Below are positions 1 to 64,000 of a stretch of 64,000 nucleotides of DNA, one piece after another. The first letter of the stretch is position 1. The number at the start of each line of letters is the position of its first letter. The stretch spans positions 496,001 to 560,000 of the forward strand of contig CAMPDV010000088.1 of the NCBI GenBank assembly GCA_946699065.1, in the 5' to 3' direction. Below the pieces are notes generated by a model. The model did not search any database, was not told the DNA's origin, and saw nothing but the letters and a program-made list of their open reading frames with translations. The DNA is from Loxodes magnus (lineage: Eukaryota; Ciliophora; Karyorelictea; Loxodida; Loxodidae). The position numbers and the translations under genes are program-made.

Positions 1-1152
1 TCTATCATGACTATTTTTTTATTCCGACTTAAATTTTTTTAATGCATCAATAGTAAAGTTACTAACTTTGACCAAAATTGAGTTAAATGAAAGTTGTAAG
101 GTTTGGATTTATGAAAAAGCGTCATTCAAAAGTTCATATTCCGACTGTGGTTTATCTTGTTGCTATTTGCTTCTCTATTATCTTCTAGTGATTTTAATAT
201 ATCCTCATTGATAAATTTTTTAAGAGAAACTTGCTCATAAAGAAGCATTCTTAATAAATAATTGCTAAAGTTAGATGTAGATTTTAGTAGTAATTTTAAG
301 TCAAATGCTAAATCGTTTTTTCCCTAGATTCATGCTATTTTCTATTCTATCCTCTTCTCCATTAGCAGGTATAACCTTGCTAAAAACCTCTAACTTACCT
401 AAAAATTTTAATTTAACTAATATCCTCAAAATACATGATTAAAAGATAAGATGAAATGAAAATCTAGTTAAAAAATAAAATTAATAAGCATAAGCGAAAT
501 TACTTATATAAAGTAGCTAGAAATAGATAGGAACTATTTAGCTAATTTAAAATAATCCAACTTTAAAGAAAAATATAATAAAAGCAAATAATTGAATAGC
601 TTATCTATCAAATTAAAGTTTCCTTAATAAATAAGTTTATAATTAAGATTTTAATAGCATAGTTATATAAAATTTATTAGTAAATACATAAGATATTATT
701 TAAGATTAAGAAAGGAGAAATAGTAAGCATATGCTTATATTTACTAATTAATGCTTTAAAATACTAAATTATAGGCTTTTTTCAATCTTTTTAATACAGA
801 AAAGACGAAATTTTGAGTAATCAGATGTTCAAGGATTTTAAATAATCTTTTAAAGAAAAAAGTTCAAAAAGGATTAATTAAAAAGAGAGATTTAAAAAAT
901 AAAGTAATATTTAATATAAAAATAAAATTATATAATTATATAGGTAACAGTAATGAAAGATAAAATAGCTTGTGATTGCTAATTAAAAAGAGACATAGAT
1001 AAATTGCATCAAATAGAAAATTTAATTAGGATAATTAAAATAAAATTAGTAAAAATATAAGCAAGAGAAGATTAAAATATAATGCTAGCCATAATCTTAA
1101 ATTAATATATTTCAAACAATGATATCAATATATAAAGGAAATTAAGTTAGTT

Positions 1153-1490
1153 GGGAAATATGATTTCAAGATTGATTTGTAGTTTTTTGCAGGTATAATA
1201 AACGATTTATTGAAGAAATCTTGTCGTATAACACTATTTCCATTCAGTTTAAAGAGGATGTTTTAAATCAAATTACATTGGGAAATTTTTAAATATCTGA
1301 ATAAGCGAAGGATTTTCTATAGAAAATACTAGTGGTTGCTTAAAAATTACAAAAATATGTTTAAGAGTTGTATGATCATCCCTGAATATAAAAAGGAATT
1401 CAATGAAACTCACAGCAATATTAAAAGCGATAAATTTTACTAATAAATTCTTTTATCAACTCCAAAAATAAGAAATATAGGTAAAAATAA
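1153..1490 (+). pseudogene. Decayed protein kinase C-lobe fragment
   Basis: Two adjacent frames together resemble kinase subdomains IX-XI. The first reads KYDFKIDLQFFAGII, like the usual DxWSxGVI stretch. After a frame change near 1200 the other reads SEQAKDFLQKIL and then DHPWIQKG, the classic end of a kinase domain. The ATP-binding lobe, HRD and DFG motifs are not seen upstream. The frame break and missing N-lobe indicate a dead fragment. It lies just before the hairpin-tailed repeat at 1534. The family call rests on short motifs and is moderately uncertain. Confidence 0.4.
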
Positions 1491-1533
1491 TTAATACATA
1501 AAATATTAAACTAGAAAGAATATTTTATTATAA

Positions 1534-1590
1534 AGAGCTGCGCACCAACGAGGTGCTACGCGCTCTATAATCAAATTTATTTATTTATTA
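1534..1590 (+). repeat. 3' hairpin and (TTTA)n tail of a SINE-like element
   Basis: An imperfect hairpin with arms AGAGCtGCGCACC and GGTGCtaCGCGCTCT around a short loop, then ATAATCAAA and a TTTA microsatellite. The same block recurs near 23350, 24503, 24586 and 57262 in both orientations. A 3' hairpin followed by a short repeat tail is the layout of stringent-type LINE/SINE 3' ends. The body of this copy, if any, is too degraded to delimit upstream. Confidence 0.65.
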
Positions 1591-2149
1591 AAATTAATAT
1601 GAATCAATAAAGAAATCCTTAAAATTAAATTTATGATAAAAGAAAACTACTAAATTCACTTAAAATGCTCCTTACTAAATAGTTTCCATTTATAAATTCA
1701 ATCAAATATAGAAAACTAGATTTAAAACTATCTATAATATTTCCTAGTTTATCTAGCTAATTAATAATAGGTAAATAATTCTCCTACAAGATATGAATTT
1801 GAGAACTAAAGATAGAAAAAATTCCTGCATTTCCATAGCAATAATAAATAATTTAACATCAGCAAAGTTGAACTTAATAATAATATCCTATAAATTATAA
1901 GCTTTAAAAAAACTAAAAAAAAGTGGAACTTCATACAAAATCATGTTTCATATGATATTTGGAAATAAATGAAATACTTAAAATATGAATTTAAATATAA
2001 TTTATAAATATACGAACAATATTAAATAGCTTATGGAGATTTCTAAATTATAGAGAAAAATTAATAAATTTATTAATTATAATAGAATAATTGACTTCTT
2101 TCAGAGATAATAAAATAAGAAACAAAAAGAAATAATTTATCTAATTACT

Positions 2150-2540
2150 TTAAAAAGTGCTAGGAAAGATGTGAAATAGCAAATTATTTGTTTTGATGAA
2201 TAGAATGTAAAAAAAATTCAAGTTAAAGCCATAAAATAATAGCTAGGTAAATAAATATCTTCTCTAGCTAGGCGTGAAGTAATTTCAAAATTTTAAAGTT
2301 TGAATGGCTTAAAAATATTTTATTTAGGAATCATTTTATATGGTTGAACTTAAAACGAAATAATAGAAAATTTAATAAATTAAAACTAAAGATGAAAGAA
2401 ATAAAAATATTAGAGAGCTTAAAAACAATTTTATAGACTTTAAAAATAATAATTGAACGAAATAGCAAAAAAAGCTATTCAAAAATTAGAGATTTACTAG
2501 AAGTAAATTAAAAAGCATATTGTAAGTATCTAAAATTATT
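2150..2540 (+). pseudogene. Possible decayed protein-kinase-like fragment
   Basis: One frame reads LGKQISSLARREVISKF and, after about 10 residues, YLGIILY, recalling the APE-to-DxxSLGIILY part of a kinase, followed by a Gln/Lys-rich helix. The HRD and DFG residues are absent and neighbouring frames are just as open. I treat it as a relic at best. Confidence 0.25.
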
Positions 2541-2559
2541 TTTATTTATATTTTATTTA

Positions 2560-5425
2560 GACATGCAATAAAACAACTTTTGTATGCTAGATTTTCTATC
2601 TTTTAACTTTATTTAAAAAACTTTTACAAGTAAGGTTTAAAATCTCATTAATTTTCAAGTTCAAATATAGCACTTAAAGTTTATTTAATCATATTCCCAA
2701 AATTATTTATTTTGCCTATTATTAGAATAAATAATAATCAAATATTTAATCAAATAAAAAATAAACTACTTAGTAAAAACTTTTTTTATCTTAACATGTT
2801 TTGGTTTTTTTATTTAGTAGTAAAAGCTAAAAGAAGATTAACAAAATTCAAATGGATGTACATATCATTTAACTTCTAGAATTATGCATATCTCTTTGCT
2901 ATTTTCTTTTGCCCAAATATCCAACAAAAAATTTCTAAATAGCTCTATTAAATTACAAGGTTTTGTAAATATAAGTTTAACTATATCTTTTAATTAATTT
3001 TAGGTACAATTTTTCCTTTTATTCATACTGATCTTCATTCTTCCTGTATTTTTATTTCCTAGTTTCAATCTTAATGAATTATTGCTATAAAATAAAGATA
3101 AACCTTATAAATGACTAATCTAATATATAATAATTTTAACTAAGTAGATAAAAAAAGAAGCTTCTAGTATGAGAATTATCAAATAATAGCCTTTAAGTAT
3201 CTAAGATTTATTTTACAACTAAACTATCATATCTTAGCTTTTTTAATCTCTTTATGCATAGTGTTATATATGGATTTTTCATTAGTCTCTTTCCTAGTTT
3301 TATAATCTTTTGTTTCTAAATTGTAGATCTTATTTTAAAGATAGCTTAAAGATAAAAATACTTAAGAAAAAATTCTATTTATTAGCCAAAATTTTATTTA
3401 AAAGGAGACTTTGAAGGAAATTTAGTAAAATGAGTTGCTCTGGATAAAAGATAAGTTTGAAATTGGAGTAATTAAGTATGATATTTGCTCTAATTTAACA
3501 CCAAGATAGATGTAAAAAAATATTTGTTCTATATGCAATAAATAAAGTTAAGTTAAGAAGTTTTAGCTTTACTAAAAAGTGTGAAGGGAAACTATATATG
3601 TGGATTAGAATGATAAACTTCAAACCAAAATTGAACAAAAAGCAGAATAAGGATTTATCATTTCGGGTAGAATGCTATATTTCTAGGAAATATTTAACTT
3701 ATGATAGCAACTCATAGGATTATTATAGCACTAAAAGATAACTAAATGAAGTCTTCATAGAATTAAGCTCAATGAAAGAGAAAAATTTACATTATTTCTT
3801 GCATTACTGATTAGAATATTGAATAATAGAGTGTTTAGGAATGGAAATTGTTTAATCTGCACGCTTAAGACTTGTAAATATAAAGCCAATCATAAACTCA
3901 GTCCTTAATTTGGATGTGACTTTTCTAATCAAAATATTTGAGTCTTTGGAGAATATATTTGGAAATATATGTAAGATTAGGACATAATTCAGGTATAAAT
4001 GGAAAATTGACGAATGAAAATTGAGCGAAAAAAATGAACTTTTAAGCTCAAATCATTACATTGTTTACATCTCATGAAAAATCCTTTCTTATTTACTCAA
4101 TAGCGTCAGAATTTGAAACTCAAGAATATGCTTTAAAGTCATTTTGAGTTTAAGAGGAAAAATATTCTAAAGGCTAAGTTATACTACTCCAGAACTAAGC
4201 GGATTTCTTTTTTTCAATTTAACTGGAAATATGCTTTGCTCAGTTATTATTTAAGCAAGACGGAGAGAATTGAGGAGCTCGTTAAAATGCTATGAATTTA
4301 TATTGTCTAAGATATTTAATAAATATAGAGTTAACTTAGATAGGAAAAATTATTCTAATTATTCTTTAGTCCAAAACTTTTCTAGTACTAAATAAAGTAA
4401 GCTATATTTAGACATAATTATTAAACTTAAAGTTTCTTTCGATTGTTTGATTAATAAAAGCAAAAAATAAATTATAAAAGGTAGTGCAAAAAATCCTAAA
4501 GTGTTAATTAAAGGGTATTATTATGATTTAAATTATATAAACTAATTAAGATAAAAAAGCATATAACTTAAAGAATTTGATGGAAATAATTTTGCTAAAT
4601 ATTTTAAATATTCTATCATAATCTTTTTCATATAAAAATACTATTAATCTAAAGAAAATTCGTAAATTTCTCAATATGGTTTATAATTGATAATATCAAA
4701 TATCATAGATAAATTTTGAAGTTTTAACTAAATTTAAAATGAAAATTAGGTTTTAAAATATTTTCCTTCCAAAAAATAACTTATGAGAATAACAATTTTT
4801 TAGATGATTGCCTTCTCATAAAAATAAATAAGCTTATATGTTTAAAATCATTTAATTTATTAAAGTTTTAGAGATTTAAAAATAGCTTTTTTAGTATGAT
4901 TTAAAATAAACTAAAACTAATAAATTAAATATTTGTTGAGACTGCTCTTATAGTTTTTTTATTGCCAAAGATATTTCTTCTTGCAAGTTTTATTTTCATT
5001 CAACTAATACTTTTATAGATAGTAGCAATACAACTTTACTCAAAAACTTAAGATAATTGCAACTAAGTAATTTAATAATATTTCAAAGGTGGAAGCTCTA
5101 GTTTAGACATATACAGTACTAATTTAGCTCTTCAACTACTTAAGACGGAATAAAATTTAAGTGGCTTAAATATGGATGATTCTATTTTTTAATTATAATA
5201 AAAAGGATTGAAAAGTTCTGCATCTATTCAATCAAAAGCTTATAGATAAAAAAGCATTATGTTGATAATTTAATGTAAGATGTAAGTTCAAACAATTTTG
5301 AATTGAAATTATCTTGTGAAATTTAAGTTAAAATAGTTAGAAAATTAAAAATTTTAGCTATTGAAATCTGATCTATTTTGTTATAGCAGGGTATTTAAAC
5401 AAGTTATTAATTAAAACTTATAATA
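2560..5425. other. AT-rich spacer with possible coding relics
   Basis: No intact gene recognised. Between about 3560 and 4340 the plus strand reads as fairly balanced protein in several frames, including SYTTPELSG, which faintly recalls a kinase activation segment. None can be assigned and frames conflict. The rest is low-complexity A+T. Confidence 0.3.
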
Positions 5426-7693
5426 ATGTAAAGTCTTGTCTGTGAAGGATGCTAAAACGAATTTGATGAAAATAATAAAATTCCAAGACGATTAGACTGC
5501 GGGTGCGTTTCTTGCGAAAACTGTTTGAGAGTAATGTTTAGATTCTTAAAAAGATTAGAATGTGCGACTCATAACTCAGTAACAAATAAGAGAATAGAAG
5601 ATTTAGAGATATTTAAATAATCATAATAATCACAGAGCCAAGAGTAAATAGAAAAGTAATAATTAGCACTAAAAGAAAATTAAAACTGCCAAAGAATATT
5701 GTAATAAGAACTTAGAAAGTTTTGTACTATTCACTTAAACCCACTCAACTATTTTTGCTCCTAGGAAAATAAAGCAATATGTTCCTCCTGTGTCTAATCA
5801 AGTAGTCATAGCACTCATACAGAAATAACAATAGAAAATGGAATTAAGAAAATATAAAACTTATTCTCATAAAAATATCTAAATTTATAAAAATAACTTA
5901 ACGATTAAAAGCAAGAATTTAAATTGTTTCAAGAATGATTAGAAGATAAAAAAATTGAAATAAATAAAGCCATAAGATAGAACATAACTCATTTCTATAA
6001 TTAAATAAAAGCATTTTGCTACCATTATTTTAGGAAAAAATATTTAAAAATAAAAGAGAAAATGCTTAAATCTTCTGAAATTTTTTTTGATAGTTAGAAA
6101 ATTCAACTAGCTTTGAAATAATAAGCTTTTGCTGAAGTTAATTCTGTGGAAGATCTTTTAGAAAGGAATAAATAAATGGATTAATTAAATAATCAATTTG
6201 AGCAAAATTAGAAAGTAGGGAAATCTATTAAATAATTAAGCTATTAAAATGTTTTCGCTAAAATATAAAAATGAATATTACAAAATATATTTGAAAATAA
6301 TTAAGACAATTTATTCAAATAATAAACAGATAAATTAAATTAATTGATAGATTAAAAGGATCAATAAATATATCACTTAAGCTTTAATTTACAGAAACAA
6401 GAATAAGAAGTAAAAAATTTAAATTTATTAAATTAAGAAAGGTAAAATTAAGTTTCTGTTTTAGAAGAAGAAAAAGCGTAATTGTCAAAAAAAATATAAG
6501 AATTGCTTGAAGAAAGAAGTTAATTATAGAAATATATGTCATAATTACAAAATTAGATATAGCTGGATAATTAATAAAAAGAACAAAATAGTTGTTAAAT
6601 TGATTTAAGCTCGTCACAACTTAAAAAAATATAACCCTTCTATTAATATAATAACTATTTAAGAATAAAATGAGGAAGTAATATTAAATAAAATCTTGAT
6701 TTATCCAATCTTACTTTCTCTTAAACAAATTTAGTTTCTTTAGGAGAAACAGATTCATATAAAACATTTTGTTACTAGATTGACGACTTATAAACTATAT
6801 TGGCAGGAGGAAGAAGTACTAAAACTCACATGAACAACATAATTAAGATTAATGAAACGAAAATTTAAAAATTTAATTTATAATATCCTAAATAATTTAC
6901 TTCTCTTACTTATGATAATTAATAAAATATTTATGTTATAGTAGGTTGTGATTAGAAAGACTAGCATTCAAACACATGTGAAGGTTTTGATGTAAAAAGT
7001 AATAGAAGAATAGATAATATTGGAAATCATCCGCTTAAAATGTGTGTTAATGGAAATTGTTATGTTTCGTAAACTATATTTACATTTGGAGGATATAATT
7101 CAAGAGATCTAAACGAAATCTATAATTATAATATTGAAACAAACAATTGGAAATAAAATAATATAAACTTGCCAAGAGGAGCTAGTAGTATATCAGCTTT
7201 ATTTGCTTATGAAAAAGAAACAATAATTGTATTTGATAATAGGAATCTTTTATAAAAAACTTTTATATTTGATTTAAAGAATTTTAGTGAGCATGGGTAA
7301 TAATTTCCTTATAACGGTTCATGTCCGTTTTGATTTAATGGAATATATAAAAATAAATAGATTTTTATGTATTCAGCAAAGAATACTTAACAAGATCTTT
7401 TATACATGTACGATATGAGATTAAATTAGAATGAATCAATTTGGAAAGAAATAAAACCTTAAATAAATTAACTTAATTACTAATTTTTATAAAATATATC
7501 TAAATTATAAAGATAACAAACATTTACTTATTGTTTATTTATTAAATAATTAATTTTTATTAAATGTAGAGTAAAGATATACATTCTCTGGGCTTTCAAC
7601 TAGATATCTGATGATAATTTTTTTCTTGATTGTATTCACAATCTTTTTTATGAATGGATGATTACCGAAAATGATTTTTTGAGCTTCTTGTGA
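5426..7693 (+). CDS. RING / B-box / coiled-coil / kelch protein (TRIM-like E3 ligase)
   Basis: The start MQSLVCEGCQNEFDEN leads straight into a RING finger (Cys pairs near residues 6 and 9, then DCGCVSCENC). A B-box type 2 zinc site follows (CTIH, CSQENKAICSSC, HSTH, near residues 105-140), then about 300 residues of Gln/Lys/Glu-rich coiled coil. From about residue 450 come kelch-like blades (ILAGGRS, IFTFGGYNSR, SIWKEI). This is the TRIM layout with kelch replacing the usual C-terminal domain, suggesting a ubiquitin ligase with a kelch substrate arm. TGA is read as Trp three times or more (for example SCPFWFNG). No intron is needed. Recognisable protein ends near 7450. The first in-frame TGA after that is 7691-7693, inside a retroposon copy, so the annotated C-terminus is provisional. 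Confidence 0.8.
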
Positions 7694-8340
7694 GTAATTT
7701 TTATTTATAAACGCTCATTCAGTTATTCATAGTTTATTTAAATTTCTTCAAACTTTTAATCTTCATTGTACTTGAGTTGCCTTCATTCTTTGTAATGTTA
7801 AGCTAGTGGATCTAGATTAACAGAGTCAATAATTTTCATATTGTTTTTCTGTTTTCTTCTTTGGATAATCCTTTCTTTCTAAAATCTTAATTATTTCGTT
7901 TAGGCTTGTATTAAGTTTTTCTTAACTTTAGCTTTCTTAGTGCTGCTGTTATGTAAATCTACTTTTATATTCATTTTTGTGATTATATGAAAATTATTTT
8001 AGAAATTTCTTAAAGCTTACTTTCTGTTACTAAATTGCCTTTATAAGTTAAATTTTAAGAATTAACAACTCATTGTTTTATGCAGTTCATTAATTCCCGG
8101 ATTTCCTCTCCTTGATTAAAGAAAGTTTCTTCAGCTTTGCAGTTAATACTTTCATTAATTCAATTTAATTTTAGAGTAACTTGTTGATTTATTTTTCAAG
8201 ATTAGCTTATTCAGTCAAATCAACCAATATTTCCCCATGAAGGAGAGCTAGATTCTCGATTCTGTCTTTGTTTTCCTAGTTCCTCATTGGTCACTTGGTC
8301 TATTGCTTTTCTTTTTTTATTATTATTTAAAATGGTTTTA
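7566..8340 (-). mobile_element. Degenerate gag-like retroposon copy
   Basis: The 3' side (lower coordinates) carries the CATTCTCTGG block shared with the copies at 12187 and, diverged, 58115. The minus strand keeps an NRESSSPSW stretch that matches the EESSSSSE region of its relatives, then coiled-coil text and a KIKEL-type helix. Frames are broken throughout, so it is a dead copy. It touches or overlaps the 3' end of the TRIM-like gene. Confidence 0.5.
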
Positions 8341-8627
8341 GTCTAGTTTAAATTTAGATCTCTAAATGCGTATTTATGATATTTTTTAATTATTATATGG
8401 AAAAAATATTTTTTTTTACCTTTAATTTATAATAAAATTTAAGAAAAAGTTTTGTAGAAAAAATAAATTAAAAATAAAGCTTAAAAACTATTTTATTTAA
8501 ACTTAAATAATAATTTTTTTATATAAGACTCTGCTATTTAAGCATGTTAAAATAAATAATAATATAAATATATTATTTATTTACAATAATTGCTTTTAGA
8601 TACATTTAAATATAATTTTATAATTAA

Positions 8628-8935
8628 AAAGATGGTGGAAGCTGAGGTTGATTCTCTGATCAAATCTTTTAGTTTTTTGGATAAGGTCAAGTTTCTATCC
8701 TATCTCTGAGATAATCCCTGGCTAGAGTCAATCTTAGCAAGTGAGCGAAATCTTTCTGGTTATCCACACTTGTTAACGGTTTGAAATCTGTTGGCCCATA
8801 GTTATGGGACTTCTTTGCCGAAGCTTATTGAATTAAGCAACAGGATATCCGCATTATGTACTTCAATAGATTACAATGGGACGCTTAGTTGGAAAGGAGT
8901 CTCTAGTCCCTTGACAGAGAAATTTTTGAAGTTTA
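8628..8935 (+). ncRNA. Candidate structured RNA, about 300 nt
   Basis: A GC-richer island in flanks of almost pure A+T. It is dense in small inverted repeats: GGATA...TATCC, ATCTCTGAGAT, CCCATAGTTATGGG, GCTTATTGAATTAAGC and GGGAC...GTCCC. No frame gives a convincing protein. The opening GGTGGAAGCTGAGG loosely recalls the CR-I region of RNase P RNA and the segment TTTGCCGAAGCTT occurs in some P RNAs, but I cannot fold the full consensus, so identity is open. Strand is a guess. Confidence 0.4.
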
Positions 8936-8939
8936 TAAT

Positions 8940-10062
8940 TTATGAAATTTTTTAATTACTTAACTTTATAAGTCATTCTTTATGGTATCTTTATTTAAAT
9001 AATAAAAAGAACAGAAAATTATATTAATTGCATTAGTATACAAAAAATCTGATAGATGTCATAAATTTGATTCACATTCTTTAAGGGAATGTATCTTAAA
9101 GATTATTTGGTTTTGATAGGAGTTAGAAATCTAAGATTATGCAATATGTATTCATTACTTATGGTTATTCCTATTTGCAGAAACTGACAAGCTGAATATC
9201 TCCGTTATGTTCTTTAAGAAGCCGTTCAGAATAATCAGCAAGGTCAGAGCTTAGCAATCACTAAAAATTAAAATTTAATCTTTGATATTTAATTCCATCT
9301 ATAAAATAATTAATTGTTCATTCCTCAAAATAATGGCTTTCATTTAAAAAATTGATTATTCATATATATTTAAATTTTAATCATAAGATATTAATATTTA
9401 GATTTAAAAGTCTTTAGAGTTATTTTTTTAAATCAAAAAAATTTAAATTATTAGTAAAATATTTTTTATATTGAATACTATTTATTACTTTCTTCTTTAA
9501 AATAGAATTTTTAATTTAAATTATAAGATGTTTTATTCTCTATAATTGTATTTTATCACAAATTTCTTTATTTTATTTTAATTATGATATTTATAATTTT
9601 TTTCTAATTTTTCAAATTTGCAATTAATTTTCTAACCATAGTTACTTTATTTTAAAGATCATATTTTTTACAAATTAAAAAGTTCAAATTTACCGTATTT
9701 TATTAATTTCATAATAGCTACTTTTTTTTTATATATAAAATATTTTTTTTATTTAAGAAATAAAATTTTAGATAGAAAAACTAGAAATAAAAATTGAATG
9801 AACTTAATTTTTCATTTTAAATACTTAAGAAATGGTAAAATAAAAGTAAATAAATTAATTAAGGATTGCTTACGAAACGATTAGAAGATAATAGAATTAA
9901 GATTAAATAATAATATTACTAATGTCATAATAAGAAAAATAAATTATGTTCATTTTACTATAAACTTTATTTTTATGTTATTAAATTATATAAAAATGCC
10001 TACTATATAATTTTTCCAAATCTTAATAAATTAAATCTCATTTAGTTTCAATATTAAAAAAA
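8940..10062. other. Extremely A+T-rich spacer
   Basis: A short richer patch (about 9040-9280) shows no motif I recognise; 9290-10060 is almost only A, T and short poly-T runs. No gene or repeat copy is supported. Confidence 0.5.
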
Positions 10063-10560
10063 GTTTAGATTTATAATAGAAATCAGATAATATTAATTAT
10101 TTTAGTTGAAGATCGTATAATAAAAGAGTTATATAAAGTGTAAATTGATGCAAAAACTCCTGCCTAATTTGAAAGCTATGATACCTATTTTTATAGGTTA
10201 TTTCGAATTCCATTTTTTGAGAAGAATGCTTTATTTCTTTCGTAATTTTGGTACTATGAAATAAATTTTGTATTAATATAGTATATGAAACTTATAAAGA
10301 ATATTATATGTATTCAATGTTATATTTATGCATCAAGAAAATTATTATTAAGATAAAGAGGACTAGCGTTATTTAAGCCTATAATACTAGGAAAAAAATT
10401 TATGTAAAAACACTTCTTTCTTGAACCTTCATAGCATTTAAAGTAGGATTATCTAATATTGCCATCTTAGAAAATTCAGATTAGCATTAGTCATAATAAA
10501 AAATAGAGCAAGATGTTTAAGAAAGTCAATATCGTCAAATTGTTAAATTGTAAATAAGAA
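10063..10560 (+). CDS. Open frame of unknown function (partial)
   Basis: A frame with balanced composition: VEDRIIKELYKVQIDAKT, then FRIPFFEKNALFLSQFWYY and GLALFKPIILGKK. There is no clear start; a splice-like TTTTAG precedes VEDR, so the 5' part may be missing or in another exon. Near 10440 a second frame becomes equally plausible. It ends just before the structured island at 10600. Function unknown. Confidence 0.35.
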
Positions 10561-10599
10561 AAATAAGAGACAATTATTAAATAATTTAATTAAATTTGG

Positions 10600-10800
10600 T
10601 GGACCTTGCCTTTAAAGGTTAAAAGAATTTCCCAAAAGGAACTGACTCGGAAGCTAACCTTCTAAGCGTTGGACTAGGCTAATCTCTTCATCATGGATTG
10701 GAAATTTACCTGTAATTTCCTGTTGGTGTCCTGTGCTTTGAAGATTTAGAACCGCAACCTTACCCACAATTAGAAGAGAAGATACAAAGGGAATATTGGG
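10600..10800. ncRNA. Candidate structured RNA or SINE body, about 200 nt
   Basis: A GC-richer, non-coding island starting GGTGGACCTTGCC. It contains a perfect stem GGAAATT / AATTTCC with a 7-nt loop and several shorter stems (CCTTTAAAGG, GAAG...CTTC). It resembles the 8628 island in texture but I could not align them. Strand and identity unknown. Confidence 0.35.
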
Positions 10801-10838
10801 AATTTAATGTTTTTAAAATTAACTTCTTATATTGCTAC

Positions 10839-11837
10839 TCACACTTTAATTAAGATTAAGATTAAGATTAAATGAGAGTTAACAGTTATGCTAAAAAGCC
10901 GGTTAACGTCGGTGTTACTTCTGAACTGGTTTTTTTTGACGGTTTTCCTTCCGCCGTGACACTCTTCTAGGCTGTATGTCACTCTGAGATCAGTTATTAA
11001 GAAAATCTTGAATATAAATGTGCGCTCTTGGGCCTTTCTAGTTCATTTCTTCTGGCGTCAATTTCCTATAAATCCTCCCGTTCGGATCGCAGTATAGCCT
11101 CTACTTATTAAAAAACAATTATCTTTCTTTTTGTTTTTAGGCTTATTCTGCTTTAATCCGCTTCAGCTCTAATGTCCTCCAATATTCTCTTTGTTAGTCT
11201 TAAAATTTCCTGCAATTTCTAAAGAGATGTCAGCTACTGCCACAGCAGTAACAAGATTTGGGCTGACTATATTGGATTTGGGAGGTGAGGTAGAGGTCTA
11301 GGAGGCGTGTTCTTACTCCAGTTCCATGAATTAATTTTACTGGAGAGCAGAATCCGGCTGATAATCCTACGCTTACACGTAATAGGTCTTCTGACCACTC
11401 AATTACTCGATAGTGCGACTCTGAAGCAAAATAGTGTCGTGAGCTTTTTTGATCTCCGCTTGCATATCGAAAACCTCCTACTCAAGTTTAACAAGTCTGG
11501 CTTAATCCCAAGTACTCAACTTGGTGCCAGTTTGGATGGTTTTTGTTAGAGTTTGCTTGAGGTCCTGTACCTCTTGTCTGAGCTCTGCTTACTCGATGGC
11601 TAGCTCGTTATCATAGCCAGAGCCGGACAGAGAGAAATCGCTCACTGAGGATTGTTGGAGTTAAGTTTTCTTTTTAGGTTTCTCTTCCTGCAGTTGCGTT
11701 CCTGGAGAAGTCTGTAGATGTTTCTTCTGGGTCTGGGGAATAGTCTGTTGTTGATATTGGGCCTTTTCTTCCTTGCCCTCTTCCCCTTTTTTATTACCTG
11801 TTGGAGGTGGATAGAATCCTTTTCTCAGACCTGACAT
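10839..11837 (-). mobile_element. Gag-like coiled-coil ORF of a retroposon
   Basis: A frame open from ATG 11837 to TGA 10839 (332 residues with internal TGA as Trp). It starts MSGLRKGFYPPPTGNKKG, matching in style the MAEGFKKGFF start at 62478, followed by a Gln/Glu/Lys coiled coil. From about 11290 downward a second frame is more protein-like (LQEILRLTKRILEDI, RSEREDLQEI), so a frameshift probably splits the ORF. GC content and codon choice differ sharply from the neighbouring spacer. Near the 3' side is an AAGATT microsatellite (10851-10871). Likely a non-autonomous or truncated LINE ORF1. Confidence 0.55.
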
Positions 11838-12179
11838 CTTGTTAACTTTTAATTGAAGAATTATTACTCACATTTTAATAAAAGTTTTTTTTAAAATAAA
11901 ATATACCTTGATAACGTAACTTAATTTTTTTTAAAATTAAGATATTACAGTTTTATAATAAGCTAGTAAATTCTGCAATAAATTAACTTTTCAAACTACT
12001 ATTATATATTAAAAGTCTATAATGCTAATGAAAATTATAATAAAAATAAAATACTATGACCACTAAAATAAAAAGCTTATTAGAATGCTAAAAAGTCTAT
12101 CTTAATTGAACTAATTTTTCTTGAAATAAACTAAACTAAGAAATAATAATAATAATAATAATATACTTAAAGTTAGTAG

Positions 12180-12974
12180 AGTTTTGCATTCTCTGGAATT
12201 GCAATCAGTTCCTGCGGACAGTTTTTTTAACGTGGGCGTGATCCACGACCTTTTTATTAAGTGGAAGGTTACCACAGTAACCGTTCAAGTGATCTTGAAA
12301 AACTTTTATTTGTAGATCCCTGTTGGAGTTATTCATAGTTTATTGAGTTGTCTCAATGTTCTTTTCTGCTCTTATTCGTTTATTTTCTTTCATTATCAAC
12401 AGTTTTTTAAAATATGTTGATTTGATTCGCAACATCAACAAAGTTTGTATTATTGTCTTTATTTCGTTCTTTTCTATGATAATTTATTTTCTATATTTTC
12501 TAATCTTTTAATGAAACTTGTAGCAATCATTTCTTTTTCTGGATTCAATTCTGTTTTTAATTCTATTGGTATTTTTTCTATTTCCATTTTTGTGTCGTAT
12601 TTAAAATTTTATTTTGATTAAGTTCAGAGTTATTCTTCCGTTATCAAATTGCTTTGAATGAGCTGTCTTCTGAGTATTAACAATTCGTTGTTTTAATCCT
12701 CTATGCTATTCATTAATTCCCTTATTTTTTCTCCTTATTTATAAGCTATTTCTTCATACTTTGAAATTAATTTTTACATTTGATCTAGTTAAATTTAAAG
12801 TTTTTGATCAGATTCGTTCTTAGGTTATCTTATCTCTATAGATCCTACCATCACTTTACCTTCTGATGACGAACTTTACTCCTCTCGTTGCTATTGTTTT
12901 TTCTAAATTTCTTTTGCCGCTTTTCTCTTTAGGTTTTTAAGTTAATTCTTTGAGAGTCGAAGAGATTAATCCAT
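12180..12974 (-). mobile_element. Retroposon ORF1: coiled coil plus CCHC zinc knuckle
   Basis: ATG at 12974 opens one uninterrupted frame starting MDQSLRLSKNQLKNLKRK, then QQREEQSSSSEGKVMV, a long helix (residues about 55-170) and a knuckle CWCCESNQHILKNC, which fits C-x2-C-x4-H-x4-C. About 80 basic residues follow to the 3' end. TGA is used as Trp at least five times, including inside the knuckle. The 3' side carries a GC hairpin CGTGG...CCACG and an (ATT)n tail at 12145-12165. This is the best-preserved member of a family with copies at 7566 and 58105. It has the architecture of a LINE gag-like RNA-binding protein; no reverse transcriptase lies next to it. Confidence 0.65.
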
Positions 12975-13043
12975 TTTTTTTATGCTAAACTAAGAAATTT
13001 AAGAGTTTAATAAATGTGTTAATTACAGGATAAAACATTAAAA

Positions 13044-15050
13044 ATGGCTAACATATCAAGTTATAAGAAATTTAAATAAATTGAATCTCTTAATAAACTG
13101 AAATTAGTTTAATTGATTTATCAACTTATACAAATTAAAAAGTATTTGGAAATTGCCTATATAGAAATAAAAGAAGTTGATTTAAAGTTCATAAAGGCAT
13201 TTATTAATTTAGAAGCTATTTCTCTTAAATAGATCTAAAATATAGCATGCTATTAATAAATAATTGCTAAAATTTATAATTTAAAAATAATTAAAATTGA
13301 AAGTATAAAGATAAAACATAATTATGCTAAAAGTTCCTAATTATATAAGATAACTTAGTTAAAGAATTATCAATTGGAAAATTTGTTAGGAATTTATTTA
13401 ATTTTGTCCCAATTTGGAGTAAATACATTGAGATTAACTTACAGAGACATAGTAAATAGCAAGGGAAGGCAATTACTTTTAAGATGAAACTTTTGCTTAA
13501 ATTCAAATATTACTCCAATTAAAAAATCTAAATTTAAAATATTTGAATTAGCTATAAAATTAGGCACTTAGATATATAGACTTAAACAATAAGAATTTAG
13601 AGGAAATAAATAAGGAAATTTGAATAAAAAATGGAGTCTTAAAATCTTGTTCCAGGCTTTTTCTTAGCAAAGAAGAGAAAAAAGTTCTAGAGAAAAAGCA
13701 GGCATAAAAAAGTATCAAGAGTCTTCTTCTCTCACTTACAAAACTAATAAAGAACTTAATAACTATAATAAACACTCCTAAAGTAATAAAAAGAAAGGAA
13801 TCTAGAATAATAACAGGAAAAGAACTTCTATCAAAGATAATTAAAAAAGAAATCAATATTTAACGGTTAGTATTTGAAATATCCAATCTCTAGAAAGAGA
13901 TTAAAGTCCTTAAGTAGGAAATTTAAAAACTAAGAAACTTATTATCGCTTGGATAAGATAACTTAGAGATTAGAATTATTAATTAAGAAAGGGAACTCCA
14001 AGCATATTGGAACAATTAAACTGAACATAGATAAGAAACAGCAAGGCTTGGAAATATCGTATAAAAGCAAGAGTTGGGGTTTATTAAGCAAAAGAATATT
14101 AGCACAAACATAACTAATTAGACAAATTAGATGGAATTAGAATAAAAAGAGGTTATAAATCGAAAAAATTCAGGTAAGTAAGGTAGAAATGCTACTACTG
14201 TAAGAGTAAGTGACTTTTGTACAAGAATTGCTAAAAATTTTAGAATTTCAAGAAAAAATTTTGGCGTAAAGAATAAGAAAAATACTAGAGGCTCTATTGC
14301 AACTAGCATGGAGATATTTAAAGAAAAAAACGATGTGAAGTACCTTTTAAAATAATAAGAACAAGAAATAAAAGAAACTGAGAAGACCTTAGTGAAGATA
14401 ATTTCATTAAAAAGTCAAGAATGATGAGAATTGTTGCTGATAAAACAACTTATTTTAAACAGTGTCCAGATTGACACTATTGAACATTTTAATTTCATTA
14501 TAAATAATTAAATTTAATCTCAAGTAAATGATGAAACCTTAAATTTTATATCCTAAAACGGCATCAAATTAAATACTATATAAATAAGAAATGCTAGAAG
14601 TATATCAAATCAAACTTTAGAAGCAAATTAAATCTGCTGCTAAAACTTAATTAAATTTTTTATTAAAGAAGGCATTTTTTTGAAAGAAAATTGGATGGAT
14701 TTAATAGTGAAAAATATAAAATTAACTTTTTTGTAACTGTGAAATTGCTAAGTAAGAATGAAGACTTAATTAAAATAATACAAAATTGACATTTATTAAT
14801 ATATTTAAACCTAATTTATAATTATTTATTGATCTAACGGGAATTTAAATTTAAAAATGAGAAAGATTTTTTATATCTATATTTGAAATAAAATAAAAGG
14901 CTTATTTAAATTTAGATGTGAAATAAATAGATAATCAATTGATGAATCAGGCAAAAATATGAAAACTTTACAATTAAATTAGGAAACTGAAATATAAATT
15001 GATAGAACTTCAAGTTAGAAAAAATTAAATCAATAGAAATAATTAGACTA
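13044..15050 (+). CDS. Leucine-rich-repeat / coiled-coil protein, frame-broken
   Basis: MANISSYKKFKQIESLNK opens a frame with LRR-like text (FIKAFINLEAISL, YNLKIIKIESIKI). Near 13340 the sense moves to another frame (CPNLEQIHWDQL, LKNLNLKYLNQL, ALRYIDLNNKNLEEI), followed by a coiled coil (EISNLQKEIKVLKQEIQKL) and a globular part (RVSDFCTRIAKNFRISRKNF). A second shift near 14670, at a run of T, leads to LDGFNSEKYKINFFVTVKLL. The shifts may be short introns I could not place with correct lengths, sequencing errors, or signs of a young pseudogene. The end beyond about 15050 is not defined. The family is unknown beyond the repeats. Confidence 0.5.
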
Positions 15051-15677
15051 AAGATATGTATATAAAGGTTATTTAAAATAATTATAGACTTATTACATTT
15101 TTATATTGTAAATTTATTTCATCTTTACCAGTTTTTTACAGTTAGAATCTTACTTGAAAAAGATAAGAAAAATATAATGATGCAAATTAAAAATAATTAT
15201 TATAAATTAAAATTTCTTTAAATATAAGAAATCTAATTTAATATAAAACTAAAATTATAAACCTAGCTTTTAAATTCAATTTCATTTCAAAATTAAGATT
15301 CAAAAATTTGTAGGTAGAATATTGGTTTAAAAATGTCGCATTCTAAAAAGATATATTTTATTATATTTTGATGATTTAGTTAAATTTAATTAGTTAATGA
15401 AATTATTAATAAGCTATTTGATTTTATTATTAATATTTATCTTATAAATTTTAATATATTTTATTTACAATTTAATAGTTGCTAAAAAGAACTGGAACAT
15501 TTTATAGTGTAATAAGAAGATTAACTAAATAGTATTTCTATTTCTAAGAACTTTTAAAATAGAAATAAGATTTTTAGTAACTTGTGAGAAATGATTAGTT
15601 AAACATTAAGATATGAGATAAATAAGCTAATCAATTAATGTGGCTTTATTTTTTATAGGAATAAAAACAACCAAATT

Positions 15678-16151
15678 TTATTGCTAGTAATATTCTAGAA
15701 ATATTTCTAGCTTCTCTAGGAACTTTGATCTTTTTTCTTCTTTTTTCCTTTTTTGAAATAAAAATTGATAAACTTCTTTCTCTAGATTTTTTGATTCTTT
15801 TTGAAGTCTGGATTTAGAAGTGAGAAAGTCAATTTCCATTATTTTGTCCTATTATCATAGTTGCATTAAATTCTTCTTAATAAAATTCTATCTGGTCTTA
15901 TTTATGTCTTTTAGGTTAAATTCGTTTATTTAAGTACTTTTTAAGAAAAAATTTACATAAGCTTTGCGATTTAGTTGATCTTTTGTTCCATATTTTATAT
16001 TCATTTGCTTACTTCTTATGTGTGTAAGCCATTGTATATCAATTTTTTAGATAGAAAAATTTGTATTAATCTGTGCCAAGCTTGAAATCAAGCAGGAAAT
16101 TTTTTAATTTATCTTTTATAATTTAAGATTAAACACTTTTTCAGTCTGCAT
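15678..16151 (-). CDS. Small basic protein, possible HMG-box-like
   Basis: MQTEKVFNLKLQKINQK starts a frame of about 158 balanced residues with two or more TGA/TGG Trp. The middle, LNRKAYVNFFLKST, then LMQLWQQ and SRLQKESKNLEKEV, has the spacing of an HMG box (aromatic Tyr/Phe pair, central Trp, final basic helix), but the usual prolines are lacking, so this is tentative. The C-terminal end is a charged helix (FQKRKKEEKRSKFLEKLEIF). No in-frame TGA closes the frame near the last convincing residue, so the end is approximate. Confidence 0.4.
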
Positions 16152-16356
16152 GTTTTGAAATCATAATAGAAAAATTTGCTTACATCATGTAGATAAGAGT
16201 TATCCTTAAATATATGGATTATTTTGGCATTCTGTCCATTTTATAATATATATAAAATAATAAAAAAGAGAGTAAGTTTTTAAAGTTGCATAGAATAGAA
16301 AGAAAAGCTATTAAAGAAATATTTTAATCAATCAATAATTTTAGATATCTTATATT

Positions 16357-16572
16357 ATGAGAGATTATATTGCCAATAATTCAAGAGAAGGAAAAAGGAA
16401 ATAGTAATTTTGCAAGGGATTAATTACTTAATTTAAATTGATTAGATAAAAGAAAAGCTTATAGATGTAGAATGAAATTGAAAAATGAGAAAGAGAAAGT
16501 TGTAAATATTAAATTTTAAATAAAAAGCCAAAAATAGTTGAAATTCAGAAAATGGAAAGTGATATTTAATGT
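16357..16572 (+). CDS. Short basic ORF, unknown
   Basis: MRDYIANNSREGKRKQQFCK, then a Lys/Glu/Gln helix with one TGA-encoded Trp. It runs toward the repeat at 16608 with no stop before it. Only composition supports it. Confidence 0.25.
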
Positions 16573-16607
16573 TTATTTATTTATATTATAAAAAGAAAAA
16601 ATTGAAA

Positions 16608-16862
16608 AACGGATTATGGTCCCTAGCCTTCGATTAGTTAATCCGGTGCAGTTTAGACTAATTTACGAGTACTCTCGTAATAGATGCAACCACGAATAAA
16701 TAAGAAATACCTTGTGATAAGCTTGATTATTGAGAGCATTTCCAAGCGGTATGAGAGCTAACTAACAACTCATTTTGAGCGCTAGAAGTAAAAGGCACTG
16801 AAGACCAAATCTCAAAGTTCTCCTTCTTCATATGTCGCTAATTTAAGCTTGAGCTGGAAACA
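16608..16862 (+). repeat. Dispersed non-coding repeat, copy 1
   Basis: A GC-richer block beginning near CCTTCGATTAGTTAATCC. Its segments GGTGCAGTTTAGAC and CTCTCGTAATAGATGC are matched in the copies at 21598 and 24226, and its end (CTCCTTCTTCATATG, then GAGCTGG) is matched in the 21598 copy. About 255 nt, no coding signal. Likely SINE or structured RNA; no clear tRNA A/B box pair seen. Confidence 0.5.
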
Positions 16863-17374
16863 TGAACTTAGAAATTAACTTATATCAAAATAAACTTATT
16901 TAAAATAATCAAAATGAGAATGCTAAAAGACAAATGTTAACACACTATAAATTGCTTGCCCTTAAAAAAGTAAGAAGATGAAGCCAGAAACTCAGATAAA
17001 ATCTTAGCAAATTACACCGCACCAAAAAAATGAATAAATATACAGAAAGAAATTGTACAAAGAGTATTAAATACAAGATGATATTGAAGAAAAAAATAGA
17101 AATAAGCAACAAAAATCTTTGGCAGCATTTATTTATGTAAAATATATAAATTAAACAAGGCCAAAAGTCATATAGTAGGCCTGTAATAATGCAATATATA
17201 AAAAGAAAGATTTCAAAGCCTTCTATCAAGGAAATTATTTAATAAATAGTAAAATATTAAAGCAGTGATGAACTTATTATAGATGGATTCACTATCTTTC
17301 ATTATTATTCTTATTACTTATCGAAAGGATTAAAATTTCTATCTAAATAAGTAATAATTAAGTAGAGCCCGAAA

Positions 17375-17660
17375 TAAATGGTGCAATGAGTCTAAATACA
17401 AGTTATTATTTTGACTAATTTCTTCCTTGGAGTGTTTCACAAGGTGACGTGTCTATTTAAATATGCGAGAAGATGAGGCCTCGATAAGAACGATTGGAAT
17501 CTAACCTTTCAAAATATCTAAGTTAGATTGCATAGTTTATGGTGGCTCGGCATTGCCTACAGATTAGGCAGAAAAGATCAATCCTCGAATATATTTTCTC
17601 TACAAGTATATTGTATTTTGTACTTAACGATTTCTGGAAATCCAAAATCTTGAGTACTTA
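17375..17660. other. GC-richer island, possible structured RNA
   Basis: Contains the stem-loop GCCTACAGATTAGGC and other short stems (TCTAAGTTAGA-like). It has no supported ORF. It does not fold as a tRNA by eye because the T-arm GTTCRA is missing. Confidence 0.25.
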
Positions 17661-18030
17661 AGCTAGCAAAATTTTTTATGCTACCCTTATTAAGTCAAAT
17701 TAGTGAAAACTATTATTATTATGTCAATAGACTCAATATGATCTTAAATTCCTTTTTTAAGCTATCTAAAATAAATCTATTCTCATTTATTTTCTCCAGT
17801 TATGATTCTTAACTAAAACCTGAAGATTCTTATTTGAAATAATTTATTTAATAATTTCTATTTATATTTTAACAATAGTATACTGATTAAACTTACTTTT
17901 TTCTTAAAAGATTAAAAAAGTTTAATTCCAGCTATTTTTATCTTCTAAAGTAAAAAATCATAAAATTTAATCAATTAACTTAAGTTTATAAAGGCTTAGC
18001 TAATTTAAGCATTAAACAATAATATTAAAG

Positions 18031-20597
18031 ATGTCTGAATCTAACAAATGAGTGTCATGCTCATGTTAATTTGGCATTCAAAAAAGAATTCCAGTTACTC
18101 TTTCTTGTGAGCATAAAGCTTGTAAAATTTGTGTTTTGGAGCAATAACAAAAAAATGGTTCTTACTAGTGTCCGAAAAGATAGTGCAAAAAAGTGCCATT
18201 TGTTGATCCTTAAAATTTTTCGGGCTAAAAAGATCAAGCAATAGCAAGAAAAAAAGAATAAAAATAATTGCATTCTGAAGAAAATAAAAATAAGACACCT
18301 TTATAATAAAAAACTAAATAAAGAGCCAAACAGCTAAAAGTTTAGATTATTACATCAAATAAAGAATAAATAAACCAAACAATAGAGGAAGGAAAGACAA
18401 TCGAGTAACTGAAGCAAAAAATTGAATAACTAGAAGGAATTGATCCTGATTTTTACGAACTCTATTTAGGAAAAAAATAATTATAGAAATTTGATTTTGT
18501 AAATAAAAAAGAGTTTTAAAGAGAAATTCATCTGATATTTAATGATTGTAATAAATTAAATATAGGAAGTGAGAAAATAACATTATTTTAGAAGGTAAAA
18601 AATGAGTTCAGAGAGTAATAAATAAATAGACCAGTTTTGAAGAAAATGAGAAAATAAGGTATATAATAATAATAATAGATCGTAAAAATAATAATAATCA
18701 GCTTGTAATAAATCTCATATTAGAAGAGAGTAAAAAGCTATAAATTAGATCAAAATGAATTCAAAAAAAGTTAAAATTAATATGAAGGAGGTAAATCTTA
18801 AAAAAGCGAGTATTGTATTAATCTGAAGTGAGTAATGGATTAAAATATAGAAAGTAATATAATTATAAATAGGATGTAATAAAATAAAATGAAGTTTGTA
18901 AGAAAATAAGATAAAAAGGAAGTAAGAACTAATACAGAATGTTAATTTTAATGAAGTTAGTAAATGAAATTAATATCAGATGGTAAAAAATTAAAGCAAG
19001 AAAGTAAGATATGAATATATAGCTAGTAGCATTTTAAATCAAAGGAGGTAAAATATAAAAAAGAGGGTAAATCTAACTAATTTAGAATGCATGATATTTA
19101 ATAAATTTAGATGATAAGAATTTATAATAAATTATAGAGAGTAAATATTTTAACTCAATTAAAGGCAGTTTGCTATTTTTAATGATTGCAGCATGTAAAA
19201 TATTATAATTTAAAAGATGATAAGATACTTTGAACATTTATAGATTGTAATGCGTTCCGAACATTTAGGGGGAAAGATCCTTAAAATTTGTACAGAAAGT
19301 AATTGCTTTAGGATTAAAGACTGTAAAATGATTAAAGAAATTAGTCTGTAAATTTTTAAAATACTTATAGAATGTATTTACTTTAAGATATTTGCAGTGA
19401 GTAAAATTTTTATAAATATAGAGGGTAAATAATTAAAATTTATAGATAGTAGAAAGTTTTAAGCTTTATAGATTGGAATATTCTTTATTTTTATAGGGAG
19501 TAAAATATTAAATTTATAGTAAGCAAGAAAATAAAAATTATAGCATGTTTAAAATTTAAATAATTCTAGATGGTAAGAAATTCAAATTTCAAAGAAAGTA
19601 TGATAAAACATCAAATTTAAAGAATGCAAGATAATTTAAACATCTAAAAGGAAGAAAGATATTTAATATATTTGTAGCTTGTTAAAGATTTAAATTCTTA
19701 AAGATGGTAATAATATTAATATATTGAAGAGGGTCAGAAACTTTAAATAACTATAGATGGTAAGACATTTTAGTTGCTTCTAGACAGTAATTGATAAAAT
19801 TTATAGTGAGTAACATAAGTTAAATAATTATAGATTGTAATATAATTTAGATATTTATAGTAGGCAATAATTTTTGAAATAGTCAGAATGTAAGAAACTT
19901 TAAATGGTTATAGAAAGTAAGTCATTATAAATATTTATAGAGAGTAAGAAATTTAAAAAATATGAGAACTTAAATATTTAAAGAAAATAAGATTCTTTAA
20001 TTATATAGAATGCAAGATATTTTACTTAAAGTGAGTAAGATGTTGAAACAATTACAGCTTGTTTAATTTAACATTATAGAAGGTAAGATATTTTAAATAA
20101 TCATAGAATGTATCACATTTTATAAATTTATAGGGAGTTAAGCATTTTAAAGTCTTATAGATGGTAAGATTTATAAATATTATAGAAAGTAAAATTTTTT
20201 TTAGATGGTAAATATTTTCGGATCAAATAGAGTGTAAGAAATTTCAAATTATTTAAGTGAGTAAATAAAATTAATTTTTAAAGAATGTACAAGATTTGAT
20301 TCACTTGTAGTTTGTATCCAAAATTCATTATAGGCAGTATTTAAATAATTATGATAGGTAGTATTTTGAATTTATTTTAGGAGGCATATTTTAAATTTTA
20401 GGTTTTATTTTAATTAAAGGTTGTAAGACGTAATCATTAGATGGTAACTATTTTACTTAGATTGTATTTATTAATATAAGTTTGTACTATTTAATTTTAG
20501 TCAGTAATATAATAATATAGAATGTATTTGTATAATGTAAAGGGGGTAATTTTCTATTTCTAAGAAAGTAAAATGCTATAATTTAGGTATTTATTGA
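18031..20597 (+). CDS. RING-finger protein whose C-terminal third is split into single-codon exons
   Basis: Exon 1 (18031-18658) codes for 209 residues. A RING-like zinc site uses C10, C12, C26, H28, C31, C34, C47 and C52 (first pair unusually spaced by one residue). A Gln/Lys coiled coil follows, then a segment resembling the end of a bromodomain (DPDFYELYL, KEFQREIHLIFNDCNKLN). At 18659 the first of about 78 introns begins. Four early exons are 3, 3, 6 and 42 nt; the next 73 are each exactly 3 nt, all in phase 1. The last exon (from 20587) closes with TGA at 20595-20597. The spliced tail is balanced protein (for example YDWENFQLKDNWITYEKW) and uses both TGG and TGA for Trp. Predicted total about 303 residues. 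Exon 1 is solid; the tail depends on splicing that only RNA can prove. Confidence 0.75.
18659..20586 (+). repeat. Array of about 78 micro-introns separated mostly by 3-nt exons
   Basis: The motif AG-NNN-GTA(A) recurs about every 20-27 nt. Between motifs the sequence is A+T-rich, 15-25 nt, starts mostly GTAAG/GTAAA and ends TAG, AAG or CAG. Mean intron length is about 21 nt. Spacing is near 20 at both ends and near 27 in the middle (19080-20160). About six introns start GC and about seven start AT, GA, GG or TT instead of GT. Intron bodies are not copies of one another, so this is not a simple satellite. The only other intron of this size I can place in the window is 53434-53453, also phase 1. 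Confidence 0.8.
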
Positions 20598-20599
20598 TT

Positions 20600-21597
20600 G
20601 AAGAATGTCATTGTATTTTCTCGAATTTAGCTAATTACTTTTTTAGTTTGTAAAAATTAAGATATGTGAGATCTTTATTATTACAGAGGGCAAATGTTTA
20701 ATATTAAGCTGAGGAAAGTTTAACATTTAACTTTTATTAATTAAACTCTTATTATTTTTGACTTTTTAATCATTTTAATTTTTTATATTTAAAACGATAA
20801 TAAATTTCCTAATTATTTGAAGTTTAATTTAATTATAAACTTTACTATTATTTTTAACTTCCTATTTTAATATAATTATATTAATCTTATTAGCAACCTT
20901 ATATAAACTTATTTAAGATAATTCTATCAATTTTTTATATGTTTTTCTATTAAAATTTGCAATAATATGTGAAGAGCATCTTTTTGATAATTATAAATGA
21001 CAGTGTTTTGAGAATATAAAATTAATTGATATTCATTATATATTTTATATTTTATTCTTATTTTAAAAGTCAAAATCTCCATTCTTTTATTTGCTTTTTC
21101 TCATTAAAAAAGATAAATGATAAAAATAATTTTATGTTGGTTGGATTTAATCCGAAATAATTTTAAATAATTTCCAAAGCAAATTTCTATGATAAACAGT
21201 TTTGTTATCAAACTTAAATTTAATTATTTATTTAAAATATTGCTATAATTGAATATTCATTTTTCAATATTTTTAGCTATATTAATTAATAAAAAATTAA
21301 CATTTTTTACTCTACTACTAAAAATTATGCCTTAAACTTGATATACAAATTTTTGGTTTCCTAGATAATCTATATCATTAAAAGATTATGAGAATTAAAT
21401 TAAAATTATTTTTTGCTGTATTTAAATATGTTTAAGTAGATAAAAAACTATTAGTTCTAAACTTATTATTTTATTTAGAAAATTAAATAAATTAATTAAA
21501 AGCATATCTTAGTAATAGATTATTATTTTAATAATCTAAAATTTTTATAAGCAGCTAAAATAGTAAATTATCAATCATTTTATTTTATTTTTTATAT
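20600..21597. other. A+T-rich spacer after the array
   Basis: A few AG-NNN-GT motifs continue to about 20700 past the TGA, perhaps alternative or decayed exons. The remainder shows no gene or repeat I recognise. Confidence 0.4.
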
Positions 21598-21842
21598 AAA
21601 AAATGGACAATATATCCTTGTCTTCGAGTACGAAGTCAAGTGTTGTGTAGACTGCTTTACTAGTACTCTGGTATTAGATGCTATCATAGATAAGTATGAA
21701 TATGCTTTTATGGGATAAACCTAGCTTATTCGATATTAGAAGCTTACAAGCAATTCATTATCAGTGCTTGAAATAACATGTACTGAAATAGATCTTAGAG
21801 ATCTCCTATCTTCATATATTGCTTTACATTGGCAGGAGTTGG
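21598..21842 (+). repeat. Dispersed non-coding repeat, copy 2
   Basis: Homologous by eye to 16608-16862: CTTCGAGTACGAAGTC at the start, ACTCTGGTATTAGATGC in the middle, and CTTCATATATTGC then GGCAGGAGTTGG at the end. Diverged but colinear, which suggests either an old SINE or an RNA under structural constraint. Confidence 0.5.
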
Positions 21843-22559
21843 AAAGTACTTAAATACATGATTGCGACATAAATAATCACAATAATAATTTATATTTAGA
21901 AGATCATAATTCGACTGTATTATTTAGTACAAAAACTGGGATTTCTTCTTATCCCTTATAACTCCAGCCTTCAGAAAGGATTTCAACAATTTAAAGAAAG
22001 AAGATAATTAATTTGATTCTAAAATATCAAAGAAAAGAAGAAAATATAAACCAGTGAAGGAAAAACAAATCAAGACGATGTGGATCAAGAGTTACAATAT
22101 TAGAAGCACCAAACTTTTTGATTAGTAGCAAACCAAATAAAGGTGACACCACGTTAATAAATATGCTAATTTAAATTATAAAATTATAAAAGTTTGCTTA
22201 ATGTAAATAATTGAATTGAGCTAAAATGCATATAAAAGATACAAACATTATAATAGAGAAAATGAATTATATAAACAAAAATTATCAGTAATTTTGCTAT
22301 AGATATAACATTTTTTATATTATTTAAGTTAACAATATTTTTAAATATATGAAATCTAATTACTAAACTATTAAAAAAATAAGTAAAAAAAGCTATTTTA
22401 ATTGTTTTAACTTTATTTATTTAATTTAATCTAAATTTAGTTTGATTTTTTATATTAGTTAATAATATATTTTTTGCTAATTTTTGAATAAATTTAATTT
22501 TTATTAAAATGTTAAATATATTAATCCTTTTCTTAAATTCAAAAATAAAATGAAATAAG

Positions 22560-23338
22560 AAAATTAAAATTCTGCGTAGGACTACATTAGTCCGCCATCC
22601 TTGTCTCTCCCTCATCCACTAATTATCGTTATAGTTTCTTCTTCCATTTTTATAAAACTCGTTGTTTCTTGAGTTGTAGAATTTCTTTCTGTATACTTAT
22701 CCTGTTCTTGTTGGTCATATTCTGAAAAGTTAGTCTAATATTTATTACTTGTTAATTTTTTCAATTTCTTGTTTCTTCCAGCATTTTTTCCAGCAATTAT
22801 TTTTCTAGCATAAATAGCACCGAATCTTTTTGTTATAATAATTGATCTTATTTATTTCTTATTATTAGAATTCCGATTCGATTTCTATTGGGATATTTGA
22901 TTATTAATCTTATTAATCTTATAATTTTTAAATTATTACTTGTTATTATTCTTGTTTTTCTTAAAGTTGCTTTATTTGATATTCAATTTAAGAAAAATGA
23001 AATTGGAACATTTGAGGGACTTCGTTAAATTATTTATCAATTTATTCCAATTTAATTATTATTTACGATTAGATTTTATTTAATGATTCATCTATAGATG
23101 GGAATTATAGGCTTAATTATTCCATTAATTTTTCTAGTAAGTTTTCTAAATTTTCTATTTTTTATCATTGCTTTTTCAAGTAATATTGAATATTTGATAT
23201 CCTTTGCTGAACTGATTATGCAAAGGATTCCTTAGATTATTAATCTTTATCTTATTAAGGCTATTCTTGAATTAAATTAGGTTATTCTTATTTTTTCAAG
23301 TATTCGTTAATAGAGGTCTATTATTTCTTAGGTGCCAT
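22560..23338 (-). mobile_element. Gag-like ORF (MAPKKQ family), degenerate zinc knuckle
   Basis: ATG at 23338 starts MAPKKQQTSINEYLKKQ, the same opening as the ORF at 62530. About 170 residues of Gln-rich coiled coil lead to CYLCQKNNCWKKC, a knuckle in which the expected His is not in place. A basic end follows (YNDNQWMRERQGWRTNVVLR). No stop follows the last convincing residue near 22560. The start lies about 10 nt from the microsatellite tail of the SINE copy at 23350. Confidence 0.55.
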
Positions 23339-23349
23339 TTTATTTTATA

Positions 23350-23864
23350 TAAATAAATAAATAAATAAATAAATTTGATTATAGAGCGCGTAGCACTCTC
23401 GTTGGTGCGCAGCTCTTTAAAAAAAATGTTTCATACTGACAAGAATGTTTGTTACTGATGAAATTATCAGATACTGATAAACCTTGTTCAATACTGGTAT
23501 AATTATTCAGTACTGATAAAAATGTTCAATACTGATATAATTTTAGAATAATCGTAATCTTTAATACTTGCTGGAGGTCCAAGGACATGGCAGGATTGTG
23601 TCTCATTACATCACCAAAGCAGAGGACGAAATGTGTCAATTATGGGTACTTAAATTCCCCACCTCTGATGAAGCTCGCAATATTATTTCTTTTTCGTTCC
23701 AGTATTAAAAATAAACGAAACAAAGTCAAGCCAACGTCGAAGGTCTAAGAATATTATGTCTCGAGGTCAAACCAAAGCAGAGGAAGACATCAAGTCGATT
23801 ATGGGTACTTAACTTCCCCAACCTCTGATGAAGATGACCTTGTTGTTCACCTTCGAACAACTAT
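23350..23864 (-). mobile_element. SINE-like element, left copy of a duplicated pair
   Basis: Read on the minus strand it starts ATAGTTGTTCGAAGG, contains two related about 60-nt monomers (each with CCTCTGCTTTGGT and CATCAGAGGT) about 175 nt apart, then tandem TTATCAGTA units, a GAGC...GCTC hairpin and a TTTA tail. It is nearly identical to 24586-25055 except for one extra TTATCAGTA-type unit block. Recent duplication or two recent insertions. Confidence 0.65.
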
Positions 23865-24225
23865 ATAATAATACACCAATAATATATCTTAGATTATATT
23901 TTTTAATTGAGATGTCATAAATAAAATCTTCACAAAACAAACCAAATCTTATATACCGGATTTTAGTATTTTTATAACCTAACATTAAAAATGTTCCCAA
24001 AAATAAGATCTAACTTTTTATAAGGCGGCACGCTATTTCCATTAAATATGATTAAAATATTTTATTTTATGAGAAAATTAAAATTTTTCTTTCACATATA
24101 AAGTATTTTTTGTAACTAAATTTTAGAGGATAAAAAATTTTAGTTATTTTTGTTTGTGCTAGAATAAAGCAAAATATTTTCTTATTATAAATATTATTGA
24201 GCTTCAAATTTATTAGCCTAAAAAA

Positions 24226-24560
24226 TGATGTTGGCCGTGATCGGGAGAATTAGTAGGTAATCTGGTGCAGTGTATATTTCATTGAGAGTAATCTCGCACT
24301 AGATACTAAATAGGTAGGCTTTCTAATATTCTTAATTATTAATTACTAATTTTTTTGGACCTTATTAAATAAGACTGGAAAATTTGATTCAAGAATAATT
24401 TTTAACAAGTAGATTCCCCATTTGGACAAGCTGATGCAACTTATTTTACGGCTAGAATAACAAAATGAAGTATTATAACATTTTTTTTAATTTTAAAATT
24501 GAAAGCGCGGCATGCAAATGAAGTACTACGCGCATTACAATCAAATTTATTTATTTAGCT
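24226..24560 (+). mobile_element. SINE-like element joining dispersed repeat head to hairpin tail
   Basis: The 5' part (AATTAGTAGGTAATCTGGTG, AATCTCGCACTAGATAC) matches the repeats at 16608 and 21598. The 3' part at 24503-24560 is a diverged version of the GCGC hairpin followed by AATCAAATTTATTTATTTA. This copy links the two repeat classes into one element of about 335 nt in plus orientation. Confidence 0.5.
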
Positions 24561-24585
24561 CTTTTTTACATTTGCTTATACGCAT

Positions 24586-25055
24586 AAATAAATAAATAAA
24601 TAAATAAATAAATTTGATTATAGAGCGCGTAGCACTCTCGTTGGTGCGCAGCTCTTTAAAAAAAATGTTTCATACTGACAAGAATGTTTGTTACTGATAA
24701 AATTATCAGATACTGATAAACCTTGTTCAATACTGATATAATTTTAGAATAATCGTAATCTTTAATACTTGCTGGAGGTCCAAGGACATAGTAGGATTGT
24801 GTCTCATTGCATCACCAAAGCAGAGGACGACATGTGTCAATTATGGGTACTTAAATTCCCCACCTCTGATGAAGCTCGCAATATTATTTCTTTTTAGTTC
24901 CAGAATTAAAAATAAACGAACCCAGTGCCGAAGGTCTAAGAATCTTATGTCTCGAGGCCAAACCAAAGCAGAGGAAGACATAAAGTCGATTGTGGCTACT
25001 TAACTTCCCCAACCTCTGATGAGGACGACCTTGTTGTTCACCTTCGAACAACTAT
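24586..25055 (-). mobile_element. SINE-like element, right copy of a duplicated pair
   Basis: Same sequence and orientation as 23350-23864, ending at the same base of the CGAACAACTAT 5' terminus, which marks a true element boundary. It lacks one TTATCAGTA repeat block. Short standard-code ORFs inside it have no coding character. Confidence 0.65.
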
Positions 25056-25405
25056 GGCGGTTTTAAAATATAATAAAATAAAAAAAATTAAAATATCCTT
25101 TTTTAATTGTTTTGAGCATTTTAATAAAAGAAATAGTAAAAAGAAATAAATTTATAATTTCTAGACTAAATTAAAACTTTTAATAATTTTAATTATCTTT
25201 CTTTTAATATTTAATATTTTACATACTTAAACTAATTTTCTATTTTATTTTTTTCTTTAGCAAAATGATTAGAAATTAAATTGGAATATGTAAAAATAGT
25301 TTTAATAATCTTCATAATTTTATAGTTTTTATTTTATAGATAAGTAATTTGGATTATTTTTTTTGGATTAATAATTTTATAATAGTATAATTTATTATTT
25401 TGGTA

Positions 25406-25951
25406 TCATCTTTATTGATTTAATACATATGAGTTTTTTAAGTATTCACCTCAACTTGCTTGATTTGTCCTGTCATGGGTCTTGATGATTTTAGGATTAT
25501 TTTTCAAGATTTTCACTTTTGATTAATCTCAATCCTTTTATATTGAATTTTTTAAATGTTTTTTAGATATAGGAAGCTTCTTATTTACTTGAGGTATTTT
25601 TTCCCTGTAAAACAAAAATACTTGATTGTAATAAATTCTAAATAACTTTCCCATTAATTTTATATTATTCTCTTATCTTTCGCTTAAATAGGTATTAACT
25701 TCGTACTTTTTTTCTTGGTCACTTGCATTATCAGTTTATCATTACTCTTCGGTAGGGAATATATTTTGCTATAGGTTATTGTTTTATTTTCATTGGGTTA
25801 TTGAGTAATAGGGATTATTTTCACTTAAAGTTTCTAGTATTTTAAATATCTCTTACAATCCATTCCTTTTGTAAAATTCTCCTTAAATTTACTACAATAT
25901 CGAATTTAGAGCTAATTTCTTTCTAAAAATTGAGTTAATGATTTTTAACAT
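25406..25951 (-). CDS. Unknown 181-residue protein
   Basis: MLKIINSIFRKKLALNSI opens a frame of balanced composition (KRNGLQEIFKILETLSENNP, KKLPISKKHLKNSIQKDW, HDRTNQASWGEYLKNSYV) that stops at TGA 25406-25408. TGA is read as Trp at about four internal positions. No membrane segment. I do not recognise a family. Confidence 0.5.
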
Positions 25952-26214
25952 ATTAATAAAGAACTCAGCTTACGGTATATTTCATTAACATATAGCTAGA
26001 AAATAGAAAGCAGTTTTAGAAATAAGATAAATAGCAAAAGATTTATTTTGATTTCAATCTAATTTATCTAAAAATGAATAGAAATTATGAAATAAAATAA
26101 AAAATTGCTGGAATAGATACTTTGCTATTAAAATTAAGTAGGCGATAAAAAATTGTTAGTATCTTTCTTAATTTGATTATATTTAAAAAATGATGCTTGT
26201 GTTTACAATGTTTT

Positions 26215-26420
26215 TCCCTTTATTCTTTAAAACTAATTAACTTTATTTGCATTTTTAACATTTTCCAGATACTCTCAATTGGGCCTTCTTATATTATAGT
26301 TAGGATTACTTTTTTTAATCCTTTAAGTTTAGCTATCTTTAAGTATATTAAATAAAAAATGCATAATGTATATATTTATAAATTCCAGACTGGATTAACT
26401 AAATTTCATAATTTTTTTTA
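26215..26420 (-). pseudogene. Possible remnant of a Tc1/mariner-type transposase
   Basis: One minus-strand frame reads GLKKVILTIIQEGPIESIW then KMLKMQIK, which recalls the SPDLNPIExxWxxLK end of DDE transposases. The DDE residues upstream are not seen and the frame is degraded. Tentative. Confidence 0.25.
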
Positions 26421-27549
26421 AGATCTATATATACTAAAATCATCATTTAATTAGCTTATTCTTTATTTCTTAATACTATCTTACGATATATATTTTAGAT
26501 TCCAATTATTAAATTAGTTATGATCCTTTTAATTTTTTCTTAGCTTACTTCTCTTTTTCATTATCACTAAACTAAAGGTTATAAATTTTTTTTATATTAG
26601 AATTTTAATTAGTTTTCCCATTAGAATTTTGATGAAAACTGTGTAGAATTGACTGATTATTTTATTGAGCTAGCACTTTATAGCTATATATCTATAAAGC
26701 AGTCAGATATTATAAAGTTTAGTATTAATCTAACTTTTACTAGACTCTGAATAGTTTTTATTCTTTACCTAATCCTTATATTTTGATTTACTCTTCACTT
26801 ACTATAAGATAATTATATCCAAATAAGCTTACTAATTACTTATATTTGAACTAAAACATGCTAGTTGAATTATCAACTTATTAGGAGCTTATTTTCATAT
26901 TAATAGAATATTTTATAAGTATTGACCTCATTAATTTAGAGCTTGAAGATTAAAACTTTAACTAAGTAGATAAATTTAAATTTAGTTTGAATGAAAAAGT
27001 ACTCTAAGTATTTCAATTCTAATCAAATGCTTTTCATATCTAACAAAAAAGGAAATTTAGCCTTTTTTAATTTTATTTTTAGACACTATGGTTTAAATAG
27101 ATACTAGAAATAAGAAATTATTAAGCTCCATGATAGTAATTTTTTAACCGGTTGAGTTGATTGTTTCTTTAAAATAAATTACAAAGTTCATTTATGTAAT
27201 AAAACCAAACTTAAAATAAAGACTTGTACTTTTAATATTTGCTTATCTATTTTCTTAAAGGTGAAGGAAATAATTTCATTTGATTGTTTAAGAGAAAAAT
27301 AGGGAAGGAAATAGACTAATTTAGGTTTAAGTTTAAGATAGTTATTTATATTCAAGCTTTAAGTTAATTTCTACTTCAATTCTGTATTATGATTATGTAT
27401 TTATTATCTATATGAAGTACCTAAAGACTGTAATTAAGTGATCACTTCTATTAATCAAAAAAATATATAACAATAAAAATTAAATTTTACGTGCAAATGC
27501 TTAATAAAATCATTTAAAGAAAAGCGATACTAGGAATTTTTAAAAATTG
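26421..27549. other. A+T-rich spacer
   Basis: No gene, repeat copy or structured island recognised on either strand. Confidence 0.4.
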
Positions 27550-28464
27550 ATGTGGTATTTTTCAAAGAGATTTAATGGCCATGGAATAAAGAAATTTTAG
27601 AGAAGCTAGAACTCTAAGATAACTTAAGAAACCATCGTTTATAAGATAGATGAAAAATCTAGCGATATAGCGAAGAGTCAATAGCTTACATTTTATTTTT
27701 ACACTGTTAATTATTAATAAGAACCTACGATATAGTAACCTCTACAATAAATCATACTATATAGCTTAAATTACGAGATGAAAAATACAATCACTTAAGA
27801 ATAACCTAAAAATAAAGAATAAATAAATGGTTCTGCTATTTATGAAAATCTAAGCATCCTACTTGAAATTTATTCGTTAGAATACAAATAAATTAGAAGA
27901 GAATAGATCAAAAAAGTTATTAAATATAGCTATGTTAAATAATTATTATGAATACATTTTAAAATTTAGATGTTTCTAAGAATATTAGTAATTCTTTATT
28001 ACGAACCAACTAAAAAATGTTTTTTTATTTTATTACAATGTCTTATGGTATAATTCAAAAGATCTAGATTAGTTTTAAATTGTAATTTAAAGTATAAAAC
28101 CACATAAGAACTAGAAATTTTCGTAGAATAGCTTTAACAATTGCAAAATTTCAACTGTATTTCATAATTTAGACTTCCATTTTTACATTCAAGCTTATTT
28201 AACTTGAAAATTAATAAAATACCATAGCCTGTTTTAGATTAAAGGATTAAAGGTTTTTATACATAATTTAAATATAATATTGTTGTGATTTACCTTAAGA
28301 ATAGATTAACTATTTAAATTGTATTTTACTTTTATTTTAAGATAAAAACTTAAATATTTTATCATTTGCAAATTGACAAGGGAAGTTAAATTTCTTTTTT
28401 GATAAAGTTGATCAAATATATCAAGCATAATTTTTTTTCTATAGCCTATAGGATTTTCTCTTGA
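27550..28464 (+). CDS. Unknown 304-residue protein, LRR-like C-terminus
   Basis: MWYFSKRFNGHGIKKFQRSQ to TGA 28462-28464 in one frame, with a single internal TGA read as Trp. The first 150 residues are polar (KITQETIVYKIDEKSSDIAK, KEQINGSAIYENLSILLEIY). The second half is Leu/Phe-rich with LRR-like spacing (LEIFVEQLQQLQNFNCISQF). It ends 105 nt before the receptor gene, same strand. Function unknown. Confidence 0.5.
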
Positions 28465-28569
28465 AATATTAAATTTATTCACCAATCTTCTTTCTTTTAC
28501 TAGTACTGTTGTATACTCCTTGCTCTTAATTTTATACTAGCAAAGTAATTTTACATTTATTCTACAAAA

Positions 28570-31500
28570 ATGGTAAAGAAGACTTTCGTAGCTAGGATTT
28601 TATGACTATGAGTGTTTTTGAGCTTTTCCTTTTATTTTTCATAAGCTTAGCTAATAGCTCTTCTTACCTCTGCGAAATCTAATTCTCAGTTAGAGCAAAA
28701 AATAAAGGATAATATGAGTTAATATTTAAACTACAGGCTAGTGTCTCATCAATTATTAGATCAATACCAATCCTATAGATTAATCTAATCATGAAAGACT
28801 AACTAAAGCTTATTACTAGTCATAGATATCACAACCCTACCCATTTTTTCTCTTCATATAAACTAAGTTTGCACATAGCTAAGTGTTTTGCACTTTATAG
28901 CAGACTAATAATCTCTAAGCAAAAAGATTAAAATTAAATCAATATTTACAGATCCAAAGGTAGAAGAAGAGATAAAAGCAACTAAAATTCTGCTAGACTA
29001 TTTTAGCTGATAAAGGATCGGGCTAATATAGGATGAAATGAAAAGTGAGCTTTTTGATAGTATCTCATAAGCTTTCTCTTAGTACGTTAAAATTTTGTTT
29101 TTGTTTTCAAGTCAAAAGTAAATAAAAGAGAATATCAAAATTGGAGGTGCCTTCTTGAAAAGCTAAGGCTTAAGCATTATTTTATTTACAGGAAAAACAT
29201 AACTGACAGTATAAATTTGAGAACTAATAGAAAGCTTAAAAATGAACAGAGAGGGATTTTAATGGATTTATTCATAACGTGCTCTTGTTTCTTTTTATGA
29301 AAACTACTTGACTTAAAGTAAATAAATAAGAGTTCCAGATGGATTTTGCGGGATTTCTAAAGGTTTATTTGAGTCCTACGTTGATTTATAGTGATAATAT
29401 CTAGCCAAATATTTAAATCAACTCAAAGCGGTAAGTTAAATATGTGGAGATTTAAGTTAAGTACATTGCTTTCTAAAAAATCTTCCTGAATAAAAGTTTG
29501 AATTTTGCATTTATAACGGACAAAATGGAACGCTAAAAGAAATAGGGATAATTCATAACCAAAATCAAACTATAACATGAAATGATAAATTTTTATTTCT
29601 TGGTCCAACTTGAAAACATCCTACAGGTTAAGATATTGAAATAGAAATATCATATCAGTCTAGCAATCTAAATCCAGATGGAAATGCTCAAAATTGAGTA
29701 GACACAGTTATTTAAGCGATCTAATTAGCAGTGGATATGATTAACGAAAGAGAAGATATTTTAGCAAATTATATCATAAAGGCTAATGGTTTCTCTTTTG
29801 GGGCTACCTCCTGAGATTATTAATTTGCCGACTTAGAATATTAAAGAAAGAAAGACAGTCTAGGAATTGCTATGTTGAGTCCCTATACATCAGGAGTTAC
29901 TAAATAATGACTTAATTATTTATATAGCTAAGGAGATTACAGACCTGTAGTAGGGACAACTCCAAGCAATGAAATATTCTCAAATAAAACAAGATTTCCT
30001 AACTTTGTTAGAACATTATATTCAGATGCCTTTATGTCAATCTTACAAGTTTTAATGATGAAAGTATATAAATGAACCAAATTTGCGTTGCTGTACTGTA
30101 ATAATACATGAGCAGTGGGTCTTGGAAAAGGCCTAGAAAGAGAAGCTAAACTATAAGGGATTTAGATAATGAATCCGGAAAATTTAAGGATGATTCCAGA
30201 AACTATAAAAGGTGAAACTAAGAATGAGGATTAGTAATGAAAACCATAAGTTGAAGCCTTTTTTAAAAGCGGAACAAGAATAGGAATAGCTGTAGTCTAT
30301 CAAGATGATTTGTTTAACTTTATTTTTCCATATTTATATCAGTTAGGAAGTAGATAAAGTGACTGAGCTTGACTTGCAAATGAATGATTTAATTCAGACT
30401 TAATATTGAGATCAAATAATGACGAAAAACTAAAGAAGTCCTTAGATATAGTTAAAGGAGCTTTATAGTACAATCCTTCTTCGTATATTGGAGAATTTGG
30501 CTAAAAAGTTTTTGACCAATTTTAAAAAGTTTACGGTAAAAAGCCATTTTTCCTGTCTTCGTTTTCCTATGATGCCACTTTGCTTCTCTGTAAAGCATTA
30601 GACTCATTAATATAAGAAGGAAAGGATTATTCTTTAGCAGAAAATATAAATGAACAATTAAGGAAAATTAAGATAGTAGGTACAAGTCAGTAGAAATTAT
30701 AGATTGAGAAGGACAGTAATGATCCTGCTTACAAAATTTATGATATTTTGAATATAAGAGATGATAAAAGAGATGGAATATGAATTGATGAAAAAATAGG
30801 CGTTTTATGCTAAACTTGCTCTATAATAATATAAATAAACAAGGATGTTATGTGAGGAGATGGGAGCTCAAAAATTCCCTCAGATTAAATTATCGATATT
30901 GATTGTCCATTTAGATCACGGAATATAGAAGATTCAAAATATGGTAGAATTGTTAATAAGTCTATTTTAAATGGTATCATTATAATAGCTACAGTTTTAA
31001 ATTTATTAGGGTACAAAATTTGGAAAAACATGGAAGTGAAATAAATTAAATAAAAGATAGAAATGACAGTTGAGGATGGAATCTTTCTATCGATATTATT
31101 TATTGAACATTGCTAGCTTCTATCAATTGGACCAAGCTACAAATAACTTGGAGAATGAATAGAGTAACTATTCAATTTAAGTAATTTTGACATTTATGAA
31201 TTCATAAAATGAGGAGAGGAAGCTCATAAAATTATATTTTGATTATGTTCCTTCATTTGTTTCCTACTCTTTTTGATGCATATTATTTTGCTTGTGAGGT
31301 TGGAAATAAAATTCCCTTAATCAATTTTCGTAAACTATTCAGTGTAATTCAGTTTTATTTTTTTACCTATATTTTCTGATTTATTTTTCATCCCTGTTTT
31401 GTGATCTTTAACCGATATTTTAGACTGTTCAAATGGAATCGACTTTAATAAAAATGGGAAGGTAGAATTAAATGAAAGCTTTTTAAACAGCGACTGCTAC

Positions 31501-32598
31501 ATAAGATGTTGAACTGGGGAGCATATTAAATATTTAGTAATTTCGTTCTTGAGTTTGCTTATTTTCTTACCAACTACTTGTATCTTTAAATTCCTCTCAT
31601 AGCAATTTACTACTGATCTAAATATAAAAAAATATCCAGGGAGCTATCACTTTAAAACATCATTCTTATTTCTAATAGTTTTAAGCTGTAAGCATTTCCA
31701 AGAAAATGAAATGATAGTTGGAATATTTCAAAGCAGCTGATTTCTGTGTGGTGCCTTTATTTACTTTTGCAGATAAATCTATAACTATGAATGATTTAAC
31801 TACCTCTAAGTGTTGGTACATATTATGATGGGAGAGCTTTGCTTAGTCGCTACCATTTCTACCTATTTTAAAGATATTAATCCTAATACCTGGATTATAG
31901 CTTTGTTCTTTTCATTAGTACTTACTGCTTTACTTGGGAATTATCTTCTGTTGAGAAAAGCTGAGAGGTATATATATAGAAAGCAGTAGGATAATACGTT
32001 ATGATGGAGGTTTGCTTTTAAGCCATTTGCTTAAGTAGAAATGTTAGAAAAGACGATTGTAGAATGGAAGAAAGGCAGATTATCGATAAATATGAAAATA
32101 TTTTAAAGAGACCATAAAGAAAAATTTGATACATTAAGCAGAAAAATCCAAAACAACAAAAAAGAAGATTAAATCTAAGAGGAAAATAACGTAAGTTGCA
32201 ACTTGGCAGATAGTAGTCTTGATAAGACTAAAATAGATTTGGATGAATCTACTATTAAAAATAAAACCTAGTATACTAAAATAAATTCAAATGTCTCTAA
32301 TGAGCTAATAAAGGTTAAAGATAGTAACTAAATCTAGGATATTTACGATTTCAGATCAAACTAAAAAGAGTCAATTTTATTATCCTAGCAATCTTCACTT
32401 GAGAATTAAGTTAAGTTAGGAAATAGTCAATAAGAAAAGTTATCTGATGGTATTAGCCAAAATTCTCAGGATTAGAGCAGTAATTAGAGTGTTTAAGAAA
32501 ATGAAAATTTAGAAAATTCCAGCTAAAATTCTAAGACAGGTGATCAAGGATTTGGAACTTCGAATCTTGATAATAAAAGTGAGAAAGCATTTGATTGA
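28570..32598 (+). CDS. Large receptor: two periplasmic-binding-like domains and 8-9 TM segments
   Basis: A 1342-residue single frame with no intron. A signal peptide (MVKKTFVARILWLWVFLSFS) precedes a reduced ANF-receptor-like domain (about 30-340; TKILLDYFSWQRIGLIQDEM). A second, fuller one follows (about 355-790; AIQLAVDMINERE, RFPNFVRTLYSDAF, YKWTKFALLYCNNTW, SYDATLLLCKAL). Membrane segments begin at residue 797 and number eight or nine, more than a class C GPCR. Between segments 4 and 5 lies DFNKNGKVELNE, which fits an EF-hand loop, next to a Cys pair. The last 200 residues are a polar Ser/Gln/Asn tail. The gene ends at TGA 32596-32598; Trp is written TGA about as often as TGG. Likely surface chemoreceptor; ligand unknown. 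Confidence 0.85.
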
Positions 32599-34320
32599 AA
32601 TATTCTAAACTTAAATATATTAATTACTTATAAAGCAAACTAACTAACTCAAATTTATTAAAACTAGTTTTAAATTTAAATCATTAACGTTTTTAAATTT
32701 CATTTAACAAGCTTTAGAAAACTAAGCAGTCTGAATTTTATAACTGATTATCTATACATAAGTTAGATAACTTCTCTTTGTTTAATTTCCTTCATATTAT
32801 TTATAAATAATTGATAATGAAAGAATTCTTAGTATAATTCGTGGCTCATTTAATTAAGTAGACAACTAGAAGGTAGATTTATAAATACAATAATCTTTCA
32901 ATTTAAATTTTAAGTCTCTTTTGTTCTTAGATGCACTTAAGTAACTTTACCCTACAATAGAATTGGCGCTGACTTTATATCTACTCAATCAGATTTTTCT
33001 ACTATTATACTTGTATAAGGATATCTTGAATTTTATTTCCTTCTTTGACCAATTTACCATTGAATCTGTAAGAAAATGGAAATATATAGCAATAACTTAG
33101 CAGTAAATCATCTATTATCTAATTATAATTGTATCTATGACTACTTCATCTCTAAATATATTAATACGGATTAAGTATGCTCAAAGAAGAAAATTACTAT
33201 AGACAAAAGACACTCTGCTTAAGCAATAAATTTCTCCTGCTATATGTATAATAAATTAAGCTAAAGCAACTAAAGCTTATGAAATGCTTAGTAGATAGCC
33301 AATTTATTTAGACAGATAATTCTTCTTTTCTTTAATATCTGTTACTAAATTTTTTTGCTTACTTTTTCCTTTTTTGCAAAATAGTTAGAAATGAGAAAAA
33401 CGAGGCAATATTAGATAATTATGCTCATTTATATAAACTTAATACAGTTAAAAATTTAAATTTATACCTTTTCTTTAGTATTAAATTATTTTTATCTCTA
33501 GAGTCTTCCTTCGTATAATAAAGACTCATACCTTTAAAAATTTCCTTAAACTTAAAATAAAGAAACTGAAATAGAGGATCTCATAGTTAACTAACTCCAG
33601 CAATACTAACTAGAAGCTATTGCAATGATTTCAGATAGAACAGCTATCAGCTTTTCCAGTCTCTTTTTAATTTTTATTTGATTAAATTTCTATTTATCTT
33701 GCTAAGTATCTAGATTGATATAATTTCTTTTTATAGCATTCTATATCTTTTAACTATTTGAAATTATCCATAAACATAAGTAGAAATTTCTCTTCGATTC
33801 ACATAAGAACACTTTAAATGGGTATATTATAAATAATATACTAGATACTCTAGTCTTATATAAAAGGCTTTTATAATATAAAGCTTCCTAGCTGTTTCTT
33901 ATAAATTACTCAATCAAATACCTTTAAATCATAACTTATTTTAATTTCTTTTTATTCCTTACTCTATTCTCAGCCTCATTAAAATAAGAAATACTTCTAG
34001 TAACAATAAGCAAAATCAAGCAGTTAGCAGAAATAAATCTACCATAATTTACTTATTTTCTGCTAAAGGAATTCTAGTCCTTAATGTAAGCCACTTGACT
34101 AGAGTAGGTCTTAAAGTACTCAGATCATTTAGCCTTATACTAGTATACTAAAATAAATTAGCGTTTTTCCCTTTAAGCAAGTAAATATTTAGCTATATAA
34201 AGAAAAAAGATTGAAGCATAAAAGTAGTTAATAAGGATATAAAAGAATATTAAAGAAATGGGTAATTAAATAAAAGTACTAAAGATAAAGTTTATTTATT
34301 TCATTTTAGCTATATTATAA
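32599..34320. other. Spacer with an open but low-quality frame
   Basis: From about 32880 one plus frame reads LALTLYLLNQIFLLLYLYKD and continues to about 34100, but Gly, Pro and Asp are rare, as expected for untranslated A+T-rich DNA in a code nearly free of stops. I do not call a gene. Confidence 0.35.
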
Positions 34321-35053
34321 ATGGGTTGCTGCTAATTCGGCAATTTTTAAAACTAAATGCACGGAGCAAAGAAAAATAATAATTATCTTTCAAGGCTCTA
34401 ATTCAATAGAGATACTATGGCTGCTAAGTATACTAGACCCAATGATAAAATTTCAGAAGTCGCTGAGGATTTAGAATTTACAATGTCTCATGCTTATTAT
34501 AAGAAGATAGAAGATTCGTTAATGTTGAGAGAAGAGAAGTCGAGTAAAGGGTTGAACTCTATAATATTAAATGATTCTTAGCGATCTACTCCAAGTTACT
34601 GCCTTTCTTAATATGATATAATATAAAAGAACTGGAGATATATTAGTAAGTCGGAGAATTCCTTTTTCATAAGTCATGATGAGGATTAAAGAAACTCTTC
34701 TTAATTATTCTTTGTATTATCGTACCAATTAACTTTCTCTTCTTTTTATTTAATTAAAGTCAACAGTTGTTTCTTAATCTATATCTACGTTTTCTGAAAA
34801 TTCTGTTCATGCTGCTATGAAGTGAAAGGAAAAAGCAGATAATTGCAAGCTATTTTGGAAGACTAAAAAGAAATTGGAATTCAGACAAGCAGCTCATGCT
34901 TTTAGGAAAATTTCGGAAAGAAGCAGGTTAAAGGAAGATTGATGTAAAACGCTACAACTCAAACTTCAAAAAACTAGCATTTCTATCTAGGTTTATTATT
35001 CTTTAACTACTAAAAACGAAAATAAAAAAGAAAAAAGCAGCTCATTAGCATGA
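34321..35053 (+). CDS. Unknown protein with MGCC acylation motif, one intron
   Basis: Starts MGCCQFGNFQNQMHG; Gly2 and Cys3/Cys4 fit N-myristoylation plus palmitoylation, so probably membrane-tethered. Exon 1 is 34321-34713 (IEDSLMLREEKSSKGLNSII, NWRYISKSENSFFISHDEDQ). A 46-nt phase-0 intron GTATTATCG...TTAAAG (34714-34759) restores the frame to exon 2, 34760-35053 (STVVSQSISTFSENSVHAAM, KLEFRQAAHAFRKISERSRL), ending at TGA. About 228 residues. Without the intron the 3' half is in another frame, which is the evidence for splicing. Confidence 0.55.
34714..34759 (+). other. Inferred 46-nt intron
   Basis: GT...AG boundaries, phase 0, pyrimidine-rich middle (TTTCTCTTCTTTTT). Inferred from the frame change in the MGCC gene. 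Confidence 0.5.
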
Positions 35054-38000
35054 TAGTGCTATGACTATGACTTTAAAATAAAGATATCGTTTTTGTTATA
35101 GTCATTTCTTTATTATTAATAATGATAATCTGTTGCGGAATATTTCCTAGGAATAGACTGATATATTTAAATAGTTATAAATACTTGAGAAATCTTAAAA
35201 ATGGGAAAAGGTACTCAGGTTAATAAAAGCTAAATTTTAATAATTTGATACCTGATTCTTTAGATAAAATAGCCTATGCTGTATATCACATTGAGGAATA
35301 TTAAGTAAGAAAATAGGAATAAATTAAGTCTTTCATACTAATGATAAAATAGATTTAAATTATCAACTTACAATAGAAAAAGTTAGGTATTAGTCTCTAA
35401 ACATAAAGACTCTTAAAATTAATTAAATTTAGTAAATTCTTCTAATTAATTAACTTTAATCTTCAATAGCAATTGATAGATGCATACTAGATTGATATAT
35501 AGGGTAGTAGTTTAGATTAAAAGATACTTATTGGCTTTATAATTTTTAAGCTAATTTGATGCTTATTTGCAAATGCCTAATCTCTTTTGAAGATTGGTAT
35601 GCTTTTGTTAAATGTATAAATGATCTAATGTATCGCTATATTTTAATAATATCTCTAGTTCATATACCTTTAAGTAAATAGGCACACAATTTGTTTATAT
35701 AATTGAAATTATCAAAAGTTAATGAGGCTAGAAGAAGTAAATGAAATGGGATTCAATCAAACTAAAAAAAGTTTCCTTAAAAATCCAATTTGATTGTTTA
35801 TAGCCATTCCAGAAATAATTACCTATGTAATAATAGACATAAGCATATCAGCTATAGCTTTACAACTATCAATCAATATTATGAGAAATTATAGCTGATT
35901 TACTTATATAAGCATAGCTTTATAAATTAGAAAGAATTTAAGCTATTAATTCAAAAGGATTTCTATAAAGAAAGCATTCAAGGCAAAAAAATTAATATTT
36001 AACTAGCGTAAAGCATCAAATAGATGTCTCCTAAAGATACAACCAGAAAGCACAGTTTGTTAAACTTAAATATAGAATCTTTCATTTCTTAGTCATAAAG
36101 CATTCTAATAGAGATAATTGCTTAATAATAAATCAACATAGAATTATAGTGCTTTAGAGAAAATAAATAGGCTACTAGTTAGTTATCATTTTGGATTGGA
36201 TATACAAGAACTCCTTAAAAGTGTTATATTCTGATCTAATTATATTTAAGATGAAAATATATTTGTTGATGGGTCTTACTGCAGCATATCAAAATAATCT
36301 AACTTAAATTAAATTAAATTAGTTAAAAGTACCATAAAGCACACTAACTAGGAGAATGCTTATATAAATTTCTCGCTATTTAAGACTTTCTTAATTTTAT
36401 AAACTTGAAACTAAATAAAATTAGACTCTAAGAACATCTCAGCTTTAAAAGTATCTATCTTGATATAACTAAATCTAAATATAAAAGGAGTAGATTAAAT
36501 AAATTATAAAGCTTAGCTAATTTCTAAAGAAGTTAGGGTAAATTATTATTATCCTTTACATAAGAAGCAATAAAATAGGTAGATGTTTTGTATTTAATAG
36601 GTAATTTCATTATGAGTTATTTATAAATTTATAACTATTAATTAGTCTGAAAATAATATAACTATCTTAAAAGAAAGAAATAATTTACTCATTTTAAAAA
36701 GAAAATGCTTTTATCAAAAAAAGAGCTAAGAAAGTTTTAGAAATAAGAACAAATTAAGAAAATAAAGAGATTCTTAATCATATTAGTTTAAGCGTCTAGA
36801 AGTTTATCTTTATTACTTTCTTTAGTATCATATAAAAGATAAAATTTATAATCAATTTCAAAGTCTAAGTTCAACGATGCTTAATTAATGATTTATGAAT
36901 CTAAAAAAGTGAAGAAATTAGAAAGAAATAAAATTAGAACAAATAGTTATAAGCATAGGTAAAGTAAGCCATCATGTATGATGACATTAATATTAAACAT
37001 AAACTTATATCTATTTATAATCATATCTTCGTTCTTGTGAATTTACCGAAAAAGGGTAGAAACTTTATTAAATCAAAATTTTAATAACCAAATAAAACTT
37101 TTAAAGTAAAAGTAATAATTAAAAGTTGGAAACAAATCTTAGAATAATAAATTTTAAGTCTTTTTAATAGCCCTAACTAGTATGGAGAATAAAGGATTAT
37201 AAAAAGCTTTTATTATAGATTAAGATATAGTTGAAAAAACTCTTTCTTAAAAATTATCAAATAAATAAGTTATATTTGGTTGTGAAAATAGAAGTCAAAT
37301 ATAAAAATATCAAACATAACTTCACAACTTTTTTATTAGAAAGAATTGAATTTGGTATAATGAAATATTTTAGATAAAATTGTCACAAGTTTTGCTAAAA
37401 TTTAGATTTGTAAAATATAGAAATGGATCGAATAGCTGTGGAGTATGAAAAAGAAAAGAAATATCACTAATTATTGAGAAAAATAAATCAGATTAATAGA
37501 GAGAAACTTCTATTTTATTAAATGTTATATAATTCATATCCTTCACCCTATTTAATTAACCTTTACCGAAAGCTCAGAATTATAAATATGTAAATAATTT
37601 GAATCTAGGATATGCATAAAATGTAATAATAACTTAAGCATTATCCTTAGCTCTTTCATTTAATCTTTTATCTCTATTTAATTTATTTTTATTTCAGTTA
37701 TAACTTGGAATTTAAATTTCCCCCAGATATAAATACTATTTTTCCAGCAATTTTATTATTAGACTTTTTCACAATTTATATCACTCTAGAACTTTTCAAT
37801 TACTATAATTGATATCTAACTTTTAAATATATCGAATAATATTTTTTCCAGCTTAAATAAATTTAATTTATTATCTAGAAACAATTATCTCCGCTTTAGT
37901 AGTAGATAGTTTATTTAACTAAGTGCTTGTAATTAATAATTTTACAGTTTGATAAATAATTATTCAATTTTCCTCTTTTTTCAGTTTGGCGAATGTTTAA

Positions 38001-38220
38001 AAATAATAAAAGCTTTGAAGCTTAACTTGAAAAGCTTCAACTAAAATGATCAATTTATTAACCAGAATCTTTTGATAGATGAGTGAATTAATGTGATAAT
38101 CAGGCTTTTGCATTAAGGTGATATTAACTTTTCAGGAGAGTTTATAAAGATATAAAGTCTCTAACGATATCTCATTAGTTAAAAGCTAAATTTAAGTATA
38201 TTATAAATTAAAAGTTTTAA
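35054..38220. other. Long spacer without a recognised gene
   Basis: Several plus-strand stretches are open (for example around 35780-36600 and 36700-36960), but composition is close to random A+T translation and nothing is recognisable. Possibly decayed genes. Confidence 0.35.
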
Positions 38221-39729
38221 ATGGGTTGCTTTTCTAGTGGATAAGCTCTGTAAGAGTATTTTCTATCCATTTCTGAGCTTAAGTATTTATAAAGCTTCTA
38301 AGGATAAGAAAGATTGTAAGAACTGCAAAGAATTCATGGAGTTCGGTATCAGATATAAACAATTGAAGATTTTAACAAGGTTAAAGTAGGGAGGAATAAA
38401 GAGGAGTAGAAAGAGATAATCTAGAAACATAATGAAGTTGTATGGGAATGAAAGGGTAAAGGAAATGTCTGATAAACTTATGATTAGGCTATTTAGCAAT
38501 AAATTAATAAAGCTTATTCTTCGAATCGAAGTGCTATTATCCTCATATAAAAAGAAAAGTAAGGAAATCAAATTGACTACCAAATCGATTTGAATCGCAT
38601 GAAGCAAACAAAAAAGCGAACCAATTTTGTACGTAAGATAAGAAAAGTAGAATCAAATTTCTATTTTTAGTGAGCTTGGTAGGGTGATTCTGGGTATAAA
38701 AATTATGGAAAGAAAGTAAACAAACTAATTAATGAAAATTTCCATAATATGAATTTTACATTTCAAATCACACTAAAGCAGCAAGAATTCACTATTAATC
38801 TTGAAGAAATGATCTAAATAAGCAATGAAAATCATTTTATAAGATAAATAATAAGAGTTATGCCAGAATCTCCTTAAGGAGCTGGAATTTTCTTTGGAGG
38901 TGAAAGAAATGTTTACTTTCTTAATTATATTAACGATATAAAAAGCGTTCAAAATATCGAAGTTATAGATTTCGAAAAAACTTTCGAAATAGTGCAGAGA
39001 TATTAACTTTTCATGTCCTTTAAAGTATGAAATATCAATATTTAAGGATATAAAGAAGATGTTAATATGGCTGCTTACGAAATATCTTAGCTTATATTGA
39101 AGACTGTCTAAGATCAAGGCTAATAAAATTAAGAAAATTTTCCAACTTTCTGAAAATAACCTTTCTAAGGATTTTACTATGAAAACATTTTATCAGAGAA
39201 TTCATATTAATATTAAGATACTGCCAGACAATTAATAGCTACACTTCCCTAAATAGATATTATTTAAATAACTGCGATTTAAAATAGATGGCTATATAAA
39301 CGATTTTCTAATGAGATTAATATATTAAGGGAGTTATAAGGATAGTAACCATAAATCTAAAAGCTATTTCATGGAACAGGAGGGACACTTCCAATAACCA
39401 TTAGTCGAAGTTCAACAGGTTTCGATGAGAAATTTGCCAGAGACGGAGGCTATTACGGAAAGGGTATTTATTTTTCAGAGCACGCTTCTTATTCAGATGG
39501 TTATGCTTATGAAAATTAGAGAATCAAATAAATATTTTTATGTGATGTAATAGTTGGAGATTCAATAACTCTGTCTAAAAATCCTAACTACGTTATGCCT
39601 CCTATAAATAAAAAATATGCCCCAAGAGAAATTCACTATGATTCAATAAATGATGGCCAGGGCATGTATATTTTATACCAAATAGGTAGAGCATACCCTT
39701 CCTTTTTGATATCTTATACCCTCTAGTGA
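38221..39729 (+). CDS. WWE-WWE-PARP mono-ADP-ribosyltransferase
   Basis: A 502-residue intronless frame. MGCFSSG predicts myristoyl/palmitoyl anchoring. Two WWE modules follow: residues about 67-140 (VVWEWKGKGNVWQTYDQAI) and 147-225 (FYFQWAWQGDSGYKNY), which in other proteins bind ADP-ribose or mediate contacts. The catalytic domain spans about 310-500: LFHGTGG with His384, YYGKGIYFSE with Tyr417, and Met482 where PARP1 has its catalytic Glu, ending AYPSFLISY. A His-Tyr-Met triad points to mono- rather than poly-ADP-ribosylation. Trp is written as both TGA and TGG inside the WWE modules, a direct proof of TGA = Trp. TGA 39727-39729 is taken as the stop, but see the open frame that follows. 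Confidence 0.9.
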
Positions 39730-40557
39730 GAAATTAAACCTTTCATCTTATTCATTCTTTAATATAAATCAATAATTCTAATTTCTAATTACTGCTTTAA
39801 GTCTTTAATTCTACATCATATATCATATCGCTATTTTTCTATCATACACATTTTATCTAATTTCTCTCCTTGTAAATTACTATTTTAGCCCTCTATTCTG
39901 TCTAACTTTATAACTTTAAAATATGAGATCTCATTCACAGGCTTAAAGGAAATAAAATTGTGAAAAATTCCAGAATTGAAGAATAAAGAATTAGATATTG
40001 AAAGTCTTACTGATAATAGAATGCTTCATTAGGATAATAAAAAAAGATGCTAAGAGTCAAATAACTATAAATAAGCTTATATAATAAAAGGAAAATAGTC
40101 TCATAATAATAGTTTCAATGATTGCATTCAATAAAAACCATACTGAGATTCATAAACATTAAAAAAGCACTAAAATAATAGTAAATCAAATAATTGAGTT
40201 TTTCTACCTAACTTGATATTTAGGAAATCTAATAAGATATGAAGCCAAATTATCTTGTTAAATATGCTAAACACTGTGAGAAGGAGAGAGATATTTAAGT
40301 CAAACATACAATTTATTTAAAGAATGAAGTTAATAATTAAATAAAATCATATAATGTAAAACTTGCTCTTTAAGTGGTTCAAATTCTTTATCTTATTTAT
40401 GCAAGCTCTACTAACAGAGATTATTAAAACGACAACTCGAATTATTATGAGTTTTTATACTTTTTGCCCAGACGTTAAACAAAATCACTCTGTCATTTAT
40501 TTATTTTTTGAATTAAAAAGTATAGTTATCAACTATAAGCATATTTACAGAGTTTGA
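39730..40557 (+). CDS. Open frame continuing in phase with the PARP gene
   Basis: If TGA 39727 were read as Trp, the PARP frame would stay open to TGA 40555-40557. The middle is protein-like (EISFTGLKEIKLWKIPELKN, SLTDNRMLHQDNKKRCQESN), the first 60 residues are hydrophobic and low in complexity. It may be a C-terminal extension, a separate gene, or a relic. No domain recognised. Confidence 0.3.
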
Positions 40558-43500
40558 TAATAATATTTCCAGTTTTCATAAGAGAATTTTCAACTACAAT
40601 AGTAGAAAACTTTTTTGAAAAGGACTCATTTATATATTTGGATCCTCTAACTATCCTTTTGGTCAAGCACTTTGTTAATTAGATTCTTACCTTAGATTCT
40701 TCTTATATTTACTATACTTTTTATACAATCAATCATATTCAAAAATTTCCCTTTAATTTATCAATTTAACACAAATAAACTGATTAAAGACCTAGAATCT
40801 TGCTAACTTCCTTTTCTAACTTAGTGATTATTTCTAAACTTACTGGTTTCACTTAAATTAGTTTTGAGCTTCTACATTACCTTTTTTAAATTAGACAGTC
40901 ATTATTAATTTTTAATATGAACTATTTCTCAATGAAAGAAATAGAAACTCTTTAAGCTTTAGGAAACTTCAATAGAAGATTTTAAATACATCGAGAGTAT
41001 TTCTAAAGCTTTCAAAAGTTAGGTATAAAACTAAATGTTATAGAGTTATATAAGATATAACCTTAAGCTTAGGACTATTATGAGAAGCATATTTAGACTA
41101 AAGTTATCTTAGATAGAAAGACTATTTATAAGTTCAATAGTTAGAAAACGTATAAAGGATACAAAATTTACTAGTTTCTGAGAAAATAGTTAATTAGAAA
41201 GTATGGAATCACTTTAATGCTTCTCAAACTAAACTACTATCAATTGATAAAGAGATGGAGAACTATTTCCGCATACCATTAGCTTATTAAATAGTTAAAT
41301 ACCTTATTTAGTAAGCAGATTGAAGATCTATAACTTTTTTCATGATACAAACTAAATAAAAAGTTAAGATATTAAATTCTAGACAATAACTAAACTAGTA
41401 GGGATAGATATCATAATAACTATCCTTCTTGAGTATTATAACTAAGAACTAAATCTTAGGCTATTTATAAAGCAAAATTAGAGTTATAATTAAGAAAATA
41501 TTCTCTAGAAAGTCTTAGCTAAGATCATGGTAAAGGGTATCTGACTATGAAGTCTTATAATACAAATAAGTAGTTATTAGTAATAAGCTCTTTAATACTA
41601 TTGAATACTAGTAGTCTATAAGGATGTAAGAGATATTAGTAGCTTATCTTAACTTAATTAGCACCTTTTAATATTGTTTTAATAGCCTATATTTAATATG
41701 ATTTGGATAATTAGAGATTAGAGAATTCTTTTGGATAAAATAATTAGATAGTGGGCTAAATCTAAAAAAGATAAGCTAGTTTAGTTTTTCCCATTTATAT
41801 AGGGGATTTAATACATAATAAAGTATCTATCAAAGCTTCAATGGAACTCCTTTTAATATCTAAGATATACTTCGCTATAAATAGGAATTTGCTAACTCAG
41901 GTTTAATTATACTTAATTAAGAAACTAAAATCGAGGCGTTTGGTATTCATAAGATTATGAGCAATAACTAGACTTTAATATTTAATAAGGAAATATATAA
42001 TAAAAGGAAATTAGATCAATAAATAGTAATAGCTAGTTTAATTTAGCAGGCTTATATAACCATTTACTTATCTATTTAAACTAAGATAAAGAAGCTGATT
42101 TAAATATAGCAAAGTATTTTATAAGCTTAGGTATAATATGTGAAAGCTTAGGTTTTATATATAACCAATTATATTTTCAGTTCCTTGAAGTTTAAAACTA
42201 GAAAAGATTTATTGTAAATATAAAGAAATGAAAGATTTAATATATTCATATTTAATTGATGGGCGATTCATTATAGTGACACTACTAGCTTATATAAGCA
42301 TCACTAATTTCCTTAACTTAATTTCAAAGGATATATTGAAGTGCTCTAGATATCATTTTACTCAAAATGATTTCCTTTTAATTTCCCAGTTGATACATAA
42401 AACGAAATGATTAAAAGATATCAACTATGTTTAAAGGCTAAATTATGAGAGGAAGCTTTTACTGATATAAGGAGTAATAAGAATCTATTGGATTACTAAG
42501 ATATCCAATTACTCTGTACAATTCCAGTCTAAGTTTGTATCTAAAGCTACATGTTATGGTAATTCATACCTCTTATAATACTGTTATTCATACATTAATC
42601 TTATTAATAATTCGCTAGCAAGATTTTAGAATCATGCAAAAGAGAGTGTGTAGTTCTACACTTTATATTATATAGCTATAGTCTTTGAAAGGATCTTAAA
42701 GGGTCTGATTTATAAGTAATAGTTTCATAACTCTTAGTTAGCTTATTTACTAAATAAGTTCTAAAGCCTCAGTTTATTTCAAGGATTTATATTAGATCAT
42801 TGTATTAGACATTTGAATACTTATGTTTAAGATACTTGTTTTTATATATCGCTTAAGTAAGAAATATAAATGCTTAATTTCTAAAGTTTAGAGCATTCTG
42901 AAATATTTACCTTGGTCTTTCTAAATTACTGTCCAATCTATAATTCCTAACTTTATAGTATCTGTCGCTATCTCTTTTCTACCAATAGATGATTTGTGTC
43001 ATATAAATACCTTAGATTAGGGTAATAAATTGAGTGGGATTAAATAGTGTACTTGTAGAAATAGCTGGTAGATATGATTTTAGCTAAGGTAATTAAAGGA
43101 AAAAGAAATAGTCTAAGCTATCTTATATAATTTAATTTCGAAGATTAGAATCAAAGCAAATTAACATTCTGTATTAATCATTAAGTTCGCAAAGGAAGTT
43201 ATCTAGATCAATATCATAGCTATTATTATCTTTGCTTAAGGATATTGAACTTACTCCTTCATAAGTATTTATAGGAGGTTTAAAAAAGAAAAAATGTAGT
43301 ATAATTCATATGGAAGTGTTCTCAAGATTTCATAAAGAGAAATATATTTAGATTTTTTGATAAAGGTACAAACTATAAATCTTAGGTAGAGAAGAAAGTG
43401 TAAATATATAATACTTGCTCGCAATCAATTATATGTCCTAAAAATCTAAAATGAACTCAATAGGGTTATCTGTAATTATGAAAATGCATAACTATTTTGA

Positions 43501-44175
43501 AGAGACTGATATCTGATATTTAGTTTAGAAGATAACCCATTTAAGTTATAATTTTAAGGTATAAAATTATTTTATTTATTTTTAAAAATCAGTAAGGATA
43601 CGGAAATTAGACTAAGCATGCTAAATTTAATCTTTCATGCCTCTATGAGTCATCTTTTTTTTATTTGAGCTATTAAAAAAAATCTTGCACTTATCAAAAA
43701 CTACGTTATTTATCAAACCTCGATTTTCCAATTAAATAGATATTTAAAAAAGAGTAAAAGCAACTTGATTTTATCCACTCTAAGAGAGGCTTCAGTTACT
43801 TAGCGATCATATGAATTAGATTTAAGTTTTATAAAATTTAAACTATACTATAAGCTATTTATTAAAGGTATCCAATCATGATGATATCTTTTATTCTAAC
43901 TATCAATATTAAATCTTCGGTCTAAGCTTCATATGAGACTAAGATATAATCCTTAAGATTGATCCGAAAAAATACCTTAGTTACTAAAATAGAAATTCCA
44001 GATTTCTAAGTTTTAATAAATCAATTTAATGAGATAAAAGGTTATGCACATTAAGATTATTATTAATTTCAGTTCACTATTTTTATAAGGTAACTTAATT
44101 AAAGCTATCTGATTTAAAGCTTACTTTAAAGATAAGTTTCAAGAATTTAATGAATAAATTGCATATTTATAAAAA
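40558..44175. other. Long region with one open frame of uncertain status
   Basis: From ATG 40918 a plus frame is open for about 840 codons (MNYFSMKEIETLQALGNFNR at the start). Gly, Pro and Ala are each near 1-2 percent and no motif is recognisable, so I do not call it a gene. It may be an old relic. 43500-44175 is plain spacer. Confidence 0.3.
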
Positions 44176-47100
44176 ATGTCTAGCTATTATTTTACAACGG
44201 TAGTCAAGTAAGTGTTGCTTGTTTTGCTTTTTGTGCATACAACTGTTCAATACTCAATATAAAAGTTTCCTGCTTTCTTTGCTTAGCCTAGTAAGAGGAA
44301 TCATTTCACTATGATCTATTTAGAAGGAAGAAACTCTTTTTTGGTTTCGCATGGAGTTAATTAGGATGGATTATTGTCTGATCTTTGGGAATTTTCTCTG
44401 GAAGAGTAAATCTGATACTAGCACTTGACTTAGTCCTAGTTTTCTCCTGATAAAAGGCAAGGAACTGGAGTCTTTTACGACCAAATTTAAGGCCATTTAT
44501 ACGTGTTTGGAGGGTAATCAACAAGAGGAAATTTAAATGAGCTTTGGACTTTACGCTTCGATACTTAGGAGTGATAAAAAATAGAAATATGGGACTATAA
44601 GCCAACTCCAAGATACTTTCCCTTAGTTTACTCTGAAATTTAGAAAAACAAGACAGTTGCCTATTTTCTAGGCGGTGTTGGGAAAAATGAGTACTTAAAT
44701 GACTTATGAAAGTTTGATACTTCCAATCTTCAATGAGAATAAATTCAATACGGTGGAGGAACAGTTCCACCAGGATCTGATAGTGGGTGAATGTTTAAAT
44801 CAGGAGATTTAATTTTTCACGGATTAGGATATACTTAAACCCCTAGTAATTCTATATATATACTTAACTTATCTAATAGAGTTTGAACCAAAAAAGATTT
44901 ATCAGTAAATCCTACTTTTGCATGAGCATCAGGGACTTGTGTTGATTCAGTAAATCACAAGTTTTATAAGATATATGGAAATGATTTAAAACATAAAGCA
45001 GTTAACGAAATCTGGTAACTGGATTATTTAGATCCTAACAACTTAAAATGGACGAAACTTTCTGTAGTAAACAGTGATTAGTATAAAAGAACATATTTGA
45101 GAGCTGTAATTGATGAAGAAACAATTTGGGTTTATGGAGGAATTTCTGACAAGACTTCTTTCACTAATGATCTTATTTCTCTAGATATAAGTTAGAAGTA
45201 ACTTGAATTCAAGGTGATTCAAGAGAAGAATAATTTTTGTGGACCGAGAAAGGGACATAATATGGATATAATAAATGGAAAAATTTACATATTTGGTGGA
45301 TTGCCTTATTAAGAAGAGACATTGTCAGATGCTTGGAGTTTAGATACAAATAAAGTTCCTTTTTAATGGTAAAAATTGTAAAATGGCGGAGAAGCTCCTT
45401 AAGGCAGAGGTGATCATTTATCAGGAATTTAAGGAAAGTTTCTGTATGTATGAGGAGGAATTAACGAAGAGAAACATATCTTCAACGATATGTTTAGATA
45501 TGATACTGATGAAGATTATTGACTACAAATTATCCAGTATAATGCTCCTCCTCCAACTTATAAAGCATGCAGTCTTACAACTGACGATAAATGATTTATT
45601 TTTGGAGGACTTACAAAAGATGGAGAAACTAATAACCTTTATTACTTCGTTTTTGAAACATAATCATGAACTAAAATAACAGTTGAAGGAAGCAATAGTC
45701 CTCCTAATATGTGGTATCATAGATGCTATTTAAAGGATAGTAGGTATATGTATATAATAGGAGGACTTACTGAAGGCTTAATTCCTTAAGAAAAACTATA
45801 TACATATGATATTCAATAAAACAAGTGGCTTGGGATTAAAGAAGGAGTTTGCTCGGCAGGTGGCGCTCTTGCTGGAGAAGACGAGTTCATAGTGATGCTA
45901 GGAGGGTTTTGCTGGAATAAAATAACTGGAAGTACATTTATCTTAAATTTAAATACTTCTCAATCCGAGCAAAAGATTGAAAGTACATTTGATATTAACT
46001 TACCCCAGTTTATTTACGGACATACTGTAATTTATGTTGAAAAAAAGCTGTTTATTTTTGGCGGATCTATATTCGAAGGATTTTACTCTCAGACTGATTA
46101 TTCCTCAAATAAATTTTGAATTTGAGATTTATGATAAGAATGCAAATAAGACACTTCAAGCCTTTTTTGCTAGTGAAAATGTAGTAAAGGAACTTATGAG
46201 AAAGACAATGGAGATTGCTAGCTTTGCGAGCCGGGAACTTATTCTCCTGATGGTGATATATGCTTTAATTGCGGTGTAGGATTTCAATAGCCTTATTATG
46301 GAGCAATTTCAGAAAAATAATGTGCCCCCTGTCCTGAAGGAACTCATGGTTCAGCAGAAAAATTAAAAGCTTGCTATGCATGTACTAAAGACTAAAATTG
46401 TCCAGCTGGATCTATTGATCCACTAGAAAATATCACAATACATGATATTGAAGAATATTAGCCTCCATCTTACCAAAGCGACTAAGAATTAGAGAATGAA
46501 AGAAGTTAAGTAATAAGCATAACAATAGCATGTGCACTTACACTTGTAATTATCCTTATCTTTATATTTAGAAATAAAATTCAAACTTACTTAAGAAAAA
46601 TAGACTTATATGAAAGTAACCATAACAATGAAGTAAATCAGCCTATTATTAAATATAAAACTGCCTTTGGTGGATTTTGCTCTCTAGTTTATTTCCTTGT
46701 GATTATACTTCTGATCAGCTTAACTTTAAATACATTCTTTACCGAAAATATAATAGAGAAGAAAAACTTGATTCCCACTGTTGTGTTCTAGTAATCATAT
46801 CCTGAAGTGTACTCTGATGTTAGTACGACGATAGAATTATATGGTTATCAAGCTTAATGTCAAGATAAAAAAAGTTCCAACTAGTACAAATGTGTGAATT
46901 AAATTACTTATAAAATATAAAGGATACAACTAGACCCTTAGAAAGGATATTGAAGCGACCTAAAATGCTAGCTAGTCAATAAGACTTGCATAATTAACAT
47001 AGAATGCTTCAAATGCTCTTTTGGATTAGGATCTATTATTTAATTCATAGCATAAGAATAATAAAGCTATGCAAACAAAATTACCATAAACGTGACTGCT

Positions 47101-47805
47101 TTTTCGTCAATTCCTAATGAATATAGTACAACTAAAATAACTATAACGCCTGACTATAATAATCTTTATAGAGGATCTACCCCTACCTTAGTTGACATTG
47201 TGCTATTACAGTCTGCTTTTAAATCTTACGTAACCAGCACAGAAAATACAGGATATCATGTGCTGTTTTAAGAATGGGATAATGAAGGATCTCAGTATGA
47301 AAGTGATGAAATTTAGTATAAATCTGATCTCTTAATAACAACTGAGTTCCTTATCTCTGATGTAGCATTACAAACAATTCAAACTCCTGATTAAACTTGG
47401 ATCACTCTAATAAATAGCATTCTAGGAACAATTGTCGGTTTGCTAGGTACAATTGGAGCTGTGATGTCTGCTACGGAGCCTTATTTAGGATTCAAAATAT
47501 TCAAGTTAAACTTTTAGAAGCAAAACTTGTTTCAATGGTTTCAAGCAAACCAAGAAAAAAACATTCTCTTGGATTAATAGAGAAGCGATTAAGGTTAATA
47601 AACTAGTCCTTCAAAACCTGAAATGAATGGCAACTCTAGAAAGGAAAAATTGAAGAATTAAATAAATAAAATCAAAGACGAAAAAAAAGAGGAACAAAAA
47701 AAGGGAGAAGATCTCTATAAGCATAAATCAGAGTCAAATATTGGAGATGTATAGGAAAAAGAGCGGACTTTTTCAGGATAAATAATGGTTCATACTGAGA
47801 GTTGA
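44176..47805 (+). CDS. Kelch ectodomain / ephrin-receptor-like Cys-rich / three-TM protein
   Basis: A 1209-residue intronless frame. A signal peptide (VLLVLLFVHTTV) precedes about ten kelch blades (LYVFGGQSTRGNLNELW, IYIFGGLPYQEETLSDAW, LFIFGGSIFEGF), residues about 30-640. A Cys-rich stretch (about 650-760; CEPGTYSPDGDICFNCGVGF, CAPCPEGTHGSAEKL) matches the GCC2/GCC3 ephrin-receptor-like pattern. TM1 is near 778-798, TM2 near 833-856, then a 220-residue domain with paired Cys, TM3 near 1078-1100, and a Lys/Glu/Gln-rich tail. It stops at TGA 47803-47805, followed by TAA. About half the Trp codons are TGA. Likely surface adhesion or sensing; partner unknown. Confidence 0.85.
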
Positions 47806-50800
47806 TAATTCAGATTCATTTTAAATAATATCATCTAATTAATAAAAATATACTCTATAAATAATTAAATATAAGTTTAAGGTTAAGGACACAGCTTTAG
47901 GTTTTTATACTTACTTTATAGTTTTCAAGGATTTTAAAAATTTTCTTCTATCTTGATCACTAAATTATTGATAAGTGATAACAGACATCCTTAAAAAATA
48001 AGTGGTTATGCAATGAAAAATTCATGTCTTAATTTAAGGTATTTAAGAATATTCCCTTATAATAACAGAAGATAGAGATAAAGCTCTTTAAAAATTAAAG
48101 CAAGCAATACTGGAAATGGATAGAGATATCCATAAAAGTCATTATTAATATACTACGATATTTTCCTTAATATAACAATCAAGAATTTAAAAGTTAATGA
48201 CAAACCTCATTGATATAGAGGCTATTATTTACGACTTTACTAAAGCTCTATGCTTTAAATAGAGGTAAATAAATTTATAACTATGACTTTTTATAAATGT
48301 TGCAATCATTCATTAAAGCATAATAAGAATATAAATAGATAGGTTAAAAATTCAGATTAGAATTTCATATTTCAACTTCTTTGAAATGCCTTTAAAGATA
48401 TGAGTTTCCATTTTACTATTTTTTAGACTTAAAATCAGAATTTTTTTGAAATTAGTTGATATACTTAAATTAAGCATCAAGTTAGCATTGTATTAGAGTA
48501 ATAATAGTTCAGAGAATAATAAAACTTCGCTTTATTTTTTAAAGATAAGATCTTTTTATGATATATTAGTCCTCTTTAATCTTTATTGTCTTATGTGATT
48601 AAGAATTGCATAAGCATAAATGATTTTCCTTTTATCAAATACTCTTAATGATTTTTATAGTAGTTAATTTAAATTTAATCATTCTTATGTTACGAAAATA
48701 AAATTAGGGCACCAATATCTCTTTAAAAACTTCTAAATGTGTTTATCAATCCTTTAGTTGCCTTTTTAGTAAATCTCTTTTAATTTCTCATTAAAATTTA
48801 AAATACTAGATTACTTTACATTTATTAACTACCTCCTTTCGTTTTATTTCCTAATCTTAATTTATAATTCTTAATAAAAACTTGTTCAAGATATTTAGAT
48901 AGAACTGCTAATATTTTAAAACAGTCTATGATCATCACAATAATTAATTAAAATCATAAGATTATGCTTAGTATTCTTAAAATACAAGGAGATATATAAA
49001 ATTACTTGGTTACATTCCCCTATTTTATATATAATGATGGTATTTTTTAGTATTGCTCTAAGCAACTCCTATTACTATATTATAACTTGCAGAACCTACT
49101 CTACAAGTATTAAGCCTTTCTTATTTTTCTTTTATCAGACAGTGTTTTGTGTTTCTTATGGATATAATACTTTCTAATTCTCTTAAAGCTAAAAGAGCAT
49201 AGAAATATCTGCTTTTCATTCTATTTCACTTAATTAAAAGCAAAGCATTATGATTTATAAGCTTTTAATACTTAGTGTATAGCAGATTTATAGCTGGATA
49301 ATTACTAAGTAAAGGTTTCCTTACTAGAGCTATTAAATAACTTAATAGTTAATCTAGATTTCACTAGCTTTTTTTTCATTTGGTAGAGAGATATAGAATC
49401 TTATGATTTCAACCTAAGGAAGTTTTTAGATAGTATCACGACTATTAGAGTGTAGCTAGGGTATACAATTAAAGATAAAGGAGAAGAGCTAATGAAACTG
49501 TATTTAATGATAAATTTCGGATATAGGACAGTTGAAGTAAAGATAAAGCTGATTAAAGTATTTAAATGCTTTTGCTAGAAGCTACTTAGATTTGACTAGC
49601 TTTATTAAATACTAGCTGGACTGCTTTGTCTTTATCAAGATATAAAATATTATTATTTACCTCTAGAATCTCTAAAGGCTATGCTAGTTATAGCATAGAA
49701 CCTTTGGCTTAAGATATGCTATTAAATATTTAAAAGCTTTGCTAATTAAATTGAATAGCCAGTCTGTTTTTAAGTTGATTATGATTAATTAGCTTTATAG
49801 TTCCTTTATATTAGCTAAAAGGATTTAAAATTCCTCTACTAAACCTTTAAGTTTAGATTTGAACTAATCCATAAGATTGAAAAGTGTATATGCTTATCTG
49901 TTCATTTGTATTAATAAGCAAAAGTCAAATCTGCCCTTTATTTTAGCTGATGTAATAGATGCATCTATATATTACTTCATCGTTTAGGATATTTTCGCTA
50001 AGTAAATATATCAAAGATAAATTCCAAAGCACTTGGAAGGAAGAAAGCAAGTAAGTTCAATCAGTGTTCTTCTAACTAGCATCACCAACCAATAAAGTAA
50101 AAGACAAAGTAACTCTTCAAAAGCAATTTTGCATCTCTCTATCCCAAAAATCTAGTTAATCTGATTAGATTTAATCTATTCTATAAGACCAAAGAAATAA
50201 TAAAAGCTAAGAGACTACTAAGCAATCAAAGTAAAGCCTGCTTATAAAAGTATAATAAAAGAGCTAAAATTCTAACAATTCAAATATAAATTCTAACTAA
50301 ATTATAAAAAGCAGGTAGTTAGGTAATCAATTAGGAGATCTAGCATTTTTATAAGCAAAAATTAAGCTTAAAAGATATTTATAAGAAAAGTGGAAATAGA
50401 CTTATATACTTTAAATTATTGCCATTATAATTACTTTTTAGTTAGCTTTATTAGTTGCTTTTATCAAAGGTCGTTGTTAAAAAATTACCTGGAAAGAAAT
50501 TTCGTTTTTATAGACCTCATCAGCTTGATAAAGTCTTATTAGACATCATAGGTTTAAGCTTTGAAGGGCTAAAAGAAATGAAAAATTTTAAAGAAAAAAG
50601 TTTTGGAGTAGAAAGAGAGTTGATTGAGAACTAGAGATATATAAGTGGAAAGATTAGATAAAGAACTTAAGTTAGTTATTAAGCAAGTACAAATACACTG
50701 GAGTCATTGGATTCCAAGACAGAATTAAAAGAAAAGTTAAAAGTGACAAAAAAGAAAAATTTGGTAAAAATATTCCATAATCAAGATCCTTCTAATAAGA

Positions 50801-50916
50801 AGGACAAATTTAAAGACTAAAAGTCAGTTATAAAAACGTAATAAAGGGAAAAAAGTAGAGTCTTCCATTATGATTAAGCTTTAACTTTTAATTTAAATAT
50901 AATTTAATAAAAATGA
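47806..50916 (+). CDS. Long open frame of unknown function downstream of the kelch gene
   Basis: The same frame as the kelch gene stays open another 1036 codons to TGA 50914. TGA is rarer than chance would give (about 6 in a thousand codons). Some parts are convincing: SFFFIWQRDIESYDFNLRKF, GYTIKDKGEELMKLYLMINF, and especially 50473-50880 (RFYRPHQLDKVLLDIIGLSF, ESLDSKTELKEKLKVTKKK). Others are poor in Gly and Pro. No start can be chosen and no domain is recognised. A decayed or intron-split gene is possible. Confidence 0.35.
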
Positions 50917-51329
50917 TAGACTTCGATAGCAATCTGTACTTAATTAGCGAAAGAAATCCAAGTAAAAGCTCTTTGAAAAATAAATTAAATGGTGAAAACT
51001 CAGATGAAAAATGAAAGAACAAATCCAGAGTAATAGAAGGCATAGCATTTTCCTATTAGATAGAAAATCAAGAAAGAGATTCAATGCAAAAGATGGAAGA
51101 TACGAAATTCCTTAACGAAAAAATAGAAATGTACTTATTTAAGCAAGAATTTATAGATAAAAGAATATATAGAAGGAATAGCTTGACCAATAGCTATTGA
51201 CTCTGCACCTTTATTAATTTATTTTTTCTAATTGTATTCTTTAAATTTACTCAGGCATTGACCACTCTTTTCACACTTCTTCTCAGTTTTATCTCACTAT
51301 TTAAGAAAAGAAAATCGTTATAGCTTTGA
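50913..51329 (+). CDS. Small two-TM protein, unknown
   Basis: MIDFDSNLYLISERNPSKSS starts a 138-residue frame: a polar N-half (KMEDTKFLNEKIEMYLFKQE) and a hydrophobic C-terminal hairpin (CTFINLFFLIVFF, LTTLFTLLLSFISLF). It ends at TGA 51327-51329. Its ATG overlaps the stop of the preceding frame as ATGA, so the two may be one gene joined by an undetected intron. Confidence 0.45.
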
Positions 51330-52951
51330 GAAAGCTGAGAACATCCGAAATGAGCTATTAAATTAGTAGCTTTAGACTACTTAAATGTATTGTCAGATTT
51401 ATAAATCTTAGAAATAGTTCCAGTATTAAAGAAAGGTTATTAGATGCTTTTCTAAATACCCTATAACTAAACTAAACTATACTCTAAATATGCATTCATA
51501 AGGAAAAGTCAAAGAGATGAGCAATAGATTGAATTTCAGGGTTATATAGATTAATATACTATAACTAAACTAGCATCTCTTTAAAGGTAATTAGTCAAAA
51601 TTTAGCTAAAATAGCTTTAATTTAATAAATATATAAGAACTTAAAGTTAGCTAATGAAACATCTTATAGCTTTAAAATAAATTAAACAGCTTTATAAAGA
51701 GGAAAATTATTTAGTTATGCTGGCTACTAATATTATACATCTAGCAATTAAAGTATTAAAATCAGATTAAATCAATAAAAAGAACAAGCGATGGAACTTT
51801 TTAGAATTTGAATTTAAAGTTTCGAAAGTTAAATGAAATAAATCATAAAACTAAAGTCTTTATCAGTGCTTAAAACATTCTATCAAGTAATTTACCTGGC
51901 TAATACTGCTAGTTCATTCCACTGATTGTATAAATATAACAATGACTTCTCATTTTATAAACTTATAGTAAAATATTTAAGTAGATAAAAAGATATAAAA
52001 GCTAAATAGTTAATTAGCTATAGTAGTTCTCAATTTAAATTAAAGGAAATAAGAAAAGCAGGGATTAACACCATATAAATAGAAATAAGATGTTTAATCA
52101 TCTAAAAGTAGAAGCTAATTGGATATCTTAGATAATATTGTAACGACACTTGAATAAGAGATAAGAGTAGATTTTGTAGTTTATTATAGCTATTAGAGAA
52201 TGAAATATCTCAATTTAATTTTTTTATAGATTTAGGTTTCTAGAGCATTTAAAAATATTTAGAATTTAGTAGTCAAATATCAAATCTTCATTAGTAAATA
52301 TGAAATTTTAAATAATTATAACTAGGTATTTAGCTAAAAAAAGCAAAACATTTTGACTCTTTTTAATCATTTAAAAGTACGATAATAAAAATTTTGAGGT
52401 AAAATAAGTTCAAGGGATTAGAAGGAATAAGAGTCTGGAAGATTAAAAATTGTTAATTGTCCTTTAGTTAAATATATTGCATTTCATGCTTTCATTATAA
52501 GAAACTTAAAGTCGCTTTACTTTTTTAATTATTAAGCGATTCTCTCTTATTTATTTGTTCTTAATTAGTTTAAATTCAAAAATAATATTAATAATTACCT
52601 AATGAAAGCTTAGTTACTATTTCATTTTATCAATATTTTTCCTTTTTATGGCGTTGATATTATCTTCTTTATTCCATTTACTACAACAGTTAGTAAGTTC
52701 AAATTTTTTGCTTCCAATAAATTTCTATTCCATATAATAATTATAAAATGTTCTCTTATATGAGTTTATATAATATCAGAACAAGTATAATATTTTATTC
52801 CTTATACTTTCATTAATAAAGTATAAAAATCTATATACAAAGTCAATCAGCGATATATTCATTAAAGCATTTCATTCTATTAAAGCTATTAATTTATATA
52901 ATTTTAAATTGGCCAAGTTTAAAGCTAAGCCACTTATCATAAATTATATGA
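51330..52951. other. A+T-rich spacer
   Basis: No supported gene on either strand. It lies between convergent genes. Confidence 0.4.
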
Positions 52952-55900
52952 TCATACCACAGCTTAAAAATGAGTATAGACATTTATGCTTTATTTAATA
53001 TATATGATCTCAATGCTCCTTTGAAATTTTTTGGGGATTTCAAAGAAAGCTTATTAGCTCTTTTTTTAACCTTACAGCTAATGTTAAACTGACAATAGAC
53101 TTGTTGGTATCTTTAGAGAATTAATTTAATAAATAGCTTATAAATAAGAATATCTTAATATATAATTAAGTTTTTAATAATTAGTAAATTCAGAAAAAGG
53201 AGATTCTTCCTTTTTTTCTTCTTCAACATTCAAATCGCTATTTATCTGATTTAATTTTTAAAACTGGTCTTTATCCTTTTCTTATACTGATAATATTATG
53301 CTTCATTGATCTACATTAGGTAGTATTGGATTCAATTTTTATTCAATTTTTTATTTAGCTTGCTTAACTACTGGATATTTGTTGTTGTATTTTATTTTCT
53401 TCTTCAATGTTTTTAAATCTTAATCATTAAATACTTTAAATAAATAAACTTACCTTTATCAAAGGTTTCTTCGTTTTAGTTTTAACTAGAAGCAGCTTCT
53501 AGCTTAGTAAAATACCACCATCCATCAGAAGTACATCTGATGACATAACTAACTAATACTAATCCTATTAGAATAAGCATTACAATACCTGAAACGAAAG
53601 AAACTTTATCTTCAGATTTGTTAGGATTAGCCACTTTTATTAATTTTTCATATTCGCAGTTTCTATTTTAAATAGTTTCTACAAATTTATCCAGTCAGCA
53701 GTCTGAATCTATCAAGTTTTAGTCATCATTATTATAATCTTCCAAATTCTCTACAAAAAACTTGCTTTCTTTTATTTTTAATGAGCATTCTTGCTGATAC
53801 AAAAAAAATTCATATTTTATAGGTTCAGTAAAATCACATCGCTATATAGTTAAAGTTTTATTGTCGTAATAAAAGCATCCTTTAGCTTCGTATTGTGGAG
53901 GATATTTTTTATATTTTTTTTCACAATCTCCTAAATCATATTTGCATTAACTTGAGTAGCACGTTTAGTCACATTCGTGATCTCCAATCCATTCTGTTGG
54001 ACAATTAAAAGGACACTATGTACAGTCTTTAAAATCATAGTCAAATTCTTTAAAGTTACATTCTTCATCACATTATCCGTTATTGAGCGAGCTTTGAGAA
54101 CAATTTCTTTTATTTTATGCTTCAGTACCATTACAGTCCCCTCCATCAAACCTACATTTCGAATTGTTGCATTACTTATCACATTCTCCATCTTTGATTC
54201 ACGATCAATAGCATCTTTCATCACAAAGATAAAAATCACAATCAGGCTTATCAGAATTAAATTAATTTTATAATTAATTCCAGCAAAGACAATCGTCTAA
54301 TTACATACTACAATTCTTTTGCTCTTGGTCATCTATATCTTTTAGAACTCGCTTTTAATCTGTCTTATTTCATTAAGTACAATCTCCAAAATCATAGAAG
54401 CACTCTGGTACATTACATTCATCATCACATTTTCCATCTAATAAATAGTCATTTATGCATCCTTCTTTACACTCATGCTATTATTAATAATTTGCTTCAG
54501 ATTGATTGAAATAGGTAAAATAGTAGCACCTGTCATTAATAGTTTTAATATCAGTCTCAAATTTTTATGGAAATATTTCTCTATTGCTTAGTATAAAAAT
54601 GCTACATATTGCATGAAGTAGGATGGAAAATAGAATGATTCACTACACTCTATTATGTATACGATAGTTAAATTTCCTTGGTTTCTTTTAATCTTTCCTA
54701 TTTAAGTAAAATTTATCTGTTAAATACATCATTAAGAAAACTACAAAAGAAAACAGGGTTATAAAGGGCATTCCTGATGAATAAATTGAAGAAGTGTAAA
54801 TGATAACACATATAGTAGCATATTATTCTGCTAAATCTATCTCTCAGTCAACTTCACAGCTCTTGCAGCAGCATTTCTTACAGTTTAGTTTGATTACCCT
54901 TCAAAGGAATTTTAACCCATATTCGAACGTCTTTATAAAAATTGGCATTATTATTCCTTTGCTTGAATTTAAGTATCAAAATCTACTCCACACACCAAAT
55001 TAGTTCGCGTTTACTACGAGGATAATAAAGCCTTGATTGAGCAACTAAAATATAAACAGCATTAAGCAAAAATTCCAAGCTTCATCTACTTTATTTCAAG
55101 TCTTTAATAGCTTATTTAAGTATCTAAGAGTATAGTAAATTATTTGGTTTGTTAAAAATATGAAAAACCCGATTCCTACCCATATAGCTCATTTTTTTAA
55201 ATATTCGTTTCTAAACTCACTACAAAAATGAGCAACTTCGCTCTCTCCCTTAAATATTTCAATCATACTTTAAGTTGAACACCAGCAGTAATATCCTTCC
55301 GATTCTTTATTTTTTATAAGAGCCATTTTAATCATGTCAAATTAAAGGTCTTCAAAATGCTGTCTCTTTTACGAAAATAATACATCATTAATATCTCTGA
55401 AGTATTAGTGACATCTGTAATCTGATGGAAATTTGTCGTTTTTGGCAGAGTTTATTCCATAAACAATTCAAAAAGAAAATAGGATGATGATAAGTTGAAT
55501 AAACGAAATTTTTAATTTACTGATAGTTCCTTATCAGAAAGAGTGATTTAAATTTTCTCATTAAATTAATGAAGGATCTTTCAATCTTCTAACTCTTAAA
55601 GGCCATGTCTTTTTATATTATAAAAGTTTCTATTAACCTTTGAGATAAAACTTAGTTTCAAAATATAATTTGTAGACCAAATTCCTTATCGATTTCTTTT
55701 CAAAAACAACAATTACTTATTGCTATTTTTCTAGTTCAGACTTTTTATCAAAATCTCAGTTTCTAATTTAAGACTAAAGTTATTTCTTTTTTAGTCTTAA
55801 TTATTCCTACGATAAATGTTTACAAAGTATTTTACTAAGACAAGCCTTCGTTGTATTTAAGCAAGAACAACATTGATTTTATTGATTTAATTGCATATCT

Positions 55901-56670
55901 AACTTGATATATTATTCACATTTTTCTACATATTCCTTTTCATTTCTTACTATTATTACTTCTTTAACTTTCCATATCATATCCTCAAAAAACTTTTTTA
56001 CATTTTCTATACTAGTTCCTTCTGGAAATCCTTATATTTGTACTGCATATTAAGTAATGGAATGTTCTTTTTCCTGTTTTATAATTTAGTTGTCACTGTA
56101 GTATCAATATAACATAACGAAAAATAGGAATACTAGGCATTAGAAGAAGTCTATAAGGGAAATTTCAAGATTTCTCTATCAAGATTTATTTTTGATATCA
56201 TTTTCAAACTTTTCCTGCTGTTTATCTTTATTTAGGAAGTTATAAATTTTCTAGGAGCTTATATGAAACTTCGAGTAATACTTATGGTTATACATTTGTT
56301 TATAGTATTCTATGATTTCTGTATCATTCATGTCTTTTATCTCAGGTATGTATTTTTCGTAATCTTAGTCAAAAATTCAAAAAGGAATTTCTTTTCCTTT
56401 AGTATCCAGATTTCCTACATTGAATCATTCTAAAAGTCCACCTTCATCACTCTCATAGTAAGATCCGTTGTAATCAATTACTAACTTTCCTATGTTAATA
56501 AGACTTAGCAATAGAAACACAAGTGAAAGCCAAAGAAGCCAATTTAGATAAAGCTTATAACCAATTCCTAATTCCTCAAAACTGTTATTTTAGTCATTTT
56601 ATTGACTATTATTTTCTGACAAGTTTGTATTTTCATTTTTAACTTGTGTGCTTCCTTAACTTCTCTCCAT
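52952..56670 (-). CDS. CSC1/TMEM63-like membrane protein with four LNR modules
   Basis: ATG 56670, one 20-nt intron at 53434-53453. Two N-terminal TM segments lead to a cytosolic region (QYAVQIQGFPEGTSIENV; VIVVFEKKSIRNLV; IQWENLN) like the RRM-like domain of CSC1/OSCA/TMEM63 osmosensitive channels. At least six more TM segments follow (residues about 420-750). Next come four Lin12/Notch repeats (DGKCDDECNVPECFYDFGDC; KDGECDKQCNNSKCRFDGGD; NNGQCDEECN; GDHECDQTCYSSQCKYDLGD), a Cys-rich segment, a last TM (SFVSGIVMLILIGLVLVSYV) and an acidic tail (VEEEKKEESPFSEFTNY). Recognisable protein ends near 53180; the first in-frame TGA is 52952-52954. The channel family call is moderate, the LNR call strong. 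Confidence 0.75.
53434..53453 (-). other. Inferred 20-nt intron
   Basis: Read on the minus strand: GTAAGTTTATTTATTTAAAG. Removing it joins FDK to VFNDQDLKTLKKK in frame, phase 1. A 35-nt alternative ending at the next AAG also keeps frame. It has the size and consensus of the introns in the 18.6-20.6 kb array. Confidence 0.6.
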
Positions 56671-57261
56671 TTTATTTATATAAGTTATTAAAATCTTTTA
56701 AGAAGCTTTTATCCTAATAAATTTCTATTAAAAGAACTTAAGAAAATAATTAATTTATTAGTTTTCCTAATTTAGCCTATATCATTTACTTTTATCTATT
56801 TTAATTAATACTGTTATAAAAGGTATACTTAATGTAAGAAATTTGCTCCTTTTTACGGATTTTCAACCCATTTCTGAGCAGTCGATTTCTCTCCGTGGTC
56901 GGAACCACTCTACTTTTTCACTCTTTTCTCACTATTGCTTTATTCTAGGATTAAAATCTATTTCTTCTTGAGATATTTCTTTGTGAGAACAGAATATTTG
57001 CTCTACAATATATGATATTTTCTTTCCTAACTAATTCTCTCTTACAAATGAACAGCCTACCTTTTCTAAAATAACTAACATTATCATAAGATATTTTTCG
57101 TTCATACAACAGTAACAATTCTTCTTAATTTGCTTTTTAATTTTTTTTCAGAAGTTTAGACATCAAGACTTGCTCTATTTTCATTTTTTCTACTATCATT
57201 GAATTGTTTATTTGATCTATTTGTTCGATTTTTTCGATTTGATTTTATAATTTTGATAAAT

Positions 57262-57590
57262 AATAATAAATAAATAAATGTGATTATAGTGCGCGTAGCA
57301 CCTCAATGGTGCACAGCTCTTTAATAAAGATTTTTAAAGTTAAAAATCCCTTGCTGAAGTTTTCTACAGTGCTAGTATTCCCTTGTGAGTTTTGTCTTCT
57401 ATAGAGCCGCAATCAGAATACTACCCTAAGAGACCTTAGTATCTAGCATCTTTCGTCATTAATGCTACTTTATGCCTCTTTGATTTTCTCTTCTCTTGAC
57501 TGATTCTTCACCTACGGAGTAATTCCTGGTACAAGAGTTTAAATCAGTTTCAGTTGGAGGATTGTTCCTCCCTATTTATTTATATATATA
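57262..57590 (-). mobile_element. SINE-like element with hairpin and microsatellite tail
   Basis: On the minus strand the body starts near GGGAGGAACAATCCTCC, runs about 270 nt without coding signal, and ends in GAGCTGTGCACC...GGTGCTACGCGC, ATAATCACA and a TTTA/TTA tail. Hairpin and tail match those at 1534, 23350 and 24586; the body is not obviously the same. Confidence 0.55.
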
Positions 57591-58104
57591 ATAATAATGA
57601 TAGATATAAAAATTACAATTTTTTTAATATTTGAGTATATTATATAATTACATTGTATGAAATATGCATATTATGCTTAAATTCATCTTTTCATTTTCTT
57701 AAAATGCTCAATTATGCTTTCTGCTCAAATTTATCTTGTAAAATAAATTGAATTATTCTTCTTTTCCATTTGAGGAATTGATTGAACTTTCATTTATCAA
57801 CTAGAAAATTTCTTATCTTCTCTTCAATAAATTCTTATGAAAGCTTTTGTCTAAATAATCTACTTTAAGAAGTTAAAGTCTTTAAAAATTCTAAATGATA
57901 AGTCTTATATATAAAACTTGCTTTCTTCTAATCTTTTCCCTAAAGTAAATAATTAGAAATCCTTAATTAAATCTCTAAAATAAAGGCAATTAAAGTTATG
58001 CTCGAATTCGTCAAAATCTTAGTTGAATACCAATAGAAATAAAGTGTTGAATAAGGCACTTATTTAATTTGATGTATTATAATAATAATATATTTAAAAA
58101 ATTA
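57591..58104. other. Spacer
   Basis: A+T-rich; only a short ATA/ATT microsatellite at both edges. No gene seen. Confidence 0.4.
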
Positions 58105-58886
58105 ATTTTTTGCTTCCCCTGGACTTTCAATCAACAATGGCTAGATCTTTACTTAAGTAGATGGATATCACGAACTTTTTTATGTGGAGGATAATTAATG
58201 ATGATTTTTCCAGATCATGAATACATTTTCTATTTATAAATTACATTTTATGATATTCAGAGTTTATTTAGAATTCTTTATGTTCTTCGTTCTTCTCTTA
58301 TCTAGAGTTTTTCTCAAGCTCAGTATTTCTTAGAATGTGATTATTTACCTTACAGTACCAGCAGTTTTGGTCTATTTTTTCTTTGCCATTTTTTGTAATA
58401 CTTATTTCTGTTGCTCTATTCTATTTTTCAATATTATCTCCGTGTCTAATCTTGTTTTAATTCTGGATCAGCTTATCTTATTTTTCGCTTTCTATAATAA
58501 ATTTTGATTATGAACTAAATATAGATTTTGATTATTATTATAGTTATTATTTTGTTACTAATTTAAGTTTTATATTAATCATCGACAAAGTATTCATTAT
58601 TTATTATTTAATCTTCAATGTTTTAATCAGTTTTCTGATCTTTTCTCCTTGATTTTAGATAGTTTTTCATACTTTTAAATTAGGTTTTTTGTTTTATTTA
58701 GCTGAATTTAGAGTTTTTAATCAGCTACATTCTCATGTTCTCTTATTTCAACAGGTTCAATCATAATTTTAACTTCAGATGAAGAACTTGATTCCTCTTG
58801 TAGTTATTGAGTATATTACATTCTTTCACTTCCATTTTCTTAAAGTTTCTAATTCAGTCTTTTAAGAGGCGAACAGATTACTCCAT
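58105..58886 (-). mobile_element. Frameshifted copy of the MDQS gag-like retroposon
   Basis: MEQSVRLLKDWIRNFKKMEV at ATG 58886 aligns with MDQSLRLSKNQLKNLKRK of 12974. A frameshift then moves the sense to QLQEESSSSSEVKIMIEP. The knuckle is CWYCKVNNHILRNT, with the last Cys lost. The 3' side has the CCCCTGG block and a short ATT tail. Dead copy. Confidence 0.6.
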
Positions 58887-59022
58887 TTTTTAAATAAATG
58901 AATTATATCCAGCAAGTATATTTTAATCATTTTATACTTAATCTATTATTCTTTTTGCAATAGCATAAGTATGTTCCTTAGGAAAAATTCATTGAAGAAT
59001 TCTTTTTAATTTTAAAATCAAG

Positions 59023-59494
59023 ATGTCCGATATACTATTGAAAAATATGAGCTTTTAAAAATCCATTGATTCATTTAGATTATCTTATTTAAATATCTAT
59101 GATATGCAAAATGTATTAAAAATTTTTGACAATAAAAAGGTATATAAGAGTCTTGATTATCTTAAGTGATTTAGTTTAAATAAAAGTATAAATGCATGAA
59201 CTTAATTACTTCCAAGTGGAAAAAAAATCGTCTTAAATAAGCAAAACAAGAATTATTAAATGTAGATTAGGAATAACTAAATATACTCTAGATATGAATT
59301 TACAGGATTTAGCTCTTTTATTTGTCGTTCCTTTAGACTCTGATATAAGCAAGGCTTTATATCACCATCATATTCTGTTAAATAAAATAAAAATTATGCA
59401 ATATATTAAAAAATTTTATGCGTTAGATATAACTCCATACTTAGATAGTATTGTAATAGCTTTAGAAAAAATAATTCTAAATCAGAGACTTTAG
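59023..59494 (+). CDS. Unknown ORF in two frames, possible LRR-like
   Basis: MSDILLKNMSFQKSIDSFRL and VYKSLDYLKWFSLNKSINAW in the first frame. From about 59230 a second frame takes over (LGITKYTLDMNLQDLALLFV, LDITPYLDSIVIALEKIIL). An intron or a frameshift joins them. It sits between two retroposon copies. Family unknown. Confidence 0.35.
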
Positions 59495-59619
59495 CTATAT
59501 AGTATAGTGGGGACTATAATTTTCTTTTTTACCTAATTTATACTGTAGGTTAGTGATTATTTCTTTTTAGGTAATTTGCATTTCATTAATTTTTAAATAA
59601 AATACAAATACAAAATTAA

Positions 59620-60502
59620 ATGTTTTACGTTCTTAGAGGTGTTTCAACCTCTTTCCCGCTAGCTTTTAGATTGCTCTAAAGACTAAATATAAAAGTTTAT
59701 ATGTTTCAATAACACTTCTCCTTGCTATGCGTACTGTCACTGAGGTGTTCTTTCGACAAGATAAGAATTTTTATCTTTCATCTTTTATTTTTTCCAAATT
59801 TGTTGCATTATAATATTTTTCTTTTTAGTTTTAGTTGTTGTATCTTCTTTTTATTCTCCAATCTTTTCTAGTACTTACAGTATTCTTATTTAAAGTTTTT
59901 AAATTTCTAACGTCTTTTCCAAAGATGCTTTTGAGAGCTAAAATAATAGCATCTTTTTTATTCTCGTTTAGGCTTAAATATTTAGTTCTTTTCTTCTTTG
60001 ACTATCATTGGGTCGATTTCTTATTCTTTTAGGTCCATTTAACGCTTCAATTTTTGCTGATTTAATTCAATTTTTTCTATTTTGCTGACCAATTATTTCT
60101 GCTTCTATTGTTAGTGTTTTGATTAATTGATCTGGATTTGTGAAATATTTCAAAATGCATTCATTAAGATTTCTTTCTTAGGTCATAAATTTTGATTCTA
60201 ATTCCTCTGCAATTTCAAGTTTTTCCATCAGTCTCTTATTATCTTTCTTCAGTTAATAACCTCTTCTTGGAGGTCTAGCATCACTTATTAGCTAATAATA
60301 GCTAATTTATACTATATGGTGAAACTCGAGACTTCTGAGCGCATAATATTTTTAGCCTATTTCATTGGCTTTTCTTCAGACGTAGAAGATTCGATTTGAA
60401 AAATGATCTTTTGGATTCTTTTTCCTGGGCCTATTCTCTATTTTTAATTTCGTTAACTTCTATCTTTTTGTGGTCGCGAAAATCTTGATTTGACTCTGAC
60501 AT
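59620..60502 (-). mobile_element. Gag-like retroposon ORF relic
   Basis: ATG 60502 opens MSESNQDFRDHKKIEVNEIK; the sense then shifts frame (IESSTSEEKPMKQAKNIMRS). At the 3' side lies the hairpin AGAGGT...ACCTCT (59634-59651) and an A+T microsatellite, the layout of its neighbours. Confidence 0.45.
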
Positions 60503-60534
60503 TTTTTTAATTTCTATTAATGTTTATATATAAT

Positions 60535-62478
60535 AATAATAATAATAATATAATAAATTAAAGTGTTCGTATCTTAGGGGATTTTAAACCCCTTCAATAC
60601 ATACCTCCAGAGTTCGTTCCTTGAGGTTTAAAATAAAATTTGGGACTCCCAGTTTTTTTGGAGTTCCGGCACTCCTTTGAAAAAGCCTCATTCTAAATAT
60701 TTTTCCATTCTTGTCTACATAAATTCTTGACAGTTCTCTCCAAATCTCTTCACTGCTTCTTCTCTGTAATAATAATACTAATTTAAATGCTAAATGTTTA
60801 GAGATCTTTAAGTAGTTTCACCCTCGTGATTTTAGGACCAGTTTTTTTAATTGGCCGGAACCAATTCCCTCTGCTACTCTTCTACCATCCCCTTGCACGT
60901 TATATCATTTTGGTTTGCAAATATATCCTTTGGTCGTTGGATAGAACTGACTGCAAAAATAATCTCATTACTTTAATTACTATTTGTAAAGTTATTTTTT
61001 TTGATTCTATTTTTTCCAATATTATTGTTTAATTTTTTATAATTTTCAGCATTATCAATATTTGTGATTCCTGTTTACACAAACTTTGCATTTTGGTTTA
61101 GGAATCTTGGATTTTTGTATCTAGATCTGATACTGTAATGGCTAATTCCTCGGCTCAATATCTATTGCCGAGGTTTGCTTCTGGATAAGCTCTGCTTAAC
61201 ATTGGGAGTAAGCTTCAACATCTGCTTCATCTAGAATTCCTAGAGCTATTCCTATTGAGCGAACAACTTTTCCTACTGAGCCTATTTCATTGAATACACT
61301 ATTTTTTTGACCGTAGGTCTCCATGAAACTCTCTTTCCAATCTTGGATGTCTGCAACTAAGTCCTGAGGTTTCTATTTTCGATCCAGAGTTTCTTGATTT
61401 CCTCTTTGACCATGAAAAAGCTATCAGGATTTATGCCTGTTTCTCTTGATATAGCGGCATAGTGAATTCTCTTACAGCAGCTGCTTCTTAAGTCTCCAGC
61501 ACTTTTCTCGGTTATTCTTCTTCATTTGATGAGACTTAATTTCTTTTTTGCCTCTTTATGCCTATCTTTTTTATTATTAGAGGAGTTTCTTAGGACTGTT
61601 ACTGTTTCAATTGTCGACCCGCTCCTTATTTTTTAGTCTCTTCAAAAACAGAATAGGAGCTTTTTTGAAATGCTTCTTCTCTGCTTCTTCTCTGCTTCTT
61701 CTCTGCTTCTTCTCTGCTTCTTCTCTGCTTCTTCTCTGCTTCTTCTCTGCTTCTTCTCTGCTTCTTCTCTGCTTCTTCTCTGCTTCTTCTCTGCTTCTTC
61801 TCTGCTTCTTCTCTGCTTCTTCTCTGCTTCTTCTCTGCTTCTTCTCTGCTTCTTCTCTGCTTCTTCTCTGCTTCTTCTCTGCTTCTTCTCTGTTTATCCA
61901 AATATATCTTGCATCTCTTTTATGTGTGGAATCTTGATTTGCACAGCTTAACGATCCTTCTGGGAGGAGTTATCTCTATGGGTTTTATGTATTCTAGTTC
62001 CATTTTATTTTCAGCTAAGGTTTAAGGTCAAATTCTTTTTTCTCCCAATTGTTTCACTTCGATTTCCTGTTTCATTAATCTTTCTTTATCATTTTAACTT
62101 TTCTATAATAATTTTTTGGTTTTCTTTCTTTAATATTTAAACTTCTTCTTATAGGTTACGGATAGATTTCATAAGTTATTATATTATTAGACATTCATCA
62201 TTTTTCTATTTCTAAATTATTTTTAGTTACCACTTTTTATGTGTTCCATATCACGGCTATGGGAATAAAAAATCTCGCTTGCTTTAGTCAGTTTCTGTTT
62301 GATTTAATTTCATTTTCAATTTAAGATTATCTTTATTTTTCAAAATTTGGGGTTAAAGAGTCTAAGAAAATTATTATGTTATTAAAGAAGACGTTCTAGT
62401 AGAATAATTAGAAGTCTCTGGTTTTTTTTCCTTTTTCTATGGAGTAGAAAAAAAACCCTTCTTGAAACCTTCTGCCAT
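60535..62478 (-). mobile_element. Gag-like retroposon with internal 11-bp satellite
   Basis: ATG 62478 reads MAEGFKKGFFSTPQKKEKKP, similar to MSGLRKGFYPPPTGN at 11837. The middle is occupied by the 11-bp satellite at 61672-61892. The 3' end (lower coordinates) shows a GGGG...CCCC hairpin at 60576-60594 and an (ATT)n tail at 60535-60555. Additional hairpins (GGAGT...ACTCC, AATTGG...CCAATT) at 60655-60862 suggest two nested 3' ends. Frames are broken in places. Confidence 0.5.
61672..61892 (-). repeat. 11-bp tandem satellite, about 20 copies
   Basis: Unit CTTCTTCTCTG on the plus strand, almost without variation. On the minus strand 11 bp repeated gives the 11-residue repeat QRRSREEAEKK in whichever frame is used, a charged hendecad helix. 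Confidence 0.95.
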
Positions 62479-62529
62479 TTTATATATTAACGTTTAAATT
62501 TTTTAAATTTTAATTTTGATTATAAAAAA

Positions 62530-63360
62530 ATGGCTCCTAAGAAATAATCGAATAAAAACTAACAGGATATTGATTAATAAAACTCTCTAATCGAAATATA
62601 CTCCCTAGGAGCTGAAAATAAAAAAATGTAACAATCACTTTTAGACTTATTTTAACGACTAGATTCTCTAACTTTTACTGTACAACAACTAAAAAATGAA
62701 AATCGATGACTAAAAATGGAATTCAGCGCTAAGACATCCAATTCTTAACTTATCTAACAACTGGAAAAAACGGAGTTAAAGCTTAAAGATAATAACAAGA
62801 AAAATAATTCTGAATAACTTATTGCTCCTCATAATGATCCTATGGTAGTGGAATAGCTGTATTTCAAAACTTTTTCTAATCGGGAAAAATATTAAGAATG
62901 GAAAAAATGTTGAAAATGTCAAAAATTAGGACATATCTCCAAAAAATGCACAACAAGATGCTTCTTTTGTAAAGAAATGGACGTATATTTAAAAAATGTT
63001 GGCACTTTTAGAGAAAACATAAATAAACAAGTCAAAAGTTATGAAATAACATGTTTAAGTTATACTGTTCCACAGAAGGAATACTTTATAAGAAAAAGGC
63101 ATAAGAAGGAGATTAATTAATATTGGATATCGTAAACGTTCAAAAAAGAAGAACGAGACAATTTTTGAACCAGATTGAGACTGAAGCAAGATTCCTACTA
63201 TCAAGAAGGGATAAATTAACTTGAGTCGATACGTAATAGAAGAATGGAGTGGCCCAATTAACATTTGAGAAAACTTATAAACTGATTCCATGACTAACCT
63301 AACAAAGGAAAAAGTCATGCAAATAGATGATTTTTTTTTGGAAAAATAAATACTTAACAT
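62530..63360 (+). CDS. Gag-like protein: coiled coil and CCHC zinc knuckle (MAPKKQ family)
   Basis: MAPKKQSNKNQQDIDQQNSL, then a coiled coil (residues about 35-100, SLTFTVQQLKNENRWLKMEF) and a knuckle from residue 127, CWKCQKLGHISKKC, fitting C-x2-C-x4-H-x4-C, with a second Cys pair after it. A basic segment with several Trp follows to about 63360. TGA codes Trp in the knuckle itself. The frame continues open beyond, without protein character. The architecture is that of a LINE ORF1 nucleic-acid chaperone; a reverse transcriptase would be expected downstream but is not in the window. Confidence 0.6.
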
Positions 63361-64000
63361 TATAAAAGTTTCTGCTTAGCTTTATTAAGATACAAATTAA
63401 ATTTTGGGTTATAGTAACTTGAGCATTCATTTATGAAATTGAAAATTCTATTAATCCATCTGCAAACCACATACTAAAATTTTTTTCGAGTAAATAGTAA
63501 ATCAATTTTTTTAATTTTCACCCAATTATCTAAAAAAATATCATAAAATAAAATTGCAAGAACAGGATCATGTCTACATCTATGTAAAAATTCTTTATTA
63601 ATTTTGATTTTTCTTTTAAGATTGACATCAATAATAAACTTACCATCATTATTACCAAAGTGTGTTTCTAAGAAAGAATTAAGTTTAATGTTAGTCTTAG
63701 TTTTACTAAATGACCATAAAATAACCTCCCTGATATAGTATTTAATATTTTCTTTACATAATAAGAGCAGTTATTTGTTGCTTTTATGTGATCTTCTATG
63801 ATGTAAATAAATAATCCATAAAATAGTTCAAATTTGTTTGTTTGCTTAATGTTTATTAATAAACATAGATTAGATGCAAAATATTTCGATCTTAAATATA
63901 TTTATATAAGCATTAATTTATTGAATTGTCATATATTCTTGTAAAAGATTTAGTAAAACAATAGGACGTCAATAGCGTAAAATACTCTTACTTCCCTATC
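63361..64000. other. A+T-rich end of window
   Basis: The frame from 62530 remains open but composition drops to random A+T. No reverse transcriptase motif seen. Confidence 0.4.

Follow-up and report, generated by a model that had tools for sequence, protein, structure and literature searches.

The locus

The window, i.e. the whole stretch of 64,000 nucleotides of Loxodes magnus DNA analysed here, carries on its plus strand a gene whose first exon, with a ubiquitin-like domain, runs directly into a long array of short, regularly spaced units. The features of this gene, with the exon-intron structure as predicted below, are as follows.

18031..18658, plus strand: exon 1, 628 nt, with an ATG start, ending in the phase-1 junction TAAG/GTATAT
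~18055-18189, plus strand: RING-like Cys/His stretch
~18334-18543, plus strand: ubiquitin-like domain
18659..20586, plus strand: array made up of 80 introns, all predicted in phase 1, together with 79 exons, 78 of them three nt long and one of 21 nt
18749..18769, plus strand: the single longer internal exon of the Viterbi parse, 21 nt (seven codons)
20587..20597, plus strand: predicted last exon, GTATTTATTGA, its terminal TGA taken as the stop

Elsewhere in the window we observed the following.

5426-7334, plus strand: possible RING/B-box protein with kelch-like repeats (by eye)
10800-12600, minus strand: possible remnant of a retroelement, with Cys motifs resembling zinc knuckles (by eye) and a G+C content of up to 38%
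28714-32599, plus strand: gene for a receptor-like protein whose ligand-binding region matches ANF_receptor (1.1e-25), followed by possible membrane segments (by eye)
38221-39730, plus strand: PARP-like gene, its C-terminal part matching the PARP12 catalytic domain (1.4e-14) and its residues 73-148 matching a DTX1 chain, a region which we take to be a WWE domain; no intron found
44176-47806, plus strand: probable membrane protein, rich in Cys and with kelch repeats in which TGA occupies several of the Trp positions; no intron found
56670-53403, minus strand: gene with four matches to Notch LNR and, judged by eye, possible membrane segments
61671-61892: perfect tandem repeat of 11 bp, ~20 copies, within a possible minus-strand ORF

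Genes with Pfam matches run through TAA and TAG, and TGA is found at Trp positions of the kelch repeats, as expected where TAA and TAG encode Gln and TGA either Trp or stop. Six gene models with 4,941 codons contain 246 TAA, 74 TAG, 72 TGA (counting terminal ones) and 35 TGG. All three stop codons also have sense meaning in karyorelicts (NCBI table 27) and in Condylostoma (table 28). Read in this way, with TAA and TAG as Gln and the TGA at codon 7 as Trp, the frame of exon 1 is open, and from codon 7 onwards it meets no in-frame TGA before 18829, which lies inside the array.

The ubiquitin-like domain was recognised by Ubiquitin_2 in a search with 18031-18660 (4.5e-5, 24.3 bits, cut-off 23.1), and with the spliced product ubiquitin (9.7e-5) and Ubiquitin_2 (2.2e-4) both came out just under the cut-off. 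Single-domain ubiquitin chains in the PDB match at 2e-4 or weaker, and multi-ubiquitin chains far more strongly by repetition. The RING-like stretch is matched by RING models at 0.003-0.05 on the spliced product, zf-C3HC4_4 among them at 0.0032, all below the cut-off. A single-sequence model of exon 1 reached a mean pLDDT of 45.5, too poor for use.

A regular array of AG-NNN-GT units

From 18659 to 20586 on the plus strand AG, three free bases and GT(A) recur in units of 17-28 nt, with strong constraint on the AG and the GTA(A). Counted over 18601-20720 (plus strand), AG and GT are separated by n = 0 to 9 nucleotides 8, 9, 2, 69, 4, 0, 4, 4, 5 and 7 times, so that the gap of three, with its 69 occurrences, stands far apart from all others. 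The strict motif AG-NNN-GTA occurs 59 times. A previous sequence-only reading had placed about 75 copies of AG-NNN-GTA, with exactly three nucleotides between AG and GT, at 18659-20597; the coordinates and the exact gap hold, but the copy number was too high, since only with GC and weak donors counted in would about 75 be reached.

The array is real. The density of AG-NNN-GT is 19-30 per kb over the array and at most 9 per kb elsewhere in the window, and all chains of five or more such motifs with units 16-26 nt apart lie inside the array, the longest having 14, while three block-shuffled windows gave no chain of five. When exon lengths of 3-30 nt are allowed, the array yields chains of up to 25 and 24 units, compared with at most 7 in the rest of the window and at most 6 in shuffles. 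A three-unit pattern has 12 matches, all within the array, and none in 100 dinucleotide-preserving shuffles. The spacing of the units loses its regularity 3' of ~20597. A strong GC skew (0.32-0.46) at 18001-21000 coincides with the array, and we attribute it to the G at the splice sites together with the scarcity of C. An Rfam scan of the 64-kb window gave no match.

Predicted exon-intron structure

The region was parsed by a Viterbi procedure with exon length free between 0 and 60 nt (initially uniform) and intron length between 14 and 28 nt. Donor and acceptor weights were seeded from the AG-NNN-GT units, exon lengths were unseeded and no coding information was used. The purity of the splice sites is therefore partly built in, as the parse favours such sites, while the raw AG-NNN-GT count is independent of this bias. 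The outcome was a set of 79 internal exons, of which 78 measure 3 nt and one 21 nt, and of 80 predicted introns of 14-25 nt (mean 20.9), none of them longer than 25 nt although 28 nt was allowed. Their removal would take out 1,673 nt in total and leave a coding sequence of 894 nt, with 297 residues before the TGA. The earlier figures of about 78 introns, 1,655 nt and 303 residues are thus corrected, whereas both protein strings quoted with them are reproduced exactly and, as suggested there, each of the 80 predicted introns would cut its codon after the first base (phase 1). On this DNA-based prediction the gene would have a multi-microexon architecture, i.e. consecutive short exons with lengths divisible by three and in one phase.

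Introns of L. magnus defined by RNA-seq have a mean length of 19.3 nt and a mode of 17, with 93% at 25 nt or less and those under 16 nt negligible, while heterotrich introns measure 15-16 bp (PMC11441545). The predicted lengths fit the former and not the latter: 78 of the 80 introns fall within 16-25 nt, and the remaining two, of 14 and 15 nt, both have TT donors and are doubtful. Taken together, the code and these lengths point to a karyorelict, perhaps Loxodes. The depletion of intron lengths divisible by three that was described for L. magnus (PMC11441545) is absent from the array (29 of 80). The introns average 18.7 nt over the first 19, 22.5 nt in the middle and 18.2 nt over the last 13, and length is autocorrelated along the array (r=0.55; 0 of 5,000 permutations). 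The array gene is an outlier in its neighbourhood, since the five other gene models (~14 kb of rough coding sequence) have no intron at two settings of the search and one doubtful intron at the loosest. Over the rest of the window the loosest setting gave five candidate introns, two at 11-12 kb, two at 60-62 kb and one at 53453, none of which we trust; those at 11-12 kb and 60-62 kb lie in repeat-like ORFs.

The 80 donors comprise 66 GT, 6 GC, 3 AT, 2 GA, 2 TT and 1 GG, and the acceptors are AG throughout (45 TAG, 26 AAG, 8 CAG and 1 GAG). On the plus strand the non-GT donors of the parse are distributed as follows.

19089..20419: all 14 non-GT donors, introns 19-71
19089, 19523, 19626, 19864, 20012, 20384: GC donors
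19114, 19220, 19987: AT donors
19272, 19654: GA donors
19475: GG donor
19970, 20405: TT donors

Their clustering gives p=0.0016, with boundaries picked after seeing the data. Some triplets are perhaps skipped, because 8 of the 80 donors are neither GT nor GC, the other 72 being one or the other; dropping the exons that precede these eight keeps the frame, and a comparison of inclusion with skipping at these sites favoured neither clearly. Exons at the weak donors may thus be skipped, or the sites may be tolerated. The last exon base is G in 19 of the 78 three-nt exons. Within intron interiors GT is depleted (13 against 23 +/- 3.5 in shuffles) and AG slightly so (16 against 21 +/- 3.5). The AG used is the sole one at 16-25 nt in 52 introns and the first of several in 23 more, so that a rule of 'first AG at >=16 nt' fits 75 of the 80.

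Coding character of the triplets

Are the triplets coding? In this genetic code nearly every frame is open, which makes coding prediction self-trained on long ORFs useless, and the codon usage of genes with Pfam matches served as the better reference. The G+C content of the triplets is 28%, near that of coding genes (29%) and of exon 1 (26%), and differs from that of intron interiors (11%, p=1.7e-9) and of the near flanks (p=0.002); the difference from presumed intergenic DNA is not significant (p=0.09). Purines make up 65% of the triplets and 51% of presumed intergenic DNA (p=9e-6), and base composition along the triplets agrees best with that of codon positions when read in phase 1, with a lead of 5.3 to 6.1 log units.

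If each codon is split after its first base, the final base of an exon should form likely codons with the two opening bases of the next. In phase 1 such a cross-junction association exists (z=2.7, p ~0.003), compared with p ~0.25 in phase 2; genuine 80-codon stretches give z of 2.1 +/- 1.1 and off-frame ones 0.7 +/- 1.1. Among 15 lags, lag 1 is the strongest, with lag 0 at p=0.019 and lag -3 at p=0.048. The result varies with the training set, p being 0.002 to 0.075 in four subsets and 0.33 with exon 1 alone, while with the ANF gene alone phase 2 gave p=0.02. It also varies along the array (middle part p=0.004, 5' part 0.28, 3' part 0.11). Codon likelihood per codon is -3.70 in phase 1, -3.74 in phase 2 and -3.84 in phase 0, and a looser column shuffle favours both phases alike (phase 2, 0 of 2,000; phase 1, p=0.0035). 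The claim that the phase itself carries signal is favoured by the cross-junction test but is weaker than first put, since plain likelihood sets phase 1 only slightly apart from phase 2 and the looser shuffle does not separate the two; altogether we regard the codon evidence for phase-1 coding of the triplets as moderate.

The predicted tail of ~88 residues has no match in Pfam, and its best PDB hit (E of 0.25 or worse) is taken as chance; the large protein database gave no match to either the whole product or the tail. This absence carries little weight, because the large database is poor for this organism: the PARP-like neighbour gene is likewise unmatched there, despite clear relatives in the PDB.

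Proposed mechanism and alternatives

We propose that the locus is a spliced gene of karyorelict type with a tail of ~88 residues interrupted by ~80 spliceosomal introns, in which nearly all exons are single codons and which has grown by duplication of the repeated unit; to this reading as a whole we assign a probability of roughly 0.7. Intron lengths, the constant AG, the composition of the triplets and the codons formed across junctions speak for the splicing into phase-1 single-codon exons that had been suggested from the sequence, while the tail without homologue and the eight donors outside the GT and GC types speak against it.

In the proposed mechanism spliceosomal introns, nearly all of 16-25 nt, each cut a codon after its first base, so that nearly every residue of the tail would be assembled across an intron. 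Splicing would follow intron definition and take the introns singly, each donor pairing with the first AG at least ~16 nt downstream; by this length rule neighbouring sites would stay paired and each event would add 3 nt. Skipping one exon would require an intron of 35-58 nt, and such lengths are rare in Loxodes (PMC11441545). Since neighbouring spliceosomes would hardly fit simultaneously, we infer that the introns are removed one by one.

How could such an array arise? Tandem duplication of a unit of intron plus 3-nt exon would add one codon and leave the frame undisturbed, after which the triplets would diverge with AG and GTA held fixed. The autocorrelation of intron length and the local similarity of introns suit this origin: in the middle part introns up to three units apart show raised similarity (p=0.002), with p=0.09 when distance 1 is taken by itself. 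Against it counts that neighbouring triplets are no more alike than others (0.89 of 3 positions at distance 1, 0.98 overall), as a fresh tandem duplication predicts likeness, and that units with similar introns hardly tend to share a triplet (r=0.05, p=0.07 for the downstream triplet; r=0.02, p=0.22 for the upstream one). Two histories would account for this: the triplets may have diverged to saturation, or the introns were inserted into pre-existing codons.

The array might instead be a diverged minisatellite, or a run of AG-N3-GTA protein-binding sites, with no splicing and the gene stopping at an in-frame TGA such as that at 18829. TRF does report a period of 27 in two stretches and periods of 22-26 in two short ones, nearby introns are more alike, and the L. 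magnus genome is rich in tandem repeats (PMC11441545). However, decay would not spare AG and GTA while the inner three nucleotides and the remainder diverge. The units are not alike over their whole length (intron similarity 0.64, compared with 0.60 for shuffled interiors), 32 different triplets occur among the 78, and both the purine excess of the triplets over presumed intergenic DNA and the codon association across junctions sit badly with a repeat or binding-site origin. Chains of the same pattern in viruses and prokaryotes, where a scan of contigs found 18 and at least 119 stretches, respectively, consist for the most part of near-identical repeats whose triplet is fixed: among the best 40 of 107 matches the longest has 11 units, and in the 14 with at least 8 units intron similarity is 0.70-0.95 with mostly one fixed triplet, the less regular chains in the same set of 40 being L073, L053, L024 and L126. 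We consider such an unspliced array improbable. We are slightly more sceptical of the view that the whole array is excised at once, or in a small number of long (e.g. recursive) steps in which the triplets serve as stepping stones and are absent from the mRNA. A 1.9-kb AT-rich intron would need no 3-nt exon, and the eight donors that look broken could force exon skipping; but RNA-seq of L. magnus shows few introns above 25 nt, even if the annotation was limited to 40 nt or less (PMC11441545), and stepping stones would have no need of exon-like composition or of a phase-1 codon association.

Broken donors would find another explanation if a once-spliced array were now in decay, either as a pseudogene or with the tail partly lost by skipping. 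All 14 non-GT donors do lie within introns 19-71, and the frame would survive omission of the exons before the eight weakest. Yet exon 1 is open with a ubiquitin-like domain that is still recognisable, every one of the 80 acceptors is AG (a dinucleotide that the parse favours), and the codon association is found in the middle part that is home to 12 of the 14 non-GT donors. In our opinion decay is the least probable of these readings. DNA elimination was set aside, as no canonical IESs are reported in Loxodes by its genome paper (PMC11441545) and the boundary signals are GT..AG; translational bypassing was set aside on account of the same signals.

If the splicing reading holds, a further step would be that the array acts as a generator of very many protein tails through codon-by-codon splicing of units of one tiny intron and one codon, a doubtful but conceivable extension. 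As nearly all internal exons are one codon long and in one phase, any subset of them could be spliced in frame. Protein length would grow by one residue per repeat, and where exons are skipped new codons would form across the new junctions.

Comparison with known systems

The introns of the array resemble those described for L. magnus in being GT..AG, AT-rich and 16-25 nt long (PMC11441545), and resemble Stentor in that the last exon base shows no preference for G (PMC9505925). In contrast to the array, exons of a few nucleotides are not mentioned in the portions of the two papers cited here. The Loxodes introns were derived from short-read mapping (PMC11441545), which would probably miss runs of 3-nt exons.

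In mitochondria of Magnusiomyces, too, coding sequence is interrupted by short non-coding inserts in their dozens, the translational bypassing elements. Unlike the units described here, those are skipped by the ribosome, not spliced, and are not known to be bounded by GT..AG.

Genes with many microexons are already known. The bicycle genes of aphids have, like the array, many small exons in one phase that start at codon position 2, and the megacycle gene has more than 100 microexons encoding ~2,000 residues; they differ in having ~17 exons per gene (bicycle) and, as those ~2,000 residues are spread over more than 100 microexons, up to ~20 codons per exon (megacycle) (PMC9168663). The micro-exon genes of Schistosoma consist mainly of short symmetric exons whose skipping keeps the frame, again like the array, but the exons reach 36 bp, with one example of 9 bp, and a run of 3-nt exons is not mentioned in the text cited (PMC8293314). 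We do not claim kinship with either. Splicing of exons as short as 1-3 nt is illustrated by homothorax of Drosophila (PMC7392893) and by CYP621A of Fusarium and APC11 of Arabidopsis (PMC12940212), each described with a single exon in this class, where the array has ~78 in a row. As had been supposed from the sequence, we found no described gene with a long run of single-codon exons among the matches listed in a literature search over titles and abstract openings that included few subscription papers or preprints.

If RNA confirms the predicted structure, the array would represent a natural extreme for spliceosome mechanics, with ~80 assemblies in 1.9 kb around 3-nt exons whose order is perhaps kept by the length rule. 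It would also mean that a protein can gain length residue by residue via introns as a repeat grows, with a bearing on the origin of introns in bulk, and would serve as a warning that intron annotation from short reads can miss entire coding regions. The splicing task would then be more extreme than in the multi-microexon genes of the papers cited above.
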